This document shows, in pieces, positions 1 through 64,000 of a DNA stretch of 64,000 nt. The first letter of the stretch is position 1. The number at the start of each line of letters is the position of its first letter. The notes beneath the pieces were generated by a model. The model saw only the letters and a list, made by a program, of their open reading frames with translations. It had not been told where the DNA came from and did no database searches. Both the position numbers and the translations under genes were made by a program. Where the stretch lies: NCBI RefSeq assembly GCF_000330505.1, contig NW_004440189.1, positions 206,524 to 270,523 on the forward strand, written 5' to 3'. Origin of the DNA: Entamoeba invadens IP1. Its lineage: Eukaryota; Evosea; Mastigamoebida; Endamoebidae.

Positions 1-24
1 GAAGATAAAACGTGTGGATTTACA

Positions 25-1848
25 ATGGATGAAATGTCGGAGAGAAAAAGAGGGTTTTCACTTGACAAAGACAATTACTGGGTCAACACAAGTGAACAAG
101 CACAAGTGAGGGACTTGACTCAAGTGAATTTGTACAATTTGGTCTTAAAAGTGTGTTTGACCCAAAACATGATACGACTACCAATCAGTTTGAAAGCACT
201 GGAGAGCAAACACAATAGGCTTGAGAATTTGAGCCAACTTGTCAATTTAAAAGAACTTGTATACAATAGATTACCACCATCGTTGCCAAGTTTAGAAAAA
301 CTGACTCTGGAAGGTGTTGAAGAGAAAAGAGGTGCTTTGGAGATGCCACGCTTGAAGGTTCTCTTTATGAAAAAATGCTTTTTACATGGAGACTGTCTTG
401 AAATGGACTTGACTAGATGCGACTCATTGCTGCAAATTTATTTTGGAGGATGTGTGATCAAAAAAGTGTTGTTTCCACCATCAGTAAAAGCACTTCAGTT
501 CAACAATGAAAACAACGCACCATTAAAGCTGAAAACACTACCAAAAATGCCAAATATCGGTCAATTGAAATTGAAGCTGTTTACAACAAAGAATGTGACA
601 AAGTGTCGTTCTCCTATGACCCTCGATATGAGTATGATGGCAAGACTGGATGTAGCACCCGGCTGTGTGACTAATGAGTTCCAATTTAAAGAGAAAATGG
701 CCACGTTGAAAAACAAGAATGGAACAACTCCAAAAGACAAAGAAATGCTCGAGGAGAGAGTTATGGGAAATTACAACACGTCGGCCGCCAATGTTAATAA
801 CACACTAAGCAATACAATACAACCTTCACAGTTATTACCACTTTCTCAATCATTACCACAAGTTCAAACAACAACCACACAACCACTTAGGTTGTGGGAA
901 TTTGAGAAAAATGAACAACAACGAACAGTTTTAAGTCGATTAGAAGACTTGAAAGCACAATTCACGACTTTTCAAAAGAATATAGATCGGTATAGAAATA
1001 TGATCATTTTGTACAAAAGGAAGATTGAAGACGAGATGAAAACATGCCCAAAAGGGTATGTTGGGCAGTCAATAAAGAATTACGAAGCAGAGATATCTCG
1101 TTGTGAAGCGGAGATCAAAACGGAAACTAAGAAGCAAGATAAGGTCAAAACATATATTGTGATGAAACAATTTGAACTCGACAATTATTTGGCACAAGAA
1201 AGAAGGGTCCACTACGACAGAGCACATTACCAACCACCATCTCTTGTTCCTAGAAGTCGCAGAAGTCGCGTGACAACAAACCCAAATGTTTCAATTCAAT
1301 TGAATAGACACTCAACAAGCTTTAAACAACCACCAACAGTACCTTTACAAAACAGAGTCGACAGAACAAATAGCATTATAAGTCGGGAATACTATGAATC
1401 AAATCACACTCATGTTGATACAATAACTGTACAAAGTAGTGACTCAAGTAGAACAATCAGTGAACAGCGAGACACTCCTCGAAGTATTCCAAAAATTAGT
1501 TTACTTATATCAACACCTCGAGGTGTGCAAAAGTCTCAACAACAGACTCATAAGTTTTCAGCAGAGTCTACACTAATTCAAATGGACCAATCACTAAGAA
1601 AAATAGATCCTCAACAAAATTTGGATGAGGGAACTCAACGTAAAGAGGATGAAGCGGTGACAATTCAAATGAAAGTTGATGAGTTTAAGAATGGGGAAGA
1701 ATACAAGAAAGGCATGGAAGAGTTGTTGAAGAGCAATGTCGACGATTGGGTACCCGAAATAGAGGTGAAAGATATTGCTTTAATTCCAAGGGAGAAGGAG
1801 TACAGATTTTTGAAATGTGTCGATGATGTGGTTGATGTGTGTATTTAA
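25..1848 (+). CDS. LRR-like N-terminus plus coiled-coil protein, function unknown
   Basis: A 607-residue protein I cannot name. The first 200 residues have leucine/proline spacing like irregular leucine-rich repeats (short segments such as LPPSLPSLEKLTLEG and PRLKVLFMKKC). After a Gln/Thr-rich spacer, roughly residues 290-400 form a strongly charged coiled coil, and the rest is Ser/Thr/Gln-rich low complexity. There is no signal peptide or membrane segment, so it is probably cytoplasmic or nuclear. The frame is open from base 1 to the ATG at 25, so the true start, or an upstream exon, may lie outside the window. LRR scaffold proteins are abundant in Entamoeba (established), but a specific role here would be a guess. 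Confidence 0.7.
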   Translation: MDEMSERKRGFSLDKDNYWVNTSEQAQVRDLTQVNLYNLVLKVCLTQNMIRLPISLKALESKHNRLENLSQLVNLKELVYNRLPPSLPSLEKLTLEGVEEKRGALEMPRLKVLFMKKCFLHGDCLEMDLTRCDSLLQIYFGGCVIKKVLFPPSVKALQFNNENNAPLKLKTLPKMPNIGQLKLKLFTTKNVTKCRSPMTLDMSMMARLDVAPGCVTNEFQFKEKMATLKNKNGTTPKDKEMLEERVMGNYNTSAANVNNTLSNTIQPSQLLPLSQSLPQVQTTTTQPLRLWEFEKNEQQRTVLSRLEDLKAQFTTFQKNIDRYRNMIILYKRKIEDEMKTCPKGYVGQSIKNYEAEISRCEAEIKTETKKQDKVKTYIVMKQFELDNYLAQERRVHYDRAHYQPPSLVPRSRRSRVTTNPNVSIQLNRHSTSFKQPPTVPLQNRVDRTNSIISREYYESNHTHVDTITVQSSDSSRTISEQRDTPRSIPKISLLISTPRGVQKSQQQTHKFSAESTLIQMDQSLRKIDPQQNLDEGTQRKEDEAVTIQMKVDEFKNGEEYKKGMEELLKSNVDDWVPEIEVKDIALIPREKEYRFLKCVDDVVDVCI

Positions 1849-2468
1849 TTTGTGTGTTTTGTAAACTTCTTTTTCTATTAAAATATTACATCAATGAGTG
1901 AATGAACATAAAGTTCAGCAAGTTTTGTTTCAAGTCAAAAATGGCTTTGATCAATAAGTTATATATGGATGATGGTTTCATCGACTTTATATGGACCATT
2001 TAATAATTTAAGACATATCAAAAGAGGTTATTTTACTTGGCCTTTTCAATGTTTTAATTGACTTGAATGAATGTCATCAAGTCTATTTTTCTCTTATTTG
2101 AATAGTATAATTTATAGTAAAATAATTATAAATGGAGTTTAGGAAGTTTAATTACAGTTTTCCTATTTTAGCATTAACCAAATAAAGATAACATTGTTGA
2201 ATTCTATTATCAACACCAAGAATGAAATAAAGATAAATAAAGAGTAACTTAATTATTATAACAATAATTTACGAAATAATAAACGTAAAAAGCGGGACTT
2301 TAAAAGAATAAAAAAAAGACTTTAAAAAAAAAACGAAAGAAAAATAACATGGAATTTATATATTAGAAACTAAAGATGTAAAAAACCAAATTTCGCATAT
2401 TGAATTTCGAAATAAAAGAGATTATTACACCTGAAGAGCTTTTGGAACTTGTTATTCTTAAATAGTCA
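1849..2468. other. Intergenic, AT-rich
   Basis: About 620 bases of AT-rich DNA. No RNA gene or repeat seen. The last ~90 bases (about 2376-2462) are open in the frame of the following phosphatase gene but have no ATG and end in TAG at 2463, directly before its start. Confidence 0.6.
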
Positions 2469-3871
2469 ATGAGCAAATTCATCGACTTTAGACAACACTT
2501 TGCAAAAGAGATTAAGGCAATGTCGGACTCCCCAATTAAGCCAATCAATAACTTGTTGTTTTCAAAACACATTGTGGTGGACCACAGTTCTATTCGATCA
2601 AGAGAACACTCCTTTGCAATGGCCTCAATTTCTACATACCCAATTATAGAAGGAGTTCAACAAGGAGAACCAAATTGTGATAAAGTAGGGATCGTCAGGT
2701 TTACAAATGCAACGCTTATTGCTCTTGGAGATGGCTGTTTGTTTTTGATGACTTTTCGACTAATACAATATAAGTACATTGAGTGTGTCATAAATAACTT
2801 TAAGGCGGGTGGGGAACTAAATCATCGATTGCAGCTCGTCAAGCTGTTTACACGTCGCTTGACACTATAATTGAAAAATCGCAGTCTTTAACCACTGTGA
2901 AGTCTGTTGCAGAGTTATTGGTCGACATTGCTGAGTTGGCACAGCAATCGATTTTCAAAACGCGAATAAGTTCACAAGAAGGAGTTGGAACAACAACGTT
3001 GACACTTTCATTCACCTTCTCAACACTCAAAGACAAAATCAAAACAGTTGCTTTATGTATTGGCGATTCAAAACTGTATCATTACAATTCAAAGAATAAA
3101 ACCGTCAAATCGTGCTTTGGAGAGCGACACAAGACTGTCGACAAGACATCAGTGTGTTTGTCATGCTTGGGAGACGCGGGTGGAGGACTTCCCGCATTAC
3201 GAGGAAGTGGGTTGTTGTGTTTTGATGTCCAAGAGAACGACTGTTTAATTGCAGCGACTGATGGAATGTATGACAATTTTGAACCGTCGATTATAATGCA
3301 GAAGATGCATGCAAAGGACGCACTTAACAAGATTTTGGGTCAACGAATTCAACAATGTGCCAATTTGTGTTTGTGTGTTGAGAGTCTGTGCAATTATGTG
3401 ATCGAAGTCACTGAGAAAACAAGGCAATTTCATCAAAACAATCCACGACAAAGACGACCAGATGGTCTTCCTGGTAAATTAGACCACACTACAATTGCTC
3501 TCGTTTGTGTTGAAAAGGTGAATAAAGACGTGGGGCTTGTCGACCGATATGAACCGCCTCAATTCAAGACTTTGGTGCCACAAACACAAATCAGCAGAGT
3601 TTTGCATTCAAAGAGTTTTGGAGAAAAAGACCGAGTGACTGTTGTTCCAGTAAAACAAGTTGGGCGATTGACTCCAGTTGAATGCGAAGGAACTTTGTCG
3701 CCACCTAAACCACATGAAAGAGGTAGTAGTGGAGACTCGACTAAAGAATCACTCTTTACACTTATTAAACACAAAGTTGGGACTTTCACTCCACCGAAAA
3801 GAACTCCTTGCATTACTTCAACTTCTGTAACTCCTCGAATGTACAGAGAGAATATTTCTGATGCGAATTAA
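2469..3871 (+). CDS. PP2C-like Ser/Thr phosphatase, one intron
   Basis: Two exons, 2469-2736 and 2805-3871, joined by a 68-bp intron (GTTTGT at the 5' end, AAG at the 3' end) give 444 residues. The join restores the motif GDGCGWG followed by a helix with AARQA, the place where PP2C enzymes have DGHGG. Further PP2C landmarks are GDSKLYHY (the usual GDS-R), ATDGMYDNF (the usual SDG-WD, metal-binding Asp) and a late DHTTIALV (the usual DN-T). The likely role is Mn/Mg-dependent dephosphorylation of phospho-Ser/Thr. The changed first motif, shared metal Asp residues and a 100-residue Ser/Pro-rich tail mark it as a divergent PPM family member. The start follows an in-frame TAG at 2463. Confidence 0.82.
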
Positions 3872-3971
3872 TTATTGTGTAATTGTATTTCTTCATAACT
3901 TGAATGTTAGACATTTTATACAGTTTATAGTATTATTATTATAATATAACTATTCAAAACTACATAATCAA

Positions 3972-5093
3972 ATGAAGGTTGTCGTTGCTTGCGACTCGTT
4001 CAAGGGCAGCATTTCTTCAACGGAACTGAACGAGTGTATATCCAAGGCCCTCCACACCACAAGTAAAAACTGTTCTGTATATACAATGCCTATTGGAGAT
4101 GGGGGAGAAGGTACATTAGAGAGTTTAATGACTTTATTTAACAGCGAAATAATAAAGTGTGAAGCCCATGACCCTTTAATGAACATTATTACAGCGGAAT
4201 ACGCTATATGTGGCGATTTTTGTATTATAGAAATGGCAAAAATAAGTGGACTTGTGTTGGTGCCAGACACACTGAGAAACCCTTTAAAGACGACAACTTA
4301 TGGATTGGGTGAGCTTATTTCAGACGCTTTAAAAAGAAACATTCGCAAATTTGTTATTGGGATTGGTGGGAGTGCGACCAATGATGGAGGGTGTGGTATG
4401 CTTCGGGCACTTGGGGCCAAATATTACGATGAAAATGGCAAAGAGTTAATAGGTGGTGGGGAAATACTTGCAAAAATTCGGAGCATTGACTTAGCACATT
4501 TCAATAAAGGTCTTAAGGACTCGACATTTACAATTGCCTGTGATGTGAATAACCCGATGTGTGGTCCCAATGGTGCTTCATTTGTTTATGGATTTCAAAA
4601 AGGTGCAACAATGGAGTCTGCAAAAATCTTGGACAATGGCATGCTCAATTACGGGACGCTTTTGCAGAGATTGGTTCAGAAGCCGATTTTAGAGTATCCT
4701 GGTTCTGGTGCTGCTGGTGGTATTGGTGGAGCTTTTCTTGCTCTTTTCAACTCCGAGTTAAAAAGTGGCATAGACTTAGTCTTGGATCTTACCAACTTTG
4801 AAGAGATTATAAGAGATGCAAATTTAGTCATCACTGGGGAAGGTAAAATAGATGAACAAAGTTTTATGGGGAAAGTGTTGGGTGGTATTCTCAAACGAAC
4901 AAAGCTGAAACGTTGTAAAGTAGTAGCGTTATGTGGGTGTAACGATCTTCCTTTGAATTATCCCGTCGATTCCAAACTCTCGATATTTTCCATTCAAAAT
5001 GGTCCCATAGATTTACATAGTGCGATGAAGGAAGAGACTGTCAAAGAGAATGTCCAACGACTTATTCCAAATATCATGAAGTTACTGATTTAA
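3972..5093 (+). CDS. Glycerate kinase (bacterial GarK/GlxK type)
   Basis: A 373-residue protein covering the whole glycerate-kinase family length. It starts with the family signature MKVVVACDSFKGS, then PIGDGGEGTLE, IGIGGSATNDGGCGML, PMCGPNGAS, GAAGGIGG and VITGEGKIDEQS, all typical of the type-I D-glycerate kinases. It phosphorylates D-glycerate with ATP, feeding the product into glycolysis. In Entamoeba the enzyme belongs to the serine-degradation route (established), and a bacterial-type enzyme in a eukaryote suggests old lateral transfer (inference). No intron is needed. It starts 100 bp after the phosphatase gene, on the same strand. Confidence 0.95.
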   Translation: MKVVVACDSFKGSISSTELNECISKALHTTSKNCSVYTMPIGDGGEGTLESLMTLFNSEIIKCEAHDPLMNIITAEYAICGDFCIIEMAKISGLVLVPDTLRNPLKTTTYGLGELISDALKRNIRKFVIGIGGSATNDGGCGMLRALGAKYYDENGKELIGGGEILAKIRSIDLAHFNKGLKDSTFTIACDVNNPMCGPNGASFVYGFQKGATMESAKILDNGMLNYGTLLQRLVQKPILEYPGSGAAGGIGGAFLALFNSELKSGIDLVLDLTNFEEIIRDANLVITGEGKIDEQSFMGKVLGGILKRTKLKRCKVVALCGCNDLPLNYPVDSKLSIFSIQNGPIDLHSAMKEETVKENVQRLIPNIMKLLI

Positions 5094-5216
5094 TAATTAA
5101 TTTATATATTAATACTACTTTTATTGAACTAATACCTCAATAATAAGAGATGTTATAAAATACAATAAACGCAAAGGAGAAGGTAAAAGAAATAACTAGA
5201 TCGACAAGGAGATCAC

Positions 5217-5639
5217 TTAAACGATGGTTGGAGCGTTAGAAGAAATCTTTGGCCACAAATCGGCGCATTCCTTAGAGACTGGGCCGGTGATGGCGGAGCC
5301 TTTCATTTCACCCTTCAAGTTGACGATGACAGCGGCGTTGTCTTCGAAGTACAAAGTGGTTCCGTCCTTTCTTCTCCAAGTTCTTCTTTGTCTAATGATG
5401 ACTGCGGTGTGGACCTTCTTTCTGTACTCTGGTTTACCTTTTTTGCATGTCGCAACAACCATATCGCCACATCCAGCTCTTGGGAGTCGATTCAGTCTGC
5501 CGTGGAAGCCCTTGACGGAGATGATAGTCAATGTTTTGGCTCCGGTGTTGTCAGCGCAGTTAACGGTAGAAGCGTTGTTCAAACCGCACGTCACTCTGAA
5601 CTTGTTTCCCTGTCTTCCTCCTGCTCCTCTCTTTGGCAT
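5217..5639 (-). CDS. RPL23: 60S ribosomal protein uL14 (L23)
   Basis: A 140-residue protein of exactly the usual eukaryotic length. Signature segments are [42 protein letters not shown] and [10 protein letters not shown], followed by the conserved C-terminal [14 protein letters not shown]. It binds 28S rRNA at the subunit interface near the bridge to the small subunit. Single exon, short intergenic distances, convergent with the glycerate kinase gene. Confidence 0.98.
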
Positions 5640-5911
5640 GTCGAATCACATTATTCAGCTTCACTCTTAGGGTTTCACAATTTTTCGTTTTTTCTATTAA
5701 TTATTAACATTTTTACCATTTTCTTAACTAGTTGTTTTTGTCGTTATTTTTTTGTCCATTTTTTGAGTAGTTAATGTTCTTATAAAATATTATACTTATG
5801 CCAATGGATCAATAGTAAATGTTTAATATCGAGTGTTATACATAAAATAAAAGATTTTGAACCTTCAAATGACGCGAACTTGCAATTACGAATTAATGAA
5901 TTATTAAAAGT

Positions 5912-7696
5912 TTAGTCGTCGAAGTCGGATTCTCTATTGACCATATACAACATGAACAATATGACAGCCCCTGTGAAAGTCATTACCGTGACCACTATGA
6001 GTACAATTTGTTTGTGGTATTTGAAAACCACCATGAAATCCTCTCCACTATCTTTCGCATAGATAAGAAGTTTCTTGTGCCACGGGAGTTCTTGTTGTGG
6101 TGTAATGACTGTTCGCGTCTCTTTGTATTTCTCTATTTCGGGCTTCTGAATTTCCATCATCTTATTGACCTTTCTCTCTCTCATTGGTTCAGTTTTTACT
6201 TCTTCAAAGTCCTTTGTTTTGCGGTCGATGTTGTTGGGACTTGTTCCTTTCTTGGTCCTCTTAGTGAGTTGTGCGTTTTTCTTCTTTTGAACGTCGACTC
6301 CTGGACTCGAAGAAATTGGAACTACGCGCTTCACGTCGTCATGTCGCGATTCTTTCTTTTTTGCTTTAGGAATTTGAAGAACGACATTGACAAGTTCTTG
6401 TGGTTTGACCTCTTTCAAGTCCCCTTTCTTGCGCTTGTCCTTCTTCTCTTTTTTTTTCAAAGGTTTTGAATCGGCGTTCTCGATTTTTATGTCAATTGGT
6501 GTTTGCTTAAGTTGAATGACTTCGTTCCCCTCGACCTTGGAATCGTCTTTCTTTTCTTCGGGGATGTTTGTCTGAATTAAGTTCTCCACGTCAATGGGAG
6601 AGTCTTCGACAATTGGAAATTCCATTAATTTTGAAGGAATTGGAATAGTTGTTGTGTGTACGACCTCTCCTTGGTCTTGTGGAGTCGTTTTAATGATATT
6701 TTCCTCTTCTATTTTGGCTTCAATGATTTGTGAATCTGCCAGTGGCGTCAACTTCTTTTGTCTTTTTTTGGGGACAAAACTGGCGTGTGGTTTTGAGAGA
6801 TCGATTTTGATGTTTTTGTCGTCTTGTGATATTTTGATGATGTTGTCTGTCTTTTCAATACCAAATTTCTCGACTCTGTTCTCGTCACTTGGAAGCATTT
6901 CAATGCTTTTACTCTCTTGTTTCTTCGCTTTTCTGACAAAGGGTTTTGCATCAATCGAATATTTGTTTTCACTCTCACTTGTCTCGGACTTGTTCTCTCC
7001 TTTTTCCGTAGGAGTGCTTGGGACGTCTGCACTCGAATTATCGATGTCTGAGTTCTGTTTAATAATTGGGGTTGGTAAAGGTGGAACTGTGACTTTGTCT
7101 GGAGAGATATTTGCGTGCTTTTTGTCTTCCAAATCTTCAGAAAGTTTTTCACTACTAAAGGCATCATGTGAGATGTCATTTGGGGTTTGTCTTCCAGAAA
7201 TGAACGTTTCAGAAGAGTCTGAGTAGTCTGTTGTTGAAGTGTCTTCCGAGCTTGTCAGACTGTCTTTGATATGTTTGTATACTCTAACTGGCTTCACCTT
7301 CTTTTCTCCTCCCTTTTTACGTTTGCCGCAGTCTGCCATTATTCCAGAGACTGAAAGAAGTTTGTTGAATGAATTCAATTTGACTTCAAGTGATGTCGTT
7401 GGTGCAAAATCCAAACACTTATTAGCCTCATAAATATCACCCCAAAGCATCGTTTGAGTTTCCAACTCGGCTTCAACGTATTGTTGTAAAAAGTCGTCTG
7501 GGTCGATTATATCCATTAACTCATCAAACCCTTTGTCTTTTTGCTTTGGTTTTTGCTCGTCTTTATCTTCTTCTTCTTCGCCATCGTCCTCTTCTTCATC
7601 AACAAGGAGGCTAAAAAATGAAGGGCGTCCTGGTGGTTCTGCGTCCGACTTTTCATAAGGATTTAATTCAATCCCTGTTTCACTTCCTCCTTCCAT
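5912..7696 (-). CDS. Acidic/lysine-rich tail-anchored membrane protein, unknown
   Basis: 594 residues from the ATG at 7696; the frame extends three codons upstream but only through GTG. The N-terminus has an acid run (EEEDDGEEEEDKDEQKPK), followed by a long, low-complexity, Ser/Thr/Lys/Glu-rich middle with no recognisable domain. The last 40 residues hold one hydrophobic segment (QIVLIVVTVMTFTGAVILFM) with a short RESDFDD tail, the layout of a tail-anchored ER or vesicle protein with a large disordered cytosolic part. I recognise no family. It could be a tether or coat adaptor, but nothing in the sequence proves that. Confidence 0.75.
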   Translation of the reverse strand: MEGGSETGIELNPYEKSDAEPPGRPSFFSLLVDEEEDDGEEEEDKDEQKPKQKDKGFDELMDIIDPDDFLQQYVEAELETQTMLWGDIYEANKCLDFAPTTSLEVKLNSFNKLLSVSGIMADCGKRKKGGEKKVKPVRVYKHIKDSLTSSEDTSTTDYSDSSETFISGRQTPNDISHDAFSSEKLSEDLEDKKHANISPDKVTVPPLPTPIIKQNSDIDNSSADVPSTPTEKGENKSETSESENKYSIDAKPFVRKAKKQESKSIEMLPSDENRVEKFGIEKTDNIIKISQDDKNIKIDLSKPHASFVPKKRQKKLTPLADSQIIEAKIEEENIIKTTPQDQGEVVHTTTIPIPSKLMEFPIVEDSPIDVENLIQTNIPEEKKDDSKVEGNEVIQLKQTPIDIKIENADSKPLKKKEKKDKRKKGDLKEVKPQELVNVVLQIPKAKKKESRHDDVKRVVPISSSPGVDVQKKKNAQLTKRTKKGTSPNNIDRKTKDFEEVKTEPMRERKVNKMMEIQKPEIEKYKETRTVITPQQELPWHKKLLIYAKDSGEDFMVVFKYHKQIVLIVVTVMTFTGAVILFMLYMVNRESDFDD

Positions 7697-8293
7697 ATAA
7701 AACACAATTTCAGTTCCATTTCGTCGTTTTTCGAAGTTTTCAAAAAAAGGAGAAAACCATAGTTGTATAAGAAATTCAATTAATTAAAAACCATTCAATA
7801 ATTGCTCGACTTCATCACATTTTTCTTTATAAAAGAAATAACTGCCGGCTTTGTGTTTCGCGAGACAACGAAAAACTTATTAAAACATGTGTGCACAACA
7901 AATTTTATATAGTAAGTTTGATCTTGTTTTGAAAATGATGTGTGATGACATCATCAAGAATGTTCAAAGACAACTTGATTGTCTTGACCAAAGTTTAAAT
8001 AAAACGGGAAGAACATGAGCTTTAGTTTAAAAATAGAATGTATAAAAAACATCAACTGTTCTTGACGAAGGTGAATGATGTTGCCAGTTTGGATAGTACG
8101 TCGATCCACGTGGAAAGTATATGAACCCTAAATATCACCTGTAACCCGCTGTATTATTTTTAATAGTAAACTAATAGTAAAAGCGAAATTAAATGAAAAA
8201 TACACAAAGATCCCACGTGGTGGGTCGACAAAGAGCCACGTCAAAGGGCAAGACTATATAAAGCCTGACTTTGGTAATTCATTCAGACAATTC
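7697..8293. other. Divergent intergenic region before HSP90
   Basis: About 600 AT-rich bases between two divergent genes. The right half holds the HSP90 promoter described separately. No other gene or repeat seen. Confidence 0.6.
8105..8263 (+). promoter_or_regulatory. Putative HSP90 promoter: repeated CCACGTGG boxes and TATA-like element
   Basis: Two perfect palindromes CCACGTGG lie at 8105-8112 and 8213-8220, with a half copy CCACGTC at 8236. A TATA-like TATATAAAG is at 8255-8263, about 31 bases before the ATG, which fits the very short Entamoeba leader and core-promoter spacing. I see no clear run of alternating GAA/TTC heat-shock units. That these boxes drive HSP90 is inference from position and repetition. 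Confidence 0.55.
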
Positions 8294-10465
8294 ATGACTG
8301 AAACCTTCCAATTCCAAGCTGAAATCAACCAACTTCTGTCGTTGATCATCAACGCATTCTATTCGAACAAGGACATTTTCTTGAGAGAGTTAATTTCAAA
8401 CTGCTCTGATGCTCTCGATAAAATCAGATACGAATCCCTCTCAAACAAAGAAGTTCTTGGTGAAGAACCCGATCTCCTCATCAGAATCACTTGCGATAAG
8501 GACAACAACCAGATGATTATTGAAGATACCGGTATTGGTATGACTAAGGCCGACTTGATTAACTGCCTTGGTACCATTGCTAGATCTGGAACCAAAACTT
8601 TCATGTCAAAGATTATGGAAGGAACCGCCGATGTTTCTATGATTGGTCAATTCGGTGTCGGTTTTTACTCATCATACTTGGTTGCCGAGAAAGTCACTGT
8701 CATCACAAAGAACAACGATGATGAACAATACGTTTGGGAATCTCGTGCTGGTGGAGAGTACACTATCACTCTTGACGAAAGCGGACAACAACTCAAGAGA
8801 GGAACTAAGGTCATTTTGAAATTGAAGGAAGACATGCAAGACTATTTGGACACCAAAAAGGTTCAAGAAATCATCAAGAAGCATTCCGAATTCATCCAAT
8901 ACCCAATTATGCTCTACGTCACTAAGGAGACTGAAGAAGAAGTGACTGATGATGAGGCTGAAGACAAGAAAGAAGAGAAGAAGGAAGAGAAACCAGAAGA
9001 GAAGACTGAGGAAAAGAAGGACGAAGAGAAGAAAGACGAAGTGAAAATCGAAGACGAGAAGAAAGAAGAGGAGAAGCCAGAAGAGAAGAAAGAAAAGAAG
9101 ACTAAAAAGGTCAAGAAGACTACCAGCGAGTGGGAACAAGTCAACAAGCAAAAACCAATCTGGACCAGAAAGCCAGAAGAAATCACTAAGGAAGAATACT
9201 CTGCTTTCTATAAGACCATTTCTAACGACTGGGAAGACCACCTTTCTGTCAAGCACTTCTCCGTTGAAGGACAAATCGAGTTCACTGCTATTTTGTTTGT
9301 CCCACAAAGAGCTCCATTCGATATGTTCGATGCCAAGAAGAAGTCCAACAACATCAAGTTGTACGTCAGAAGAGTTTTCATTATGGACGACTGCAGAGAA
9401 CTCATCCCAGAGTGGTTAGGATTCATCAAGGGTGTTGTCGATTCCGAGGATCTCCCATTGAACGTCTCAAGAGAAATGTTGCAACAGAACAAGATTCTTA
9501 AGGTCATCAGAAAGAACCTTGTCAAGAAGTCCCTTGAAATGTTTGCTGAGATCTCTGAGAACAAGGACGACTGGAAGAAGTTCTACGAGGCCTTCGGAAA
9601 GAACTTGAAGCTTGGTATCCACGAAGACACTACCAACAGAGATAAACTCGCTGAACTCCTCAGATTCTACTCAACAAAGTCTGGAGAAGACATGACCTCA
9701 TTCAAGGACTACATCGCAAGAATGAAAGAAGGACAAAAGGAAATTTACTTCATTACTGGTGAGAGCAAGAAGGTCGTTGAAACTTCCCCATTCGTCGAAG
9801 GATTCATGAAGAAAGGAATTGAAGTCTTGTACATGACCGACCCAATTGATGAGTACGCTATGCAACAATTGAGAGAATTCGACGGAAAGAAGCTTGTCTG
9901 CATCACTAAGGATGGCGTCAAGGTCGACGAATCCGAAGACGAGAAAAAGGCTGCCGAGCAAAAGGAAAAAGACAACGAAGAACTTTCAAAGGCCGTCAAG
10001 GAGATTCTTGGCGAGAAAATCGAGAAGGTTGTCATCTCAACAAGACTTGTCAACAGTCCATGCGCTCTTGTTACTGGCGAATATGGATGGTCCGCTAATA
10101 TGGAAAGAATCATGAAGGCTCAAGCACTCAGAGACAACTCTATGAGCACTTACATGGTCTCAAAGAAGACACTTGAACTCAACCCAGACCACCCAATCGT
10201 CGAAGAACTCAAGAAAAGAGTCCACACCGACAACTCAGATAAGACCGTCAAGGACTTGGTTGTTTTGTTGTTCGAAACTGCTTTGTTGTCTTCTGGATTC
10301 TCTCTCGATGACCCAGCTGCTTTCGCTGGTAGAATTTACAGAATGGTCAAATTGGGTCTCTCACTTGATGACAAGGAAGAAGAAGTCCCAAAGGCTGAAG
10401 ATGTCAAGCCAGTCGAAGAGACTCCTGCTGGAGAGATGAATTCTCAAATGGAGGAAGTTGATTAA
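8294..10465 (+). CDS. HSP90: Cytosolic HSP90 chaperone
   Basis: A 723-residue protein with the full HSP90 plan. The N-terminal GHKL ATPase starts [19 protein letters not shown] and contains [18 protein letters not shown] and [14 protein letters not shown] Lys/Glu charged linker lies at about residues 215-275. The middle domain has [15 protein letters not shown], and the C-terminal dimerisation domain ends in MEEVD, the TPR co-chaperone docking signal that marks the cytosolic form. It folds kinases and other client proteins using ATP. Codon use is visibly biased toward C/G-ending codons (AAG, GTC, ATC) compared with neighbours, as expected for a highly expressed gene. No intron. Confidence 0.99.
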
Positions 10466-11260
10466 TTAAGTTTTCGTGATATTCATGTTAATGTTTATTA
10501 ATAATTGTAATTTGATGAATAAAAAACATAAACAAGCTCTAGTAAGAGTGTATTCAATAAATTTGTATAACTTAACACTTAAAATAACGCCCTTCTTTTT
10601 GTTTTGGCCTGTTTTTACTGGGATATTAATCAAATTTTTGGTTATTTTCCTTTTTTGGCTTGTGTATTGTTTATTAACTTAATATAAACTCTAAAAAACG
10701 GAAATTTATTTAATAAACTCGAGATTTCCCGATTTTTAGACCACTTGAATTTTGTTCAATGTTATTTAAAGTGTTAAAACGATGAACAAGATGTGAAACT
10801 CTGTTATAATATTGGCATATTAGTTATGAATCATATTGAAGCCTTTGATATTGATAATCAATACAATCACAACACATTGAGATAGTTTCAGAATCATTAT
10901 TAGTAATTAAAAATAATCAAAATATTGAATTGAATAATTTTATTTAATAATTTTTAGTATTAAAACCAAAAATACTATTAAACAAAATTCAAGTCGTCTA
11001 AAAACGGGAAATCTCGAGTTTATTGAATAATTAACCTATATTTTAGAATTCTATTATGTGAATAAAGTTACACAGCACAAAAAGGGGAAAAAATTTTATC
11101 ATATCACAATAAAACAAATCAAAAAAAACTAACAATTTATTATAAGTGTTATTTAATTATAACAAATAATAAAAACTCTAATTATCTTGTTCTTTTCAAT
11201 TTATTAAAAATGTTTACAAACAAAAAAATAAGACGATAAAAAGAAAACACTTAACAACGT
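10466..11260. other. Intergenic, holds one inverted-repeat element
   Basis: About 800 AT-rich bases between convergent HSP90 and the lysine-rich gene. The only structure I see is the inverted repeat at 10712-11024. Confidence 0.6.
10712..11024. repeat. Inverted-repeat element (MITE-like), 313 bp
   Basis: The left end reads AATAAACTCGAGATTTCCCG and continues through TTTTTAGACCACTTGAATTTTG; the right end is its reverse complement with few mismatches. The ends match over about 45 bp. The interior is AT-rich and non-coding. No convincing target duplication is seen, so the transposon class is uncertain. Confidence 0.65.
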
Positions 11261-13975
11261 TTACTTCTTGTGTTGCTTCTTTGTCTGTTTCAATTGTTTC
11301 TTTGTTTGTTTCACTTGTTTTTTAGTTTGTTTGATTTGCTTTTGTTTCTTCTCAATCTTTTTCTGAATAGCCTTCTTTTCTTTGCCTGTGGCTTTTTGTT
11401 GTTTCTTTTGAAGCTTCTCGAGTTTTTTCTGCTTCTGCTTCAAGACTGCCTTTTGCTTCTTCAAGTTTTGTTTCTGAACAGACTTCTTTGGTGAACTTTT
11501 CTTAACAACTTTCTTCTTTTGAGCCAATTTCTTTGATTGTTTCTTTTGGGCTTTCTTGGCGGCTTTCTTAATAAGAGCCTTTGTCTGCTTCTTATTAAGT
11601 CCTTGCTTCTTGGCTTTCTTCTCAGCTTTCTTTTCAGCCTTTTTGATTTTGGCCATAGCCTTCTTAGCGTTCTTCTTTCCAAACTTGGCACTCATCTTCT
11701 TTGAAAGTTTCTTGTTGAGCTTCTTCTCGGATTTCTTGATGCTTTTCTTTGTCGACTTCTTAGACAACTTGGCATTCTTCTTTGCACTCTTCTTCGCAGC
11801 CTTTTTAGCGGCTTTCTTATTTGCTTTTTTGGCAGCCTTTTTGTTGGTCTTAGCAACTTTCTTTGTAATCTTCTTTGTCACCTTTTTGCTGATTTTGGAG
11901 GTCTTCTTCTTGAGCTTATCGTTGGCCTTTTTAGCTTGTTTGGCGGCAGCTTTTGCTTTGCTGATCTTCTTATTCTCCTTCTTTTCCAACTTCTTCACAG
12001 CCTTCTTGTTCTTCTTTTCAAGCTTCTTGAGGTTCTTCTTCTCGGCTTTTTTCACCTTCTTCTCTGCCTTCTTTGCTTGTTTCTTGGCCTCCTTCTTTGC
12101 TTTTGTGAGTGCCTTTTGTGTTGCCTTCTTAGCCTTTTCTGCGTTCTTCTTTTCTTTCTTCTCGAGTTTCTTCTTGTCCTTCTTTTCTTGTTTTTGGACC
12201 TTCTTGACCTTCTTGTTCAACTTCTTCTGTGCCTTTTTGATCTTCTTTTCCTCCTTTTTCTCAACTTTCTTGGTCTGCTTCTTTGTGTATTTCTTAGCTG
12301 CCTTGATTGATTTCTTCTCGGCCTTCTTTTCCGCCTTTCCTGCTGCCTTCTTTGCTTGTTTTTTGGCTTCTTTCTTTGCCTTTGTTGCGTTCTTAGCAAT
12401 CTTCTTCTTCAAGTCTTTCTTCAGTTGTTTTTCCTTCTTCTCCAATTTCTTTTCTGCCTTCTTTGTCGATTTGACTGTTGATTTCAACTTCTTAAGATCC
12501 TTTGCTGATTTCTTACCCTTCTTGACGTCTTTCTTCATCTTCTTCAATTGGCTCTTTTGTTTCTTCTCTGCTTCTTTGACCTTCTTAGTCGCCTTCTCTG
12601 TCTTCTTGAGTTGTTTCTTAAGTCCCTTCTTAGTTGAAGAAACCTTCTTCTCTGCTTTCTTCACTTGCTTCTTGGCATCCTTCGCTGCACTTTTAGCTGC
12701 CTTCTTTGCTGATTTGGCAACCTTTTCTGCCTTCTTTTCTTGTTTCTTCATATCCTTCTTGGCATCTTTAGCTGCCTTCTTCGCGGACTTCTCTGCCTTC
12801 TTTCCTGATTTCTTAGCAGATTTCTTGGCTTCAGCAGATTTCTTCTCTGCAGATTTGACCTTTGCCTTCAAGTCTTTGGCAGTCTTCTTTTCTGATGCCT
12901 TCAATTTCTTCTCAGCCTTCTTGACATCCTTCGCCATCTTCTTCTCAGCCTTTCCAGCTTGTTTCTTGGCAACAGTCTTGGCCTTGGATGCAGCCTTCTT
13001 GATGCTCTTCTTGTTATCCTTTTTGACGTCCTTCTTAACAGAATCCATCTTCTTGACGACTTCCTTGTTGTCCTTCTTGATCTGTTTATTGGCATCCTTT
13101 ACCTCAGCCTTGGTGTCTTTAGCAGCTTGTTTAACTTCCTTGGTAGCTGTTTTGACATCTTTCTTCGCTTGTTTCGCGGCCTTTTTAGCGTCCTTCTTGG
13201 CTTGTTCAGCAGCCTTCTTTGCCTTCTTTTCAGCCTTTTCTTGGGTCTTTTTAGTTTCAGTCTGAGCCTTTTCGAGCATTTTCTTAACCTTTTTCTCTGC
13301 GGCCTTTTGTTTCTTTTCAGCTTTCTTCATGACTTGTTTGGCCATATCTTTCGCCTTCTTCATCATTTTTTTAACCTCAGCAACAGCTTTTTTCTCGGCC
13401 TCTTTAGTTTGGGATTTTTGAGCCTTCAAAGCCTTCTTCTCTTCTTTCATTTGTTTGATTTGCTTCTTGGACTGTTTCTTAGTAGCTTTTTTTGCAGCCT
13501 TTTTCTCTTGTTTGGTCTGAACTGGAGTAGCACTTGGTTTCGCTTGGACCGCAGCTTGGGCGACTGGTTCTGGGAATTTAGACTTTCCCAAGACAATGTC
13601 GACACCGGAGAATCTTCTGTCGAGTTTCAAATTCGCGATGATGTTATTTCTGACATCTTCAGGGACTGCGCCAAGTTCCTTCTTCATCGATTCCAAGACG
13701 GAAGCCTTTCTTAATTGTTGTGAATTGATCTGTGACTCGATGTCCATAATACGGTTTTTGATCTCTGGTTTGTCCTTCTCGAGAGTGACTGACAAGTCCA
13801 ATCCAAGTCTGTCCAACACGTCGTGGAGATGTCTTTCGACGTCTTCAAGTCTCTTCATTTCGCTCTCCAACAATGAGAGTCTATTTTCTGTTTCATAGTA
13901 CTGAAGGACATAAAATGGGGTTGAAGCGGCTCCCAGTACTGTTGTTAGCAATAACAGCGCCAACACTATTCTCAT
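11261..13975 (-). CDS. Secreted, extremely lysine/alanine-rich protein
   Basis: 904 residues. It begins with a clear signal peptide (MRIVLALLLLTTVLGAAS) and then about 120 residues of ordinary, helix-prone sequence that could be a coiled-coil oligomerisation domain (NRLSLLESEMKRLEDVERHL). From about residue 155 to the end it is almost entirely Lys, Ala and Glu in AKK/EKK-type repeats, with a Lys/Gln-rich end. The product would be a strongly basic secreted or granule protein, able to bind polyanions such as glycans, chitin-wall components or DNA (inference). Lysine-rich surface proteins exist in Entamoeba, but I cannot show homology to any of them. No membrane anchor or ER-retention signal is seen. 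Confidence 0.85.
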   Translation of the reverse strand: MRIVLALLLLTTVLGAASTPFYVLQYYETENRLSLLESEMKRLEDVERHLHDVLDRLGLDLSVTLEKDKPEIKNRIMDIESQINSQQLRKASVLESMKKELGAVPEDVRNNIIANLKLDRRFSGVDIVLGKSKFPEPVAQAAVQAKPSATPVQTKQEKKAAKKATKKQSKKQIKQMKEEKKALKAQKSQTKEAEKKAVAEVKKMMKKAKDMAKQVMKKAEKKQKAAEKKVKKMLEKAQTETKKTQEKAEKKAKKAAEQAKKDAKKAAKQAKKDVKTATKEVKQAAKDTKAEVKDANKQIKKDNKEVVKKMDSVKKDVKKDNKKSIKKAASKAKTVAKKQAGKAEKKMAKDVKKAEKKLKASEKKTAKDLKAKVKSAEKKSAEAKKSAKKSGKKAEKSAKKAAKDAKKDMKKQEKKAEKVAKSAKKAAKSAAKDAKKQVKKAEKKVSSTKKGLKKQLKKTEKATKKVKEAEKKQKSQLKKMKKDVKKGKKSAKDLKKLKSTVKSTKKAEKKLEKKEKQLKKDLKKKIAKNATKAKKEAKKQAKKAAGKAEKKAEKKSIKAAKKYTKKQTKKVEKKEEKKIKKAQKKLNKKVKKVQKQEKKDKKKLEKKEKKNAEKAKKATQKALTKAKKEAKKQAKKAEKKVKKAEKKNLKKLEKKNKKAVKKLEKKENKKISKAKAAAKQAKKANDKLKKKTSKISKKVTKKITKKVAKTNKKAAKKANKKAAKKAAKKSAKKNAKLSKKSTKKSIKKSEKKLNKKLSKKMSAKFGKKNAKKAMAKIKKAEKKAEKKAKKQGLNKKQTKALIKKAAKKAQKKQSKKLAQKKKVVKKSSPKKSVQKQNLKKQKAVLKQKQKKLEKLQKKQQKATGKEKKAIQKKIEKKQKQIKQTKKQVKQTKKQLKQTKKQHKK

Positions 13976-15232
13976 TATAATATGATTTTTAAGTTTTCCT
14001 CCTGTTTTTTACTCTTGATTTTTATTTTTATGAAATGGTATTTTGGAAATTTTGAGATCAATAACATGGCTCACTTGTCAATACTCTCCTTCCTTTCTTA
14101 CTTTTCGGTGTTTTTATATATAATATGAATGTGTCTTCACCACTTGTTGTCATTTGCGCTTGATTTCTTTTTCGAGATGATAAAAAGTTGTCTTCTAATT
14201 ACTTCTTTTTTTCTTTTCAGCTATTTCATTGGAAAGTTAAACACATTTATACATGAAGAACGGGACAAATACCCAATTGTTTGTTTATGATTGATCTATT
14301 TCCGTAATGAGCATCTTGTTGTAAAGGGGTTTTTGCTGTCTTTTTGGTCAAAATGTAAAAGCAAAAAGCGGTAAATAAAATTGCTACATAATGCCATCTT
14401 GTAATTATTACTTTAATTTGTCAATTAAAAGTCGAAAACAATAGCATAAAACACTAAATTGATATGAAACAATAAAAAAGCAGTTATTTAATTTTAATGT
14501 TGTTCCCTTTTCTTCATTAGATGATGATGTGTGTAAATCAAATTCAAATGTAAATGGAAAGTTACTTATCAATTAAATAAACTAACTAATTAAATTATTC
14601 TTTCATTTTAATGGACGTTTTCAAAAAACTTTTGAGCAATACTTATTGATCGCTTCTCACCACAAATTAATGGCATAAAACACTCGAGATCATTCATTTC
14701 TTTTTTCTGATTATCATCAACTTTTAAAAATATTTTACAGACCATTACCTGTACAACCTTTTGGAAAAGTATTATTTGTAGGAAAATGAACAATATTTAA
14801 GTGCGATAAATAATCTGTTTGAATGTGATAAATTTTTATTTTAGATTGTGTAAAGGTTTGAGTTAGTTTTTAACATATTTTTTACTCTCTTTTCAACTTA
14901 ATAATTACAAACTGTCATATAGAATACATCAAAATTAAATTATAGTAATAATAATACTTATTTTCAATCATCACTTGTATAGTAAAATTATTAGAATTAT
15001 GGTTTTATTGGTATTTTCAGCAATACATCGGGAAATAATACCAAATAGTAAAAATACTATTATTATTGTTAGTTCCACCTTTAGTTCCAAATCGTCAAAC
15101 CTTTCCAAAGTTAAAATTGCTAGATAATTTTATATAAAGAAACTATATCAAGAGAAATACAATTACAACCAAATTTCCAGATTCTCCCTCGGAGATAAGA
15201 ACTGTAAAGTTCAACTGAAAAACAAAAGAGCA
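13976..15232. other. Long intergenic region, AT-rich
   Basis: About 1.26 kb between divergent genes, with many A/T runs. A short open frame at 14608-14793 lacks any coding character. I see no RNA gene or repeat pair. Confidence 0.55.
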
Positions 15233-17017
15233 ATGAGTAAAGTGAAACAGACATATGCGCCACTTCCAACCGTTACACGTGGTCGTCCAATTCATATTGG
15301 CTACATGTCCAATGCAAAGATTGGGACCAACATTGTTTACCCCAACAGAAAGACCATAGTCATTAGAGACTTGAACAACGCTCTTAACACTGACCTTTAC
15401 TTCGAACACCCAATAGAAACAACATGCGCTAAGTACTCTCCAAGTGGTTACTACATTTGTTCTGGTGATATGCAAGGTAATGTGAGAATATGGGACACTA
15501 CACAGAAGGAACATCCTCTTAAATTAACTATTAGAGCACTTTCTGGACCAATTTATGACATTGCTTGGACTGGTGATAGTCAGAGAATATGTGTAGTTGG
15601 TGAAGGAAAAGAAAAGCTCGGGTATGTCTTTATGTGGGATGCCGGATCATCTGTTGGTGAGATCTCGGGACAAACCAAAACACTGTTGTCGTGTGACTTC
15701 AAGTTGTCGAGACCATTCAGATTAATCACCTCTGGCGAAGACGAGTTCCCATGTTGGTTCGAGGGACCACCCTTCAAATTCAAAAAATCAATGAGAGACA
15801 TCCACACCAGATTCATTAACTGCGCTCGCTTCTCCCCAGATGGAGCCTTCTGTGTCTGTGTTTCTTCTGATAAAATTGTTTCTGTTTTTGATGGAAAGAC
15901 TGGTGACTTCATCTACAAAAAGACTGAGCACAAGGCTGGTGTCTATAACATCTCATGGTCAGAAGATTCTAAGACTTTCATTACTTCTTCTGCTGATAAG
16001 AGCTGCATTTTGTGGAATGCTGCTGACGGAGCTGTCTTGAAACGATTTGCACTTGGAACAGCTGTTGAAGACCAACAACTTGGTGTCGTCTTCACAAAGT
16101 TTGGTCCAATTAGCACTTCACTGAGTGGGGCTATGAATCTTCTTGACGTTGAAGGAGGACAAATTAAGGAAGTTATTGAAGGACATGCCAATCCAGTCAC
16201 CTCGCTTGCTGATGCTGGTGAGTACTTATACTCTGCTTCGTCCGATGGACACGTTGTGAGATGGGAAAAGGCAAATGGAAAGGCTGTTGCATTTAAGGGA
16301 AAGGGGCATCCATCTAGGGTTAGTGATGTAGTGATTTGTGGAGATAAAATCGCGACTCTTGGTGCTGATGATACTGTCAGATTCACTGACAAAAATACTT
16401 TACAATATGGCGACAGTATTGCCACTGAAGCTCCATGCAATGAAGGTGTCTTCTTAAACAATTTGTTATATGTTGCTACTAACAAGGGTATTAAGGTGAT
16501 GAATTTCACAAGTGTTGTTCAGACAATTGTTATTCCAGACGGTGCCCAATCCATTTGCTTGAACCATAATAACACACTTTTGGCTGCGGGTTGCAAGAAA
16601 GGGAATATCAAATTCTTCACTATTGGAGCTAATGGCCAATTGACTGAGAAGAGCGAATTGACTGAAGAAGTTAATGGCGTTGTCCAATGCGTCAAATTCT
16701 CAAGTGACGGAAAGTACTTTGTCCACACCGATGATAGCAGAACTGTCATGTTGAGAAACGCCGAAACATATGAGGTGTTGTACCACAGATGGGTCCCACA
16801 CAACTCTAAGGTCCTCGAAATTGCATTCAATAAGGAGAATACTTTCATCGCAACTGCTTCTATGGACGGATACAGTTTCGTCCTTGAAATCGAAACTAAG
16901 AATATCGTACCACTCGGAAGAGTACATCCATTCGGTTGCAACGCAGTAATGATTGAGGAGAGTGGCAGAATATTCACAGCTGGAAACGACTGTGCCATTA
17001 AGGTCTCTGAACTCTAA
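15233..17017 (+). CDS. AIP1: Actin-interacting protein 1 (WD40)
   Basis: 594 residues, the normal length for AIP1/WDR1, which folds as two seven-bladed propellers. Diagnostic segments include YSPSGYYICSGDMQGNVRIW, DIAWTGDSQRICVVGEG, WDAGSSVGEISG and GPPFKFK, all characteristic of AIP1 rather than a generic WD40 protein. AIP1 works with cofilin to sever and disassemble actin filaments, important for amoeboid motility. Single exon; the ATG is preceded by stops and an AT-rich leader. Confidence 0.96.
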   Translation: MSKVKQTYAPLPTVTRGRPIHIGYMSNAKIGTNIVYPNRKTIVIRDLNNALNTDLYFEHPIETTCAKYSPSGYYICSGDMQGNVRIWDTTQKEHPLKLTIRALSGPIYDIAWTGDSQRICVVGEGKEKLGYVFMWDAGSSVGEISGQTKTLLSCDFKLSRPFRLITSGEDEFPCWFEGPPFKFKKSMRDIHTRFINCARFSPDGAFCVCVSSDKIVSVFDGKTGDFIYKKTEHKAGVYNISWSEDSKTFITSSADKSCILWNAADGAVLKRFALGTAVEDQQLGVVFTKFGPISTSLSGAMNLLDVEGGQIKEVIEGHANPVTSLADAGEYLYSASSDGHVVRWEKANGKAVAFKGKGHPSRVSDVVICGDKIATLGADDTVRFTDKNTLQYGDSIATEAPCNEGVFLNNLLYVATNKGIKVMNFTSVVQTIVIPDGAQSICLNHNNTLLAAGCKKGNIKFFTIGANGQLTEKSELTEEVNGVVQCVKFSSDGKYFVHTDDSRTVMLRNAETYEVLYHRWVPHNSKVLEIAFNKENTFIATASMDGYSFVLEIETKNIVPLGRVHPFGCNAVMIEESGRIFTAGNDCAIKVSEL

Positions 17018-17357
17018 TTCATTGCTATTTTCTTCGTTGGCTATTGGTTTCATTCTAGTTGTTTTATAATTATATTATAGTTTCTATTTTTTTCTTGTAT
17101 TATCTTGAACTATATTGAATAGTTTAATATACTATATTAATTATTATAAACTTACATCGAATCCCATTAGTGTTTTCTATTAAAAAATTGTTAAATCAAC
17201 CGTTTTGGGAAACTGAATTATTTCCTCTTTTGGTGTCTCTTTGTACAAAATATAAGCGTTAATTTCCTTGTGTAATGGACATAAATAAGCTTTTGTTTGT
17301 GTGTCTCTCTTCGTTGACAATATATCAACGTTACAAACAATATATCATTGAAGTTTA
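17018..17357. other. Intergenic, AT-rich
   Basis: About 340 bases. Nothing beyond AT-rich sequence and presumed 3'/5' ends of the flanking genes. Confidence 0.5.
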
Positions 17358-18152
17358 ATGTTCGGATATCCACAACAAGTACCTTACGGCCAACCCCCTA
17401 TGCAATATGGTCAACCCCCAATGCCTGGGATGATGCCGGGAGGAATGCCCCCGATGGGATGTCCTCCTATGGGAATGCCCCCAGTACAAGCCCCAGCGTT
17501 AATGACGCAATTCAATTTGTGGGAGTTGAAACCACTTCAAAATGGATGGGGTGGACAACAGTGTTGCTATAAAATGAACGCTGCTATTAAAAACTCGTGG
17601 TGGTACTGTTTGGTGAATATTATTCCGATTGACCAATACCAGAGGATATATGCTTGGTTCATGGGAGTTGATAGAGACAGAAGTGGAACTTTGGAAATCA
17701 ACGAATTAATGACGGGACAATTTCCGGGTGGTATCAGACTTGCACCAAAGACTGCATTAAGAATGATGAGAATCTTTGACACTGACCACAACGGTCACAT
17801 CTCCTTCTATGAATTCATGGGACTTTACAAATTCCTTGAGTTGTGTTTCACATTATTTGTGATGAACGACACTAACAGAAGTGGAACAATGGAGCCACAC
17901 GAAATATTGCCGGCTTTAAAACAACTTGGGTTCTTCATTCAACCAGCGACTGCTCTTATTTTACACAAGGCGTTTTCTCAAGGAATGGTTATGTGTGACA
18001 TGAACTGTTGGATTGCCATTTGCGCGTTTGCAGCACAGTGCAGAAGTTGTTATCAAGTCATCTTCTCCAACACTTATTATGGTGCGATGAGAAGATTTAA
18101 CCCGCAACAGTTTGGAAAGTTTCTTGATGTTGTTGCATACATCTTGGATTAA
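17358..18152 (+). CDS. Penta-EF-hand calcium-binding protein (ALG-2/grainin-like)
   Basis: 264 residues. The first 50 are Pro/Gly/Met/Gln-rich, as in ALG-2, peflin and sorcin. EF-hand loops visible are DRDRSGTLEINE (about residues 105-116), DTDHNGHISFYE (about 140-151) and NDTNRSGTMEPHE (about 170-182), with degenerate hands around them and an aromatic C-terminus as in the penta-EF-hand family. These proteins bind calcium and attach to membranes or partners through exposed hydrophobic surfaces. Entamoeba grainins are penta-EF-hand granule proteins (established), but whether this is a grainin orthologue or an ALG-2-like adaptor is not settled by sequence alone. Confidence 0.85.
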   Translation: MFGYPQQVPYGQPPMQYGQPPMPGMMPGGMPPMGCPPMGMPPVQAPALMTQFNLWELKPLQNGWGGQQCCYKMNAAIKNSWWYCLVNIIPIDQYQRIYAWFMGVDRDRSGTLEINELMTGQFPGGIRLAPKTALRMMRIFDTDHNGHISFYEFMGLYKFLELCFTLFVMNDTNRSGTMEPHEILPALKQLGFFIQPATALILHKAFSQGMVMCDMNCWIAICAFAAQCRSCYQVIFSNTYYGAMRRFNPQQFGKFLDVVAYILD

Positions 18153-18299
18153 TTTACTTTATGTTGTTATTTCTTTATTTGATCAAAAAATTCAACGAAA
18201 TTATTTTTAAAAAAATTCAATTCGAGTTTTTCTTATGAAAAAAATTTACTAAAAATTTATTTAAAAATTATTACCAAAAAAAATCATCGGAATAACGAA

Positions 18300-20089
18300 T
18301 TAAAGACCATTGGGGAAGTCTAAGAAAAGCTCAAGAGCAACAACTGGATTGTCAATTTCAAAGTTTTTGAGGACCTCAGGATGAAGTACACCAAACATTC
18401 CATATTTAGTTCCATTGATTAAAATATCAATGCCTCTTCCTTCTAAGTAAGCTGGATCAGTTCCTTTAACTATATCATAGACGGGCCCATTCTCTTTTCT
18501 TGCCTTTTTATACCCAACACCATAACAGAACATGATCTTGTCAAGTAACCCATGGATGTCTTCCATAGTCCCAACAGGTGAACAAACCAAAGCACACACT
18601 TGCGCTCTATTCATCGCACCTGTCAAACTACCTTCCTTCAATATTACGGTGTCACCAACTTCAAACAACTTGATTGGCATCATATATGCTTTGTTGAAGT
18701 ACAAACACTTTAACATGCCACTTAACAACGTTTTTCGTGCCGTTTGGAATTCTGGGGTCTTTGAATCTTTCAACTTAATAAGTCCGTCGGTGTTTCTTCT
18801 TAAATTAGTTGCCGCATCTGCGACTGACATTAAGACGAATGTGATAATTTCGGAGAATCCGGCATATGCAATTTCATTTGACAAGAGATCTTTCAATTTG
18901 TTTGTGATGAGTTCTTTCCCACATGTTCGAGAAATGGAATCTGACGCTACCAAATTATTGAAGCCATATGAAATAGCCAAGTCTTCCATAATATCACATG
19001 GATGCATGACATCAGTTCGCATTGGTGGAACTATAGCAACTTCGTCTTTGTATTCAATTCCCATTTTAATCAACAGATCAGCAACTGTTTCTTTATCCAA
19101 ATTCAGTCCAAGCGACTTATTCAAATAAGCGAGAGTAGTTGGTGTGTTTTGTTTGTCTAAGACGGGGGTGATTGTCGTTTTTGTCTCATCGAAGTTATTC
19201 ATCGGGCCACCAATGACCTCGACTGACTCGACTGAGAATGGAGTTGCGGAGTACATGGAGAAACAGGTCACCACTGTTTGTAACGCCATCATCACTTTTG
19301 TTCTGTCCATCCCAGTCATGTCAACAAAGACGTTGTGTGTGTTTAATGTGATTTTTGAATGGTTTCCGTTGATCAAAGGTGGAAGTGACATGACGACACC
19401 TTTAGAGTCCAAGAAGACGGGGAAGACTTCTTTTCCTTTCAATAATTTGACGTATTCCTTCAGCTTCAAGTCGTTTGAAAAGTGTTCGATGACTTGATTT
19501 CCGTCCATCTCTGTAGTGCATTTGAGTGGTTCAAATTTGATCTCTTCTGGTTTTAAAGCGACGTATCTGAATGGGGGGACTAACGTGTCCATATCATGTG
19601 TTCCAATAGCAACTAAACTTCTCTTCTTCCCAATAGTCAAGTGTAATTTGTCTTGGAAGTCAATAAAACTTTTGTAAGACGCGTCAGTGAAATTGATTCC
19701 TCTTAAAACGGCCCCCATGCAAATTGGGCGGACTTTTTCAACATCTTTTCCAACATGAATCTGAACACCACTCGGCTTACATGTATATTCGGGGAATGGA
19801 GAAAGCTTTAAAAACGATCGTAGGCATATGGCTAACCCCTCAACACATAACAAGTCATACCGATTTGCACCAACCTCGATTTTGTAGACAGTTTTCCCTT
19901 CTTCTTGATCTACCTCATCAAGTTCAATGCCATACTGGAAACAAACGTCCTCAAATTCTTCTTTTGCTTGTTGTAAGATAATGTGTTGTTGTTGAGTTGT
20001 TAAGTAAAAATACAACAATTGGCGAACAAACTAAATTTCTTTCCAATCAATGTGAAGAGATAATCTGGGTCGACACTGATTGTTGGCAT
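18300..20089 (-). CDS. FARSB: Phenylalanyl-tRNA synthetase beta subunit, two exons
   Basis: Exon 1 is 20032-20089 and exon 2 is 18300-19966, separated by a 65-bp intron (GTTTGT...AAG). The join gives 574 residues starting MPTISVDPDYLF, which matches the conserved eukaryotic beta-subunit start; without the short first exon the N-terminus is wrong. Further signatures are FEDVCFQYGIELDEV, KIEVGANRYDLLCVEG, FVDMTGMDRTKV and a catalytic-like fold with VVPPMRTDVMHPCDIMED and SYGFNN. With the alpha subunit it charges tRNA-Phe; the beta chain carries the editing and tRNA-binding domains. It is convergent with the EF-hand gene. Confidence 0.96.
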
Positions 20090-20869
20090 TTCTTTGTGAT
20101 CTTGAGAGTTTGTGGAATGTCATCATAGGGTTTTTTTGATGACTCACAAATACGTAGTGTTTTTTTTTCTATTGTAAACATCTTCCTGTTTGCTTAGGCA
20201 TTTTTGCATTTATTAATTACTGTCATTTTTTAATAAATATTTAGTTTTTTCATTATAAATTATCGGGAAACGGCATTATAATTGTATACTAGAAAATTGT
20301 TATTATTTTTACTATATCATATGGTTTGTTATTTTTAAAAATAAAATCAAAAAGAAAATTAATCCACTAATAAATAAACCATAAATTGATGGTTTGAATG
20401 TATTATAAAGAGTGTTAACTTGATAGACCACTTTTATGGGGATGGCTTTGAAAATCTTACAAGTTTTTATTGTAATTGCGATTAAATTTGCCTAAGAGTT
20501 TACAAAAAAATACGTTTTTTGGACCGAATTCATAAAAAAGCGATTTTTTTGAAAGTTAAAAAAGAAAAAACAAATTTAACTTAATGTAAAAGTCATCTTT
20601 AACTTTTACCATTTAAATGAATTTGCCGCAAAAAAACATTTTTGTTAAAAAATTTAACACTAAAGTTTTTTATTAATTAATTTTAGTTTATTTAATTAAT
20701 TGTATAAACTATATGAATCAAAAAAATTATTGAAATTGAATAATTTATAAAATAACATATAATTTGTCATAAAATACTACGGCATAGTTTACTGTAAATA
20801 GGCTGAAAAGGTGTGGATGGTAAATATGGATAGACAATTGTTATTATTATGTGTTAAATGATATGATTA
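20090..20869. other. AT-rich intergenic DNA
   Basis: Long A/T runs with no coding character. No repeat pair recognised. Confidence 0.5.
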
Positions 20870-21874
20870 ACCGGCCGACAAGGACATAATTCGTAAATAC
20901 AAACCAAATTTTGAAATTTCGGCAATTTGCCACACAATTTTACCAATCATAAAACAATTTTCTTATTTTAATACAAATTTTTTATCATTGAAATGAACTC
21001 TTTTTATGTTGTATTATTTTTCTTATTGTGTTATTTCTTTTTTTCTTCATCTTTTCCCGACTCTTTGGTGTTTTTATTGTTAATTTAATTTTTTTTTGCC
21101 GAACAATAATAATTTTTAATTCATTTGAAAATTTAATAGGGTTCAAAATTATAGTTTTACAATATAGTTTATCAATGATTAAATACATTATTTTAATATT
21201 AAATTTAACTATTTAAGTAATCTATTTAAAATCAACAAAAAATCATTCTCAAAATTAATAATAAAGTTATTATACAATTAATCGACTTACTTTTTGCTTT
21301 ATGTTCATTTATTTGTTAGAAAATAAAAATTTGTTTTGGTAATATTCGCGAGCATTGATTATTCTTATCGCGACAAAGGGAAATCAATTCACAACAACGC
21401 CCTTCGCTCAGATAACGCAGCCAATGAATACCGATGGCTTTCCAAGTACACGCATTCGTTTAAAGCACTTAGACTTATATGGTTTTATATTTATAATATA
21501 ATATGGTTATTTTGTGGATACTTTATCTTTTTTTATTATATTATGATAATTATTTATGTGTTGTTTTTACAAGTATTATTTTACTATTCAAATTGTATTA
21601 TTAACCATATTATTAACCATAAAATTAACACTGGCACCCATTATTTTTCTTTTTCTATGTTTTATTGATCTAAAAATTATAATATCAGTCAATTGGGTCT
21701 TCGAACGAAAGAAGTGTTTTTTTCTTTTGAAAGAAAAAAATTATCGAAATTTTGTATCGTTATGTGTTCTATTTAAGTGATTGTTTTGTTTATTTTTAGA
21801 AAGGGGGTAATGAAATGGTTCATAAAAACAACCATGTCCTTGTTACCGGCACAGAGGTGTCCGTGTCGGCCGGT
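20870..21874. repeat. About 1 kb segment bounded by short inverted repeats
   Basis: The left end ACCGGCCGACAAGGACA (20870) faces the inverted counterpart TGTCCGTGTCGGCCGGT (ending 21874), 15 of 17 matching, an unlikely GC-rich match in such AT-rich DNA. Inside, about 21340-21480 is richer in GC and open on the + strand (segments like SIHNNALRSDNAANEYRW), followed by AT-rich sequence. This may be a worn transposon with a relic of coding sequence. No target duplication was found. Confidence 0.45.
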
Positions 21875-21954
21875 CAATAAATATCCGTTTTTTACATAGA
21901 AAAGCCCAAAAATATATTGGAAATTATTTTTTCAAAATTAATTGATACTAATTA

Positions 21955-22136
21955 CAGTAAAACCTCCCAAGAGCGGTACCTCTGAAGAGCGGGTTCTCTC
22001 AAGAGCGGACATTTTTTAGACTAAAACTAAAAATAGAGTTCTCTATTGGGTGGTAATTGAGGTTTGATTGGCTAAAAATGCCCGCTCTTGAGAGAACAAA
22101 ATTCCCACGCCCTCCCGCTCTTGGGAGGTTTTACTG
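21955..22136. mobile_element. Pogo/Tc1-like MITE, 182 bp
   Basis: The ends are CAGTAAAACCTCCCAAGAGCGG and its exact inverse, flanked on both sides by TA, the Tc1/mariner target duplication. The start CAGTAAAACCTC resembles the pogo/Tigger terminal pattern. The octamer AAGAGCGG recurs three times at the left end and inverted at the right, like repeated transposase-binding sites. Non-coding, so non-autonomous. Confidence 0.85.
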
Positions 22137-22682
22137 TATCAATATTGATTAGTTAAATTATCCCGTCTTTTGGCTTTAATATTAACCTTTTTATTTTTCT
22201 GATTGTTTTTTTTCCAAGGCAAAATGAAAACAGGAAAAAATATTATAAAGTTTAAGAAATTTAAAAAGTGTTGCTAGTTTTTATTGGTGTAATTTTTTAC
22301 AGACCAAAAATGGGGAACCTTGCTTAGATAAATAAAAAATTTTGGTAAGTTGCGTAATTTGAATCTCTGTGAATCCAAATTATGTACAAACCATTTTCTT
22401 GGTTCGTGCCTGAACAAACATTGATGTCAATGAATGTGTCATCAGAACCGCCCTAATTAAGTTTACCATCATCATTAAATGTTTCATAATTCATTTTTTT
22501 CTTTATTATGGGTTTTTTCCATTTGTTTTTATTATTAATATTAGTTACTAAACTATATTATATTACTATATAATATAACCATTTAGTTATAGTATTTATA
22601 TTAAACCCAAATTTATCATAACATATAATAAAAAATTATTAATTAATATAATAAATGATAAAAAAATTAATAATAAATTTTA
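22137..22682. other. AT-rich spacer between MITE and mariner element
   Basis: About 550 bases of A/T-rich sequence, nothing recognised. The last two bases (TA, 22681-22682) are the mariner target duplication. Confidence 0.5.
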
Positions 22683-24231
22683 AACTGGAAATATAAAGTC
22701 TGTACTCGATATAATTCTTTTTTGTGTGTTTTTTTTAATATTTTTTGGTAAAACGAATAATTAACAGAATAAAATACATTTAAAAAGAGAAAAACACAGA
22801 ACATAAAAAACTCATAAATTTTTTAAAAAAGATAAATAATTATTTTTTAGATGAAAATTTTAAAAGAGTGGAATTGAGTTTTAAAAAGTGGTAAAAAGTG
22901 GTTGAGTTTGGCAAATTGTCAAAGAACTTTTTTATTAAACAATGAAACCAGTAATGAGGACGCGAGAAAGTAAAATGTGTGATAAACTCCGTCATCAAAA
23001 ATTAAAAGACGCATGCACGGATTTGATTAATGGAATATCAATAACAAAAGTTTCAACTTCAAGACACCTTTCGAAAAGTACAGTTCATTCATTAAAAGTT
23101 AAGTTGAATGAAAATCCACAATTTATTCCAAAATTAACAAAAATGGGAAGACCACCAAAAATCACAAAGGACGCTATGAAAAACGTCGAAATGTCAACGA
23201 TAATCAATCCACAATCAAGTAGTCATAAAGTTGGGATGGAAATTGGTCTAAGTGCAACAACAGTTAATTCTATACGCCACGAATTAAAATTTCATTATGG
23301 AAAAGCGATCAAAAGACCATGTTTAACAGATAAACATATTGAATCACGATACACATTTTGTAGAAAACAGCTGTGGCAAAAGAATATTAATAAATGGACA
23401 AGTTGTGTCATTATCTCAGATGAAAGTCGTTTCTGTCTTCACTCCGATGGTATGATGATGTGGAAACCTTGGGGATATCACCCAGATACAATTTTTGAAT
23501 CGACTCCCAAATATGACCGCTCTGTAATGGTCTGGGGAGCAATTGCAAAGGATTTCAAAAGCAAACTTGTCTTCTGTTCCAACAGACTCGATTCAGCTAA
23601 ATATTTTGACATTCTAAAAGAATCGGGAGTTTTTGATGAAGCTGTTGAAAAGTGGGGACGAAAAAAATTTGTTTTTCAACAAGATGGAGCTCCTTGTCAT
23701 ACTTCAAAGACGACATTAACAAAACTACAGGGAATGGGCATCAAAGTACTTCAAAAATGGCCTGCTAACTCACCTGATCTAAGTCCCATAGAACATCTAT
23801 GGTCGATAATGGAAAAGAAAATAAGAGAAAAAACAAAAGTGTTTGAAAATGAACAAAAATTAAAAGAAGCTTTATTGCTTGTATGGGATGAAATCCCGAT
23901 ACAAACAATCAACAATTTGATTGAATCTATCCCCGAAAGATTTAAATTGTGTTTGAAATCAAAAGGTGGGTTTATTGGTGACAAACTTTAATTATTAAAG
24001 TTAATAAGGTTTGTCGTGTGGAACGTATAAAATTTGGGTAATTCAGCTTAACTGTTGCATAATTCCCACATTATTAGATGATTCTATTTTTGAATTGATT
24101 TTGGTTGTTATAAAAGTGTGTACTTCGAAATAAAAATTATGAAAAATAGATTTGAATCTTAATAAATATCGGGAAAATACTCTAAAATAAACAAATTGAT
24201 TAAAAATGGTACACACTTTTTATTTCCAGTT
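22683..24231 (+). mobile_element. Full-length Tc1/mariner transposon
   Basis: About 1549 bp bounded by inverted repeats of about 23 bp (AACTGGAAATATAAAGTCTG at left, two mismatches to the inverse of the right end) and flanked by TA at 22681-22682 and 24232-24233. It contains one uninterrupted transposase gene. A second copy of the subterminal word AAAGTGTGTAC lies inside the right end near 24115, a possible extra binding site. The right end is 25 bases from the stop of the broken kinase gene. Confidence 0.92.
22942..23991 (+). CDS. Mariner-family transposase
   Basis: 349 residues, normal length. The N-terminal third holds helix-turn-helix DNA-binding sequence and a GRPPK AT-hook-like linker. 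The catalytic core has SDESRFCLHSDG (first Asp), VFQQDGAPCHTS (second Asp) and NSPDLSPIEHLWSIMEKK (Glu); I count 35 residues between the second Asp and the Glu, so DD35E by hand. It cuts and pastes the element at TA sites. No stop or frameshift, so it may still be active or was until recently. About 260 bp of 5' and 240 bp of 3' element DNA flank it. Confidence 0.95.
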   Translation: MKPVMRTRESKMCDKLRHQKLKDACTDLINGISITKVSTSRHLSKSTVHSLKVKLNENPQFIPKLTKMGRPPKITKDAMKNVEMSTIINPQSSSHKVGMEIGLSATTVNSIRHELKFHYGKAIKRPCLTDKHIESRYTFCRKQLWQKNINKWTSCVIISDESRFCLHSDGMMMWKPWGYHPDTIFESTPKYDRSVMVWGAIAKDFKSKLVFCSNRLDSAKYFDILKESGVFDEAVEKWGRKKFVFQQDGAPCHTSKTTLTKLQGMGIKVLQKWPANSPDLSPIEHLWSIMEKKIREKTKVFENEQKLKEALLLVWDEIPIQTINNLIESIPERFKLCLKSKGGFIGDKL

Positions 24232-24255
24232 TATAATTATAAAAACCATTTTTAA

Positions 24256-27200
24256 TTATTTCATTGCAACTTTTGTAAAAACCACCACAACATCTGCGGT
24301 TGGTCGGTCTTCGGGTTTCTGTGTCCACATTTCTGAAATAACATTATAAGCTTCTGGGCTAAATCCTTCTCTGATTGAAAGCCGTTTTCCAGAAGCTACA
24401 AAATTGGAGATGCTCCATGGAAATTTGAACTCATCGGCAGTATACACTTCTCACCATATCAAAGTCTCAAACTATGTCACAGCCAACGAGTGGACATCAG
24501 CTGGCTTCTTATTTTATTGTTTATTCGAGATTTCTTGTGTCATGTATTTTGGTGTTCCGATACCCATTGTGAAAGTCATGTTAGTTGTGAGTAAATTGAT
24601 GTTTCTACTTCTTCCTGAGTCAGTCAACTTTCCATTGACATTCATTCTATTTTCCAAGGAAACGACGAGTATGTACGTTTAATGTCTCTATGTAAAATGC
24701 CATTTTCATGTAAATACAAAATTCCTTTGGAAGCATTTATTATGGTTTTCATTTTAATTTTCAAACCAATTTGATCAGACTTTTTGTGTTTCATCAAATC
24801 TTGTAAAGACCCAAACAAAGCAAATTCGGTGACCGTGCATATGTGGTTTGGAATAAAACAAGCGCCATAGAAGTGGATGATATACTCACTTCTAAACTTG
24901 TCCAACATATTCACTTCATTTTCAAAATCATTCAGAAGTTGACTCATCTTTTGTATGTGTTTCATCTTTTTAATTGGAACTTCTTTTCCTCTGAATGTGC
25001 CTTTGTATACCATTCCAAAAGACCCTTCGCCTATTAGCTTTATTTCGTCAAGTTCTTTATTATTCAATTTTGTCAAATTTGCAGTACAAACAACTGCTTG
25101 AAGTTTGTGATTGTTTTGTTCATTTGTTGTTAGGTTAAGACAGATAACTACAAAATGTTCCTCTTTTTACAACAGCTTAATAAATATCTCAAATTCACAT
25201 GCTTCTCCTTTCTTTAGTGTTACTATTGAAGGCACTGTTCGTATTTCATAACAGTCACACCCTTCTGTTACACTTTTAAATGGTGTTTGGTGAGGTTTCC
25301 AATACATATCAAGTCGCACGATTCTTCATCCATTGGAATAAGAGCGTCTGAATCCATGTCAATTTTTAATACTTTCTTATTGGAACACGACACTTTGTCG
25401 AGTGGATTCATTGTTATGTTCGATTTCTTAATATCAAAAACACGGACATTTTTCATCTTTTCCACTTGGCGTTTGTTAAGAAAAATAATGATTAACAAAA
25501 TGTTCATTGTTATGAAGAGTACAAAAAGTATTAAAACAGTAATTGGGATGCCAATCACAACACCAAGATTGACCAACTTTGTGCAACTGTCACCGGAGTC
25601 TGTAAGTTCTCGTCGACCCTCACACTTTACACACTTTGAATTTAAAGCTGACACACATAATTCAACTTTTGTGAAATGAAGGCATTGCGAGTCAACCAAC
25701 ATATTTTCCAAATCGTTACATATTGTACACACACTTTCACTCTCACATGATGTGCAATTTGGAGAACATTCATAACACTTGTAATTTGATAAGAAATGAC
25801 CAGACACACACCTCTCACATCCAGATGACGATGACAGCTCACAATTTGCAAGCGTTGTATTTGATTCACACAATTTGCCTTCGCTTGGGATGTTGAAATA
25901 GCCGTCTTTGCATGCAAGACACTCGTAACTGTTCACACAAAGTGCACACGACTCATCACATGGCGTACAGCTGATACCCTCTCGATAATACATACTATTA
26001 CAGATCGCACATCCGCTTCCACCAGGCAGTGCAATCTTACAACTCTCTTGTAACACACCAAGTGATTTGCATGACATGTCAGCACTCAGATAAAAACAAC
26101 AAGTGCAATAAGTTGTGTTGAAAACTTAAACAGTCGTTTTCACATTGAACACACTCGTTGTTGATGTTGTAATACCATCAGCGCAGTGTTGGCATTTTTT
26201 GTTGTTTCTTATTTGACAGGATGTCTCTGTTGCTGTTTTTGTGTCTGTTTTGAGTTTGTTGTTTTCATCAAATGTCTCAGCACAAATTCCACCTTTCAAT
26301 TTGAATGCATCAAGACACTCTACACATTTGGTATTCTGTGCACCGTATCTGTTGCAATTTGTGACTGTTGTGGATTCTATTGGAACACGGTAATCATACT
26401 TTTTCTCTACATTCTCTGCGTCTGTCTGGTAATACCCCTCACTACAAACAACACATCCACCTGAACTAAATGTTTTGCATGTTGATATAACACTCTTTGA
26501 TACACACCAAGTGTCAGTGTATTTCACAAAGCCGTCCAAACACTTCATACAGGTACTTCTGTCACAGAGACCACAGTTGGTGGTTTGACATTTTGAGCAC
26601 CTTCCTTGTGATATGTAATTTAAACAAGATGTGCATTTGGTGCAAAACCTATATTTTACTGTGTGGCAATTATCATCTGTAACACATTGGTTTGTTGTCG
26701 TGTCAAATATATAATTGGTTTGACATTGTAATGGTATTATTCTGGTCTTTGATAATTGGCAAACCGGGAGAGAAACACAGCCGACACATTCGTTTGAGAT
26801 GTTGAGATACACACTATCTCCACACTTGTAAATAATATCATTTCTCACTTCCAAATTTTGTTGTGCACTTTGACATTCATTTCCATTCAAAGTAAAGTTG
26901 TCGTTGCAATTAATACAAACAGAATATCTCTTTTCAATTTTCTGGTGTTTGCAGTTTGTCAATTTTTCTTGACAATCGGAGTTGACTGAAATCTGGTCCT
27001 AACAATCACACGAAGACATTGTGGTGTTGGAAGGGTTTTGACATCGAGTTGTTTGTTGGCAACCCCCATTCGCCAAAAAACAGTTGCTGTTACATAGAAG
27101 ACATTTTGACTCATCGACTTGAATTTGACAGTTTACATCATTACTTTGACAGCTCTTCGAATTTTGATTGTAATACTTCCCACTTGGATACAATTGACAC

Positions 27201-28706
27201 TTTCCACTATTCAATACATGGTTGGCCATACAAGTGGTGCAATTGGAAACACCAACAGAAATTGGTGAACACGCATTGCAGTTCTCAGTTGCAAAATTAC
27301 AACTTTCACAAGTCATGTCAGTCTTTTTGTAAGTCCCAACTTCATAATTTGAACAAAATCCCATTTGAAACTAAATATTGTGAGTCTTTGCACGCCAGGC
27401 ACTTCTTTGTTGTTTGGCTGCAACTCGTATAATTTGTGTTGATTGTGCTACATTAAACACATTGGCCGATTTCATTGGGGTAATATCCCGTGTTACACAT
27501 CACACACCTTCTTTCGAATGCAGACAAACATTTATTACAATGTGTGTCAAAAGTTAAACATGATTCGCAGACACGTGATTTGGTTGATTGGAAAACAAAG
27601 TTATCTTGACATGTTGTGCATATTCCATTTGTTGCATCACAGCTCCCTCCACATGTTGTTGAACATGATACACACATATGTGTTGTGTCGTCTGGATACA
27701 TGTTTAACGTTGAACACTTTGTGCACTTTCTTTCACCAGTCACACAACTCTCACAATTCGAATCAAATGCCTGACATAAAATACACAGAGATAGATTTGT
27801 GTTGGAAGGGACATACGTTGATGTACAGCCAGTACAATGTCCACTCACCCCATCGCAGGTACCCCCACACGTTGAATCACAATCTATACAATTTCCATTT
27901 GATGCAAATTTACCATTTTTGCATTTCACACACTTCTGAGTGAAATTTGTTGCACAAGTCACACAATCTTTGTTCCATGCAGAGCACATTATACAATTTG
28001 TTGAAATTGGTGAAGTCACAACGTAATTATCAATACATAACATGCACATACCATTTGCTGTGTTGCACTCGTTTTGTTGACACGTTGTCGAACATGCTAC
28101 ACAGATTCCATTTGACGGGTAATACCCACTGTCACAGGTCACACACTTTCTGGAAAAGTCGGGCGAACAAGTCTCACAATGAAGATCAAACATTCTGCAA
28201 CTTTGGCATGTCATACTTGTTGAAGAAACAAAGACGTAATTTGACAGGCACCCCGTGCAATACCCATTTCGCGTGTTGCAACTTCCGTTACATGTTGCGT
28301 CACACCTTTTGCATTTGAAATCTGTTGATGTGTCCGGGTAATAATTTGTGTTGCATTCCTCACGCGCATGCGATTGGTCTGATGCACACAAATTGCAATT
28401 TGAGTTGAACGAAGAGCACGCCTCACATTTTGTTGTTCCATCAGACTCGTCAATAACTTCGTTTGAATTGCAGTTGACACAATGGCCAAACAAACACCAG
28501 TTTGGACAATGCAGCCCGTTGTGCAATGTGTGTCGCATGGAACACATTTACCAATCTCGTCTGGGTGCTTCTTGTTGGTGCAAGTGTTGCACTTGTTCTC
28601 ACCGCTTGACACACAGACTCGACAAATTGCATCAAAATCAACACACGCAACACAAACACTACTATTTGTTGTTGAAAAGACTTTGTTTGTGTCGCAGCCC
28701 GTGAAT
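24256..28706 (-). pseudogene. Transmembrane kinase (TMK) pseudogene
   Basis: Reading on the minus strand, a Cys-rich CxxC ectodomain (about 28700-25650) leads into a membrane segment (VIGIPITVLILFVLFITMNI, near 25540) and a kinase domain (GEGSFGMVYKGTF, IKKMK, HRDIK). The frame is broken many times. Frameshifts lie near 28490, 27365 and 25300. In-frame stops lie near 27450 (TAA), 26997 (TAG), 26126 (TAA) and 25150 (TAA), and there is a small loss right after HRDIK near 24685. The metal-binding DFG has become DSG, and later stops follow. Compared with the intact relative at 51.8-57.7 kb, the 5' part is shorter. Such kinases form a large surface-receptor family in Entamoeba (established). This copy cannot make a full receptor, and its 3' end abuts the mariner element. 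Confidence 0.93.
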
Positions 28707-29077
28707 CATTTTTGGTTAGATTTTAAATATTTAACAAGTTGGAGCTTCCTTTTTTCTGTTTTATATGAATTTTATTAAAAAAGTGAACAAATTCTATTTA
28801 TTTTTTAACTTTCCAATTAATCTCCAAATCGGAAAGTGATTAGGAGATAGATGTGCCAAAAGTGCCAAATATTATGTTTATTTGTATACGTTCTAATTTT
28901 AAATTTACGAAAAAAATAAATTGAACAGATCAAAGCAAAGGAGAAAACCATTTTTTGTTGAACTTCAATCGAATATCACTTGATAAAAAGTGTTAATCGA
29001 GGTAGAATTCAATTGAAATCAACCGAAGTTCAACTTGATGGAATAAACAATTATGTTTGTAAATTGTATGTTGTTTA
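28707..29077. other. AT-rich spacer upstream of the TMK pseudogene
   Basis: AT-rich. TATTTAAA on the minus strand (28722-28729), the classic Entamoeba TATA-like word, sits just upstream of the pseudogene's first ATG, but this may be chance in such AT-rich DNA. Confidence 0.4.
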
Positions 29078-29206
29078 GGCTTCGCACCCGAGATTTTTAT
29101 TATCAAAAATTAGTATCGAAAAAGCTAAAATGGGTCAGTTTTTTTCCCGTGTTATTGGCTTTTTTATTAACTAATTTATAATAATACAATTCTCGGGTGC
29201 GAAGCC
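29078..29206. mobile_element. MITE family A, copy 1 (GGCTTCGCACCCGAGA ends)
   Basis: 129 bp. The ends GGCTTCGCACCCGAGA and its exact inverse are flanked by TA on each side. The interior folds back on itself (AAAATTAGTAT and its inverse). A second, similar copy lies at 60993-61127. Non-coding, Tc1/mariner-type by its TA flanks. Confidence 0.9.
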
Positions 29207-29424
29207 TAATGTTTTTATTGTTTTAATGTGAGTACTATACAACAACAAACCATGTAAAAGTTGTTGTATTGTTTAAAAATCTTAAATAACACATATAAAC
29301 AATCGCTGTTGTATGCAGTATCATAAGTTTATTATATATATATATCAAAACAAAAGAAATAAAGTAAAAAAACCAAAAAAGAAGATAAATTATTTTAAAT
29401 CATTACACAAAATATTAATAATTA

Positions 29425-29667
29425 CAGGGAGTATAAAAACCGCTTCCGTCTTTTTAACCGCTTCCTATTGATTTAATAGTTATAACTAATAACATTATAA
29501 TAAAAAGTATGATACAAATTACCACCTCAGACAGAAAAAGTCTCCACAAGGCATATTCAGCCTTCATGGTAAACAGTACTATACATTTTATTATATTAAT
29601 ATTATTTATAACTATTAGATCAATAGGAAGCGGTTAAAAAGACGGAAGCGGTTTTTTAGCCCCCCTG
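29425..29667. mobile_element. MITE family B, 243 bp fold-back
   Basis: It begins CAGGGAG and ends CCCCCTG, flanked by TA on each side. The terminal repeats extend about 80 bp with few mismatches and carry the word AACCGCTTCC twice in tandem at each end, again like repeated transposase sites. The unique centre is about 29515-29580. Non-coding. Confidence 0.88.
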
Positions 29668-29877
29668 TATTGTCTAAAAAAATTCCAGATAATTTTGAGA
29701 CACATAACGTTAGAAGACTGGCTGCGTTCGTTTTGTATAAGTTCAATACGGTTGTAATTGTTGAAAAAAGCTATAAGTTTTTTTTATTTCAAATAGTACT
29801 CTGTTATAATTAAGAACGTACATTGCCAACACCACTTCTAAAGATAGAATTAATTACTATTACGAATTATATACAAA

Positions 29878-30052
29878 AGTAGTATATAAATTATGTAGAT
29901 TTTATGCACACATTATTTTTATCTATATTTTCTAATAATTTAAAATAACGAGGGGACGAGTAATCTGAATTTTCACAAAATTCGGGATTAAGAGTTCCAA
30001 TTATTTTTTCATTTTTTTATTTCCCTAAAATGAACACTGATAAAGAACAATA
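29878..30052 (+). repeat. Polinton left terminal inverted repeat, 175 bp
   Basis: Identical base for base, by eye, to the reverse complement of 41910-42084. It includes a short palindrome GAATTTT-CAC-AAAATTC (29967-29983), the promoter, and the ATG plus first eight codons of the leftmost gene. Confidence 0.97.
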
Positions 30053-30368
30053 TATAAATTACAACACTATAACTGATACAGAATATATTAATATAACTAA
30101 AAATCAAATTTCTAAATTATATTTCGGTAAAGATGACTATTCTCAATATATTAAAGATATTATGAATTATGTTATAAAACAAGATTCTAATAGAAAACAT
30201 TATTTATTGAAAATTTATAAATCTGCCTTAGAATATTTATTCTTATTAATTAAATATCATGAATTTGATGAAAATGAAGATATATTAAATCATTTCTATA
30301 ATGAAGATTTCTATTATGATGAAAGACATAACGAAATTTATACTAAGAACTTTTTGAAGTATTATTAA
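30030..30368 (+). CDS. Polinton small protein, first eight residues shared with polymerase
   Basis: 112 residues, rich in Tyr, Asn, Asp and Lys, predicted helical; no family recognised. Its first eight residues (MNTDKEQY) and its whole upstream region are the terminal repeat, so it shares promoter and start with the DNA polymerase gene at the other end, after which the sequences diverge completely. It may be a real early protein, or a chance frame captured by the duplicated repeat. The frame is fully open and ends normally. Confidence 0.55.
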   Translation: MNTDKEQYINYNTITDTEYINITKNQISKLYFGKDDYSQYIKDIMNYVIKQDSNRKHYLLKIYKSALEYLFLLIKYHEFDENEDILNHFYNEDFYYDERHNEIYTKNFLKYY

Positions 30369-30406
30369 AATTATATAAATTCAATATTTTATTTTTCCCC
30401 TTTAAA

Positions 30407-30700
30407 ATGACTTCACTGGAAGAATTTGAAATTTTAAAAATTAATCCAAAATATTCAATAAATAGATTAGGACAAATTAAAAATAATAAGAAAAATAAAA
30501 TAATAAAAATTATGTTAAGACCAAGTTTAAAATATGATGCTTATGTTAATTTATCTGAAAACAAACATGTTATAAAACATTCTTTAAGAAGATTAGTTGC
30601 ACAACAATTTTTACCAGAATTTTCGAATATATGTACAGTTAAATTATTAAATTATGAAAATCCATTAGATTGTTCTATCAATAATTTAAAAATTATATAA
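30407..30700 (+). CDS. Polinton NUMOD4/HNH-like small protein
   Basis: 97 residues. The start (NPKYSINRLGQIKNNKK) matches the NUMOD4 DNA-binding motif of HNH homing endonucleases. The middle (HSLRRLVAQQFLPEF) and end (LDCSINNLKII) match the helix and closing strand of the associated HNH region. The expected catalytic His/Asn between them are not seen, so it is probably a DNA-binding remnant or repurposed regulator. Such modules are common passengers in large DNA viruses (established). The leader (ATTTTTCCCCTTTAAA) resembles those of other genes of the element. Confidence 0.6.
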   Translation: MTSLEEFEILKINPKYSINRLGQIKNNKKNKIIKIMLRPSLKYDAYVNLSENKHVIKHSLRRLVAQQFLPEFSNICTVKLLNYENPLDCSINNLKII

Positions 30701-30730
30701 ATATTTTATTTTTTTATTCCTTAAAAAGAT

Positions 30731-31030
30731 ATGACTACTCAACAACAACCAATTAATAAATTAGAACGTTTAACTACTTATGAAATATTTAGCATTAAAC
30801 AAATTAATACTAAATTTGGAAAATCATTTTTACTTATTGATAAAGATAATAATAAATATTTTGCAAATTCTAAGATATCTAAATTTATTCTAGAATCTAA
30901 AAATAAATCTAAAATAGATAAATTTGCTGGTGAAAAAAGATTATTTAAAATTAAAGTTAACGATTTTATTGAATATACTAATAAAGATGGCAATACTATT
31001 AAATTTTTAGAGATCGAAATATTACCTTAA
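30731..31030 (+). CDS. Polinton small beta-rich protein, possibly nucleic-acid binding
   Basis: 99 residues with alternating hydrophobic strands (FLLIDKDNNKYFANS, RLFKIKVNDFIEYT, IKFLEIEIL) and a Lys-rich helix between, a pattern that would fit an OB-like single-strand binding fold. This is inference from the strand pattern only; no motif proves it. It sits between the NUMOD4-like gene and the packaging ATPase, same strand, short spacing. Confidence 0.5.
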   Translation: MTTQQQPINKLERLTTYEIFSIKQINTKFGKSFLLIDKDNNKYFANSKISKFILESKNKSKIDKFAGEKRLFKIKVNDFIEYTNKDGNTIKFLEIEILP

Positions 31031-31067
31031 ATAAATATGAAAAATATGCTTATTATTTTTGTTAAAA

Positions 31068-31817
31068 ATGTCACTTAATCAATATGTAAATTCATTAATT
31101 AATCAATATGCTCCTGATAAATCAGAAACAACTATGAATATTATTCATCCAGAAGTTTTTGTAAAACATAGATCTATAAACCTATTAATAGGTAAACCTG
31201 GATGTTCTAAAACAACGTCTATTTGTAAAGAACTTATTAAAATAGATAAAGTTTCTAATAGTTTTCATCTTATTATTTGGGTTAATAATACAGGAAGTGA
31301 TCAAACTTTATTACATTATGAGGGTTTACTTAATATTCCAATTATTAAATTTACATATGATCAATTTGAAAAAGCTTATCCTAAATTCCTTGAAATTAAA
31401 GAAACTTATAATAAAATGATTAGAAAAGAAATACCTAAAGATGAATCTATATTAGAGTGTTTATATTTAGATAAATTTAGTGATAAACCATTAGAAACAA
31501 TTATTGTTTTAGATGATGCTGTTAATTGTTTAAAAAATGAATCATCAATATTATCTAAATCATTATATAAAACTAGGCACACCAATTGTTTATTCTTTAT
31601 AGCTATTCAAATATGGAGAGGTATACCAGCACAGATAAAATCAATACTATCTTCAGTATGGATATTTAATTCATTTTCTCCACAAATTCTACATCATATT
31701 TATAATCAAATTACTACTAATATCTCATTTGAAGAGTTTCAATCAGTTTATAATAAACTCGAAAAATATGAAAAAATTATATTTGATTCTATTACGAATG
31801 AAATAATTGTGGATTAG
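31068..31817 (+). CDS. Polinton A32/FtsK-HerA type DNA-packaging ATPase
   Basis: 249 residues from the ATG at 31068 (the frame extends upstream only through a TTG). Walker A is GKPGCSKTT at residues 42-50 and Walker B IIVLDDAV has its Asp pair at 149-150, followed by a KTRHTNCLFFIAIQ segment typical of the sensor strand. It is predicted to pump viral DNA into capsids, as in Polintons, virophages and poxviruses. Length and motif spacing are normal. Its 3' end overlaps the convergent 98-residue gene by 26 bases. Confidence 0.93.
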   Translation: MSLNQYVNSLINQYAPDKSETTMNIIHPEVFVKHRSINLLIGKPGCSKTTSICKELIKIDKVSNSFHLIIWVNNTGSDQTLLHYEGLLNIPIIKFTYDQFEKAYPKFLEIKETYNKMIRKEIPKDESILECLYLDKFSDKPLETIIVLDDAVNCLKNESSILSKSLYKTRHTNCLFFIAIQIWRGIPAQIKSILSSVWIFNSFSPQILHHIYNQITTNISFEEFQSVYNKLEKYEKIIFDSITNEIIVD

Positions 31818-32088
31818 ATTTAATAAAATCTCTAAATATATTTTCAAGAGTAGTTAATCTTTCTTCTATATTATTTTTAGTATCATTAGTATCTTCTATC
31901 TTATTTGGATATAATATTATTTTTCCATCTCTTCTTCCTATTTTATAACCATTAATTTTATATCTCAAATTCAATGATTTAGTTTTAATTTCATCGATTT
32001 CTTTCTTGTTTTTATCATAATATTTAAGAAATTCTGATTCATTATCAAATGATTTTGCATCATCTGATTGTAATTTATAAACACTCAT
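31792..32088 (-). CDS. Polinton small protein with C-terminal coiled coil
   Basis: 98 residues, charged. The N-terminal half is helical; then comes a short beta hairpin (INGYKIGRRDGKIILYP) and a C-terminal amphipathic helix (NIEERLTTLENIFRDFIK) that could oligomerise. Family not recognised. First of three small minus-strand genes next to the capsid gene, a position where virion proteins are usual in Polintons (inference). Confidence 0.6.
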   Translation of the reverse strand: MSVYKLQSDDAKSFDNESEFLKYYDKNKKEIDEIKTKSLNLRYKINGYKIGRRDGKIILYPNKIEDTNDTKNNIEERLTTLENIFRDFIKSNPQLFHS

Positions 32089-32148
32089 TTCTTATGATAA
32101 AAATATAAATTATCTAATATGAATTTAATTAATGTTTCATGTCTAATC

Positions 32149-32466
32149 TTAAAACCATTTAAAACTCTTCTTATCTTTATCACTACGTTGAGTATTCATT
32201 AATTGATCAACAAATTTATTAGAATAAGAAGTTGTATCTTGTACATTAACTTTTTTATTAGTTTTGTATTGTTCTATTAAGTCACTACTAAAATCTAACA
32301 TCTTATTTCCTATACCAGACGTGTCATATGCTTCTATTAAATTTTTAGCATATGGTTTTATAGGTTTTATAACATTATCATTAAACCATACAGCTGCTTT
32401 TCCTATTTTAGGAATGAAATCCTTAACTTTCTTTAATTTTTGCCAGAATAAAGGGCTTTTTACCAT
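32149..32466 (-). CDS. Polinton small amphipathic virion-like protein 1
   Basis: 105 residues. Basic N-terminus (FWQKLKKVKDFIPKIGKAAV) forming an amphipathic helix, followed by a second helix and a polar Ser/Thr/Lys tail. The layout recalls the membrane-active minor capsid proteins found in Polintons and adenoviruses, but similarity is only in general character. Adjacent to a second protein of the same kind. Confidence 0.5.
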   Translation of the reverse strand: MVKSPLFWQKLKKVKDFIPKIGKAAVWFNDNVIKPIKPYAKNLIEAYDTSGIGNKMLDFSSDLIEQYKTNKKVNVQDTTSYSNKFVDQLMNTQRSDKDKKSFKWF

Positions 32467-32523
32467 TTAAGATATAATAAAAAATTAATTATCAATATTG
32501 AAAATATATTTATAACTAAAATT

Positions 32524-32820
32524 TTACTTGATCCATATATTTTTGATATCATTATGACCAAAGTTACTTAACGATTTAAGAGGATCTGATCCTTTACTAA
32601 CATCAATCATTCTTTCACCAAATTTAGAATATGTTTGAAATTTTTTATCAGCAATATTACCAATCATAGGCCCAACAACCGGTACAGAATTTATTATTGG
32701 TTTAGCTATATTTGTAACTTTTGACATAATATTTCCATATGTCTTTAATACATGTCCACCTTTATTTAACATATTATTTGCAAAATTTTTTAGTGTTTTA
32801 TAAAATCCAGGATGTCTCAT
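32524..32820 (-). CDS. Polinton small amphipathic virion-like protein 2
   Basis: 98 residues. A basic amphipathic helix (FYKTLKNFANNMLNKGG) leads to a hydrophobic Pro/Gly-containing stretch (AKPIINSVPVVGPMIGNIAD), suggestive of membrane interaction, then a polar tail. It is divergently transcribed from the candidate capsid gene across only 37 bases, so the two likely share one promoter and timing. The minor-capsid role is inference. Confidence 0.5.
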   Translation of the reverse strand: MRHPGFYKTLKNFANNMLNKGGHVLKTYGNIMSKVTNIAKPIINSVPVVGPMIGNIADKKFQTYSKFGERMIDVSKGSDPLKSLSNFGHNDIKNIWIK

Positions 32821-32857
32821 TTCATATTTATAAAATTCATATTTTTACTCTTAATAA

Positions 32858-34487
32858 ATGTCTAACATAAGAATTCCTTCAGTTTTAGAAGATGCTAATA
32901 GGGGTGATATCCTAAAATATTTTGATGAACAACAAAAAATAATTACTGCAAATGATGGTGTACATGATGCAAGAATGATAACTGTAAATGCTTATCAACA
33001 ACAAGTTCCATTTAAATCTTCAGCTCATTCTAAGATTCAAATTACAGATCCATCTTTTCATGTAACTAACATTGATAAATCATATTTATCTGCAACAATA
33101 AAGTTATTACTTAAATTAATTCCAGAAACTACAAAGACTCCAACCGATACTATTGAAAAAGAATCAAATGCAGCTCAAGTATTTGTTGGATTAAAAGATT
33201 CAACACAATGGTTAGATAGTCTTAAAATTAATTGGAAAAATGGTTCTACTTATTATGAAAACACTAAGATGATTTATGAAACAACTATTGCTGCAAATTG
33301 TAGAACTCAACAAGAAAAATTATCAAGACCAAGTGTTTATTCAACTTAGGAATCTGCTTGGAAACATCAAAGTAATGTATGTGGATGTTTTGTTAAACTT
33401 GATGATCTTATTAGAAATACATCATTTGAGGTAGAAATGAAAATAATTATTCCTTTAGATAATTTCTTACCATTACAATCTTTTACTAGTTATCCAAATG
33501 CTATATTTAATGAATTTGAACTTGATATTAAGCAAAGAATTACTCAAAACTTTGTATTCTGTCAAGTTGATCCAGATGTGTTAATAACTGAATATAATGA
33601 GAATCATAACTCAGATTCTCAAATTACAATGTTAGCTGCTTTCAAGAAAGGCTTAACTAAAGAATTTACTCAATGTGGTGATAAGGCAATGATGTTATGT
33701 TATTGTAAAGTTGATTCTACTTCAACATTTAGTCAATTTGATGGTACAATTCAAGTTATGGAATCTACTTGTACATTATTTCAATCTGTTATTAATGGAT
33801 TTAATGTTAAGGATTCAGTTTTAAGAGAATTATATGATAGATATAGTAAACAACCATTATATGTTCCAGCTCAAATAACAACTGAATATGATTTTCCACC
33901 AAATCAAACACCATCTAAGATTAATTGTTCAAATATGATGTCATATTTAAATACTAGTATGTTATTCTTCTTATTCCCAAGAACATCTAATCAATGTACC
34001 GTATCTAAGAATCCACATATTTCTGATATTAAGGTTATAACTGCTAATAGAACTATTCCTGATCAACAAATGGATTCATTAAGTAGTGAATTTGTTGAAT
34101 TCCAAGTTGCAAATACTAATTTTGATACATTATTCGCATCACCTAAATCATTTATTAATTCACTTACTTTTAATGAATATGATTCATCTTTATTAAATAA
34201 ACGAAAAAAAATATTTAGAAGATGCTACTGATTTTATGATGTCAATTCCTTTAGAAAGATATGGATCTGGATGTTTCTTTGATGGTATATATAGTACTTC
34301 GAATATTCAATTAACATTACAAGCAACACCTATGTATGGAATAGATAATCCATATATCAAACCAGATGGTAGTAATTTAAATACTAATGCAATTAATATT
34401 ATTTTATTAAATGATGCTATGTGGTCTTTAACACCAAATAAAGTTGAATTACTCACTAATGTTGATTTAGATACTATGTTCAAGTAA
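32858..34487 (+). pseudogene. Polinton candidate major capsid protein gene, broken twice
   Basis: About 543 codons when both breaks are ignored, a fitting length for a double-jelly-roll capsid protein. The reading is interrupted by an in-frame TAG at 33347-33349; coding resumes in the same frame without loss. A second break lies in a run of eight A at 34204-34211, after which the coding frame is shifted by one base until 34487. The protein is beta-rich with many Thr/Asn/Gln and conserved-looking IPLDNFLPL and MMSIPLERYGSG segments. Position beside the packaging ATPase and small virion-like proteins supports the capsid call; I see no decisive motif, so a penton or other structural role is possible. 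Whether the breaks are decay, sequencing error or recoding is open. Confidence 0.6.
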
Positions 34488-34600
34488 ACTATATTGAATT
34501 GTATATTTATATTTTTAGTAATAAAGAAGTATAAGCATTTATTTTTAGTAATAAATGGAACAACTTCTAAAGAAGTTTAAACATTTTTTATTTATAAAAA

Positions 34601-35488
34601 ATGGAAGTATTTTCAACAGCTTATCAAGATAAAAGTAAAAATAGTGTTTTTTGCACATCATATTTTAATCCTTCTACAATAACATCAAATGAAATTAAAA
34701 CTGATAAAATTACAAGCATAGATGGAACAGTAAGTATAAATACAAAAGATATTTCTTCTACTGATTATGTAAATTCTGAAATATTAACATATTATAATAA
34801 ATCTAAAAGTTATAGTGATAATGTAGCATTAGTATGTAATACATATTCAGATATGATTGCCTCATCATGTAATGCGTACAGCGACAATGTTGGTTCTAAT
34901 TGTAATGCGTACACAGATACAAAAATAGCTTCAATACCAACTCCAAAAATAATATATCCATATCCACATATAATTTCCCAAGACACAACAACATATAAAA
35001 ATGTTACTTATTCTATTAAATCAGAAACTGATAAAACTGCATATTTTAGAATAAAAATTGATAATGTTACAGAATTCTTAACAACAAATAGAATAGTAAA
35101 AGTAGTTCCATATGTAATTATTAATAATGAAATTTATAAAGTTATTGAACAAGTTAGTGGTGGAAGTATGTTGAATGGAAAAATATATACAACAGTACAA
35201 AATCTATTTAATATAAATGAGCATCCAATAATAATAATACCAGATACAGTTGGTTATTTATGGGGTGATGGATATTATTGTTTTAATTATTTCAGTTTAT
35301 ATTTACCAAAGAATTTTACATCAAATAGTAATTTATCATCAATAACAACTAAACCAATATGTGTTTATTTATATTGTAATCTTAATAATTTATTTTATCC
35401 TGGTATTAGTTATTCAGGAAGTAATCCAAATTTAATGTGGAGTAATATAAATATATATAATAATGGAATATATCTAATAGAACCAAAT
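34601..35488 (+). CDS. Polinton fibre/spike-like protein, 3' end lost in gap
   Basis: At least 296 residues before the assembly gap. Near residues 65-110 are 11-residue repeats built on (C)NAYSDNVGSN/CNTYSDMIASS, like the trimeric stalk of viral and phage fibres. The rest is beta-rich with many aromatic residues (GYLWGDGYYCFNYFSLYL), fitting a receptor-binding head. No signal peptide. The role is inferred from this stalk-plus-head architecture and from its location after the capsid gene. Just upstream, the sequence TTTATTTTTAGTAATAAA occurs twice (about 34508-34555), perhaps a duplicated promoter. Confidence 0.6.
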
Positions 35489-35588
35489 NNNNNNNNNNNN
35501 NNNNNNNNNNNNNNNNNNNNNNNNNNNNNNNNNNNNNNNNNNNNNNNNNNNNNNNNNNNNNNNNNNNNNNNNNNNNNNNNNNNNNNNN
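35489..35588. other. Assembly gap (100 N)
   Basis: One hundred N, the conventional size for a gap of unknown length. Genes on both sides read into it from opposite directions, so unseen genes may lie between them. Confidence 0.99.
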
Positions 35589-36453
35589 TGATATTTGGAA
35601 TATTAGATTTTAAATTATCTATCAATTGTTTATATTCTTCATAACCTCCAGCAAAAGATGATGAAATACCTTTCATTATTTGTTTAAATATTTCTGTATT
35701 ATCTTCACTATTAATAATTCCAGGTAATAATGAAGACATTAATTGATCAGTAATTTTTTTATACCAATTATCACTTTTTATGAAATTTAATTTTACTTTA
35801 AATACTGGTGATAATATATTTTCTCCAAAAAGTATTGAATTAATTACATTTCCAATTACTTGACTACCTAATGAAATATATTCAGGATTTAAAATTTTAG
35901 ATAAATATTCTCTAATTTTATAATCTACAGTATTAAGTGATTTTGAAAATCCACTACCTTGGCCAACTCTTGCATATCCATCAATATTTTCATTTACTGG
36001 TAATAATCCTAGATAATTTAAATAAGGAACTTCTTTTCTTTGATATTTATTATATTGATCATAATATTTCTTTTGGTATGGTCTTTGTGAATTACCTGGT
36101 TTTGAAACATAAAATTCATTAAAAGCTTTAATATGATTTGTACTGTCTACTCCAATATAATCATCTATTTGATCTCCATCCAAATCATACTTATAAGGAA
36201 TTAAATTATTATTGGAACAATAAACACGAAAAGCTTTTGGATCTAAATGTTCTTTATTGTATTTTAATTGATATTTATCAGTAGCAAGATCTGTTCCACC
36301 TAAATTTAGATATTTAGAACTTACTCCAGCTGGTTCCATAGTTGAAAAATCGATAACATCTTGATTATCATATCCCTTTTTAATTCCAAAACCATCAATT
36401 TTTGGTGCTAATTTTGTTACGCCATATCCTTTGTCATAAAATTCTTTACTCAT
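35589..36453 (-). CDS. Polinton unknown protein, 3' end lost in gap
   Basis: At least 287 residues from the ATG at 36453 to the gap. It contains YDLDGDQIDDYIGVD (about residues 88-102), a calcium-loop-like DxDGDxxDD motif as in EF-hand or FG-GAP repeats, next to conserved-looking aromatic segments (KYYDQYNKYQRKEVPYLNYL). The later part is helical with hydrophobic stretches (GSQVIGNVINSILFG). I do not recognise the family. By position it is most likely structural. Confidence 0.6.
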
Positions 36454-36491
36454 TTATTATGAAAAAAATTAAAAATTTGAAGTCAAATAAT

Positions 36492-38123
36492 TTATAAATC
36501 ATGTATTCTAGAAGTCTTTTCTAATAAATATCTAGATACAATTTTAGTTTCGTAATTATCATTATCTTCATTATAAATTTCATAATTATTTCCATATGGA
36601 AAGGAAATTTTCCAATTTTTAGAATCAATATAATTATTATTTTTTCTTAAATTTCCATCTTCAACATCAAATAAAATAACATCTTCTTCATTGATAAAAT
36701 TATATTTTGAATTTTTTAATTTATTTCTTATTTTTTGATTATAATGTTGACAATATGATATAATTATTCTCTCTAACATTTTATCATTTTGTACCATTTT
36801 AGGTGTTATGTAACTAGGATCAATATAATAAAAATTATATATTTTACCACATTCTTGAAATATTTTTACTAAACCATCATGACAACTATCATTATAATAT
36901 TGCATTAATTTATATACTTCTTCTGTTGTTGGAACTGGTGTTATACGTTTTGGATCTCCTTCATTAAATAATTTACGTATTTTAGTCATGTATTGAAGTA
37001 ATTCTTTTCGTTTCATGTTTTGAAATGATATAGAATTAATAATATTTTTATATTCATCATCATTTAAAATATAATATTTGACATATAAATCTCTAATAGT
37101 TCTACATAATCTATCAATAGGAGCTGTAGAAGTATGAATTTTTGTTGCTGTAACAAATAATTTAATGTTCTTAGAATTAATATAATCAGCAAAATCATTT
37201 GATGATATACCTCGTTCTCCATCAAATATTAAATTTGTCATTTTTAATCCTTGTTTAAATAATTCTTCAAAACCATTTATAATTGATGATGCAGTTTTAT
37301 CTTTAATAGAAATAACATACCCATATCTTGTATTCACATTTATACCTATTAGGTATGATTGTAATGGATTATTTTTATGAACTCTGTGATCAAAATTTAT
37401 TTTTACAGATGGTTTATCATATTTTTGTTGAGTTACTCTCTTATCTTTATCAGAGAAATACAATATATCAAACATATAAGTATTTGGTATTGCAACAAAT
37501 TTATAAGCAAAATTTTTATTATAAAATGAATATTTAGGTGGAGATGGTTTAAAATTATTAGCATAAATTATATCTTTGTTATTGAAATAAGTATATATAT
37601 TTTTAGCTAATGATGGAACATGTTGATTCATGTCTACATTAAATAATTGTTTTATTGTTCTATCTTTCTTAAAATAATTAGTTGGTGGATAAGTAGCTAT
37701 GGTAGTGGTTGTACCATGTGGTTGAATTGACGAGAAACTCACGCCGAAGGCTGACGGTTGAGGTCTTAATTCAGCATTTAATTGAATTTCTGGTGTTTGT
37801 TTAATTTCTTTAACTTCTGGTTTAGGTGTATTTGCATCTTTTTTAAATTCATGTGAACCAGTAGCTTCTAGCATTTTAGATATACTTGCATTTATACTTC
37901 GTTTATTATTAATGTATATATCATATATATCATCTAATAATTTTTGTGTTCTATTATTACTAATATTAAAATAATTATAAATACCAGAATAAAAATTTTT
38001 TAAATTGTGTTTTGAGTTAGTATTAGGATTAATCCCATATAATTTATCTCTATTATTATATGCATATTCTATTTTATTTTTATAAGTATTATAAAATTTA
38101 GATAATTCTTGTTCCTTTGACAT
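36492..38123 (-). CDS. Polinton retroviral-type integrase (RVE)
   Basis: 543 residues. The RNase-H-like core starts near residue 205. Acidic residues are D219 (YMFDILYF), D301 (LIFDGERG) and, 35 residues further on, D337 in PIDRLCRTIRDLY, the place where the catalytic Glu normally stands (usually V/I-E-R-x-x-R-T). The N-terminal 200 residues are Lys/Asn/Tyr-rich with a Pro/Gln/Thr linker, and the C-terminal 200 residues form the non-catalytic DNA/target-binding part. It would cut and join the element ends to target DNA. It starts 37 bases before the polymerase gene's end on its 3' side and ends close to the unknown structural gene. Confidence 0.9.
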   Translation of the reverse strand: MSKEQELSKFYNTYKNKIEYAYNNRDKLYGINPNTNSKHNLKNFYSGIYNYFNISNNRTQKLLDDIYDIYINNKRSINASISKMLEATGSHEFKKDANTPKPEVKEIKQTPEIQLNAELRPQPSAFGVSFSSIQPHGTTTTIATYPPTNYFKKDRTIKQLFNVDMNQHVPSLAKNIYTYFNNKDIIYANNFKPSPPKYSFYNKNFAYKFVAIPNTYMFDILYFSDKDKRVTQQKYDKPSVKINFDHRVHKNNPLQSYLIGINVNTRYGYVISIKDKTASSIINGFEELFKQGLKMTNLIFDGERGISSNDFADYINSKNIKLFVTATKIHTSTAPIDRLCRTIRDLYVKYYILNDDEYKNIINSISFQNMKRKELLQYMTKIRKLFNEGDPKRITPVPTTEEVYKLMQYYNDSCHDGLVKIFQECGKIYNFYYIDPSYITPKMVQNDKMLERIIISYCQHYNQKIRNKLKNSKYNFINEEDVILFDVEDGNLRKNNNYIDSKNWKISFPYGNNYEIYNEDNDNYETKIVSRYLLEKTSRIHDL

Positions 38124-38134
38124 TTATATTTTTT

Positions 38135-41100
38135 TTAAAATGAACCCAAATCAGTATTAAATTTAATATTTCTACAGAATTGAGATCTTGATTTAATTTT
38201 AAAATCTTTAGTAAATTCAAATGATGGTCTAAGTTGTAAAAGATTAAAATTAAACGATTCTCCATCATATAGTTTCTTATATAATTCTAACGGATCTTCA
38301 TATTGACAATTTAATAAATTATTAGGTATACCTTTTAATCTAAGATGATATTCTATTTCATTATTTTCATTAGTTAATTTATCACAATAAGCTTTCTTAC
38401 CTAAGAAGTAAGATTCAATACTAGTAACATCACCAGATAATTCATCAAAATCTGGATGGAATTGACCCATATCAGAACCTCTAAGTACTCTATTATATTT
38501 CTTATAATATTCATCTTCTAATTCGTTAATTCTTGATTTTAAAATATGCATAGAATCAGTATCTTGATAATAAATTGGAATATTGAGATCTTCTGCTAAA
38601 CACATAACTTCATTCATAATTCGTTTTGACATAGTAAGAGTTTGAACACCAATAAGATTTGGTACAAAGAAATCATCAAAACTTTTATTACATTCAAAAC
38701 ATCTAATATTTTCAGCAACATCATAAAATGATTTAACTAATAACGAATTCTTTCTTAAATATCTATCAGCATCATACTGAATATCTCCTTTCTTATTTTT
38801 AACAGATATTTGTTTATATACAAGATCAGATTTAATGGGTTTTTGAATAGTTTTACCATATGATGAATTCATAATTAATTTAAATACTTCTTGAACTGGA
38901 TTACCTTGTTTCTTAAAATCTCTTCTTAAATTATATAATTTAGCCATCTCATTTGATAATAAATCAGACTTATTACCAGTCCAATAATAACCTCTAATTA
39001 TTTTATATTCAATCTGTTGGAATTTAATAAGATCTTCTAATAATATATTATCAACTCTCATAACACAAGGTTCATTAGTATTATGATTACCAGTTTTATC
39101 TTTTTTAACAATTAATGGGAAATGTAATTTCTTATTTACTTTAGTAATATCAATATCAACAATAAAAGCAGAAATAAATTTACTTTCAGTAGGTTCTAAT
39201 TGTTGTTCATCCATAAGGTGATTAAGTAAATAATCATTAATTAACATATTTTCAGGAATAACAATTGGAGAACCGGTTGCTAATTTTAATCTATTAATAG
39301 CTGAAGGATATAATGAACAAGCATCATAATCATATAATTCATCATTTACATACCACTTTTTATTATCTCTAGTCATACATCTACCTCCATAAATAGCTCC
39401 TTGAATAAATTCTCTAACTTTTCCTCCATATTCTTTTAAATTATTTATTTTTGAATATACGTTATGCTTAAAGTAAGTATTAGCTAAAGAAGCTGCTGAA
39501 ATTACTTTATCGACATCAATATTTAAATATTCTAAACACATATCTCTAAATTTGGAATGACCTTGTTTTAAGATTCTAACATCTTGATTACAATAGAATA
39601 CACAATAAGCTTTCATATTGAAATGATATTCATCCGTTCTACAATTATCAATAGAATCAATATTCTCAACAAATAATTTAAATTGATCTTCATTCCATTG
39701 TTGTATTTCGTATAAATCAGCTTCTAATATATTTCCAATATTAGTTTCAACACGTTCTTGATTGTACGACGTTTCACGTCTGAGGCCCCCTGGTCCGTAA
39801 TAATTATAAGGATAGATCTCTTTTTGAATATTAGATAAGCCAAACATCTTTGGAAAAGAGGCTAAACTAGTTGAAATTAAAGCATAAGAATCTTTAAAAG
39901 TTAATTGTTTACCTTGAAATTTAAGAGTCATTTGCATGATTTTACCTGATTTTTTAATACATCTATTAACACCATATTTAGCAAGGAATGAACCATCATA
40001 TTTAAGATTATGAAAATAACAAACAGCATTATGAGGTAAATCACATAAGAAATCATAAGCACAATCTTTTCCATATTTATTATAAATCTTATCTTCGCCT
40101 CTTTTAGAATAACAAACACAATATGGATTATGATATCCTTGTGTTGAAGCTTCAAAATCAGCATACCAATAAGAATGATCTACTTCTTTTCGTTTATTTT
40201 CTTTGATTTCAATTTTTCTTGTTTCAAAAGGAAGATATTCAAGTGTATTTAATGATTGTAATACATATTCAGATAAATCCGATTTTAAATGAAAAACATC
40301 AGAAAGAGAATAAGGTTCAAATCCATTATGATCTCTAATATAAAGAATTAGATCAGATAGCTTAATAGTAGTTTTAGCACATGAATTAGTTAAATATGAA
40401 TTTCTTACCTTTCTTTGTTTATCAAACATATTATCAATACTTAAATTATTTTCTAAAGCATATTTATTCATTTCTTCTCTGTTTTTAAGATAGAATGGAG
40501 TAATAGGAATATCAATATTCAAAATATAATGATCGCCTTTCATTAAAGAATCTCTATATAAAAACATTTCTAAATTATATTTAGCATCTTTAAGTTCACA
40601 ACCATAATAATCTATTTTTCTATTCTTATGTTTGTTTGATTTATCAGTATTCTCTCTATCAATTCTAATTCTAATATGAACCGATTTACATAATTCATCT
40701 AACATTTTAGCTTTCTGATAACGACCTCTACAATGAATTAATACTAATTCTAAAGTTTCATCATCGACATTAGCTTGTTTTAAAGCATAAGTGAAACAAT
40801 TTAAATCAAATTCTGATCTAACCTTTCCATTTTCATCAATCAATGAACTGAATATTTGTGCTTTAGCAAGATATTGACCAAATATTTCAAATTCTGGTTT
40901 ATAACGATAAGGGAAAAAGCTTCCGCCAGTAGTTTTATATTCTTTCACATCATCTTCTTCATAATGATATGCAGATATTTGCAATTCTAATATGAATAAT
41001 GGTTCAGGAATAGTTTGTTGAACATAAAAAGTAGAATCTATAGAATCATTTACTTCTTGTTTATTGATAAAACACATGGATTCTTCAGAAACAGAATTAA

Positions 41101-41932
41101 GAAATTCATCAATGGCGTCTTTAGTATTTAGCATATAAGATTTCCATCCATCTTGACTAAGAAAATATTTATAAATTATTTCAGTAGTAGAAGGAACTAA
41201 TTTAATTAAATCGTTAAAATACTCTCTCACTAATTGAATTCTTTTTAATTTTTCTCTAAAACCACATCTAAAATCTGCTTTAATTATTTTATTAACTCTA
41301 TCATAAGTTACTTTAGTGTTAATTTCCGTATGATCTTCAATTTCTTCAATCATATCTTTATATTCTTCCATATTGTTTTCATATTGTTCTTTTTCTTTCA
41401 ATTCTTTAAAATAATTCTTCCTTTCATCGTTAATTCTTAATTCTTCTTCAAATTTTTTATACATATCTTCTCGCATTAAATCATCATTATCTTCAATATT
41501 ATCAAAAGAAATATTATTTAAACTCCATTCTAAATTCTTTTTGTCAAGTTCTTTTTGAATTTTTTCTTCATCTAAATCTTTGATTAATGTTGCTTTTTTA
41601 TTAATTAAACCAAAAGTTTGTTTATCGGTTTTGTTTAATTTATTGAAAACTTTTGATAAAAATGGTTGTTCTAATTTAATAGTACTTTTCTTGTTATCTT
41701 CCATTCTTTTTAATTGAGCTTCCAATTTTGCTTTGTAATGAAAATATAAATCTCTTGTTTCAATGTCCATAGCAATTAATTCTTTTCTACATTCTTTATT
41801 ATTTATTTTAGTAGAAGCAGCCTTAATAGTTCCAGCTTTAATTGTGAAACAGTTTAAAATATCTTCTTCAGAATAAGTATTAGTAAAATTATAGAAATTT
41901 TTAATTCTGTATTGTTCTTTATCAGTGTTCAT
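38135..41932 (-). CDS. Polinton protein-primed DNA polymerase B
   Basis: 1265 residues. Proofreading exonuclease motifs: DFEA at 592-595, HNLKYDGSF and YCNQDVRIL. Polymerase motifs: A, DACSLYPSAI (Asp 870); B, KLIMNSSYGK (Asn 1022); C, YYQDTDS (Asp 1124 and 1126); then KKAYC. The two insertions of protein-primed enzymes are expected between A and B. The N-terminal ~560 residues include a charged coiled coil and then a conserved region with NCFTYAL (Cys 379) and DHYIL (His 468), spacing like a papain/OTU-fold protease. That region could be the primer protein domain or a protease (inference). Uninterrupted. The start and first eight codons are inside the terminal repeat. Confidence 0.96.
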   Translation of the reverse strand: MNTDKEQYRIKNFYNFTNTYSEEDILNCFTIKAGTIKAASTKINNKECRKELIAMDIETRDLYFHYKAKLEAQLKRMEDNKKSTIKLEQPFLSKVFNKLNKTDKQTFGLINKKATLIKDLDEEKIQKELDKKNLEWSLNNISFDNIEDNDDLMREDMYKKFEEELRINDERKNYFKELKEKEQYENNMEEYKDMIEEIEDHTEINTKVTYDRVNKIIKADFRCGFREKLKRIQLVREYFNDLIKLVPSTTEIIYKYFLSQDGWKSYMLNTKDAIDEFLNSVSEESMCFINKQEVNDSIDSTFYVQQTIPEPLFILELQISAYHYEEDDVKEYKTTGGSFFPYRYKPEFEIFGQYLAKAQIFSSLIDENGKVRSEFDLNCFTYALKQANVDDETLELVLIHCRGRYQKAKMLDELCKSVHIRIRIDRENTDKSNKHKNRKIDYYGCELKDAKYNLEMFLYRDSLMKGDHYILNIDIPITPFYLKNREEMNKYALENNLSIDNMFDKQRKVRNSYLTNSCAKTTIKLSDLILYIRDHNGFEPYSLSDVFHLKSDLSEYVLQSLNTLEYLPFETRKIEIKENKRKEVDHSYWYADFEASTQGYHNPYCVCYSKRGEDKIYNKYGKDCAYDFLCDLPHNAVCYFHNLKYDGSFLAKYGVNRCIKKSGKIMQMTLKFQGKQLTFKDSYALISTSLASFPKMFGLSNIQKEIYPYNYYGPGGLRRETSYNQERVETNIGNILEADLYEIQQWNEDQFKLFVENIDSIDNCRTDEYHFNMKAYCVFYCNQDVRILKQGHSKFRDMCLEYLNIDVDKVISAASLANTYFKHNVYSKINNLKEYGGKVREFIQGAIYGGRCMTRDNKKWYVNDELYDYDACSLYPSAINRLKLATGSPIVIPENMLINDYLLNHLMDEQQLEPTESKFISAFIVDIDITKVNKKLHFPLIVKKDKTGNHNTNEPCVMRVDNILLEDLIKFQQIEYKIIRGYYWTGNKSDLLSNEMAKLYNLRRDFKKQGNPVQEVFKLIMNSSYGKTIQKPIKSDLVYKQISVKNKKGDIQYDADRYLRKNSLLVKSFYDVAENIRCFECNKSFDDFFVPNLIGVQTLTMSKRIMNEVMCLAEDLNIPIYYQDTDSMHILKSRINELEDEYYKKYNRVLRGSDMGQFHPDFDELSGDVTSIESYFLGKKAYCDKLTNENNEIEYHLRLKGIPNNLLNCQYEDPLELYKKLYDGESFNFNLLQLRPSFEFTKDFKIKSRSQFCRNIKFNTDLGSF

Positions 41933-42084
41933 TTTAGGGAAATAAAAAAATGAAAAAATAATTGGAACTCTTAATCCCGAATTTTGTGAAAATTCAGATT
42001 ACTCGTCCCCTCGTTATTTTAAATTATTAGAAAATATAGATAAAAATAATGTGTGCATAAAATCTACATAATTTATATACTACT
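41910..42084 (-). repeat. Polinton right terminal inverted repeat, 175 bp
   Basis: Exact inverse of 29878-30052 as far as I can read. It holds the promoter and first eight codons of the polymerase gene. The outer end is ...ATACTACT, giving the CT-3' terminus expected of Polintons. Confidence 0.97.
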
Positions 42085-42687
42085 CAAATTACAAATATAA
42101 TTAATAGTAAACTAGAAAGATCGATACCTGAATTAAAGAAATGTCGTATATTTACCCCGAGTCAGTGGATTAAAGGTGAAACAAAGCATTGAAAAAGGCT
42201 TATGAAGACACACTTAAACATTCTGTTTGTGCACCCATACACCACTTTCCAAGTTATCCTTTGGCGTGAATCCCCAAGCGGGGGATCCACATTCGAATTC
42301 ACTCAGTACTGACAAGGAAAATGATTTTAAATAACAAATATTACTTATAAAAATCATAACATATGGTTTAAAACGGATATTTGGGTTTTTTCAACAAAAA
42401 AATAAAAGGCTATCCACACAAAATATTCCAATCCACAGGGATTCACTATTTCCGTGTGGATACGCTCTACGTTGACACTCTTAAGAAGATTCACAAAAAT
42501 GATTACTGTTGCTTAAAAGTTGTTTCAAATTATAATGTATGATATTATTATAATTAAAACATTGTAAAAATCAACAGGAATAAACGAGCAACATTATTGA
42601 ATTGTGAAAAAAACAAAAATTATTAAAACTCCCCACAAAAACACTTTTTTCTTTTTCTTTTTTGTGGAAAGGATCAACAAACAAACA
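42085..42687. other. Flank of the Polinton, with several small hairpins
   Basis: No gene. Short inverted repeats occur: TCCCC-AAGC-GGGGA near 42272, AATCC-ACAG-GGATT near 42430, and ATCCACAC (42412) facing GTGTGGAT (42454-42461). GC content is above that of the element. Confidence 0.5.
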
Positions 42688-43426
42688 ATGTTGAAACTGA
42701 ATGAAGAAAAACTCCAGCAATTTGCATCCACAGTGAGTTCAATCCAAGACAAGACAACACGAAGTGCATTGAATACACTCCTTTCGATATTGGAAGACAA
42801 CATTCCGACACTTTCACTCACACGTTCTGGATCCTTCTTACCAACACTGATACCATATATATTACACCCATTCTCCGAAAAGAAACTAATACCTCCAGAG
42901 TTAGACTTTTCTCCTGAAGAAAAAATGGTTGAAGCGTCAGTCAAAAGTTTAATGACGTGGAGTGAGAAACAACGGATGAGTGTCATATTTGACTCGGACA
43001 TATCTGGATTGAAGGATGACTCATTTCTAGAGTCATTGTATAACCACTCAAGGCAGTACGTTGTTATAGAGTCCAGTGATGGGTGCGTTTTTGGTGGGTA
43101 TATTCACCGTCGCGTCAGAGAGTTGAATGTTGATGTCGAAGACAAAAAGGCGTTTCTCTTTTCCTTTCAGCTTGACCACAATTACACAAATATCAAATAC
43201 GAACTTCGTGATGAAGAAAGTGAACGAGGCGTATTGTGTGTATCGCTTCGACAATGAACTTTTCATCTCCTTTGGTAATGGTGTTGATTTACAACTTGGA
43301 AAGTCCGAGGATAAGTGTATATGCGAACCTTTCAGCTACAACAAAGATAAATCCGCAAAACACGTGCTCACATCAAATTACACTTTTAATCCCGTCAGAG
43401 TACTAGTTGTGAAGATGCTTGTTTAA
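42688..43426 (+). pseudogene. TLDc-domain protein gene with one frameshift
   Basis: From the ATG at 42688 (upstream the frame opens only at a GTG). The N-terminal coiled coil is followed by a TLDc domain of the Entamoeba kind: WSEKQRMSVIFDSDI, YVVIESSDGCVFGGYIHRR, AFLFSF, then, in the next frame, AYCVYRFDNELFISFGNGVD. The frame changes by one base at about 43210-43240, and the first frame stops at 43257. No GTTTGT intron signal is present there, so this is a one-base indel, either real decay or an assembly error. TLDc proteins form a large family in Entamoeba with roles in oxidative or stress response suggested elsewhere. Confidence 0.8.
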
Positions 43427-43481
43427 ATGTTTTAAATGATTATCAAAAACCAAGTTCTTTATTTTAAGTTAAACACATTCC

Positions 43482-43508
43482 AAACCCCGTCATTAGATGA
43501 CGGGGTTT
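43482..43508. repeat. Perfect 12-bp GC-rich hairpin
   Basis: AAACCCCGTCAT, loop TAG, then its exact inverse. It lies between the TLDc stop (43426) and the better start (43544) of the next gene. It could act in 3'-end formation or as a protein site; no function shown. Confidence 0.85.
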
Positions 43509-43543
43509 CAAGAATAAACTTTATTATAAAAACTCGAAAACAT

Positions 43544-45412
43544 ATGGAAGGTGTTGGGAGAGACTTCATCGACAATTCAATACGAACGCCATACGAGAAA
43601 CTCAGAAACAACTTTGAAAAAAAGGTGAAAGAAATTACTTATCAAGATAAACAATTGAGTTGTGAGATGACATTTTCGTTTATTAAAGAACGACACCAAT
43701 ACTTTCTTGTTCCGGACTATTATTTCGTCGACGTGAAACAAACGGTGTCTACTGATGTATTGAGTTTATTCCTTTCTGCGTGTAAACAGGCATATCCAAA
43801 AGATACAGTAATTGCTCAAAGTAACACTAAAATTATTGGAATTGGTTTAAACAACAAGAAGTATGCTGCAGACACATCTCATTTGAATGCAAAATACAGT
43901 GACTGTTATGACTTCGCAAAAACACTGTTTGAGTTTCCAGAAGAATGTGTGTATTCAACAACACATAAGTACTTTATTAAAGCACCAATCAAGGAGGTCA
44001 CTAAAATGACATACGCTAAAGGACTGAATTATTTTGAAAACATTTGTTTGGAGGCTTCTGTGGATAACATGCGAGACTATTTATTTACACAAAACGCAGT
44101 TTGGATTCTCAAAGTGGTTGGATCAACGAATCAAAATGCTACTTTTTATCACTCGAGACTTCTCGAAGTCCAAAGTATGCTACAAGAAGCCGAGAAACTT
44201 AAAATTGAGAGAATGTGTATCAAGTCGAGAACAAACACTAAAGTCAAACTTATTGATTTTCTATTGAAGGATTGTACCATCGAAAAGGTTGAATTCGGAA
44301 ATGTTGCACCAAATTCATTATTTTCATTGTATTGTCAATACGTTTTATATCGTAAAAGTACTCTTCTCAAGCACAGAACGTTTTACAAGACTTTTATACA
44401 ATTGGTTAAGCAATTTGTTAGTGTTAACACCACTATTTGGGAGTGCAATTGGCCCTCTAAAAACAGTCCTTTCATACATCAAATACTATGTCTTATCAAC
44501 TTTCTTTTGTCTGTTAAAAACAACACCTTTGAGTCTTGTGTACTTCCAGAGATTGGTGTTGACACTGGATTTGATAAACTTGATTATGAATTGGTGATTT
44601 CAAAAGATGTGAATGTCTATCTTGTTACTCAAGAAGGGAAAACGACGTCTTTTGAATCATTTATGGAGTGGTACATGTATAGAATCATTGAATATAATAC
44701 AACACACCCAACACCACTTCACCAACGCAATGTCCTTGAAATGAAGGTAATGGACACAATCTACCAAACAACAAAAAAGGATGAAAGACATCCAATTGAA
44801 AAGTGTTATTATAACCCCGACACGGAGTTAGAGAAGTGTATCCAAATATTAGAGAATGTTTCTGTGAGTCACTACTACCTCGACTATGTGTATACAATAA
44901 CACAGACAACTCAGTTGTTACTAACATCACCAAACGATTTGTTCAACCCAACACAAGTCTGTCATACATTTTTTCACAAAAAGGTAGAAAAGTCTGTGAA
45001 TGATATTTGTGAATTACAAAAGAAGTCTTTGTCACCAAACACTATGTCGTCTTTTTATAAAGACCCGAAATCTCCTTCATGTAAAATCATCACTGATATT
45101 CTCAATCGCTTCAAAAAATTTGAAACTCGCTTTTTTATCTTCCACGACTTGGAGCTACGTGTTCCCGGGTTTGACGAACGTGTTTGTTCGATTGTGGACA
45201 TTCTCTTAAAACAAAAGGATACCGCTTGTTATCAGCAAAACATCGGCTTTTCTAAAGGAATAGATTTGGTTTTAGCTCTTGGAGATAACTTATTACGACC
45301 ACCAAATGAATACGAGTGGACGATTAAAGACAAGTCAAGCGACAACAAATTAAAGGTGCGATACATAGTAACAGAAGATGATGTTACAATTTCAATGAGT
45401 TGGGTGGATTAA
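43544..45412 (+). CDS. Conserved-looking protein of unknown function
   Basis: 622 residues from the ATG at 43544. An upstream ATG at 43436 is in frame but would leave only 9 bases after the previous gene and would translate the hairpin, so I prefer the later start (MEGVGRDF). Mixed alpha/beta content, no signal peptide or membrane segment, no motif I recognise. Cys and Tyr are spread evenly, and codon use is like the host genes. Confidence 0.7.
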   Translation: MEGVGRDFIDNSIRTPYEKLRNNFEKKVKEITYQDKQLSCEMTFSFIKERHQYFLVPDYYFVDVKQTVSTDVLSLFLSACKQAYPKDTVIAQSNTKIIGIGLNNKKYAADTSHLNAKYSDCYDFAKTLFEFPEECVYSTTHKYFIKAPIKEVTKMTYAKGLNYFENICLEASVDNMRDYLFTQNAVWILKVVGSTNQNATFYHSRLLEVQSMLQEAEKLKIERMCIKSRTNTKVKLIDFLLKDCTIEKVEFGNVAPNSLFSLYCQYVLYRKSTLLKHRTFYKTFIQLVKQFVSVNTTIWECNWPSKNSPFIHQILCLINFLLSVKNNTFESCVLPEIGVDTGFDKLDYELVISKDVNVYLVTQEGKTTSFESFMEWYMYRIIEYNTTHPTPLHQRNVLEMKVMDTIYQTTKKDERHPIEKCYYNPDTELEKCIQILENVSVSHYYLDYVYTITQTTQLLLTSPNDLFNPTQVCHTFFHKKVEKSVNDICELQKKSLSPNTMSSFYKDPKSPSCKIITDILNRFKKFETRFFIFHDLELRVPGFDERVCSIVDILLKQKDTACYQQNIGFSKGIDLVLALGDNLLRPPNEYEWTIKDKSSDNKLKVRYIVTEDDVTISMSWVD

Positions 45413-45581
45413 TAGTAATTATTATTATTATTATTATTTTAAATTAGGCATTTAAAATGAATGAACTATTTAAAAACTATTTATATAGTTATTATTAAGT
45501 ATTAATAACAACTATATTAAATTATAAAAATATGTTATAGTTTAATAACGACGCTAGACAAAATACAACAGTTCGTGAGTG

Positions 45582-47692
<2,111 letters not shown>

Positions 47693-48244
47693 ATGGCAAT
47701 GAATTATAATTACTCATCGGAATACTATACGCAATATGACTACTATGACTTTGAAAATACACGAGAAGATTCTTCCGACGACGACGCAAGTAATTACATC
47801 AACAACTCATACTTTTCTATACAACCAACTTCTAACGATTCAAAAAACGACGACCAAGTCGCAGCAGCTGAGGTCTTCACTAAAAAGGTCCGAGAGTTTA
47901 CAACTTGGTTGAAGAAGTTTGAACGGCGTTCCGAGTCACACAAGTTATATCTTTGTGGTAAAAATGCAATAAATCGTGCCAAGGAATGGCTTGATGACTT
48001 CGGGAAAAGTTCCGTGACGCTTACACTCTCTTCGATAGATGTGATAAAACAAGAACAATTTTATCCCATGTCTGATTTTATTATTATCGAGGTCCCTTCA
48101 ATTAATGTTTTAATCGACAAAATCCCCGACTTCTATAATATCAAACAAATGAACATCATTGTGTGTTGCTCAGACATCAAAAATTGCCCAAAGAACAAAG
48201 GCTCGTCATTCAACCTTGTATTTAAACGAATTACTTTAAAGTAG
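47693..48244 (+). CDS. Small acidic-N-terminus protein, possibly Alba-like
   Basis: 183 residues. The first 60 are Tyr/Asn/Asp/Ser-rich and disordered. The rest has an alpha/beta pattern with HKLYLCGKNAINRAKEWLDDFG, which resembles the glycine-loop-helix start of Alba-fold RNA/DNA-binding proteins, then several beta strands (DFIIIEVPS, NIIVCCSD). The Alba resemblance is weak and is inference. Single exon. Confidence 0.65.
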   Translation: MAMNYNYSSEYYTQYDYYDFENTREDSSDDDASNYINNSYFSIQPTSNDSKNDDQVAAAEVFTKKVREFTTWLKKFERRSESHKLYLCGKNAINRAKEWLDDFGKSSVTLTLSSIDVIKQEQFYPMSDFIIIEVPSINVLIDKIPDFYNIKQMNIIVCCSDIKNCPKNKGSSFNLVFKRITLK

Positions 48245-48631
48245 TTGCTTTGTTTTATTGGTTATAATTGGTGTCGATTTCCCATCTTTTTTTTATTTGA
48301 AACCAGAAACGTACAAATTGGTGTTTTGGGTGTTGTTTTCTTCCCAAATTTGTATTTGGATTTTCTTTTTTTCTTGATTTTGTTTTGTTTGTATTTTTAA
48401 TAAATAAAATTATAAAAAACTATATATTAGAGGTTTTTATTAATCAAGTAAATTAATAGTATTTTAATATTATTACATTTTATTATATTGAAATTATAAA
48501 ATTATTACTAAACAACTAATAACTGAATAACAACCACTTTCCATTTCTTTTATTTATTTCTTTAACAATAAAAACTAATATATTTATAGTTTATTATAAT
48601 AGTTTTGATTGTTTTTTGTATTAAAATTACT
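48245..48631. other. Convergent intergenic region
   Basis: About 390 bases with T-rich runs, as expected for two facing 3' ends. No gene or repeat seen. Confidence 0.5.
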
Positions 48632-49573
48632 TTAAAAAACATTTGAATAACATTTTATGGAAATAAAAGTTAAAATCAATTTCTTTAGAAAATTGATACT
48701 AATTTGGCCAGACTGAGTACTGCAAGTGAGTGATGATTCCATGCCACAAACAATCAGGTAATAATAAAAACAAACAATAAGGATAGCAGCAACAACAAGA
48801 TTGATGACGAGTAAAACTGCGAGTGTGATAATGACATACAATTTCTTAGTATTTTCCCACAAGAGTTGGAACAAGTTTTTGAAGACTGTAAGTGACATCA
48901 GTGCACACCCGACACACACCAGTGGTATTTGGACATACCAAAATGGAATAGCGCATAATGGAATGACCACGACATAGACGATGTAGGCATACCCAAACAA
49001 ACAATAATACGAGACAAGAGAATTCTTGACTTTATACGCAAATCGACAGACAGCCCACAGTATGATTGGAATGAATATGATGTAGACCAATATAGTTCCT
49101 GTGATGATCGTTAACTTCTGGTAGTCGACTTTGTTTCGAATCATTGACCCAAGTGAGCCACTGAAAAATGTGACGAAAATGACAGTCATTGGGATCCAAA
49201 TAGTCCCATACAAGTCTGGGTTAGTTTCAGTCTGTTTGAAGAAGTTGCCAAAAAATGGAATAAGCCCCCAAAACATTCGCTTGAGCACATCGGAAGTCTC
49301 GACATTGAACCAACGAGAATAGAACTCCGGTTTATAAAATTGGTACCAATGATATTCTTGTTGTTCTTCGCCTTCAGCGGGAACTTTAGTGTCGTCGGGT
49401 TGCTTCTCTTCGTCGTTAGTCGATGGTGGTGGTAAGATGTTTTGATTTTGTTGTGCCGAGAAATCGACGGAAGCGGGTTGCGCAAAGCCTGCGTTGTCTC
49501 CAACGACAAATCCACTTTCATTTGAATCGTCTACATTTAAAAATGGGTTTTGAAGATTTTGTGCGTTCGACAT
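48632..49573 (-). CDS. Yip1-domain Golgi membrane protein (YIPF1/2 type)
   Basis: 313 residues. The cytosolic N-terminus is Asn/Gln/Pro/Glu-rich and leads into FYKPEFYSRWFNVETSDVLKRM and NPDLYGTIWIPMT, the signature of the YIPF1/YIPF2 branch. About five membrane segments follow. Yip1-family proteins bind Rab GTPases and act in ER-Golgi and Golgi transport (established). The last ~35 residues (SGQISINFLKKLIL...) are an extra tail beyond the last segment. Confidence 0.9.
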   Translation of the reverse strand: MSNAQNLQNPFLNVDDSNESGFVVGDNAGFAQPASVDFSAQQNQNILPPPSTNDEEKQPDDTKVPAEGEEQQEYHWYQFYKPEFYSRWFNVETSDVLKRMFWGLIPFFGNFFKQTETNPDLYGTIWIPMTVIFVTFFSGSLGSMIRNKVDYQKLTIITGTILVYIIFIPIILWAVCRFAYKVKNSLVSYYCLFGYAYIVYVVVIPLCAIPFWYVQIPLVCVGCALMSLTVFKNLFQLLWENTKKLYVIITLAVLLVINLVVAAILIVCFYYYLIVCGMESSLTCSTQSGQISINFLKKLILTFISIKCYSNVF

Positions 49574-50144
49574 TATTGTAGTGCTTTGATTTTATAGTTC
49601 AAAGAAGAAATGCAATCAATCGCACTTCTATTTGTCTTCTTTTTACTATTTCTTAACTATACGTCTTTCCTCTGACGTGGCGGTTGAAGCATTTAAGTCG
49701 CCGTTTTACCTCATTTCTTTTTTTTTAACATTTGAGTCTTGTGTTTTTTTTTGTTCTTTTCAATAGTATTTACTTAATTTATTGTATTATATTGTTTAAT
49801 AAAAAAATTATGGTATGAACAAAACTAAAAATAGTTACGCAATTAATGTTTATTACGAAAAATGCCACAATCATTTGTTGACAAATAATTAAAAAGAAAT
49901 CGTTTTTGGGGAATGTAAGTTAATTCAATTTTTATATTTTGGTATTATAAAGTATAATACAACAATACATAATTAAATAAAATATATGGTTTATAAAATA
50001 TTAAATAAACTAAACATTGATAATAAAAAAACGAACTTTAACAAAAGTGATTAATAGAACAATAGATAAATGAATTAGACAAAACTTAATAAAAAAATCA
50101 AATTGATTTTATGATTTATCTTCAAAACCATTGGAGTCAGAACG
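49574..50144. other. Divergent intergenic region, AT-rich
   Basis: About 570 bases. Presumed promoters of the Yip1 and zinc-knuckle genes; nothing specific seen. Confidence 0.5.
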
Positions 50145-50810
50145 ATGGAACGCCGCAGGTGTAAAAACTGTGGTTCCAACGACCATTGGACTTATCAATG
50201 CAAAGAACCTGTTTCTCTTCCAAGTCGTCCCAGTGCAATGGATCGTCTACGTGGGGAAGTTCCTGTCAAATACACACCAACAGTCCTTTCAGATAAAGAC
50301 CTCTACCCCCATTTATGGGAGGAAGCCCGAAGACAAGCTGAAGCGGAAGTTTCGACCATAGTAGCGTTACAAAAAAAGAAACAAGAAGAATTAGAGAATG
50401 AACGACAAGCTGAGATACTGAAGAACAAGTGGTTAGAAGGGGAGCGGAAGTTACAAGAAGAAGTTGAAAAAGAAAAATCGGAACAGCGTCGATTGAGTTC
50501 ATCGCGGAAAGGGTTGAGTGAAGATTCGGAACACTCCGAACGCGATGACAAAGTCGAAAAGGTCGAGAAATGTATGAATGAAAAGAGTCGGAGTCGAAGT
50601 AAGAGTCGAAAGAGTATTCGACAAAAGAAAGAATATTCAAGAAGTTCATCATATTCAGAACGGTCGGGACACGCTTCGCGAAGTCGTTCAAGATCACAAA
50701 GTCGTGAAAGAAGACGCCGGAAATACTCGTGTTCTTCATCGGAGTATTCTTCAACGTCACCTTCACCTTCAAGAAGGTCTTCACAACATCACTATCATGA
50801 CAATTCATAG
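50145..50810 (+). CDS. CCHC zinc-knuckle plus RS-domain protein
   Basis: 221 residues. A single zinc knuckle CKNCGSNDHWTYQC (C-x2-C-x4-H-x4-C) is at residues 6-19, of the HWTYxC kind seen in ZCCHC10-like proteins. Then comes a Glu/Lys-rich coiled coil, and from about residue 145 to the end Arg-Ser dipeptides (SRSRSKSRKS, ASRSRSRSQSRERRRR). This layout fits a nuclear pre-mRNA splicing factor. The stop codon falls directly before the assembly gap, so the gene is complete. Confidence 0.88.
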   Translation: MERRRCKNCGSNDHWTYQCKEPVSLPSRPSAMDRLRGEVPVKYTPTVLSDKDLYPHLWEEARRQAEAEVSTIVALQKKKQEELENERQAEILKNKWLEGERKLQEEVEKEKSEQRRLSSSRKGLSEDSEHSERDDKVEKVEKCMNEKSRSRSKSRKSIRQKKEYSRSSSYSERSGHASRSRSRSQSRERRRRKYSCSSSEYSSTSPSPSRRSSQHHYHDNS

Positions 50811-50910
50811 NNNNNNNNNNNNNNNNNNNNNNNNNNNNNNNNNNNNNNNNNNNNNNNNNNNNNNNNNNNNNNNNNNNNNNNNNNNNNNNNNNNNNNNNNN
50901 NNNNNNNNNN
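50811..50910. other. Assembly gap (100 N)
   Basis: One hundred N; true size unknown. Confidence 0.99.
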
Positions 50911-51020
50911 CTTATCGAGTACGCATTTTGGATGAGGATGAACGAAGTTTGTCATTACGGAAGTCTATCAACTGCGTTAAGACGTATTCATACATCCAAT
51001 CGAGACAACAAAATAATTAA
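50911..51020 (+). CDS. Possible 3' end of a gene hidden by the gap
   Basis: Directly after the gap a frame reads VRILDEDERSLSLRKSINC and on to a TAA at 51018-51020, 35 codons with coding character (charged residues, no low complexity). It may be the tail of a + strand gene whose body lies in the gap. There is too little for a family call. Confidence 0.35.
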
Positions 51021-51125
51021 TAGGTCAACACCGAAGCATCAAAACTTAGACAACAAATACAACCAAATCAATTCAAAACAGTTTGTTGCTCTTATATATT
51101 ACAGAATTAATTTACTCAAATTAAG

Positions 51126-51727
51126 ATGATGAAAGACGAAGTAGTGAAGAAGTACTATGCTGATAACGCAATTCGGGTACTACGTTTGTTTTGCGTTGAT
51201 TTGGTAGGAATGTGAATGTGTTGATTTGACTATTAGTCGCACCACAAGACGTTTCTTTACACGAAACACTGAAACCCATCGCAAAAAATGTGGACGAAAA
51301 GAAGGAGAAAAAGTCGAAGAAGAAGAAAAGGATGTCCGACGACGAGGAGCTTTTGGAGAAAAAAAAGCCGATGAGGAAGGTGCGTGGGAATCACGCAAAG
51401 CTCATGTGCGATGACAGAGACGCCATAGTATTTGACTTTGGAATGAAGCGAATTGACGCAATTACGCTGGGGAGAGGAACGAGTAACCCCGATCCAAGTT
51501 TTGTTAATCTGAGTCAGTACACGTCATCGCGTTCGATATCACACAAACACGCGACGATTCGATACGACAAGCAACTCTCCTTCTATGTGTTTGTGAATGA
51601 AGGGACAAATGGAAGTATTGTGAATGGAGCGAATTTATTAGAGAAGGGAGCATCTGCTATACTCACGGATAACTCAGTCATGGAGTTGGGAGGATTCAAA
51701 CTGAGTTTCCATTATAATAACAATTGA
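51126..51727 (+). CDS. FHA-domain protein, two exons
   Basis: Exon 1 is 51126-51183 and exon 2 is 51237-51727, with a 53-bp intron (GTTTGT...TAG); total 182 residues. A Lys-rich linker (KKEKKSKKKKRMSDDEE) precedes an FHA domain at about residues 85-180: TLGRG, then SRSISHKHATIRY (the SxxH phosphothreonine-binding segment), EGTNGSIVNG (the usual NGxxVNG loop) and a closing strand. The compact C-terminal FHA after a basic region resembles the MCRS1/INO80-associated type (weak inference). It binds phosphothreonine in partner proteins, probably in the nucleus. Confidence 0.85.
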
Positions 51728-51803
51728 ATTAATTGATAGCGAATGTAATGTGGACTTATGTTATACACCGCCAGAACAGTATTATTAAAAACTAAAAATG
51801 TAA

Positions 51804-54800
51804 TTAGTAAGAGTTCTCTTGAACCTTCTTTAAGTCGTGAACAACTTCGTCGATGGTAAACCGGTCAGCAGAACAATGTTCCCATGAGTTTGAAATGATG
51901 TTATAAAGCTGCTTTGACATGTTAGCGGGTTGTTCAAGACGGCGGCCGACACACACGAACTTGGAGATGGACCATGGGTACTTGTACTCTGAGACCGGGA
52001 AAGGCTCTTTCATTGTTGCAATTGCGTACATTGTTACCGCAAAAGCATAGACATCTGTCTTCGATGTATATTTCTGTCCTGTAATGATTTCTGGCGCTAT
52101 GTAAGTTGGACGCTCTTTGACTTCAGTTCTGTGGTTCCAGAACTTCATGTAAGTGTCTTGATACCCAAAATCAGTCAGTTTCACAATTGAAACATCATTC
52201 ACGTCGGTGCTCATTAACATCACATTGGCAGGCTTTATGTTATAATGAAGGAAATTTTTTGCGTGTAACACAGCTATACCCTTTGCTGCATCAAGTAGCA
52301 CTCTGCACCTCATTGATAACGCCATTTCCTTTCCTGCACTAATGAAGTCTTGCAAAGTGCCGAATGTCGCGAATTCGGTTACTATCAAATGTGTTTTGTC
52401 TAGCAACACCTTTCCAATGAGTTTTGTAAGGTAACTGCTTTGTGGGAAATTTTCTAAGATATTGAGTGGCTCGTCGTAGATTTTCTTTTCATCGGACTTG
52501 AAGTCAAAAGACCGTATGTTACGCACCACTACACTTTGATTGTTGTAATTCGCTTTGCTGACAGTGATCTTATAATTGGACCTCATGTTCGTCTCAATGT
52601 TAATTAAGTGTGGATCGATGAAGAGTGAATCGACGGTGTTTGCGCTGAGTTTGAACGACAATTCTTCCTTAAGTTGGTTATCGACAAATACTCTCACTTT
52701 GAATGCATTCTGGATTGTGAAGGAGCAGTTTGGATATATCAACACTCTCTCACTGATGCACATCCCACTCTTCAATAAGCAACTGTGTGGTTCAAAGTCC
52801 ACTCTGTATCTCTCGTCCTTGTCAATAACAAACTGCAACTCAACTTCGTCACTTCCTTTATTACCAATGTAGAACCGCTTCATATATTCTTTGTTCAACT
52901 CCATTTTTTCTTGGAACTCAATCAAGGTTGCTTCGCTGACAATTTGTTCCATAGTTGGATATGGCATTAAAGCAACATCACAGTGCTTCAAAGGGAATAC
53001 ACGGCTAGCTCTTGTTTCTTCCAATTGTTTGCTTCTGTATTGGTAATACACATAAAGCATAATACAAAGAACAATTAAGAGTGCGATGAATATCGCAATG
53101 GCTATTATAATAAGAGCAACACCATAACCAAGGGGATATTTTTCACAACGTTGTCTGTTATAACTCAGCGCATACCAGTCATCACATTCGTCGCAATACC
53201 CATCAATTGCACGTTTACAATGTTCAATAGTATCATACTTGACACACCCATCCAATGTCATCACATAATCTTTTCCACACGAAGTGCACTTCTTTGACGT
53301 TTTGTTGCACGACATACACCCAACTAAAAATTCGTTGCATGTGTGACAATTGCCGGCATCCAAGTAATATCCACTCGTACAGTTCAAACAGCCTTCCGGA
53401 GAGTAAGTGGCACAAAAATTGATTGAAGCTTCTTCACTATCCAAGCAAGATGTGCCATTTAAGTAATACCCTTCTGCACAACTTGAGCATGTAGTTGATG
53501 AAACACACGTGGCACACTTGGTATTACACTGTTGACACCTTCCATTGAAAGCATAATACCCATATTCGCAGTGAATACAGACAGACTTGTATATATTATC
53601 ACAATGTTCAAGAGTTAATGGCTCGCACGTTTTGCTTTGAAAATTGTAAGTGTATTTGTCGTCACATAAACTGCACGAAGATCCATCACTGCACAAATTG
53701 CAATTATCAATACACTTTCTGCACTCATTACCAGATGAATAATATTGACTTGAACATCTCTGACATATACCAAACAAGTACAACTCACATATATCACTCG
53801 TCTCTCTTTTAATAAGAGCTGTTGTCTTGGGAGCCTCACACGTCTTTTTATCCGTTGAAACCACATCCTGTTGATTCACACACTTCATGCAAACACCGAA
53901 AAATGTCGCGCCATTACACGAGTCATCAACGGGTTTACACTGTCCGTCAGCGTCATCGTAATACATTTTTGTTGACCCACTCTCCTCAGCGCAATTCAAG
54001 CATTTGAAATTTGAAACTGTTTTGCAATTGGTGTTGGTGCAAATTCCATTCAATAATATCTGGGAACTGTTTTTGCATTCGTAACATGTCACTCCAGAAC
54101 ATTTGGCACATGACGCTTCACATGTGGAACACTTTCCCGAACCGATTGAATATCCATTTTCACAACTCATAGCCCCTTTGTTTGAGACAGAAGATGCTCC
54201 AACTGACTGCGAACAACTTTGTTTTGCTTCATCTTCACGAGTGTATTTATCGGAAATTGTACACACAGGGCACTTCTCTTCTGTAGAAAGTGTGTAACAC
54301 GTATCGCATGAAGCACTACAACTTTCAGTGCACGACTGAAAAGTCCCATCTGTCATTTTCTTCCCGGGACATTTCCTACAAATTCCACCAGAATAATAAT
54401 CACATGAATCAGCCTCTGTAATTCTTGTGCATGTTGTTCCAGATAACTTACTCCCAGCATTACAAAGAATACATTCAGTGTTACTACTACATTTTGTACA
54501 CAAATTCCCACACGCTTCACATCGTTGGTTATTCAGTGTCGTTCCAACTAAATAAAATCCATCAGCACACGATGTGCAATGTCCAGAAGAAGCCGTAGTA
54601 GCACAATTAACAACAGCCGCTCTATTATCACATTTTCCATTGGAATTTGCAATGATGTCACCACATATCATACAAGTGGCAGCTTCTTTAAAGCGCATTG
54701 TTGTGCAGTACGCTTTATCACTTGCAACCACTTTTGCTACAAGTTGTGACCCTTTTAATGTACTTCCAGTTTTGAGTCCTCCCGCGTCAAAAGCAATTGC

Positions 54801-57719
54801 ACGAGTCTTTGTAGCAATGACATTGCCTTTTTCTGTTGTTGTTGATTCGGACTTAATTTGAAATCCCTCTACCGCAGATAGAATAATGAAATTGTTGTTC
54901 CCTTGAATAACAACAGCACACTCTGAACATGAAGAGTACATAATCAACGACAAACTATTCATAATCAGTTTTGGACTGCTTTCAACATACAATTCTTTTG
55001 TTGCTGGAACTTCGAGTGAAATGGTTGCTGAAGATATAGTTAACACACAGACATTTGAATCAATACATGGACACGAATAGTCTCTTGAAGAGTCCGAAGA
55101 CGAAATATCATACACATTTCCATTATAATAACAATTATGTGTTGAAAGACCCAATTTGTTACAATCTTCTACTGAAATCACGCCACCAGCTGTGGCTGGA
55201 ATAACAACAGCTTGGTTATCACATGTTATATTTCCGTATACAACCTTTCTATATTTGTTCGTCATAACCATTTTCACATAAGTTGAAGTTGGAGTGTTCC
55301 CAAGTGTCAGTTCGGCGGTGGTTGGTTGAACAACAAAAATTGGTTTTGTTGCTTGTGTTGAAATGGGTTCAATAGAATTGACTGTTATTGTCGAGACAGA
55401 TGATGATAAAGTAATGACACCAGTTCCAGTTTCAGTCACTTTGTCTAAAAGCACATTCGAATAATCCAAAGTAATTGTACTCAACGTCTTTAATGATACT
55501 AGTGAGTGCACGTTTTTGAGCACAAGTGGCGTCTTCGCAATCAGTGTTGTAACCGAATCACTTGCTTCGACATTATCAATTGTCAAAGAAGTACCATCAA
55601 CTGTCACAGTTGATACAGATGAAGGCAAAGCAGTCACATTCCTAATTCTACTGAAGTTGTATATTAAAACATCTCCACTGACATTAATAGTCCCATCAAA
55701 AGAAGTGATCTCTGACGAGACAAGTGATGTAAGATCACTTGGAATGGCGACAGTGCACAATTCTCCTTTACACGGACAATACAAATAATCAAATCCACTC
55801 GGGTAACTCGGTTTAGTAGCAGTGCATAACACAGATTTCTCTACTTTACTTGTTGGGCACACTCGCAACAATTGGTTGATCTTCACAAGTGTAGATGTGT
55901 CGCTTTCGATGGTTCCAGAACCATAGTCTTCACCATTTTCAACCAACTCTAAACATTCATTCTGTGAATCAGCTAATAATACTTGAGTTGACTCCAATAT
56001 CTTGTTATGAGCATAAAAAACTGGTTTCCCGTTCAAGTTTTTATATATTGAAGTGAGTGTAATTGTCTCCGCAACAAATGCGTGAGACTCTTCAATAATA
56101 AGATTGACACGATCTTGAATTTCGGCATTTTTGCATGTTAAATTCGTTGCAATTGTATACGTCTTATCTGACAAGAATATACAATTTTGTACAGTGTGGC
56201 TTAACCCTCTCAACGTTCTTCCTCCATTCCCTTTGAACTCCATTTTAGCCCAAAATCGGTTGAAATTTCCACCATCAAATACAGACTTTTCAATAATCAG
56301 TTCAAGTTGACTTGTTTCAATTAAAGAGGTTTCGTTACAGTCAAATTGGTCGAGGAGGGTGTCTGACTTCACTGTACACGAACAGTCTCGTATTGCATTG
56401 TAATCAACTGGTTTTGTCAATGTATCCAATTTCATCCACCTTTGTATCTGCCCTTTCTCCCCACAGACTGGGTATAAGTTTTGACCTTCCATCAGCTCTC
56501 TATTAGTGTCATTTATTAAATTTGTTGCAATTACAATTGCACCATCATCGATATATTTATCGACAGAGATTGTATTAAACACAAGTCGTTCAATGTAATA
56601 GTCTGCAACGGAGTCTATTGTAAGTTCTTCCGTAACATTAAGTCCACCATACACTGTGAATGGGAAATTTGGTAACAAGAATGAGCTTAATATCGAGAGA
56701 AACGTGACATTTGGCACGTCGGTGACATCAACTTCAAAGGTGAGTGAATTCATTCTCTGTGGGATCAAGAAATCCGCCCAAGTAGTTGTATTATATGAAT
56801 CGAATATGACGTACTCGTTGTTAGTATACAAATTGAAGTCATAGAGTCTTGACAGATATCTACAGTCGGGATAATTAAACGATCCCGTTGTTCGAATAGT
56901 TCCTTCTTGTACTTTAGGCTTGCACGAGCAATCTGTATATTTTCCTTTTGACCAAAAGCATTGGACGTATCGATCAATACTTCCTCTATTGCATATCGAA
57001 ATCATTTTAAAGTCCGTGTTCTTCACATCAGGCGCTGAAAAATTGAAAGCGTTGTATTGGTACACACACGTTTGATCCTTTGCATTGATTCTTTCTGTTC
57101 TCACGAATGGGTGTGTGATTCCCGCGTTGTTTATAAAGTCCTCATTGATGACTTTGAACAAAACAAACGCCTCGGGGTTAAGTCTTGTTACATTAAAAAA
57201 TTCGTATCCCTGTGTATAGACGTATAGTGGTTTGTCGGAATTAATTAAGACAACCGAAGAAGCCCATACATCGGATCGTGTCATAAATTCAAACACGACA
57301 CCATCTAAGTGTTTGTTCTCAACATACCAAAATGCTCGAATCCCTTGTTCGTTCAATACAAAATAGTCCATTCCATGGCCGTCCTCAAAGATAAGTGAAT
57401 TTTTCGATACCGAATTTTCATTTGCTTTATCTCCAGCTACATCACCTCGACAATTCTGTGAGATGGTGAGCGAATGTTTGCCTATTGATGTGGCAGCTCC
57501 CGATTTAAAAGTGTAATCTGCTCCAATAACAGATGACCCACTCCACTTAAATTCAACGTTTTGCGGCACAACACATGTACTTGGAACTAAAGCCTTATAG
57601 AATAATGTTGCGTTGTTCGTGTCAGATTGGTAACATATACTCCCCGGAAGATCAGCCGATAAACACAATACAACAAAAAATGAGAGAAAAGTTAATAACA
57701 TGGACATCGTTCCGACCAT
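51804..57719 (-). CDS. Transmembrane kinase-like receptor (TMK), probable pseudokinase
   Basis: 1971 residues. Signal peptide MVGTMSMLLTFLSFFVVLCLS. The ectodomain first half (about 25-1000) is Thr/Ser/Val-rich, beta-helix-like. About residues 1025-1525 are Cys-rich CxxC repeats (furin/EGF-like). The membrane segment is at about 1533-1557 (ALIIIAIAIFIALLIVLCIM). A beta-rich juxtamembrane domain is followed by a kinase-like domain from about 1745. The kinase fold keeps DFG (Asp 1850), APE and the C-lobe, but HRD is HYN (Asn 1827), and no glycine-rich loop or VAIK lysine can be found. I therefore predict no phosphotransfer. Entamoeba TMKs are a large surface family for ligand sensing (established). 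Uninterrupted, no intron. Confidence 0.94.
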   Translation of the reverse strand: MVGTMSMLLTFLSFFVVLCLSADLPGSICYQSDTNNATLFYKALVPSTCVVPQNVEFKWSGSSVIGADYTFKSGAATSIGKHSLTISQNCRGDVAGDKANENSVSKNSLIFEDGHGMDYFVLNEQGIRAFWYVENKHLDGVVFEFMTRSDVWASSVVLINSDKPLYVYTQGYEFFNVTRLNPEAFVLFKVINEDFINNAGITHPFVRTERINAKDQTCVYQYNAFNFSAPDVKNTDFKMISICNRGSIDRYVQCFWSKGKYTDCSCKPKVQEGTIRTTGSFNYPDCRYLSRLYDFNLYTNNEYVIFDSYNTTTWADFLIPQRMNSLTFEVDVTDVPNVTFLSILSSFLLPNFPFTVYGGLNVTEELTIDSVADYYIERLVFNTISVDKYIDDGAIVIATNLINDTNRELMEGQNLYPVCGEKGQIQRWMKLDTLTKPVDYNAIRDCSCTVKSDTLLDQFDCNETSLIETSQLELIIEKSVFDGGNFNRFWAKMEFKGNGGRTLRGLSHTVQNCIFLSDKTYTIATNLTCKNAEIQDRVNLIIEESHAFVAETITLTSIYKNLNGKPVFYAHNKILESTQVLLADSQNECLELVENGEDYGSGTIESDTSTLVKINQLLRVCPTSKVEKSVLCTATKPSYPSGFDYLYCPCKGELCTVAIPSDLTSLVSSEITSFDGTINVSGDVLIYNFSRIRNVTALPSSVSTVTVDGTSLTIDNVEASDSVTTLIAKTPLVLKNVHSLVSLKTLSTITLDYSNVLLDKVTETGTGVITLSSSVSTITVNSIEPISTQATKPIFVVQPTTAELTLGNTPTSTYVKMVMTNKYRKVVYGNITCDNQAVVIPATAGGVISVEDCNKLGLSTHNCYYNGNVYDISSSDSSRDYSCPCIDSNVCVLTISSATISLEVPATKELYVESSPKLIMNSLSLIMYSSCSECAVVIQGNNNFIILSAVEGFQIKSESTTTEKGNVIATKTRAIAFDAGGLKTGSTLKGSQLVAKVVASDKAYCTTMRFKEAATCMICGDIIANSNGKCDNRAAVVNCATTASSGHCTSCADGFYLVGTTLNNQRCEACGNLCTKCSSNTECILCNAGSKLSGTTCTRITEADSCDYYSGGICRKCPGKKMTDGTFQSCTESCSASCDTCYTLSTEEKCPVCTISDKYTREDEAKQSCSQSVGASSVSNKGAMSCENGYSIGSGKCSTCEASCAKCSGVTCYECKNSSQILLNGICTNTNCKTVSNFKCLNCAEESGSTKMYYDDADGQCKPVDDSCNGATFFGVCMKCVNQQDVVSTDKKTCEAPKTTALIKRETSDICELYLFGICQRCSSQYYSSGNECRKCIDNCNLCSDGSSCSLCDDKYTYNFQSKTCEPLTLEHCDNIYKSVCIHCEYGYYAFNGRCQQCNTKCATCVSSTTCSSCAEGYYLNGTSCLDSEEASINFCATYSPEGCLNCTSGYYLDAGNCHTCNEFLVGCMSCNKTSKKCTSCGKDYVMTLDGCVKYDTIEHCKRAIDGYCDECDDWYALSYNRQRCEKYPLGYGVALIIIAIAIFIALLIVLCIMLYVYYQYRSKQLEETRASRVFPLKHCDVALMPYPTMEQIVSEATLIEFQEKMELNKEYMKRFYIGNKGSDEVELQFVIDKDERYRVDFEPHSCLLKSGMCISERVLIYPNCSFTIQNAFKVRVFVDNQLKEELSFKLSANTVDSLFIDPHLINIETNMRSNYKITVSKANYNNQSVVVRNIRSFDFKSDEKKIYDEPLNILENFPQSSYLTKLIGKVLLDKTHLIVTEFATFGTLQDFISAGKEMALSMRCRVLLDAAKGIAVLHAKNFLHYNIKPANVMLMSTDVNDVSIVKLTDFGYQDTYMKFWNHRTEVKERPTYIAPEIITGQKYTSKTDVYAFAVTMYAIATMKEPFPVSEYKYPWSISKFVCVGRRLEQPANMSKQLYNIISNSWEHCSADRFTIDEVVHDLKKVQENSY

Positions 57720-58261
57720 ATTGGTTTTCTTTTTAAGTTTAAGTGGAGTTTTTTATTAATGAAAATGTATCATTTTATAGTTTGTGATTATAATTTGGAT
57801 AAGAGTGTTTTTATCAATGAGAATCAAGAATTTGAGGCGAATAGTCAAAAGAAATTTCTTGTGTTTTTTCTCAACATTTTGTTTCTTTGTATTATATAAT
57901 TATTGTTTTTTTATTAATTGAATTACTATTCAAAATCGTTTTTTGTGTTTATTTTTATTTCGTTTTTTTCGTTTTTGTTATTTTATTTAAAGGATTTTTT
58001 AAAGAAGTAATATAATTATTTATAATTTTTTTATTGTTTAAACGGTTTTTGAATTATGAAAAAATATTGGTTCTAGTTTTAAAATAGATCATAATCATTT
58101 TTTAATCATAAAAATAATTTTTACAAATTGAAATAGTTATTATGATAGTTATTAAAATTAAAATTTATAAATTATAGTTTATCTTTTTTTTGAAATAAGA
58201 TTGAAAAAAGATTGAAAGAGTAGAATCGCGCAAAATTTAAGGATGTTTTTTAGAGGTAAAA
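57720..58261. other. Divergent intergenic region, poly-T/poly-A rich
   Basis: About 540 bases of strongly AT-rich DNA between divergent genes. Nothing specific recognised. Confidence 0.5.
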
Positions 58262-58772
58262 ATGATGAAAAAAACGCATGAAGGTCGGAATTTTGCTTTT
58301 CCAAGGCAACATCAACAAAACGAACAAAACGACAAATCTACAACATTATTGAAATATATCAACAAACTTATACAAGACAGAAATAAACTTGTCACTGTTT
58401 TGAAAAGGCACGAAACAGTGGGGATCGAACTTGAAACAATTATCGCAAGACATACAGAAATCGAGAACAAGAAGATTGAATTTTTAGAGAATGAAATCAA
58501 CCACCTCAGAGTTTGTTTTGACCCACCTTTTTCTGCAAGAATTCATAATATAGAATAATATTGTAACAATCGACAAAAAAATCAGAATTGTTCAAGAAGG
58601 CACTCTTTCTCGTAAAAGTGAACACAAAAGACCAAGCCTAATTTCTCCAAAACGGAAGAGATTTTCAACTGAAAACAATGAAATGAGGAATTACATGTAT
58701 GGCGACTTGACAAAATGCGTTAAACATCTTCATGTTTGTTACCAACATAAAATAAAAACACAACTGACATAA
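58262..58772 (+). CDS. Small coiled-coil protein with one short intron
   Basis: Exon 1 is 58262-58510, exon 2 is 58554-58772; the intron is only 43 bp (GTTTGT...TAG). Product 155 residues, unknown. The first half is a helical coiled coil (LLKYINKLIQDRNKLVTVLK) ending at ENEINHLR. The second exon adds a basic Ser/Arg/Lys segment (SRKSEHKRPSLISPKRKR) that looks like a nuclear localisation signal. Without splicing, the first frame stops at 58558 and the clearly coding second part is left out. A second GTTTGT at 58736 could begin another intron and give a different C-terminus. Confidence 0.65.
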
Positions 58773-58976
58773 AGAAGCGCCTAAAAGTGTTGGAGAGCCG
58801 ATTAACCACGCCTGGGACATACCCTTTGAAATCCCATAAGTTGCCATAAAATAAACTAATTTTATAGTATTCTTTATTAAAAAACAAAAATCGAAAACAT
58901 CAAAAATCAAGCATCAAAAAAAATAAAGGGTTAGGTCTTAAGTCAATCCATCAAACAGTAATTTCAAAGGAACCCT

Positions 58977-60956
58977 ATGCCGTTGTACACCTTCAAGAAA
59001 ATCACCCCGGTCCCAACAGCAAGTAGTTTGCAAGACATTGTCCTGAGTGGCACAAACAAACACACCCCGACTGTTGTTCACAAACAGTACGCAATTCATC
59101 GTATTCGTGCATTTTACATGAGAAAAGTCAAGTACTGCTCTCAGTCGTACCACGACAGATTGGCTTTGATCCTCGAAGAGTTTCCAACCCTAGACGATCT
59201 CCATCCGTTTTATGGCGATCTGATGAACGTTTTGTATGACAGAGATCACTACAAGTTGGCTCTTGCTCAACTTTCTGTCGCAAAAAAGCTTGTTGATGGT
59301 GTTGGAACAGAATACGTCAAATACCTTAAATACGCCGATTCATTATACAGATGCAAACAATTGAAAAGAGCCGCACTTGGTCGTATGTCTTCTATTGTTA
59401 AGCAACAGAATGCGTCGTTGGCCTATTTGGAACAAGTAAGACAACACATTGGAAGACTTCCAAGTATCGATCCAGTCAGTCGCTCGCTCATCCTTGCTGG
59501 TTTCCCAAACGTTGGAAAAAGTTCGTTAATGAACGTTTTCACAAATGCAAATGTCGATGTGCAGCCGTATGCATTCACAACCAAATCACTTTTTGTCGGA
59601 CACACCGACTATAACTACACTCAGTGGCAAGTCCTTGATACTCCGGGTATTCTGGACCACCCACTTGAAGAGAGAAATGTCATTGAAATGCAATCTATCA
59701 CTGCTTTGGCTCATCTTTCGTGCTGTGTTTTGTACTTGATGGATGTCAGTGCTAACTGTGGTTACACCATCCAACAACAAGCCTCGTTGTTCAAGTCGAT
59801 GAGACCACTTTTCAACCAAAAGCCAGTCATTTTAGTCCTCAACAAGGTTGACTTGGCACCCATTGAATCCCTTGACGCTGAAGACCAAAAAACGATTCAA
59901 GAGTTGACTGCAATGTCGACTTTAGTCTGCCAATGCTCATGCTATAAGCCAGAGTTGTATGGTGATTTGAAAGTGAAGGCGTGCTCGATGTTGAAGGACA
60001 GTGTGAACGTTGACAAACTTTCTGGAAAGAAGGGAGAACTACTTTTGAACAAGCTCCGAGTGACGATGCCAAAGAAGAGAGACGATATTGCAAGGCCATC
60101 TCTTGCTGCTCCTGAGATGAAGAGAATGGAGACATCCGAAATAGAGCCGGACATGACGCAGTGTCAAAAGGAATTATTGAGACTTGAACGAGACTATGCT
60201 GCCTATGAAAGAGGTGAGATCCCATGGCAAGAATACATGAAAGATAGAGAAGGATATATCTTAGATAATGAAGAGTGGAAGTACGATGTTATTCCTGAAA
60301 TAGTCGATGGTATGAACATTGCTGATTACGTTGATCCAAACATCGAAGCCAAATTGGAAGAACTTGAAAAGGAAGAAGAGCAACAACTCCTGACTGCTGC
60401 TGTTGAGTTTGATGACTCAATGAGACTGAACCCTGAAGATCAAGAAATCTACGATGAAATAGTTGATGCACAACTGGTGTTAAAGAGTGTTTCTCATAAC
60501 AAAAAGGGCAACAAGGCGAACCAAATCAGTTTACAAACAAGAGGAAGAACTCGCGATGAACTTCAAGAACATTTGGAAGACCTTGGAATCGACACGGAGA
60601 CTGCGAAAAAGTCAGTGAGTCAAGTCAAAGCCAAATCAAGAGGAAGAACACTCTCTGTTAAAAGGGGTCGAGAAGTTCCTTTCATGGACGATGACGAAGA
60701 TATTGATTATGAAACACCAAAAGGACGTTCTGTATCTAGAAAGAGAAGTCGATCAAATTCCCTTATTAGAAAGGGAGAAGAAACCGCATTCCCCACACAG
60801 GCAATGAGAGACAAAGCCGAGAAAATCAGAAGACTTGGGAGAAACTCGTTGCAACGAAAGAGCAAGACTGGAGAGTCGGACAACAAAATCGACAACTTAA
60901 GACCCAAGTGGTTGATCAGTGGAAAGATGAATGGTGGAACTCGTGACTGGAGATAA
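58977..60956 (+). CDS. NOG1: Nucleolar GTP-binding protein 1 (60S assembly GTPase)
   Basis: 659 residues, normal for NOG1/GTPBP4. The N-terminal helical region (MPLYTFKKITPVPTASSLQD) is followed by the Obg-type G domain: G1 GFPNVGKSS (about residue 175), G2/TTKS, G3 DTPG, G4 NKVD. A long charged C-terminus carries basic nuclear signals (SRKRSRSNS) and ends RPKWLISGKMNGGTRDWR, close to the conserved NOG1 end. It acts in nucleolar and cytoplasmic steps of large-subunit maturation. Single exon, with C/G-ending codons suggesting good expression. Confidence 0.98.
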   Translation: MPLYTFKKITPVPTASSLQDIVLSGTNKHTPTVVHKQYAIHRIRAFYMRKVKYCSQSYHDRLALILEEFPTLDDLHPFYGDLMNVLYDRDHYKLALAQLSVAKKLVDGVGTEYVKYLKYADSLYRCKQLKRAALGRMSSIVKQQNASLAYLEQVRQHIGRLPSIDPVSRSLILAGFPNVGKSSLMNVFTNANVDVQPYAFTTKSLFVGHTDYNYTQWQVLDTPGILDHPLEERNVIEMQSITALAHLSCCVLYLMDVSANCGYTIQQQASLFKSMRPLFNQKPVILVLNKVDLAPIESLDAEDQKTIQELTAMSTLVCQCSCYKPELYGDLKVKACSMLKDSVNVDKLSGKKGELLLNKLRVTMPKKRDDIARPSLAAPEMKRMETSEIEPDMTQCQKELLRLERDYAAYERGEIPWQEYMKDREGYILDNEEWKYDVIPEIVDGMNIADYVDPNIEAKLEELEKEEEQQLLTAAVEFDDSMRLNPEDQEIYDEIVDAQLVLKSVSHNKKGNKANQISLQTRGRTRDELQEHLEDLGIDTETAKKSVSQVKAKSRGRTLSVKRGREVPFMDDDEDIDYETPKGRSVSRKRSRSNSLIRKGEETAFPTQAMRDKAEKIRRLGRNSLQRKSKTGESDNKIDNLRPKWLISGKMNGGTRDWR

Positions 60957-60992
60957 AATTTTGATTGAGTTTATTTTGTTGGTTCATCTTTA

Positions 60993-61127
60993 GGCTTCGC
61001 ACCCGAGAATTTTCTTATCAAAAATTAGTATTGAAAAACTCTAATAAAACGGGTCAATTTTTCTTTCCCGTTTTATTAGCTTTTTTAAATACTAATTTTT
61101 AATAAGAAAATTCTTGGGTGCGAAGCC
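60993..61127. mobile_element. MITE family A, copy 2
   Basis: 135 bp. The ends GGCTTCGCACCCGAGA and its inverse (one mismatch: GTGCGAAGCC preceded by TTG) are flanked by TA on both sides. Interior similar to the copy at 29078-29206. It sits between convergent NOG1 and the PH-domain gene, the only structure in that spacer. Confidence 0.9.
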
Positions 61128-61226
61128 TATTCATCTTGTTATTGTTCTTTCCACAGTTATTTCTATGGTAATACTATTACCGTAATAGTAATACTTTCAG
61201 CGTAATTAAAACAACTAGAACAAAGC

Positions 61227-63005
61227 TTAAATTATGGGTGGGTTAATCTGAAGAGCAGAATGATTCTTCTTAAGTCCAGGTTTGGGGGCTGGCTTTTTAG
61301 GTGGGAGTGGTGCGCTTCCTGTTGGTTTCTCACTGTGGGCTGTTCTTCTTGGGGACAAAGGGGGGACTGGTGGAGGAACATCTGAGCCTTCAACGGGTTC
61401 TTTAGGACTGATTGGCCCAATTTCCTTAGCAACACTCTGTCCGATATCCTTTACTGTCATAATAGAAGTTACTTCCTTCGCTCGGGGTGACCTTTCTGAT
61501 TTTTCTGGAAGGGCAAGTGGCTGTAATTCTTGGTCATAAAGATGCCCCACCTGATCTTCATTCACTTCTTGTTTTGCAACAGGTTGTTTCGAGTTGTCAT
61601 CTTTCACCTTTGATTTTGAAGGGGCGGGATGTGGTGACTTTTTGAATGGGAACGTCGTGATGTTGTCGTCTTGTAAGTTGTACACCAGCGACACGTCCAA
61701 GCCTTCGTTGAATACATCATATCCGTACCCGTACCGAAGGACGCTGATTTCCAACGCAATTGGGTTACCAAACGCCTGAATGAGTTCATTATGGGAATCG
61801 ACATAAAATCCCTTCACAAGTTGAACGGCGTCTTGTAACATTTCCGGTGTTGGTGATTCGAGTATAGTCGTGATCTTAACCAAGTCGATGTTCGTTGTTT
61901 TAACAGAGACGTAGACTTCTCTGTTAGGCGCGTCGTTAATGATTTTCTGTATCAACAAGTTGAATCCTTTCAAATTACACTTCTCATAAAAATCCTTCAC
62001 AATAGTTGCTCTATCGTGTCCATCGATTTTAAACCGGTAATTCGCTTGGCGCGGTGGAGTCACTCCAAGATCTCTTCCAACAAAATCAATGGTTTTAATG
62101 TTGTTGATGCCCATCAACATGGTGACTTTATCATTAATCTTCCCACCGTCCGAAATCAAATTGACGATGGTTGGCGTGTGGTCCGTGATCATAAACCATC
62201 CCCCATCCATTCCTCCTCTCTTCGATAAATCAAGCCACATCCCTAAATTCTTCGGGTCGATACGAACACCAGTCAAATTTAAACGTTCGATCTCAGACGC
62301 AGGGGTGCCGACAGCCCAAAATGTGTCCACAACACTTTGTAACATCGGGCCTTGTTCCCCAGCAAATCGAAGACCAACTGCAGACAAGTCGGAGTTGATT
62401 GAAACTGAAAAGTCGATTGTGGTTTTGTCCTCAGGAAGAGCAGTCACTGCACACTCCAATAAAGAAGCTATTTGTCCGTTGTTCAACCATTGGACTTTAC
62501 TTCGTAAGACTAAGATGTTGTCTGTAGCGTTTCCTGTTGTGAATGAATTTGCCATTTTGAAAAGCGAGTGTTCGTCGATAAGGGTGTCCTCGCGTTTCTT
62601 CGATTTCACGTTGCCTAACACTTTATTCAACCCATCCAAAAACGCAACTAAGTCGTTCTCCGTATCGACAGTCAAGTGAAACGTTCTGATACCTCTTCAT
62701 GTTATTGCATTGCATTTGGAAGTGTTTTATTATTTTTTAACAAACTTGACACCACGAGAATTGATGGAGAAAGCAAGTCGTTTTGGTCGATCAGACTCAT
62801 CTTTAACATCCGTTCCTGGCGGTAAGTCAATCCACCCTTTTGCAGAAAGTGAGTCTGGTGCTTCAAAGTACCACAATTTACGATCTTTCAATACAAAGAA
62901 CCGTCGTTTCCACGTTTTCCATTTGCCGCCTTGTTTTGTCCCCCACCCCGAAAATTGTGACGGTTGGAGTGACTGGACACTCACAGTTGTCTTTCGCTCG
63001 GTCAT
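61227..63005 (-). CDS. PH-domain protein with proline-rich tail, two exons
   Basis: Exon 1 is 62746-63005, exon 2 is 61227-62685; a 60-bp intron (GTTTGT...CAG) splits the PH domain. Product 572 residues. The PH domain covers residues 15-115 (SGWGTKQGGKWKTWKRRFFVL, KLWYFEAPDS, GWIDLPPGT, then FHLTVDTENDLVAFLDGLNKV). The middle 300 residues have an alpha/beta, possibly leucine-rich-repeat character. The tail has SH3-type proline motifs (PPPVPPLSPRR, APLPPKKPAPKPGLKK). It is likely a membrane-recruited adaptor for actin or trafficking (inference). Splicing is needed for the PH C-terminal helix. Confidence 0.9.
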
Positions 63006-63514
63006 TGAGTTTTATTTTGAGTTCTTCAATTAATCAATTCCTTCGATGTTTTTTCTTTGGTTTTTTTCAATTAGTTGATGTGTTTGTATTTAATAAAAAG
63101 TTACTTGGAAATAGTATCTTCATCACTCCTAATTACATCTCCCGAATCTTACTCGACACCCAAGCAAGTTTCTACGTTTCAATAGAACTCCTATTTTTGT
63201 AGTCTTCTCAGATGTATAAATAACTCGACACAAATTATAACAAATGTATCCACGTTAATACTTATTAACATAATGTGTAGTAATCTGGTATTTAAAACGC
63301 CATTTTTGCATCGACTACAATGAATTTTAACTTTGTCTGAATAAAAGAAAAATGAAATTATTGAGAAATTAGTGTTGGAGTATTCGAAAAATTAGTCGAA
63401 TCTATCTTTATGATATCATTGACAAGCTATCAAAATTGTTATTTGCACAACAATGGATATATTTGAACCCACATTCAAGAAAAGAAAAATATGAAAAGAA
63501 CTCAAAAATAGAAC
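63006..63514. other. Divergent intergenic region
   Basis: About 510 AT-rich bases between divergent genes; nothing specific seen. Confidence 0.5.
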
Positions 63515-64000
63515 ATGTCAAACAACCTGAGGAGCAGCTGCTTCACACTTGAGCAACCAGACTTTTTACCAGACAAAAACCACCCACGTTCACTTACGCA
63601 AGAAAACAAACTCGACATGACGGGGAGAAAGCCACTGCCCAAGATGAACAAAAGCATGAACAGAACTACAATGGCCACTGTCACTCATTATGAAGATAAC
63701 GAGCCAATGGAACAAATTGAAGATGAATGGAAAAATGACACAACCACTTCGTGGGTAACTGTTAAGAAAAACAAAAGAATTCAAATGAAATTGAACTTCA
63801 TTATGGACCGGTCGTGTAAAGTGAAACAAGACTTGAGAGCAAAGAGAAACGGTTTGTTTAATCACTTCGTTTTAATACTTCTGTTGATACTAACACTAAA
63901 GTCTTGATGTCTGAATTGCGTAAAGTGCCGGGTCTTATCATCAACGAATTGATTCAATATTACTACGAACCGCACCACCACGACTTGGCAACAGCAACCG
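63515..64000 (+). CDS. Unknown protein, runs off the window
   Basis: Exon 1 is 63515-63851 (112 codons plus one base); an intron of 50 bp (63852-63901, GTTTGT...AAG) leads into exon 2, which is open to the window edge (VLMSELRKVPGLIINELIQ). The first exon is Asn/Lys/Thr-rich and hydrophilic with TTTSWVTVKKNKRIQMKL. Without the intron the frame ends at 63907 in a hydrophobic stretch that would wrongly look like a membrane tail. Family not recognised. Confidence 0.65.

Follow-up and report, generated by a model that had tools for sequence, protein, structure and literature searches.

Polinton/Maverick elements are already known from Entamoeba invadens, for which a copy of 16,504 bp was reported (Kapitonov and Jurka 2006, cited in PMC3511435); the same source gives Polintons a size of 15 to 20 kb (PMC3511435). 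Vertebrate Mavericks are described with 6-bp target site duplications and with the end motif AGTAGT/ACTACT (PMC8097293). Duplications of 5 to 6 bp are given for Mavirus and Polintons, and of mostly 3 to 5 bp for Cafeteria virophages, in PMC8547959, according to which module exchange is already known from virophages. Here, we report an integrated element (family A) in a 64,000-nucleotide stretch of an E. invadens IP1 contig (the window), which is very probably a Polinton/Maverick-lineage provirus of E. invadens or a close relative, inserted recently but now defective in its presumed capsid gene, and carrying a block exchanged with a second Polinton family (family B).

The element spans 29878 to 42084 (12,207 bp including 100 N, about 12.9 kb once the gap is allowed for, and thus outside the 15- to 20-kb range), with a G+C content of 23.4% against 36.1% in its flanks (Table 1). 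It is bounded by long terminal inverted repeats with AGT-type ends, which pair at 97% over 29878-30064 and 41898-42084. The original prediction had called 175-bp repeats identical by eye, and end alignment bore this out, with 100% identity across the outer 175 bp, far above chance; 5 of the next 12 positions inward mismatch, so the repeat length is exact. Both end genes start within the repeats and are read inwards; the start codons of o1 and the polymerase both lie at repeat position 153, and therefore both proteins begin MNTDKEQY. Promoters within the repeats would drive both genes. A tRNA scan of the window found none.

Table 1. Features of the family A element and its flanks (window coordinates).
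Feature	Position	Strand	Basis
Left target site duplication, CAAA	29874..29877		Flank comparison
Left terminal inverted repeat, AGTAGT end	29878..30052	+	Identical to right repeat
o1, 112 aa, start codon within repeat	30030..30368	+	ORF; copies in C28, C136
o2, 97 aa	30407..30700	+	ORF; 98-99% in C136, C62
o3, 99 aa	30731..31030	+	ORF; copies elsewhere in genome
Presumed packaging ATPase, 249 aa, GKPGCSKTT P-loop	31068..31817	+	Pox_A32 0.0063, below cut-off
o5, 98 aa	31792..32088	-	ORF; copies elsewhere in genome
o6, 105 aa	32149..32466	-	ORF; copies elsewhere in genome
Shared A/B block, part left of gap	32520..35488		Sharp left edge; right part from C8, C83, C136
o7, 98 aa, first gene of shared block	32524..32820	-	ORF; block comparison
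Presumed major capsid gene, broken	32858..34487	+	Place and size
Variable stretch of presumed capsid gene	33569..33745	+	dN/dS 0.84 vs 0.08-0.23 beside, one pair
Fibre-like gene, 296 aa up to gap	34601..35488	+	ORF; copies compared
Assembly gap, 100 N	35489..35588		0.83-0.84 kb in C8, C83, C136
Gene X, about 288 aa to gap	35589..36453	-	ORF; copies compared
Integrase, 543 aa, D219/D301/D337 (D-D-35-D)	36492..38123	-	Open ORF, relatives, model
pPolB, 1265 aa	38135..41932	-	Open ORF; PF03175 match
Right terminal inverted repeat, ACTACT end	41910..42084	-	Identical to left repeat
Right target site duplication, CAAA	42085..42088		Flank comparison

The genome (35 Mb, 233 contigs) was searched for further copies, as the original prediction had proposed, and holds many of both families. 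Repeats were identical within all three copies compared directly (window, 175 bp; C28, 304 bp; C204, 416 bp), while those of other copies match the window repeat mostly at 70 to 88% (96% over one 46-bp stretch). The predicted recent insertion or repeat conversion agrees with these figures. In C59, the ends match the window repeat at 82% and 79%, so that identity of the two repeats is not universal among copies. The pattern fits homogenisation at replication and a young insertion, followed by slow decay after insertion, with conversion in place also possible. A linear genome copied by protein-primed synthesis would keep its two repeats alike.

Target site duplications were counted in the six copy pairs in which both ends carry AGTAGTAT, after dropping C213 and C132 (second end without AGTAGTAT) and C9 (ends AGAAGTAT, inverted flanks). 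Four of the six have an exact 4-bp duplication (window, CAAA; C28, TCAT; C59, ACAA; C30, ATAA), C201 matches at three of four bases (ACTG/ATTG), and C204 has no duplication. With a probability of 0.007 for one exact 4-bp match at local base composition, at least four such matches in six are expected by chance at about 4e-8. A 6-bp duplication was rejected for family A on the same count. It had been predicted that the flanks share only CAAA without a clear 6-bp duplication; the absence of 6 bp stands, but CAAA is itself the duplication, because family A makes 4 bp rather than the 5 to 6 bp typical of Polintons/Mavericks. The element's integrase would thus insert it with a 4-bp stagger.

The polymerase, integrase and ATPase genes are all open (1265, 543 and 249 aa), as predicted. 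The polymerase matches PF03175 at 1.3e-42, which places it in the pPolB lineage; a PDB search with the polymerase alone (E≤0.01) returned none. Its closest named relative is EIN_417710 of E. invadens IP1 (91%), to which the polymerase of copy C186 is 97.5% identical across the first 515 residues; the integrase is 97% identical to EIN_259600 of the same strain over 78% of the query. Both agree with the predicted anaerobic amoeba host. The next 18 polymerase relatives (P0002-P0019; 53 to 64%) come from metagenomes, with longest contigs of 3.9 to 14.8 kb, 7 of the 18 at 13.4 to 14.8 kb and none longer. For both polymerase P0009 and integrase P0126 the longest contig measures 14,564 bp and is probably the same one; these contigs hint at free genomes of about 14 to 15 kb. 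Searches of IMG/VR with the polymerase, ATPase and integrase, and with A6, found no relatives; alignment A5 found two distant loci there (37% and 32%), and genome contigs held seven distant polymerase loci (32 to 38%).

Retroviral integrases carry E as the third acid of the catalytic triad. In the window integrase and its relatives, D219, D301 and D337 are invariant in all 22 aligned sequences (window, E. invadens IP1, two family B copies and 18 metagenome proteins; P0138, of 123 aa, was left out of alignment A7), with 35 residues from D301 to D337; as a counter-result, the first acid of the triad is E in the integrase of copy C83. The window integrase alone has no Pfam match, and PF00665 (rve) is matched by four of seven scanned relatives at 7.9e-6 to 0.0058, below the cut-off. 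The best PDB match of the integrase profile is the HTLV-2 integrase core, a weak one (E 0.14), in which D337 faces the E of LVER, which we take to be the catalytic residue; a PDB search with alignment A1 returned nothing related. A structure model (mean pLDDT 55.8; 72 to 93 over residues 251-320 and 63 to 74 over 321-350) assigns D219 to a strand, D301 to the end of a strand and D337 to a helix. Relatives, profile and model together support a retroviral-type (rve) integrase whose third acid is D, not E. The Pox_A32 match of the presumed packaging ATPase is weak when taken alone; its family B homolog matches Zot at 4.1e-4, with a score equal to the cut-off.

The gene presumed from its place and size to encode the major capsid protein is interrupted twice, by a stop codon in frame at 33347 and by a frameshift near 34.2 kb, so the window copy would need helpers, although either lesion may be a sequencing error. 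The capsid piece had no homolog in public proteins at E≤0.001 among 230 candidates and no credible match in PDB, and a PHROGs search gave nothing usable; its structure model (pLDDT 29.6) was not used. Virophage-type (Mavirus) capsid and penton genes were likewise without a match by sequence, PDB or PHROGs. An adenovirus-type maturation protease had no match in the scanned window ORFs, the gap stretch being N, and none of the 21 PF02902 matches in the genome falls in a mapped A or B copy. The element was predicted to be near-complete, a reading tempered by the broken capsid gene, the protease that was not found and the gap. Membership in the Polinton lineage, also predicted, is backed by the pPolB, the retroviral-type integrase, the AGTAGT ends and the presumed packaging ATPase; because no protease was found and its duplication length and size depart from the usual, we regard it as a divergent Polinton-lineage element and not a canonical Polinton.

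Selection differs along the element. Between the window and C40, three stretches of the capsid piece have dN/dS values of 0.08, 0.17 and 0.23, and residues 45-103 reach 0.84 (one pair only); these faster residues may lie on the outside of the particle. Values are 0.19 and 0.43 for the ATPase, 0.32 for the N-part of the polymerase and 0.29 for its C-part against the C63 lineage. Constraint is weaker in o3 (0.68), gene X (0.79, between two B copies) and the fibre-like gene (0.80 against C8; 1.69 against C15, from 8 changes). By these ratios, the capsid core, ATPase and polymerase appear to be under purifying selection. That selection, the young repeats and the metagenome relatives, whose contigs do not exceed 14.8 kb, make it rather unlikely that the element belongs to a dead transposon lineage without a virion stage, whose presumed capsid gene has another role, as might be read from the broken gene, the protease that was not found, the missing capsid match in sequence and PDB searches and the many decayed copies.

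Family B, found by integrase, ATPase and capsid-piece searches, has ends AGTAGTTATAG and two end-to-end copies, C93:262668-279063 (16,396 bp) and C109:49392-65600 (16,209 bp). The former has a 6-bp duplication (ATTATC); the latter has none, and its flanks are inverted copies of each other. Judged by length and host only, family B probably corresponds to the E. invadens Polinton of 16,504 bp. A polymerase fragment adjoins the B copy in C6. The backbones of the two families are far apart, at 30 to 32% amino acid identity for the integrase, 34 to 41% for the ATPase and 24 to 33% for gene X (outside composite C11).

Between these backbones lies a block shared with family B, which the original prediction had not noticed. 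Its o7 is 83 to 88% identical to the six B copies used. The fibre-like gene reaches 88 to 97% by piece against C93, C15, C40, C109 and C6; it is at 67% against the decayed C37, save for one 95% stretch, and in C136 it is at 73% with many stops. Nucleotide identity of the block to B rises to 98% (C93, 143 bp). Strong DNA similarity to B starts at 32520, in gap-free sequence; left of it, identity is 38 to 58% in most 60-base steps, and 73 to 80% at 32360-32480. The right edge, before gene X, was read in C8, C83 and C136, where the block also takes in the last part of the fibre-like gene and one further small ORF, a stretch 83 to 96% identical to B copies; the 100-N gap of the window probably hides about 0.84 kb.

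Since the right edge falls in that gap in the window copy, the mosaic could in principle be an assembly chimera made there. We reject this as scarcely credible: the left edge is gap-free, the same order of gene X and block runs across gap-free sequence in C8, C83 and C136, and the capsid types described below are mixed in C8 and C136 as well. Sharp edges would also suit a mobile unit inserted into both families, but this is very improbable, as the block sits at an equivalent position in A copies, flanked by genes of the same kinds, has no recognised transposase and, in an inverted-repeat search of the window (its right edge unread there), gave no repeat pair in which an arm falls at 32520.

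Capsid pieces fall into two types. With the window as query, the B copies C37, C15 and C93 are at 91 to 95%, and C8, C136, C40, C109 and C6 at 62 to 78% by piece; with C40 as query, C8 is at 94%, C136 at 86/91%, C6 at 89/91% and C109 at 82/91%, against 75 to 80% for the window, C37, C15 and C93. Backbones were assigned by polymerase, integrase, gene X and ATPase. Type 1 thereby occurs on A (window) and on B (C37, C15, C93), and type 2 on A (C8, C136) and on B (C40, C109, C6); with all four combinations of capsid and backbone present, the data fit no tree without exchange. This table used 9 of 16 places and left out C134:937k (intermediate at 85% and 84%, with a B backbone judging from its integrase); C35, which is decayed; C66 and C175, whose backbone was not assigned; and the fragments C134:428k, C6:12-280 and C151.

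Synonymous distances of o7 agree: from the window they are 0.185 for C15 (B), 0.363 for C136 (A) and 0.524 for C109 (B). In trees of two block stretches, A and B copies are interleaved, C8 and C83 grouping with C15 (support 0.978) and C136 with C11 (0.817); support is strong for one exchange grouping only (0.978) and 0.12 to 0.92 for the rest. The fibre-like gene is not linked to the capsid types, so exchange seems to cut within the block too.

Families A and B would thus have swapped a presumed virion cassette (o7, presumed capsid gene, fibre-like gene and small ORF) by recombination, probably at least twice, and this may have taken place during co-replication or co-infection. Gene conversion between integrated chromosomal copies is a serious alternative to such co-replicating or co-infecting genomes, although we hold it short of probable. 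One genome holds many A and B copies, the shared block alone is similar enough at the DNA level for homologous pairing, and the fibre-like gene and capsid types are unlinked; two distinct capsid types nevertheless persist on both backbones, and the capsid core is constrained, both of which are compatible with conversion too. A deleted copy, C28 (1.1 kb), retains the ends of family A together with portions of o1, o5 and o6, and is flanked by a 4-bp duplication of its own; copies that have lost internal sequence but share these ends may have been mobilised in trans.

We suggest, tentatively and as less than an even prospect, that the two Polinton lineages form a single capsid gene pool, replicating or packaging together and trading their virion cassette much as viruses reassort, the presumed surface part of the capsid changing fast. 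The same lineage has a D-D-D integrase and, within family A, a stagger of 4 bp. It has long been debated whether Polintons form virions. Movement of a capsid cassette between two very different backbones, its core constrained beside a variable stretch, is the trace expected of co-infecting viruses, and a shared capsid gene pool, if true, would be genetic evidence for a Polinton virion stage. E. invadens is kept in culture as a laboratory model (see also PMC4053983), which makes it feasible to look for free DNA, particles and transcripts, and both the group of D-D-35-D integrases and the stagger of 4 bp lend themselves to a clear biochemical test. In literature searches on Entamoeba Polinton/Maverick, endogenous viral elements, major capsid proteins and Polinton modules, triads and duplications, none of the titles listed concerned an exchange of the A/B type, a D-D-D integrase or a duplication of 4 bp in Entamoeba, and a search for 'DD35D' gave no title on Polintons among the matches listed.

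Among known systems, the 16,504-bp E. invadens Polinton, as far as the citing source describes it, shares host group, pPolB, integrase and, presumably, ATPase with family A, which differs from it in size (about 12.9 kb), in its 4-bp duplication and in that no protease was found. Vertebrate Mavericks, as described in PMC8097293, are alike in AGTAGT...ACTACT ends, inverted repeats, pPolB, integrase and, presumably, ATPase, but have 6-bp duplications and a protease, against 4 bp and no protease found in family A. Rumen virophages are presented in PMC4409740 as linear, with terminal inverted repeats and a Polinton-type pPolB like those of family A; unlike it, they are reported there with no detectable integrase and with a virophage-type capsid and protease. 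Ginger1 transposons, by the account in PMC2836005, share a retroviral-type integrase and a 4-bp duplication with family A but move by cut-and-paste, with CCGG or CCGT targets and TGT ends; the AGTAGT ends and AT-rich duplications of family A set it outside Ginger1. The EMALE endogenous virophages of Cafeteria have duplications of mostly 3 to 5 bp, a range that includes the 4 bp of family A, and EMALE02 is read as a capsid-module exchange (PMC8547959), as proposed here for the A/B block. EMALEs are virophages, in which the module may be replaced by distant capsid genes according to the same source; in families A and B, by contrast, homologous capsid types occur on two backbones in all four combinations.

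Additional polymerase lineages were found on ten contigs of the same genome assembly (G000; contigs C23, C213, C63, C65, C148, C119, C153, C212, C179, and C104), with 37 to 69% identity to the window polymerase by piece and stops in most of them. The locus C11:68854-82758 was composite, with an integrase and end of family B (the second, 16.2- to 16.4-kb Polinton family) adjoining a polymerase and integrase of family A (window-type copies). Its fibre-like gene was 93 to 95% identical to that of the window, and the matches listed in the genome search included none to the presumed major capsid gene at this locus.

Two short copies, C28:112088-113192 (1.1 kb) and C204:76840-79174 (2.3 kb), had perfect repeats of 304 bp and 416 bp, respectively, and are likely elements moved in trans. 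Flanks outside the element ends were mutual inverted copies at C9:16124-19673 (25 bp read) and C109:49392-65600 (7 to 8 bp), with direct duplications absent from both.

Other features of the window
Feature	Window position	Details
Lysine- and alanine-rich ORF	11261-13975	904 aa
Tc1/mariner-like transposase ORF	22942-23991	PF13358, 3.6e-12
Hairpin-like short element	29075-29209	immediately left of Polinton; 49-nt arms, 84%
Hairpin-like short element	29435-29656	immediately left of Polinton; 90-nt arms, 88%
Cysteine-rich ORF with kinase-like end	51804-57719	1971 aa

Opposite the lysine- and alanine-rich ORF lies a 508-aa open frame, probably a composition effect. The cysteine-rich ORF is presumably similar to Entamoeba transmembrane kinases. 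The hairpin-like element with 90-nt arms has a TA frame adjoining CAGGG/CCCTG and looks like a small mariner-type derivative.
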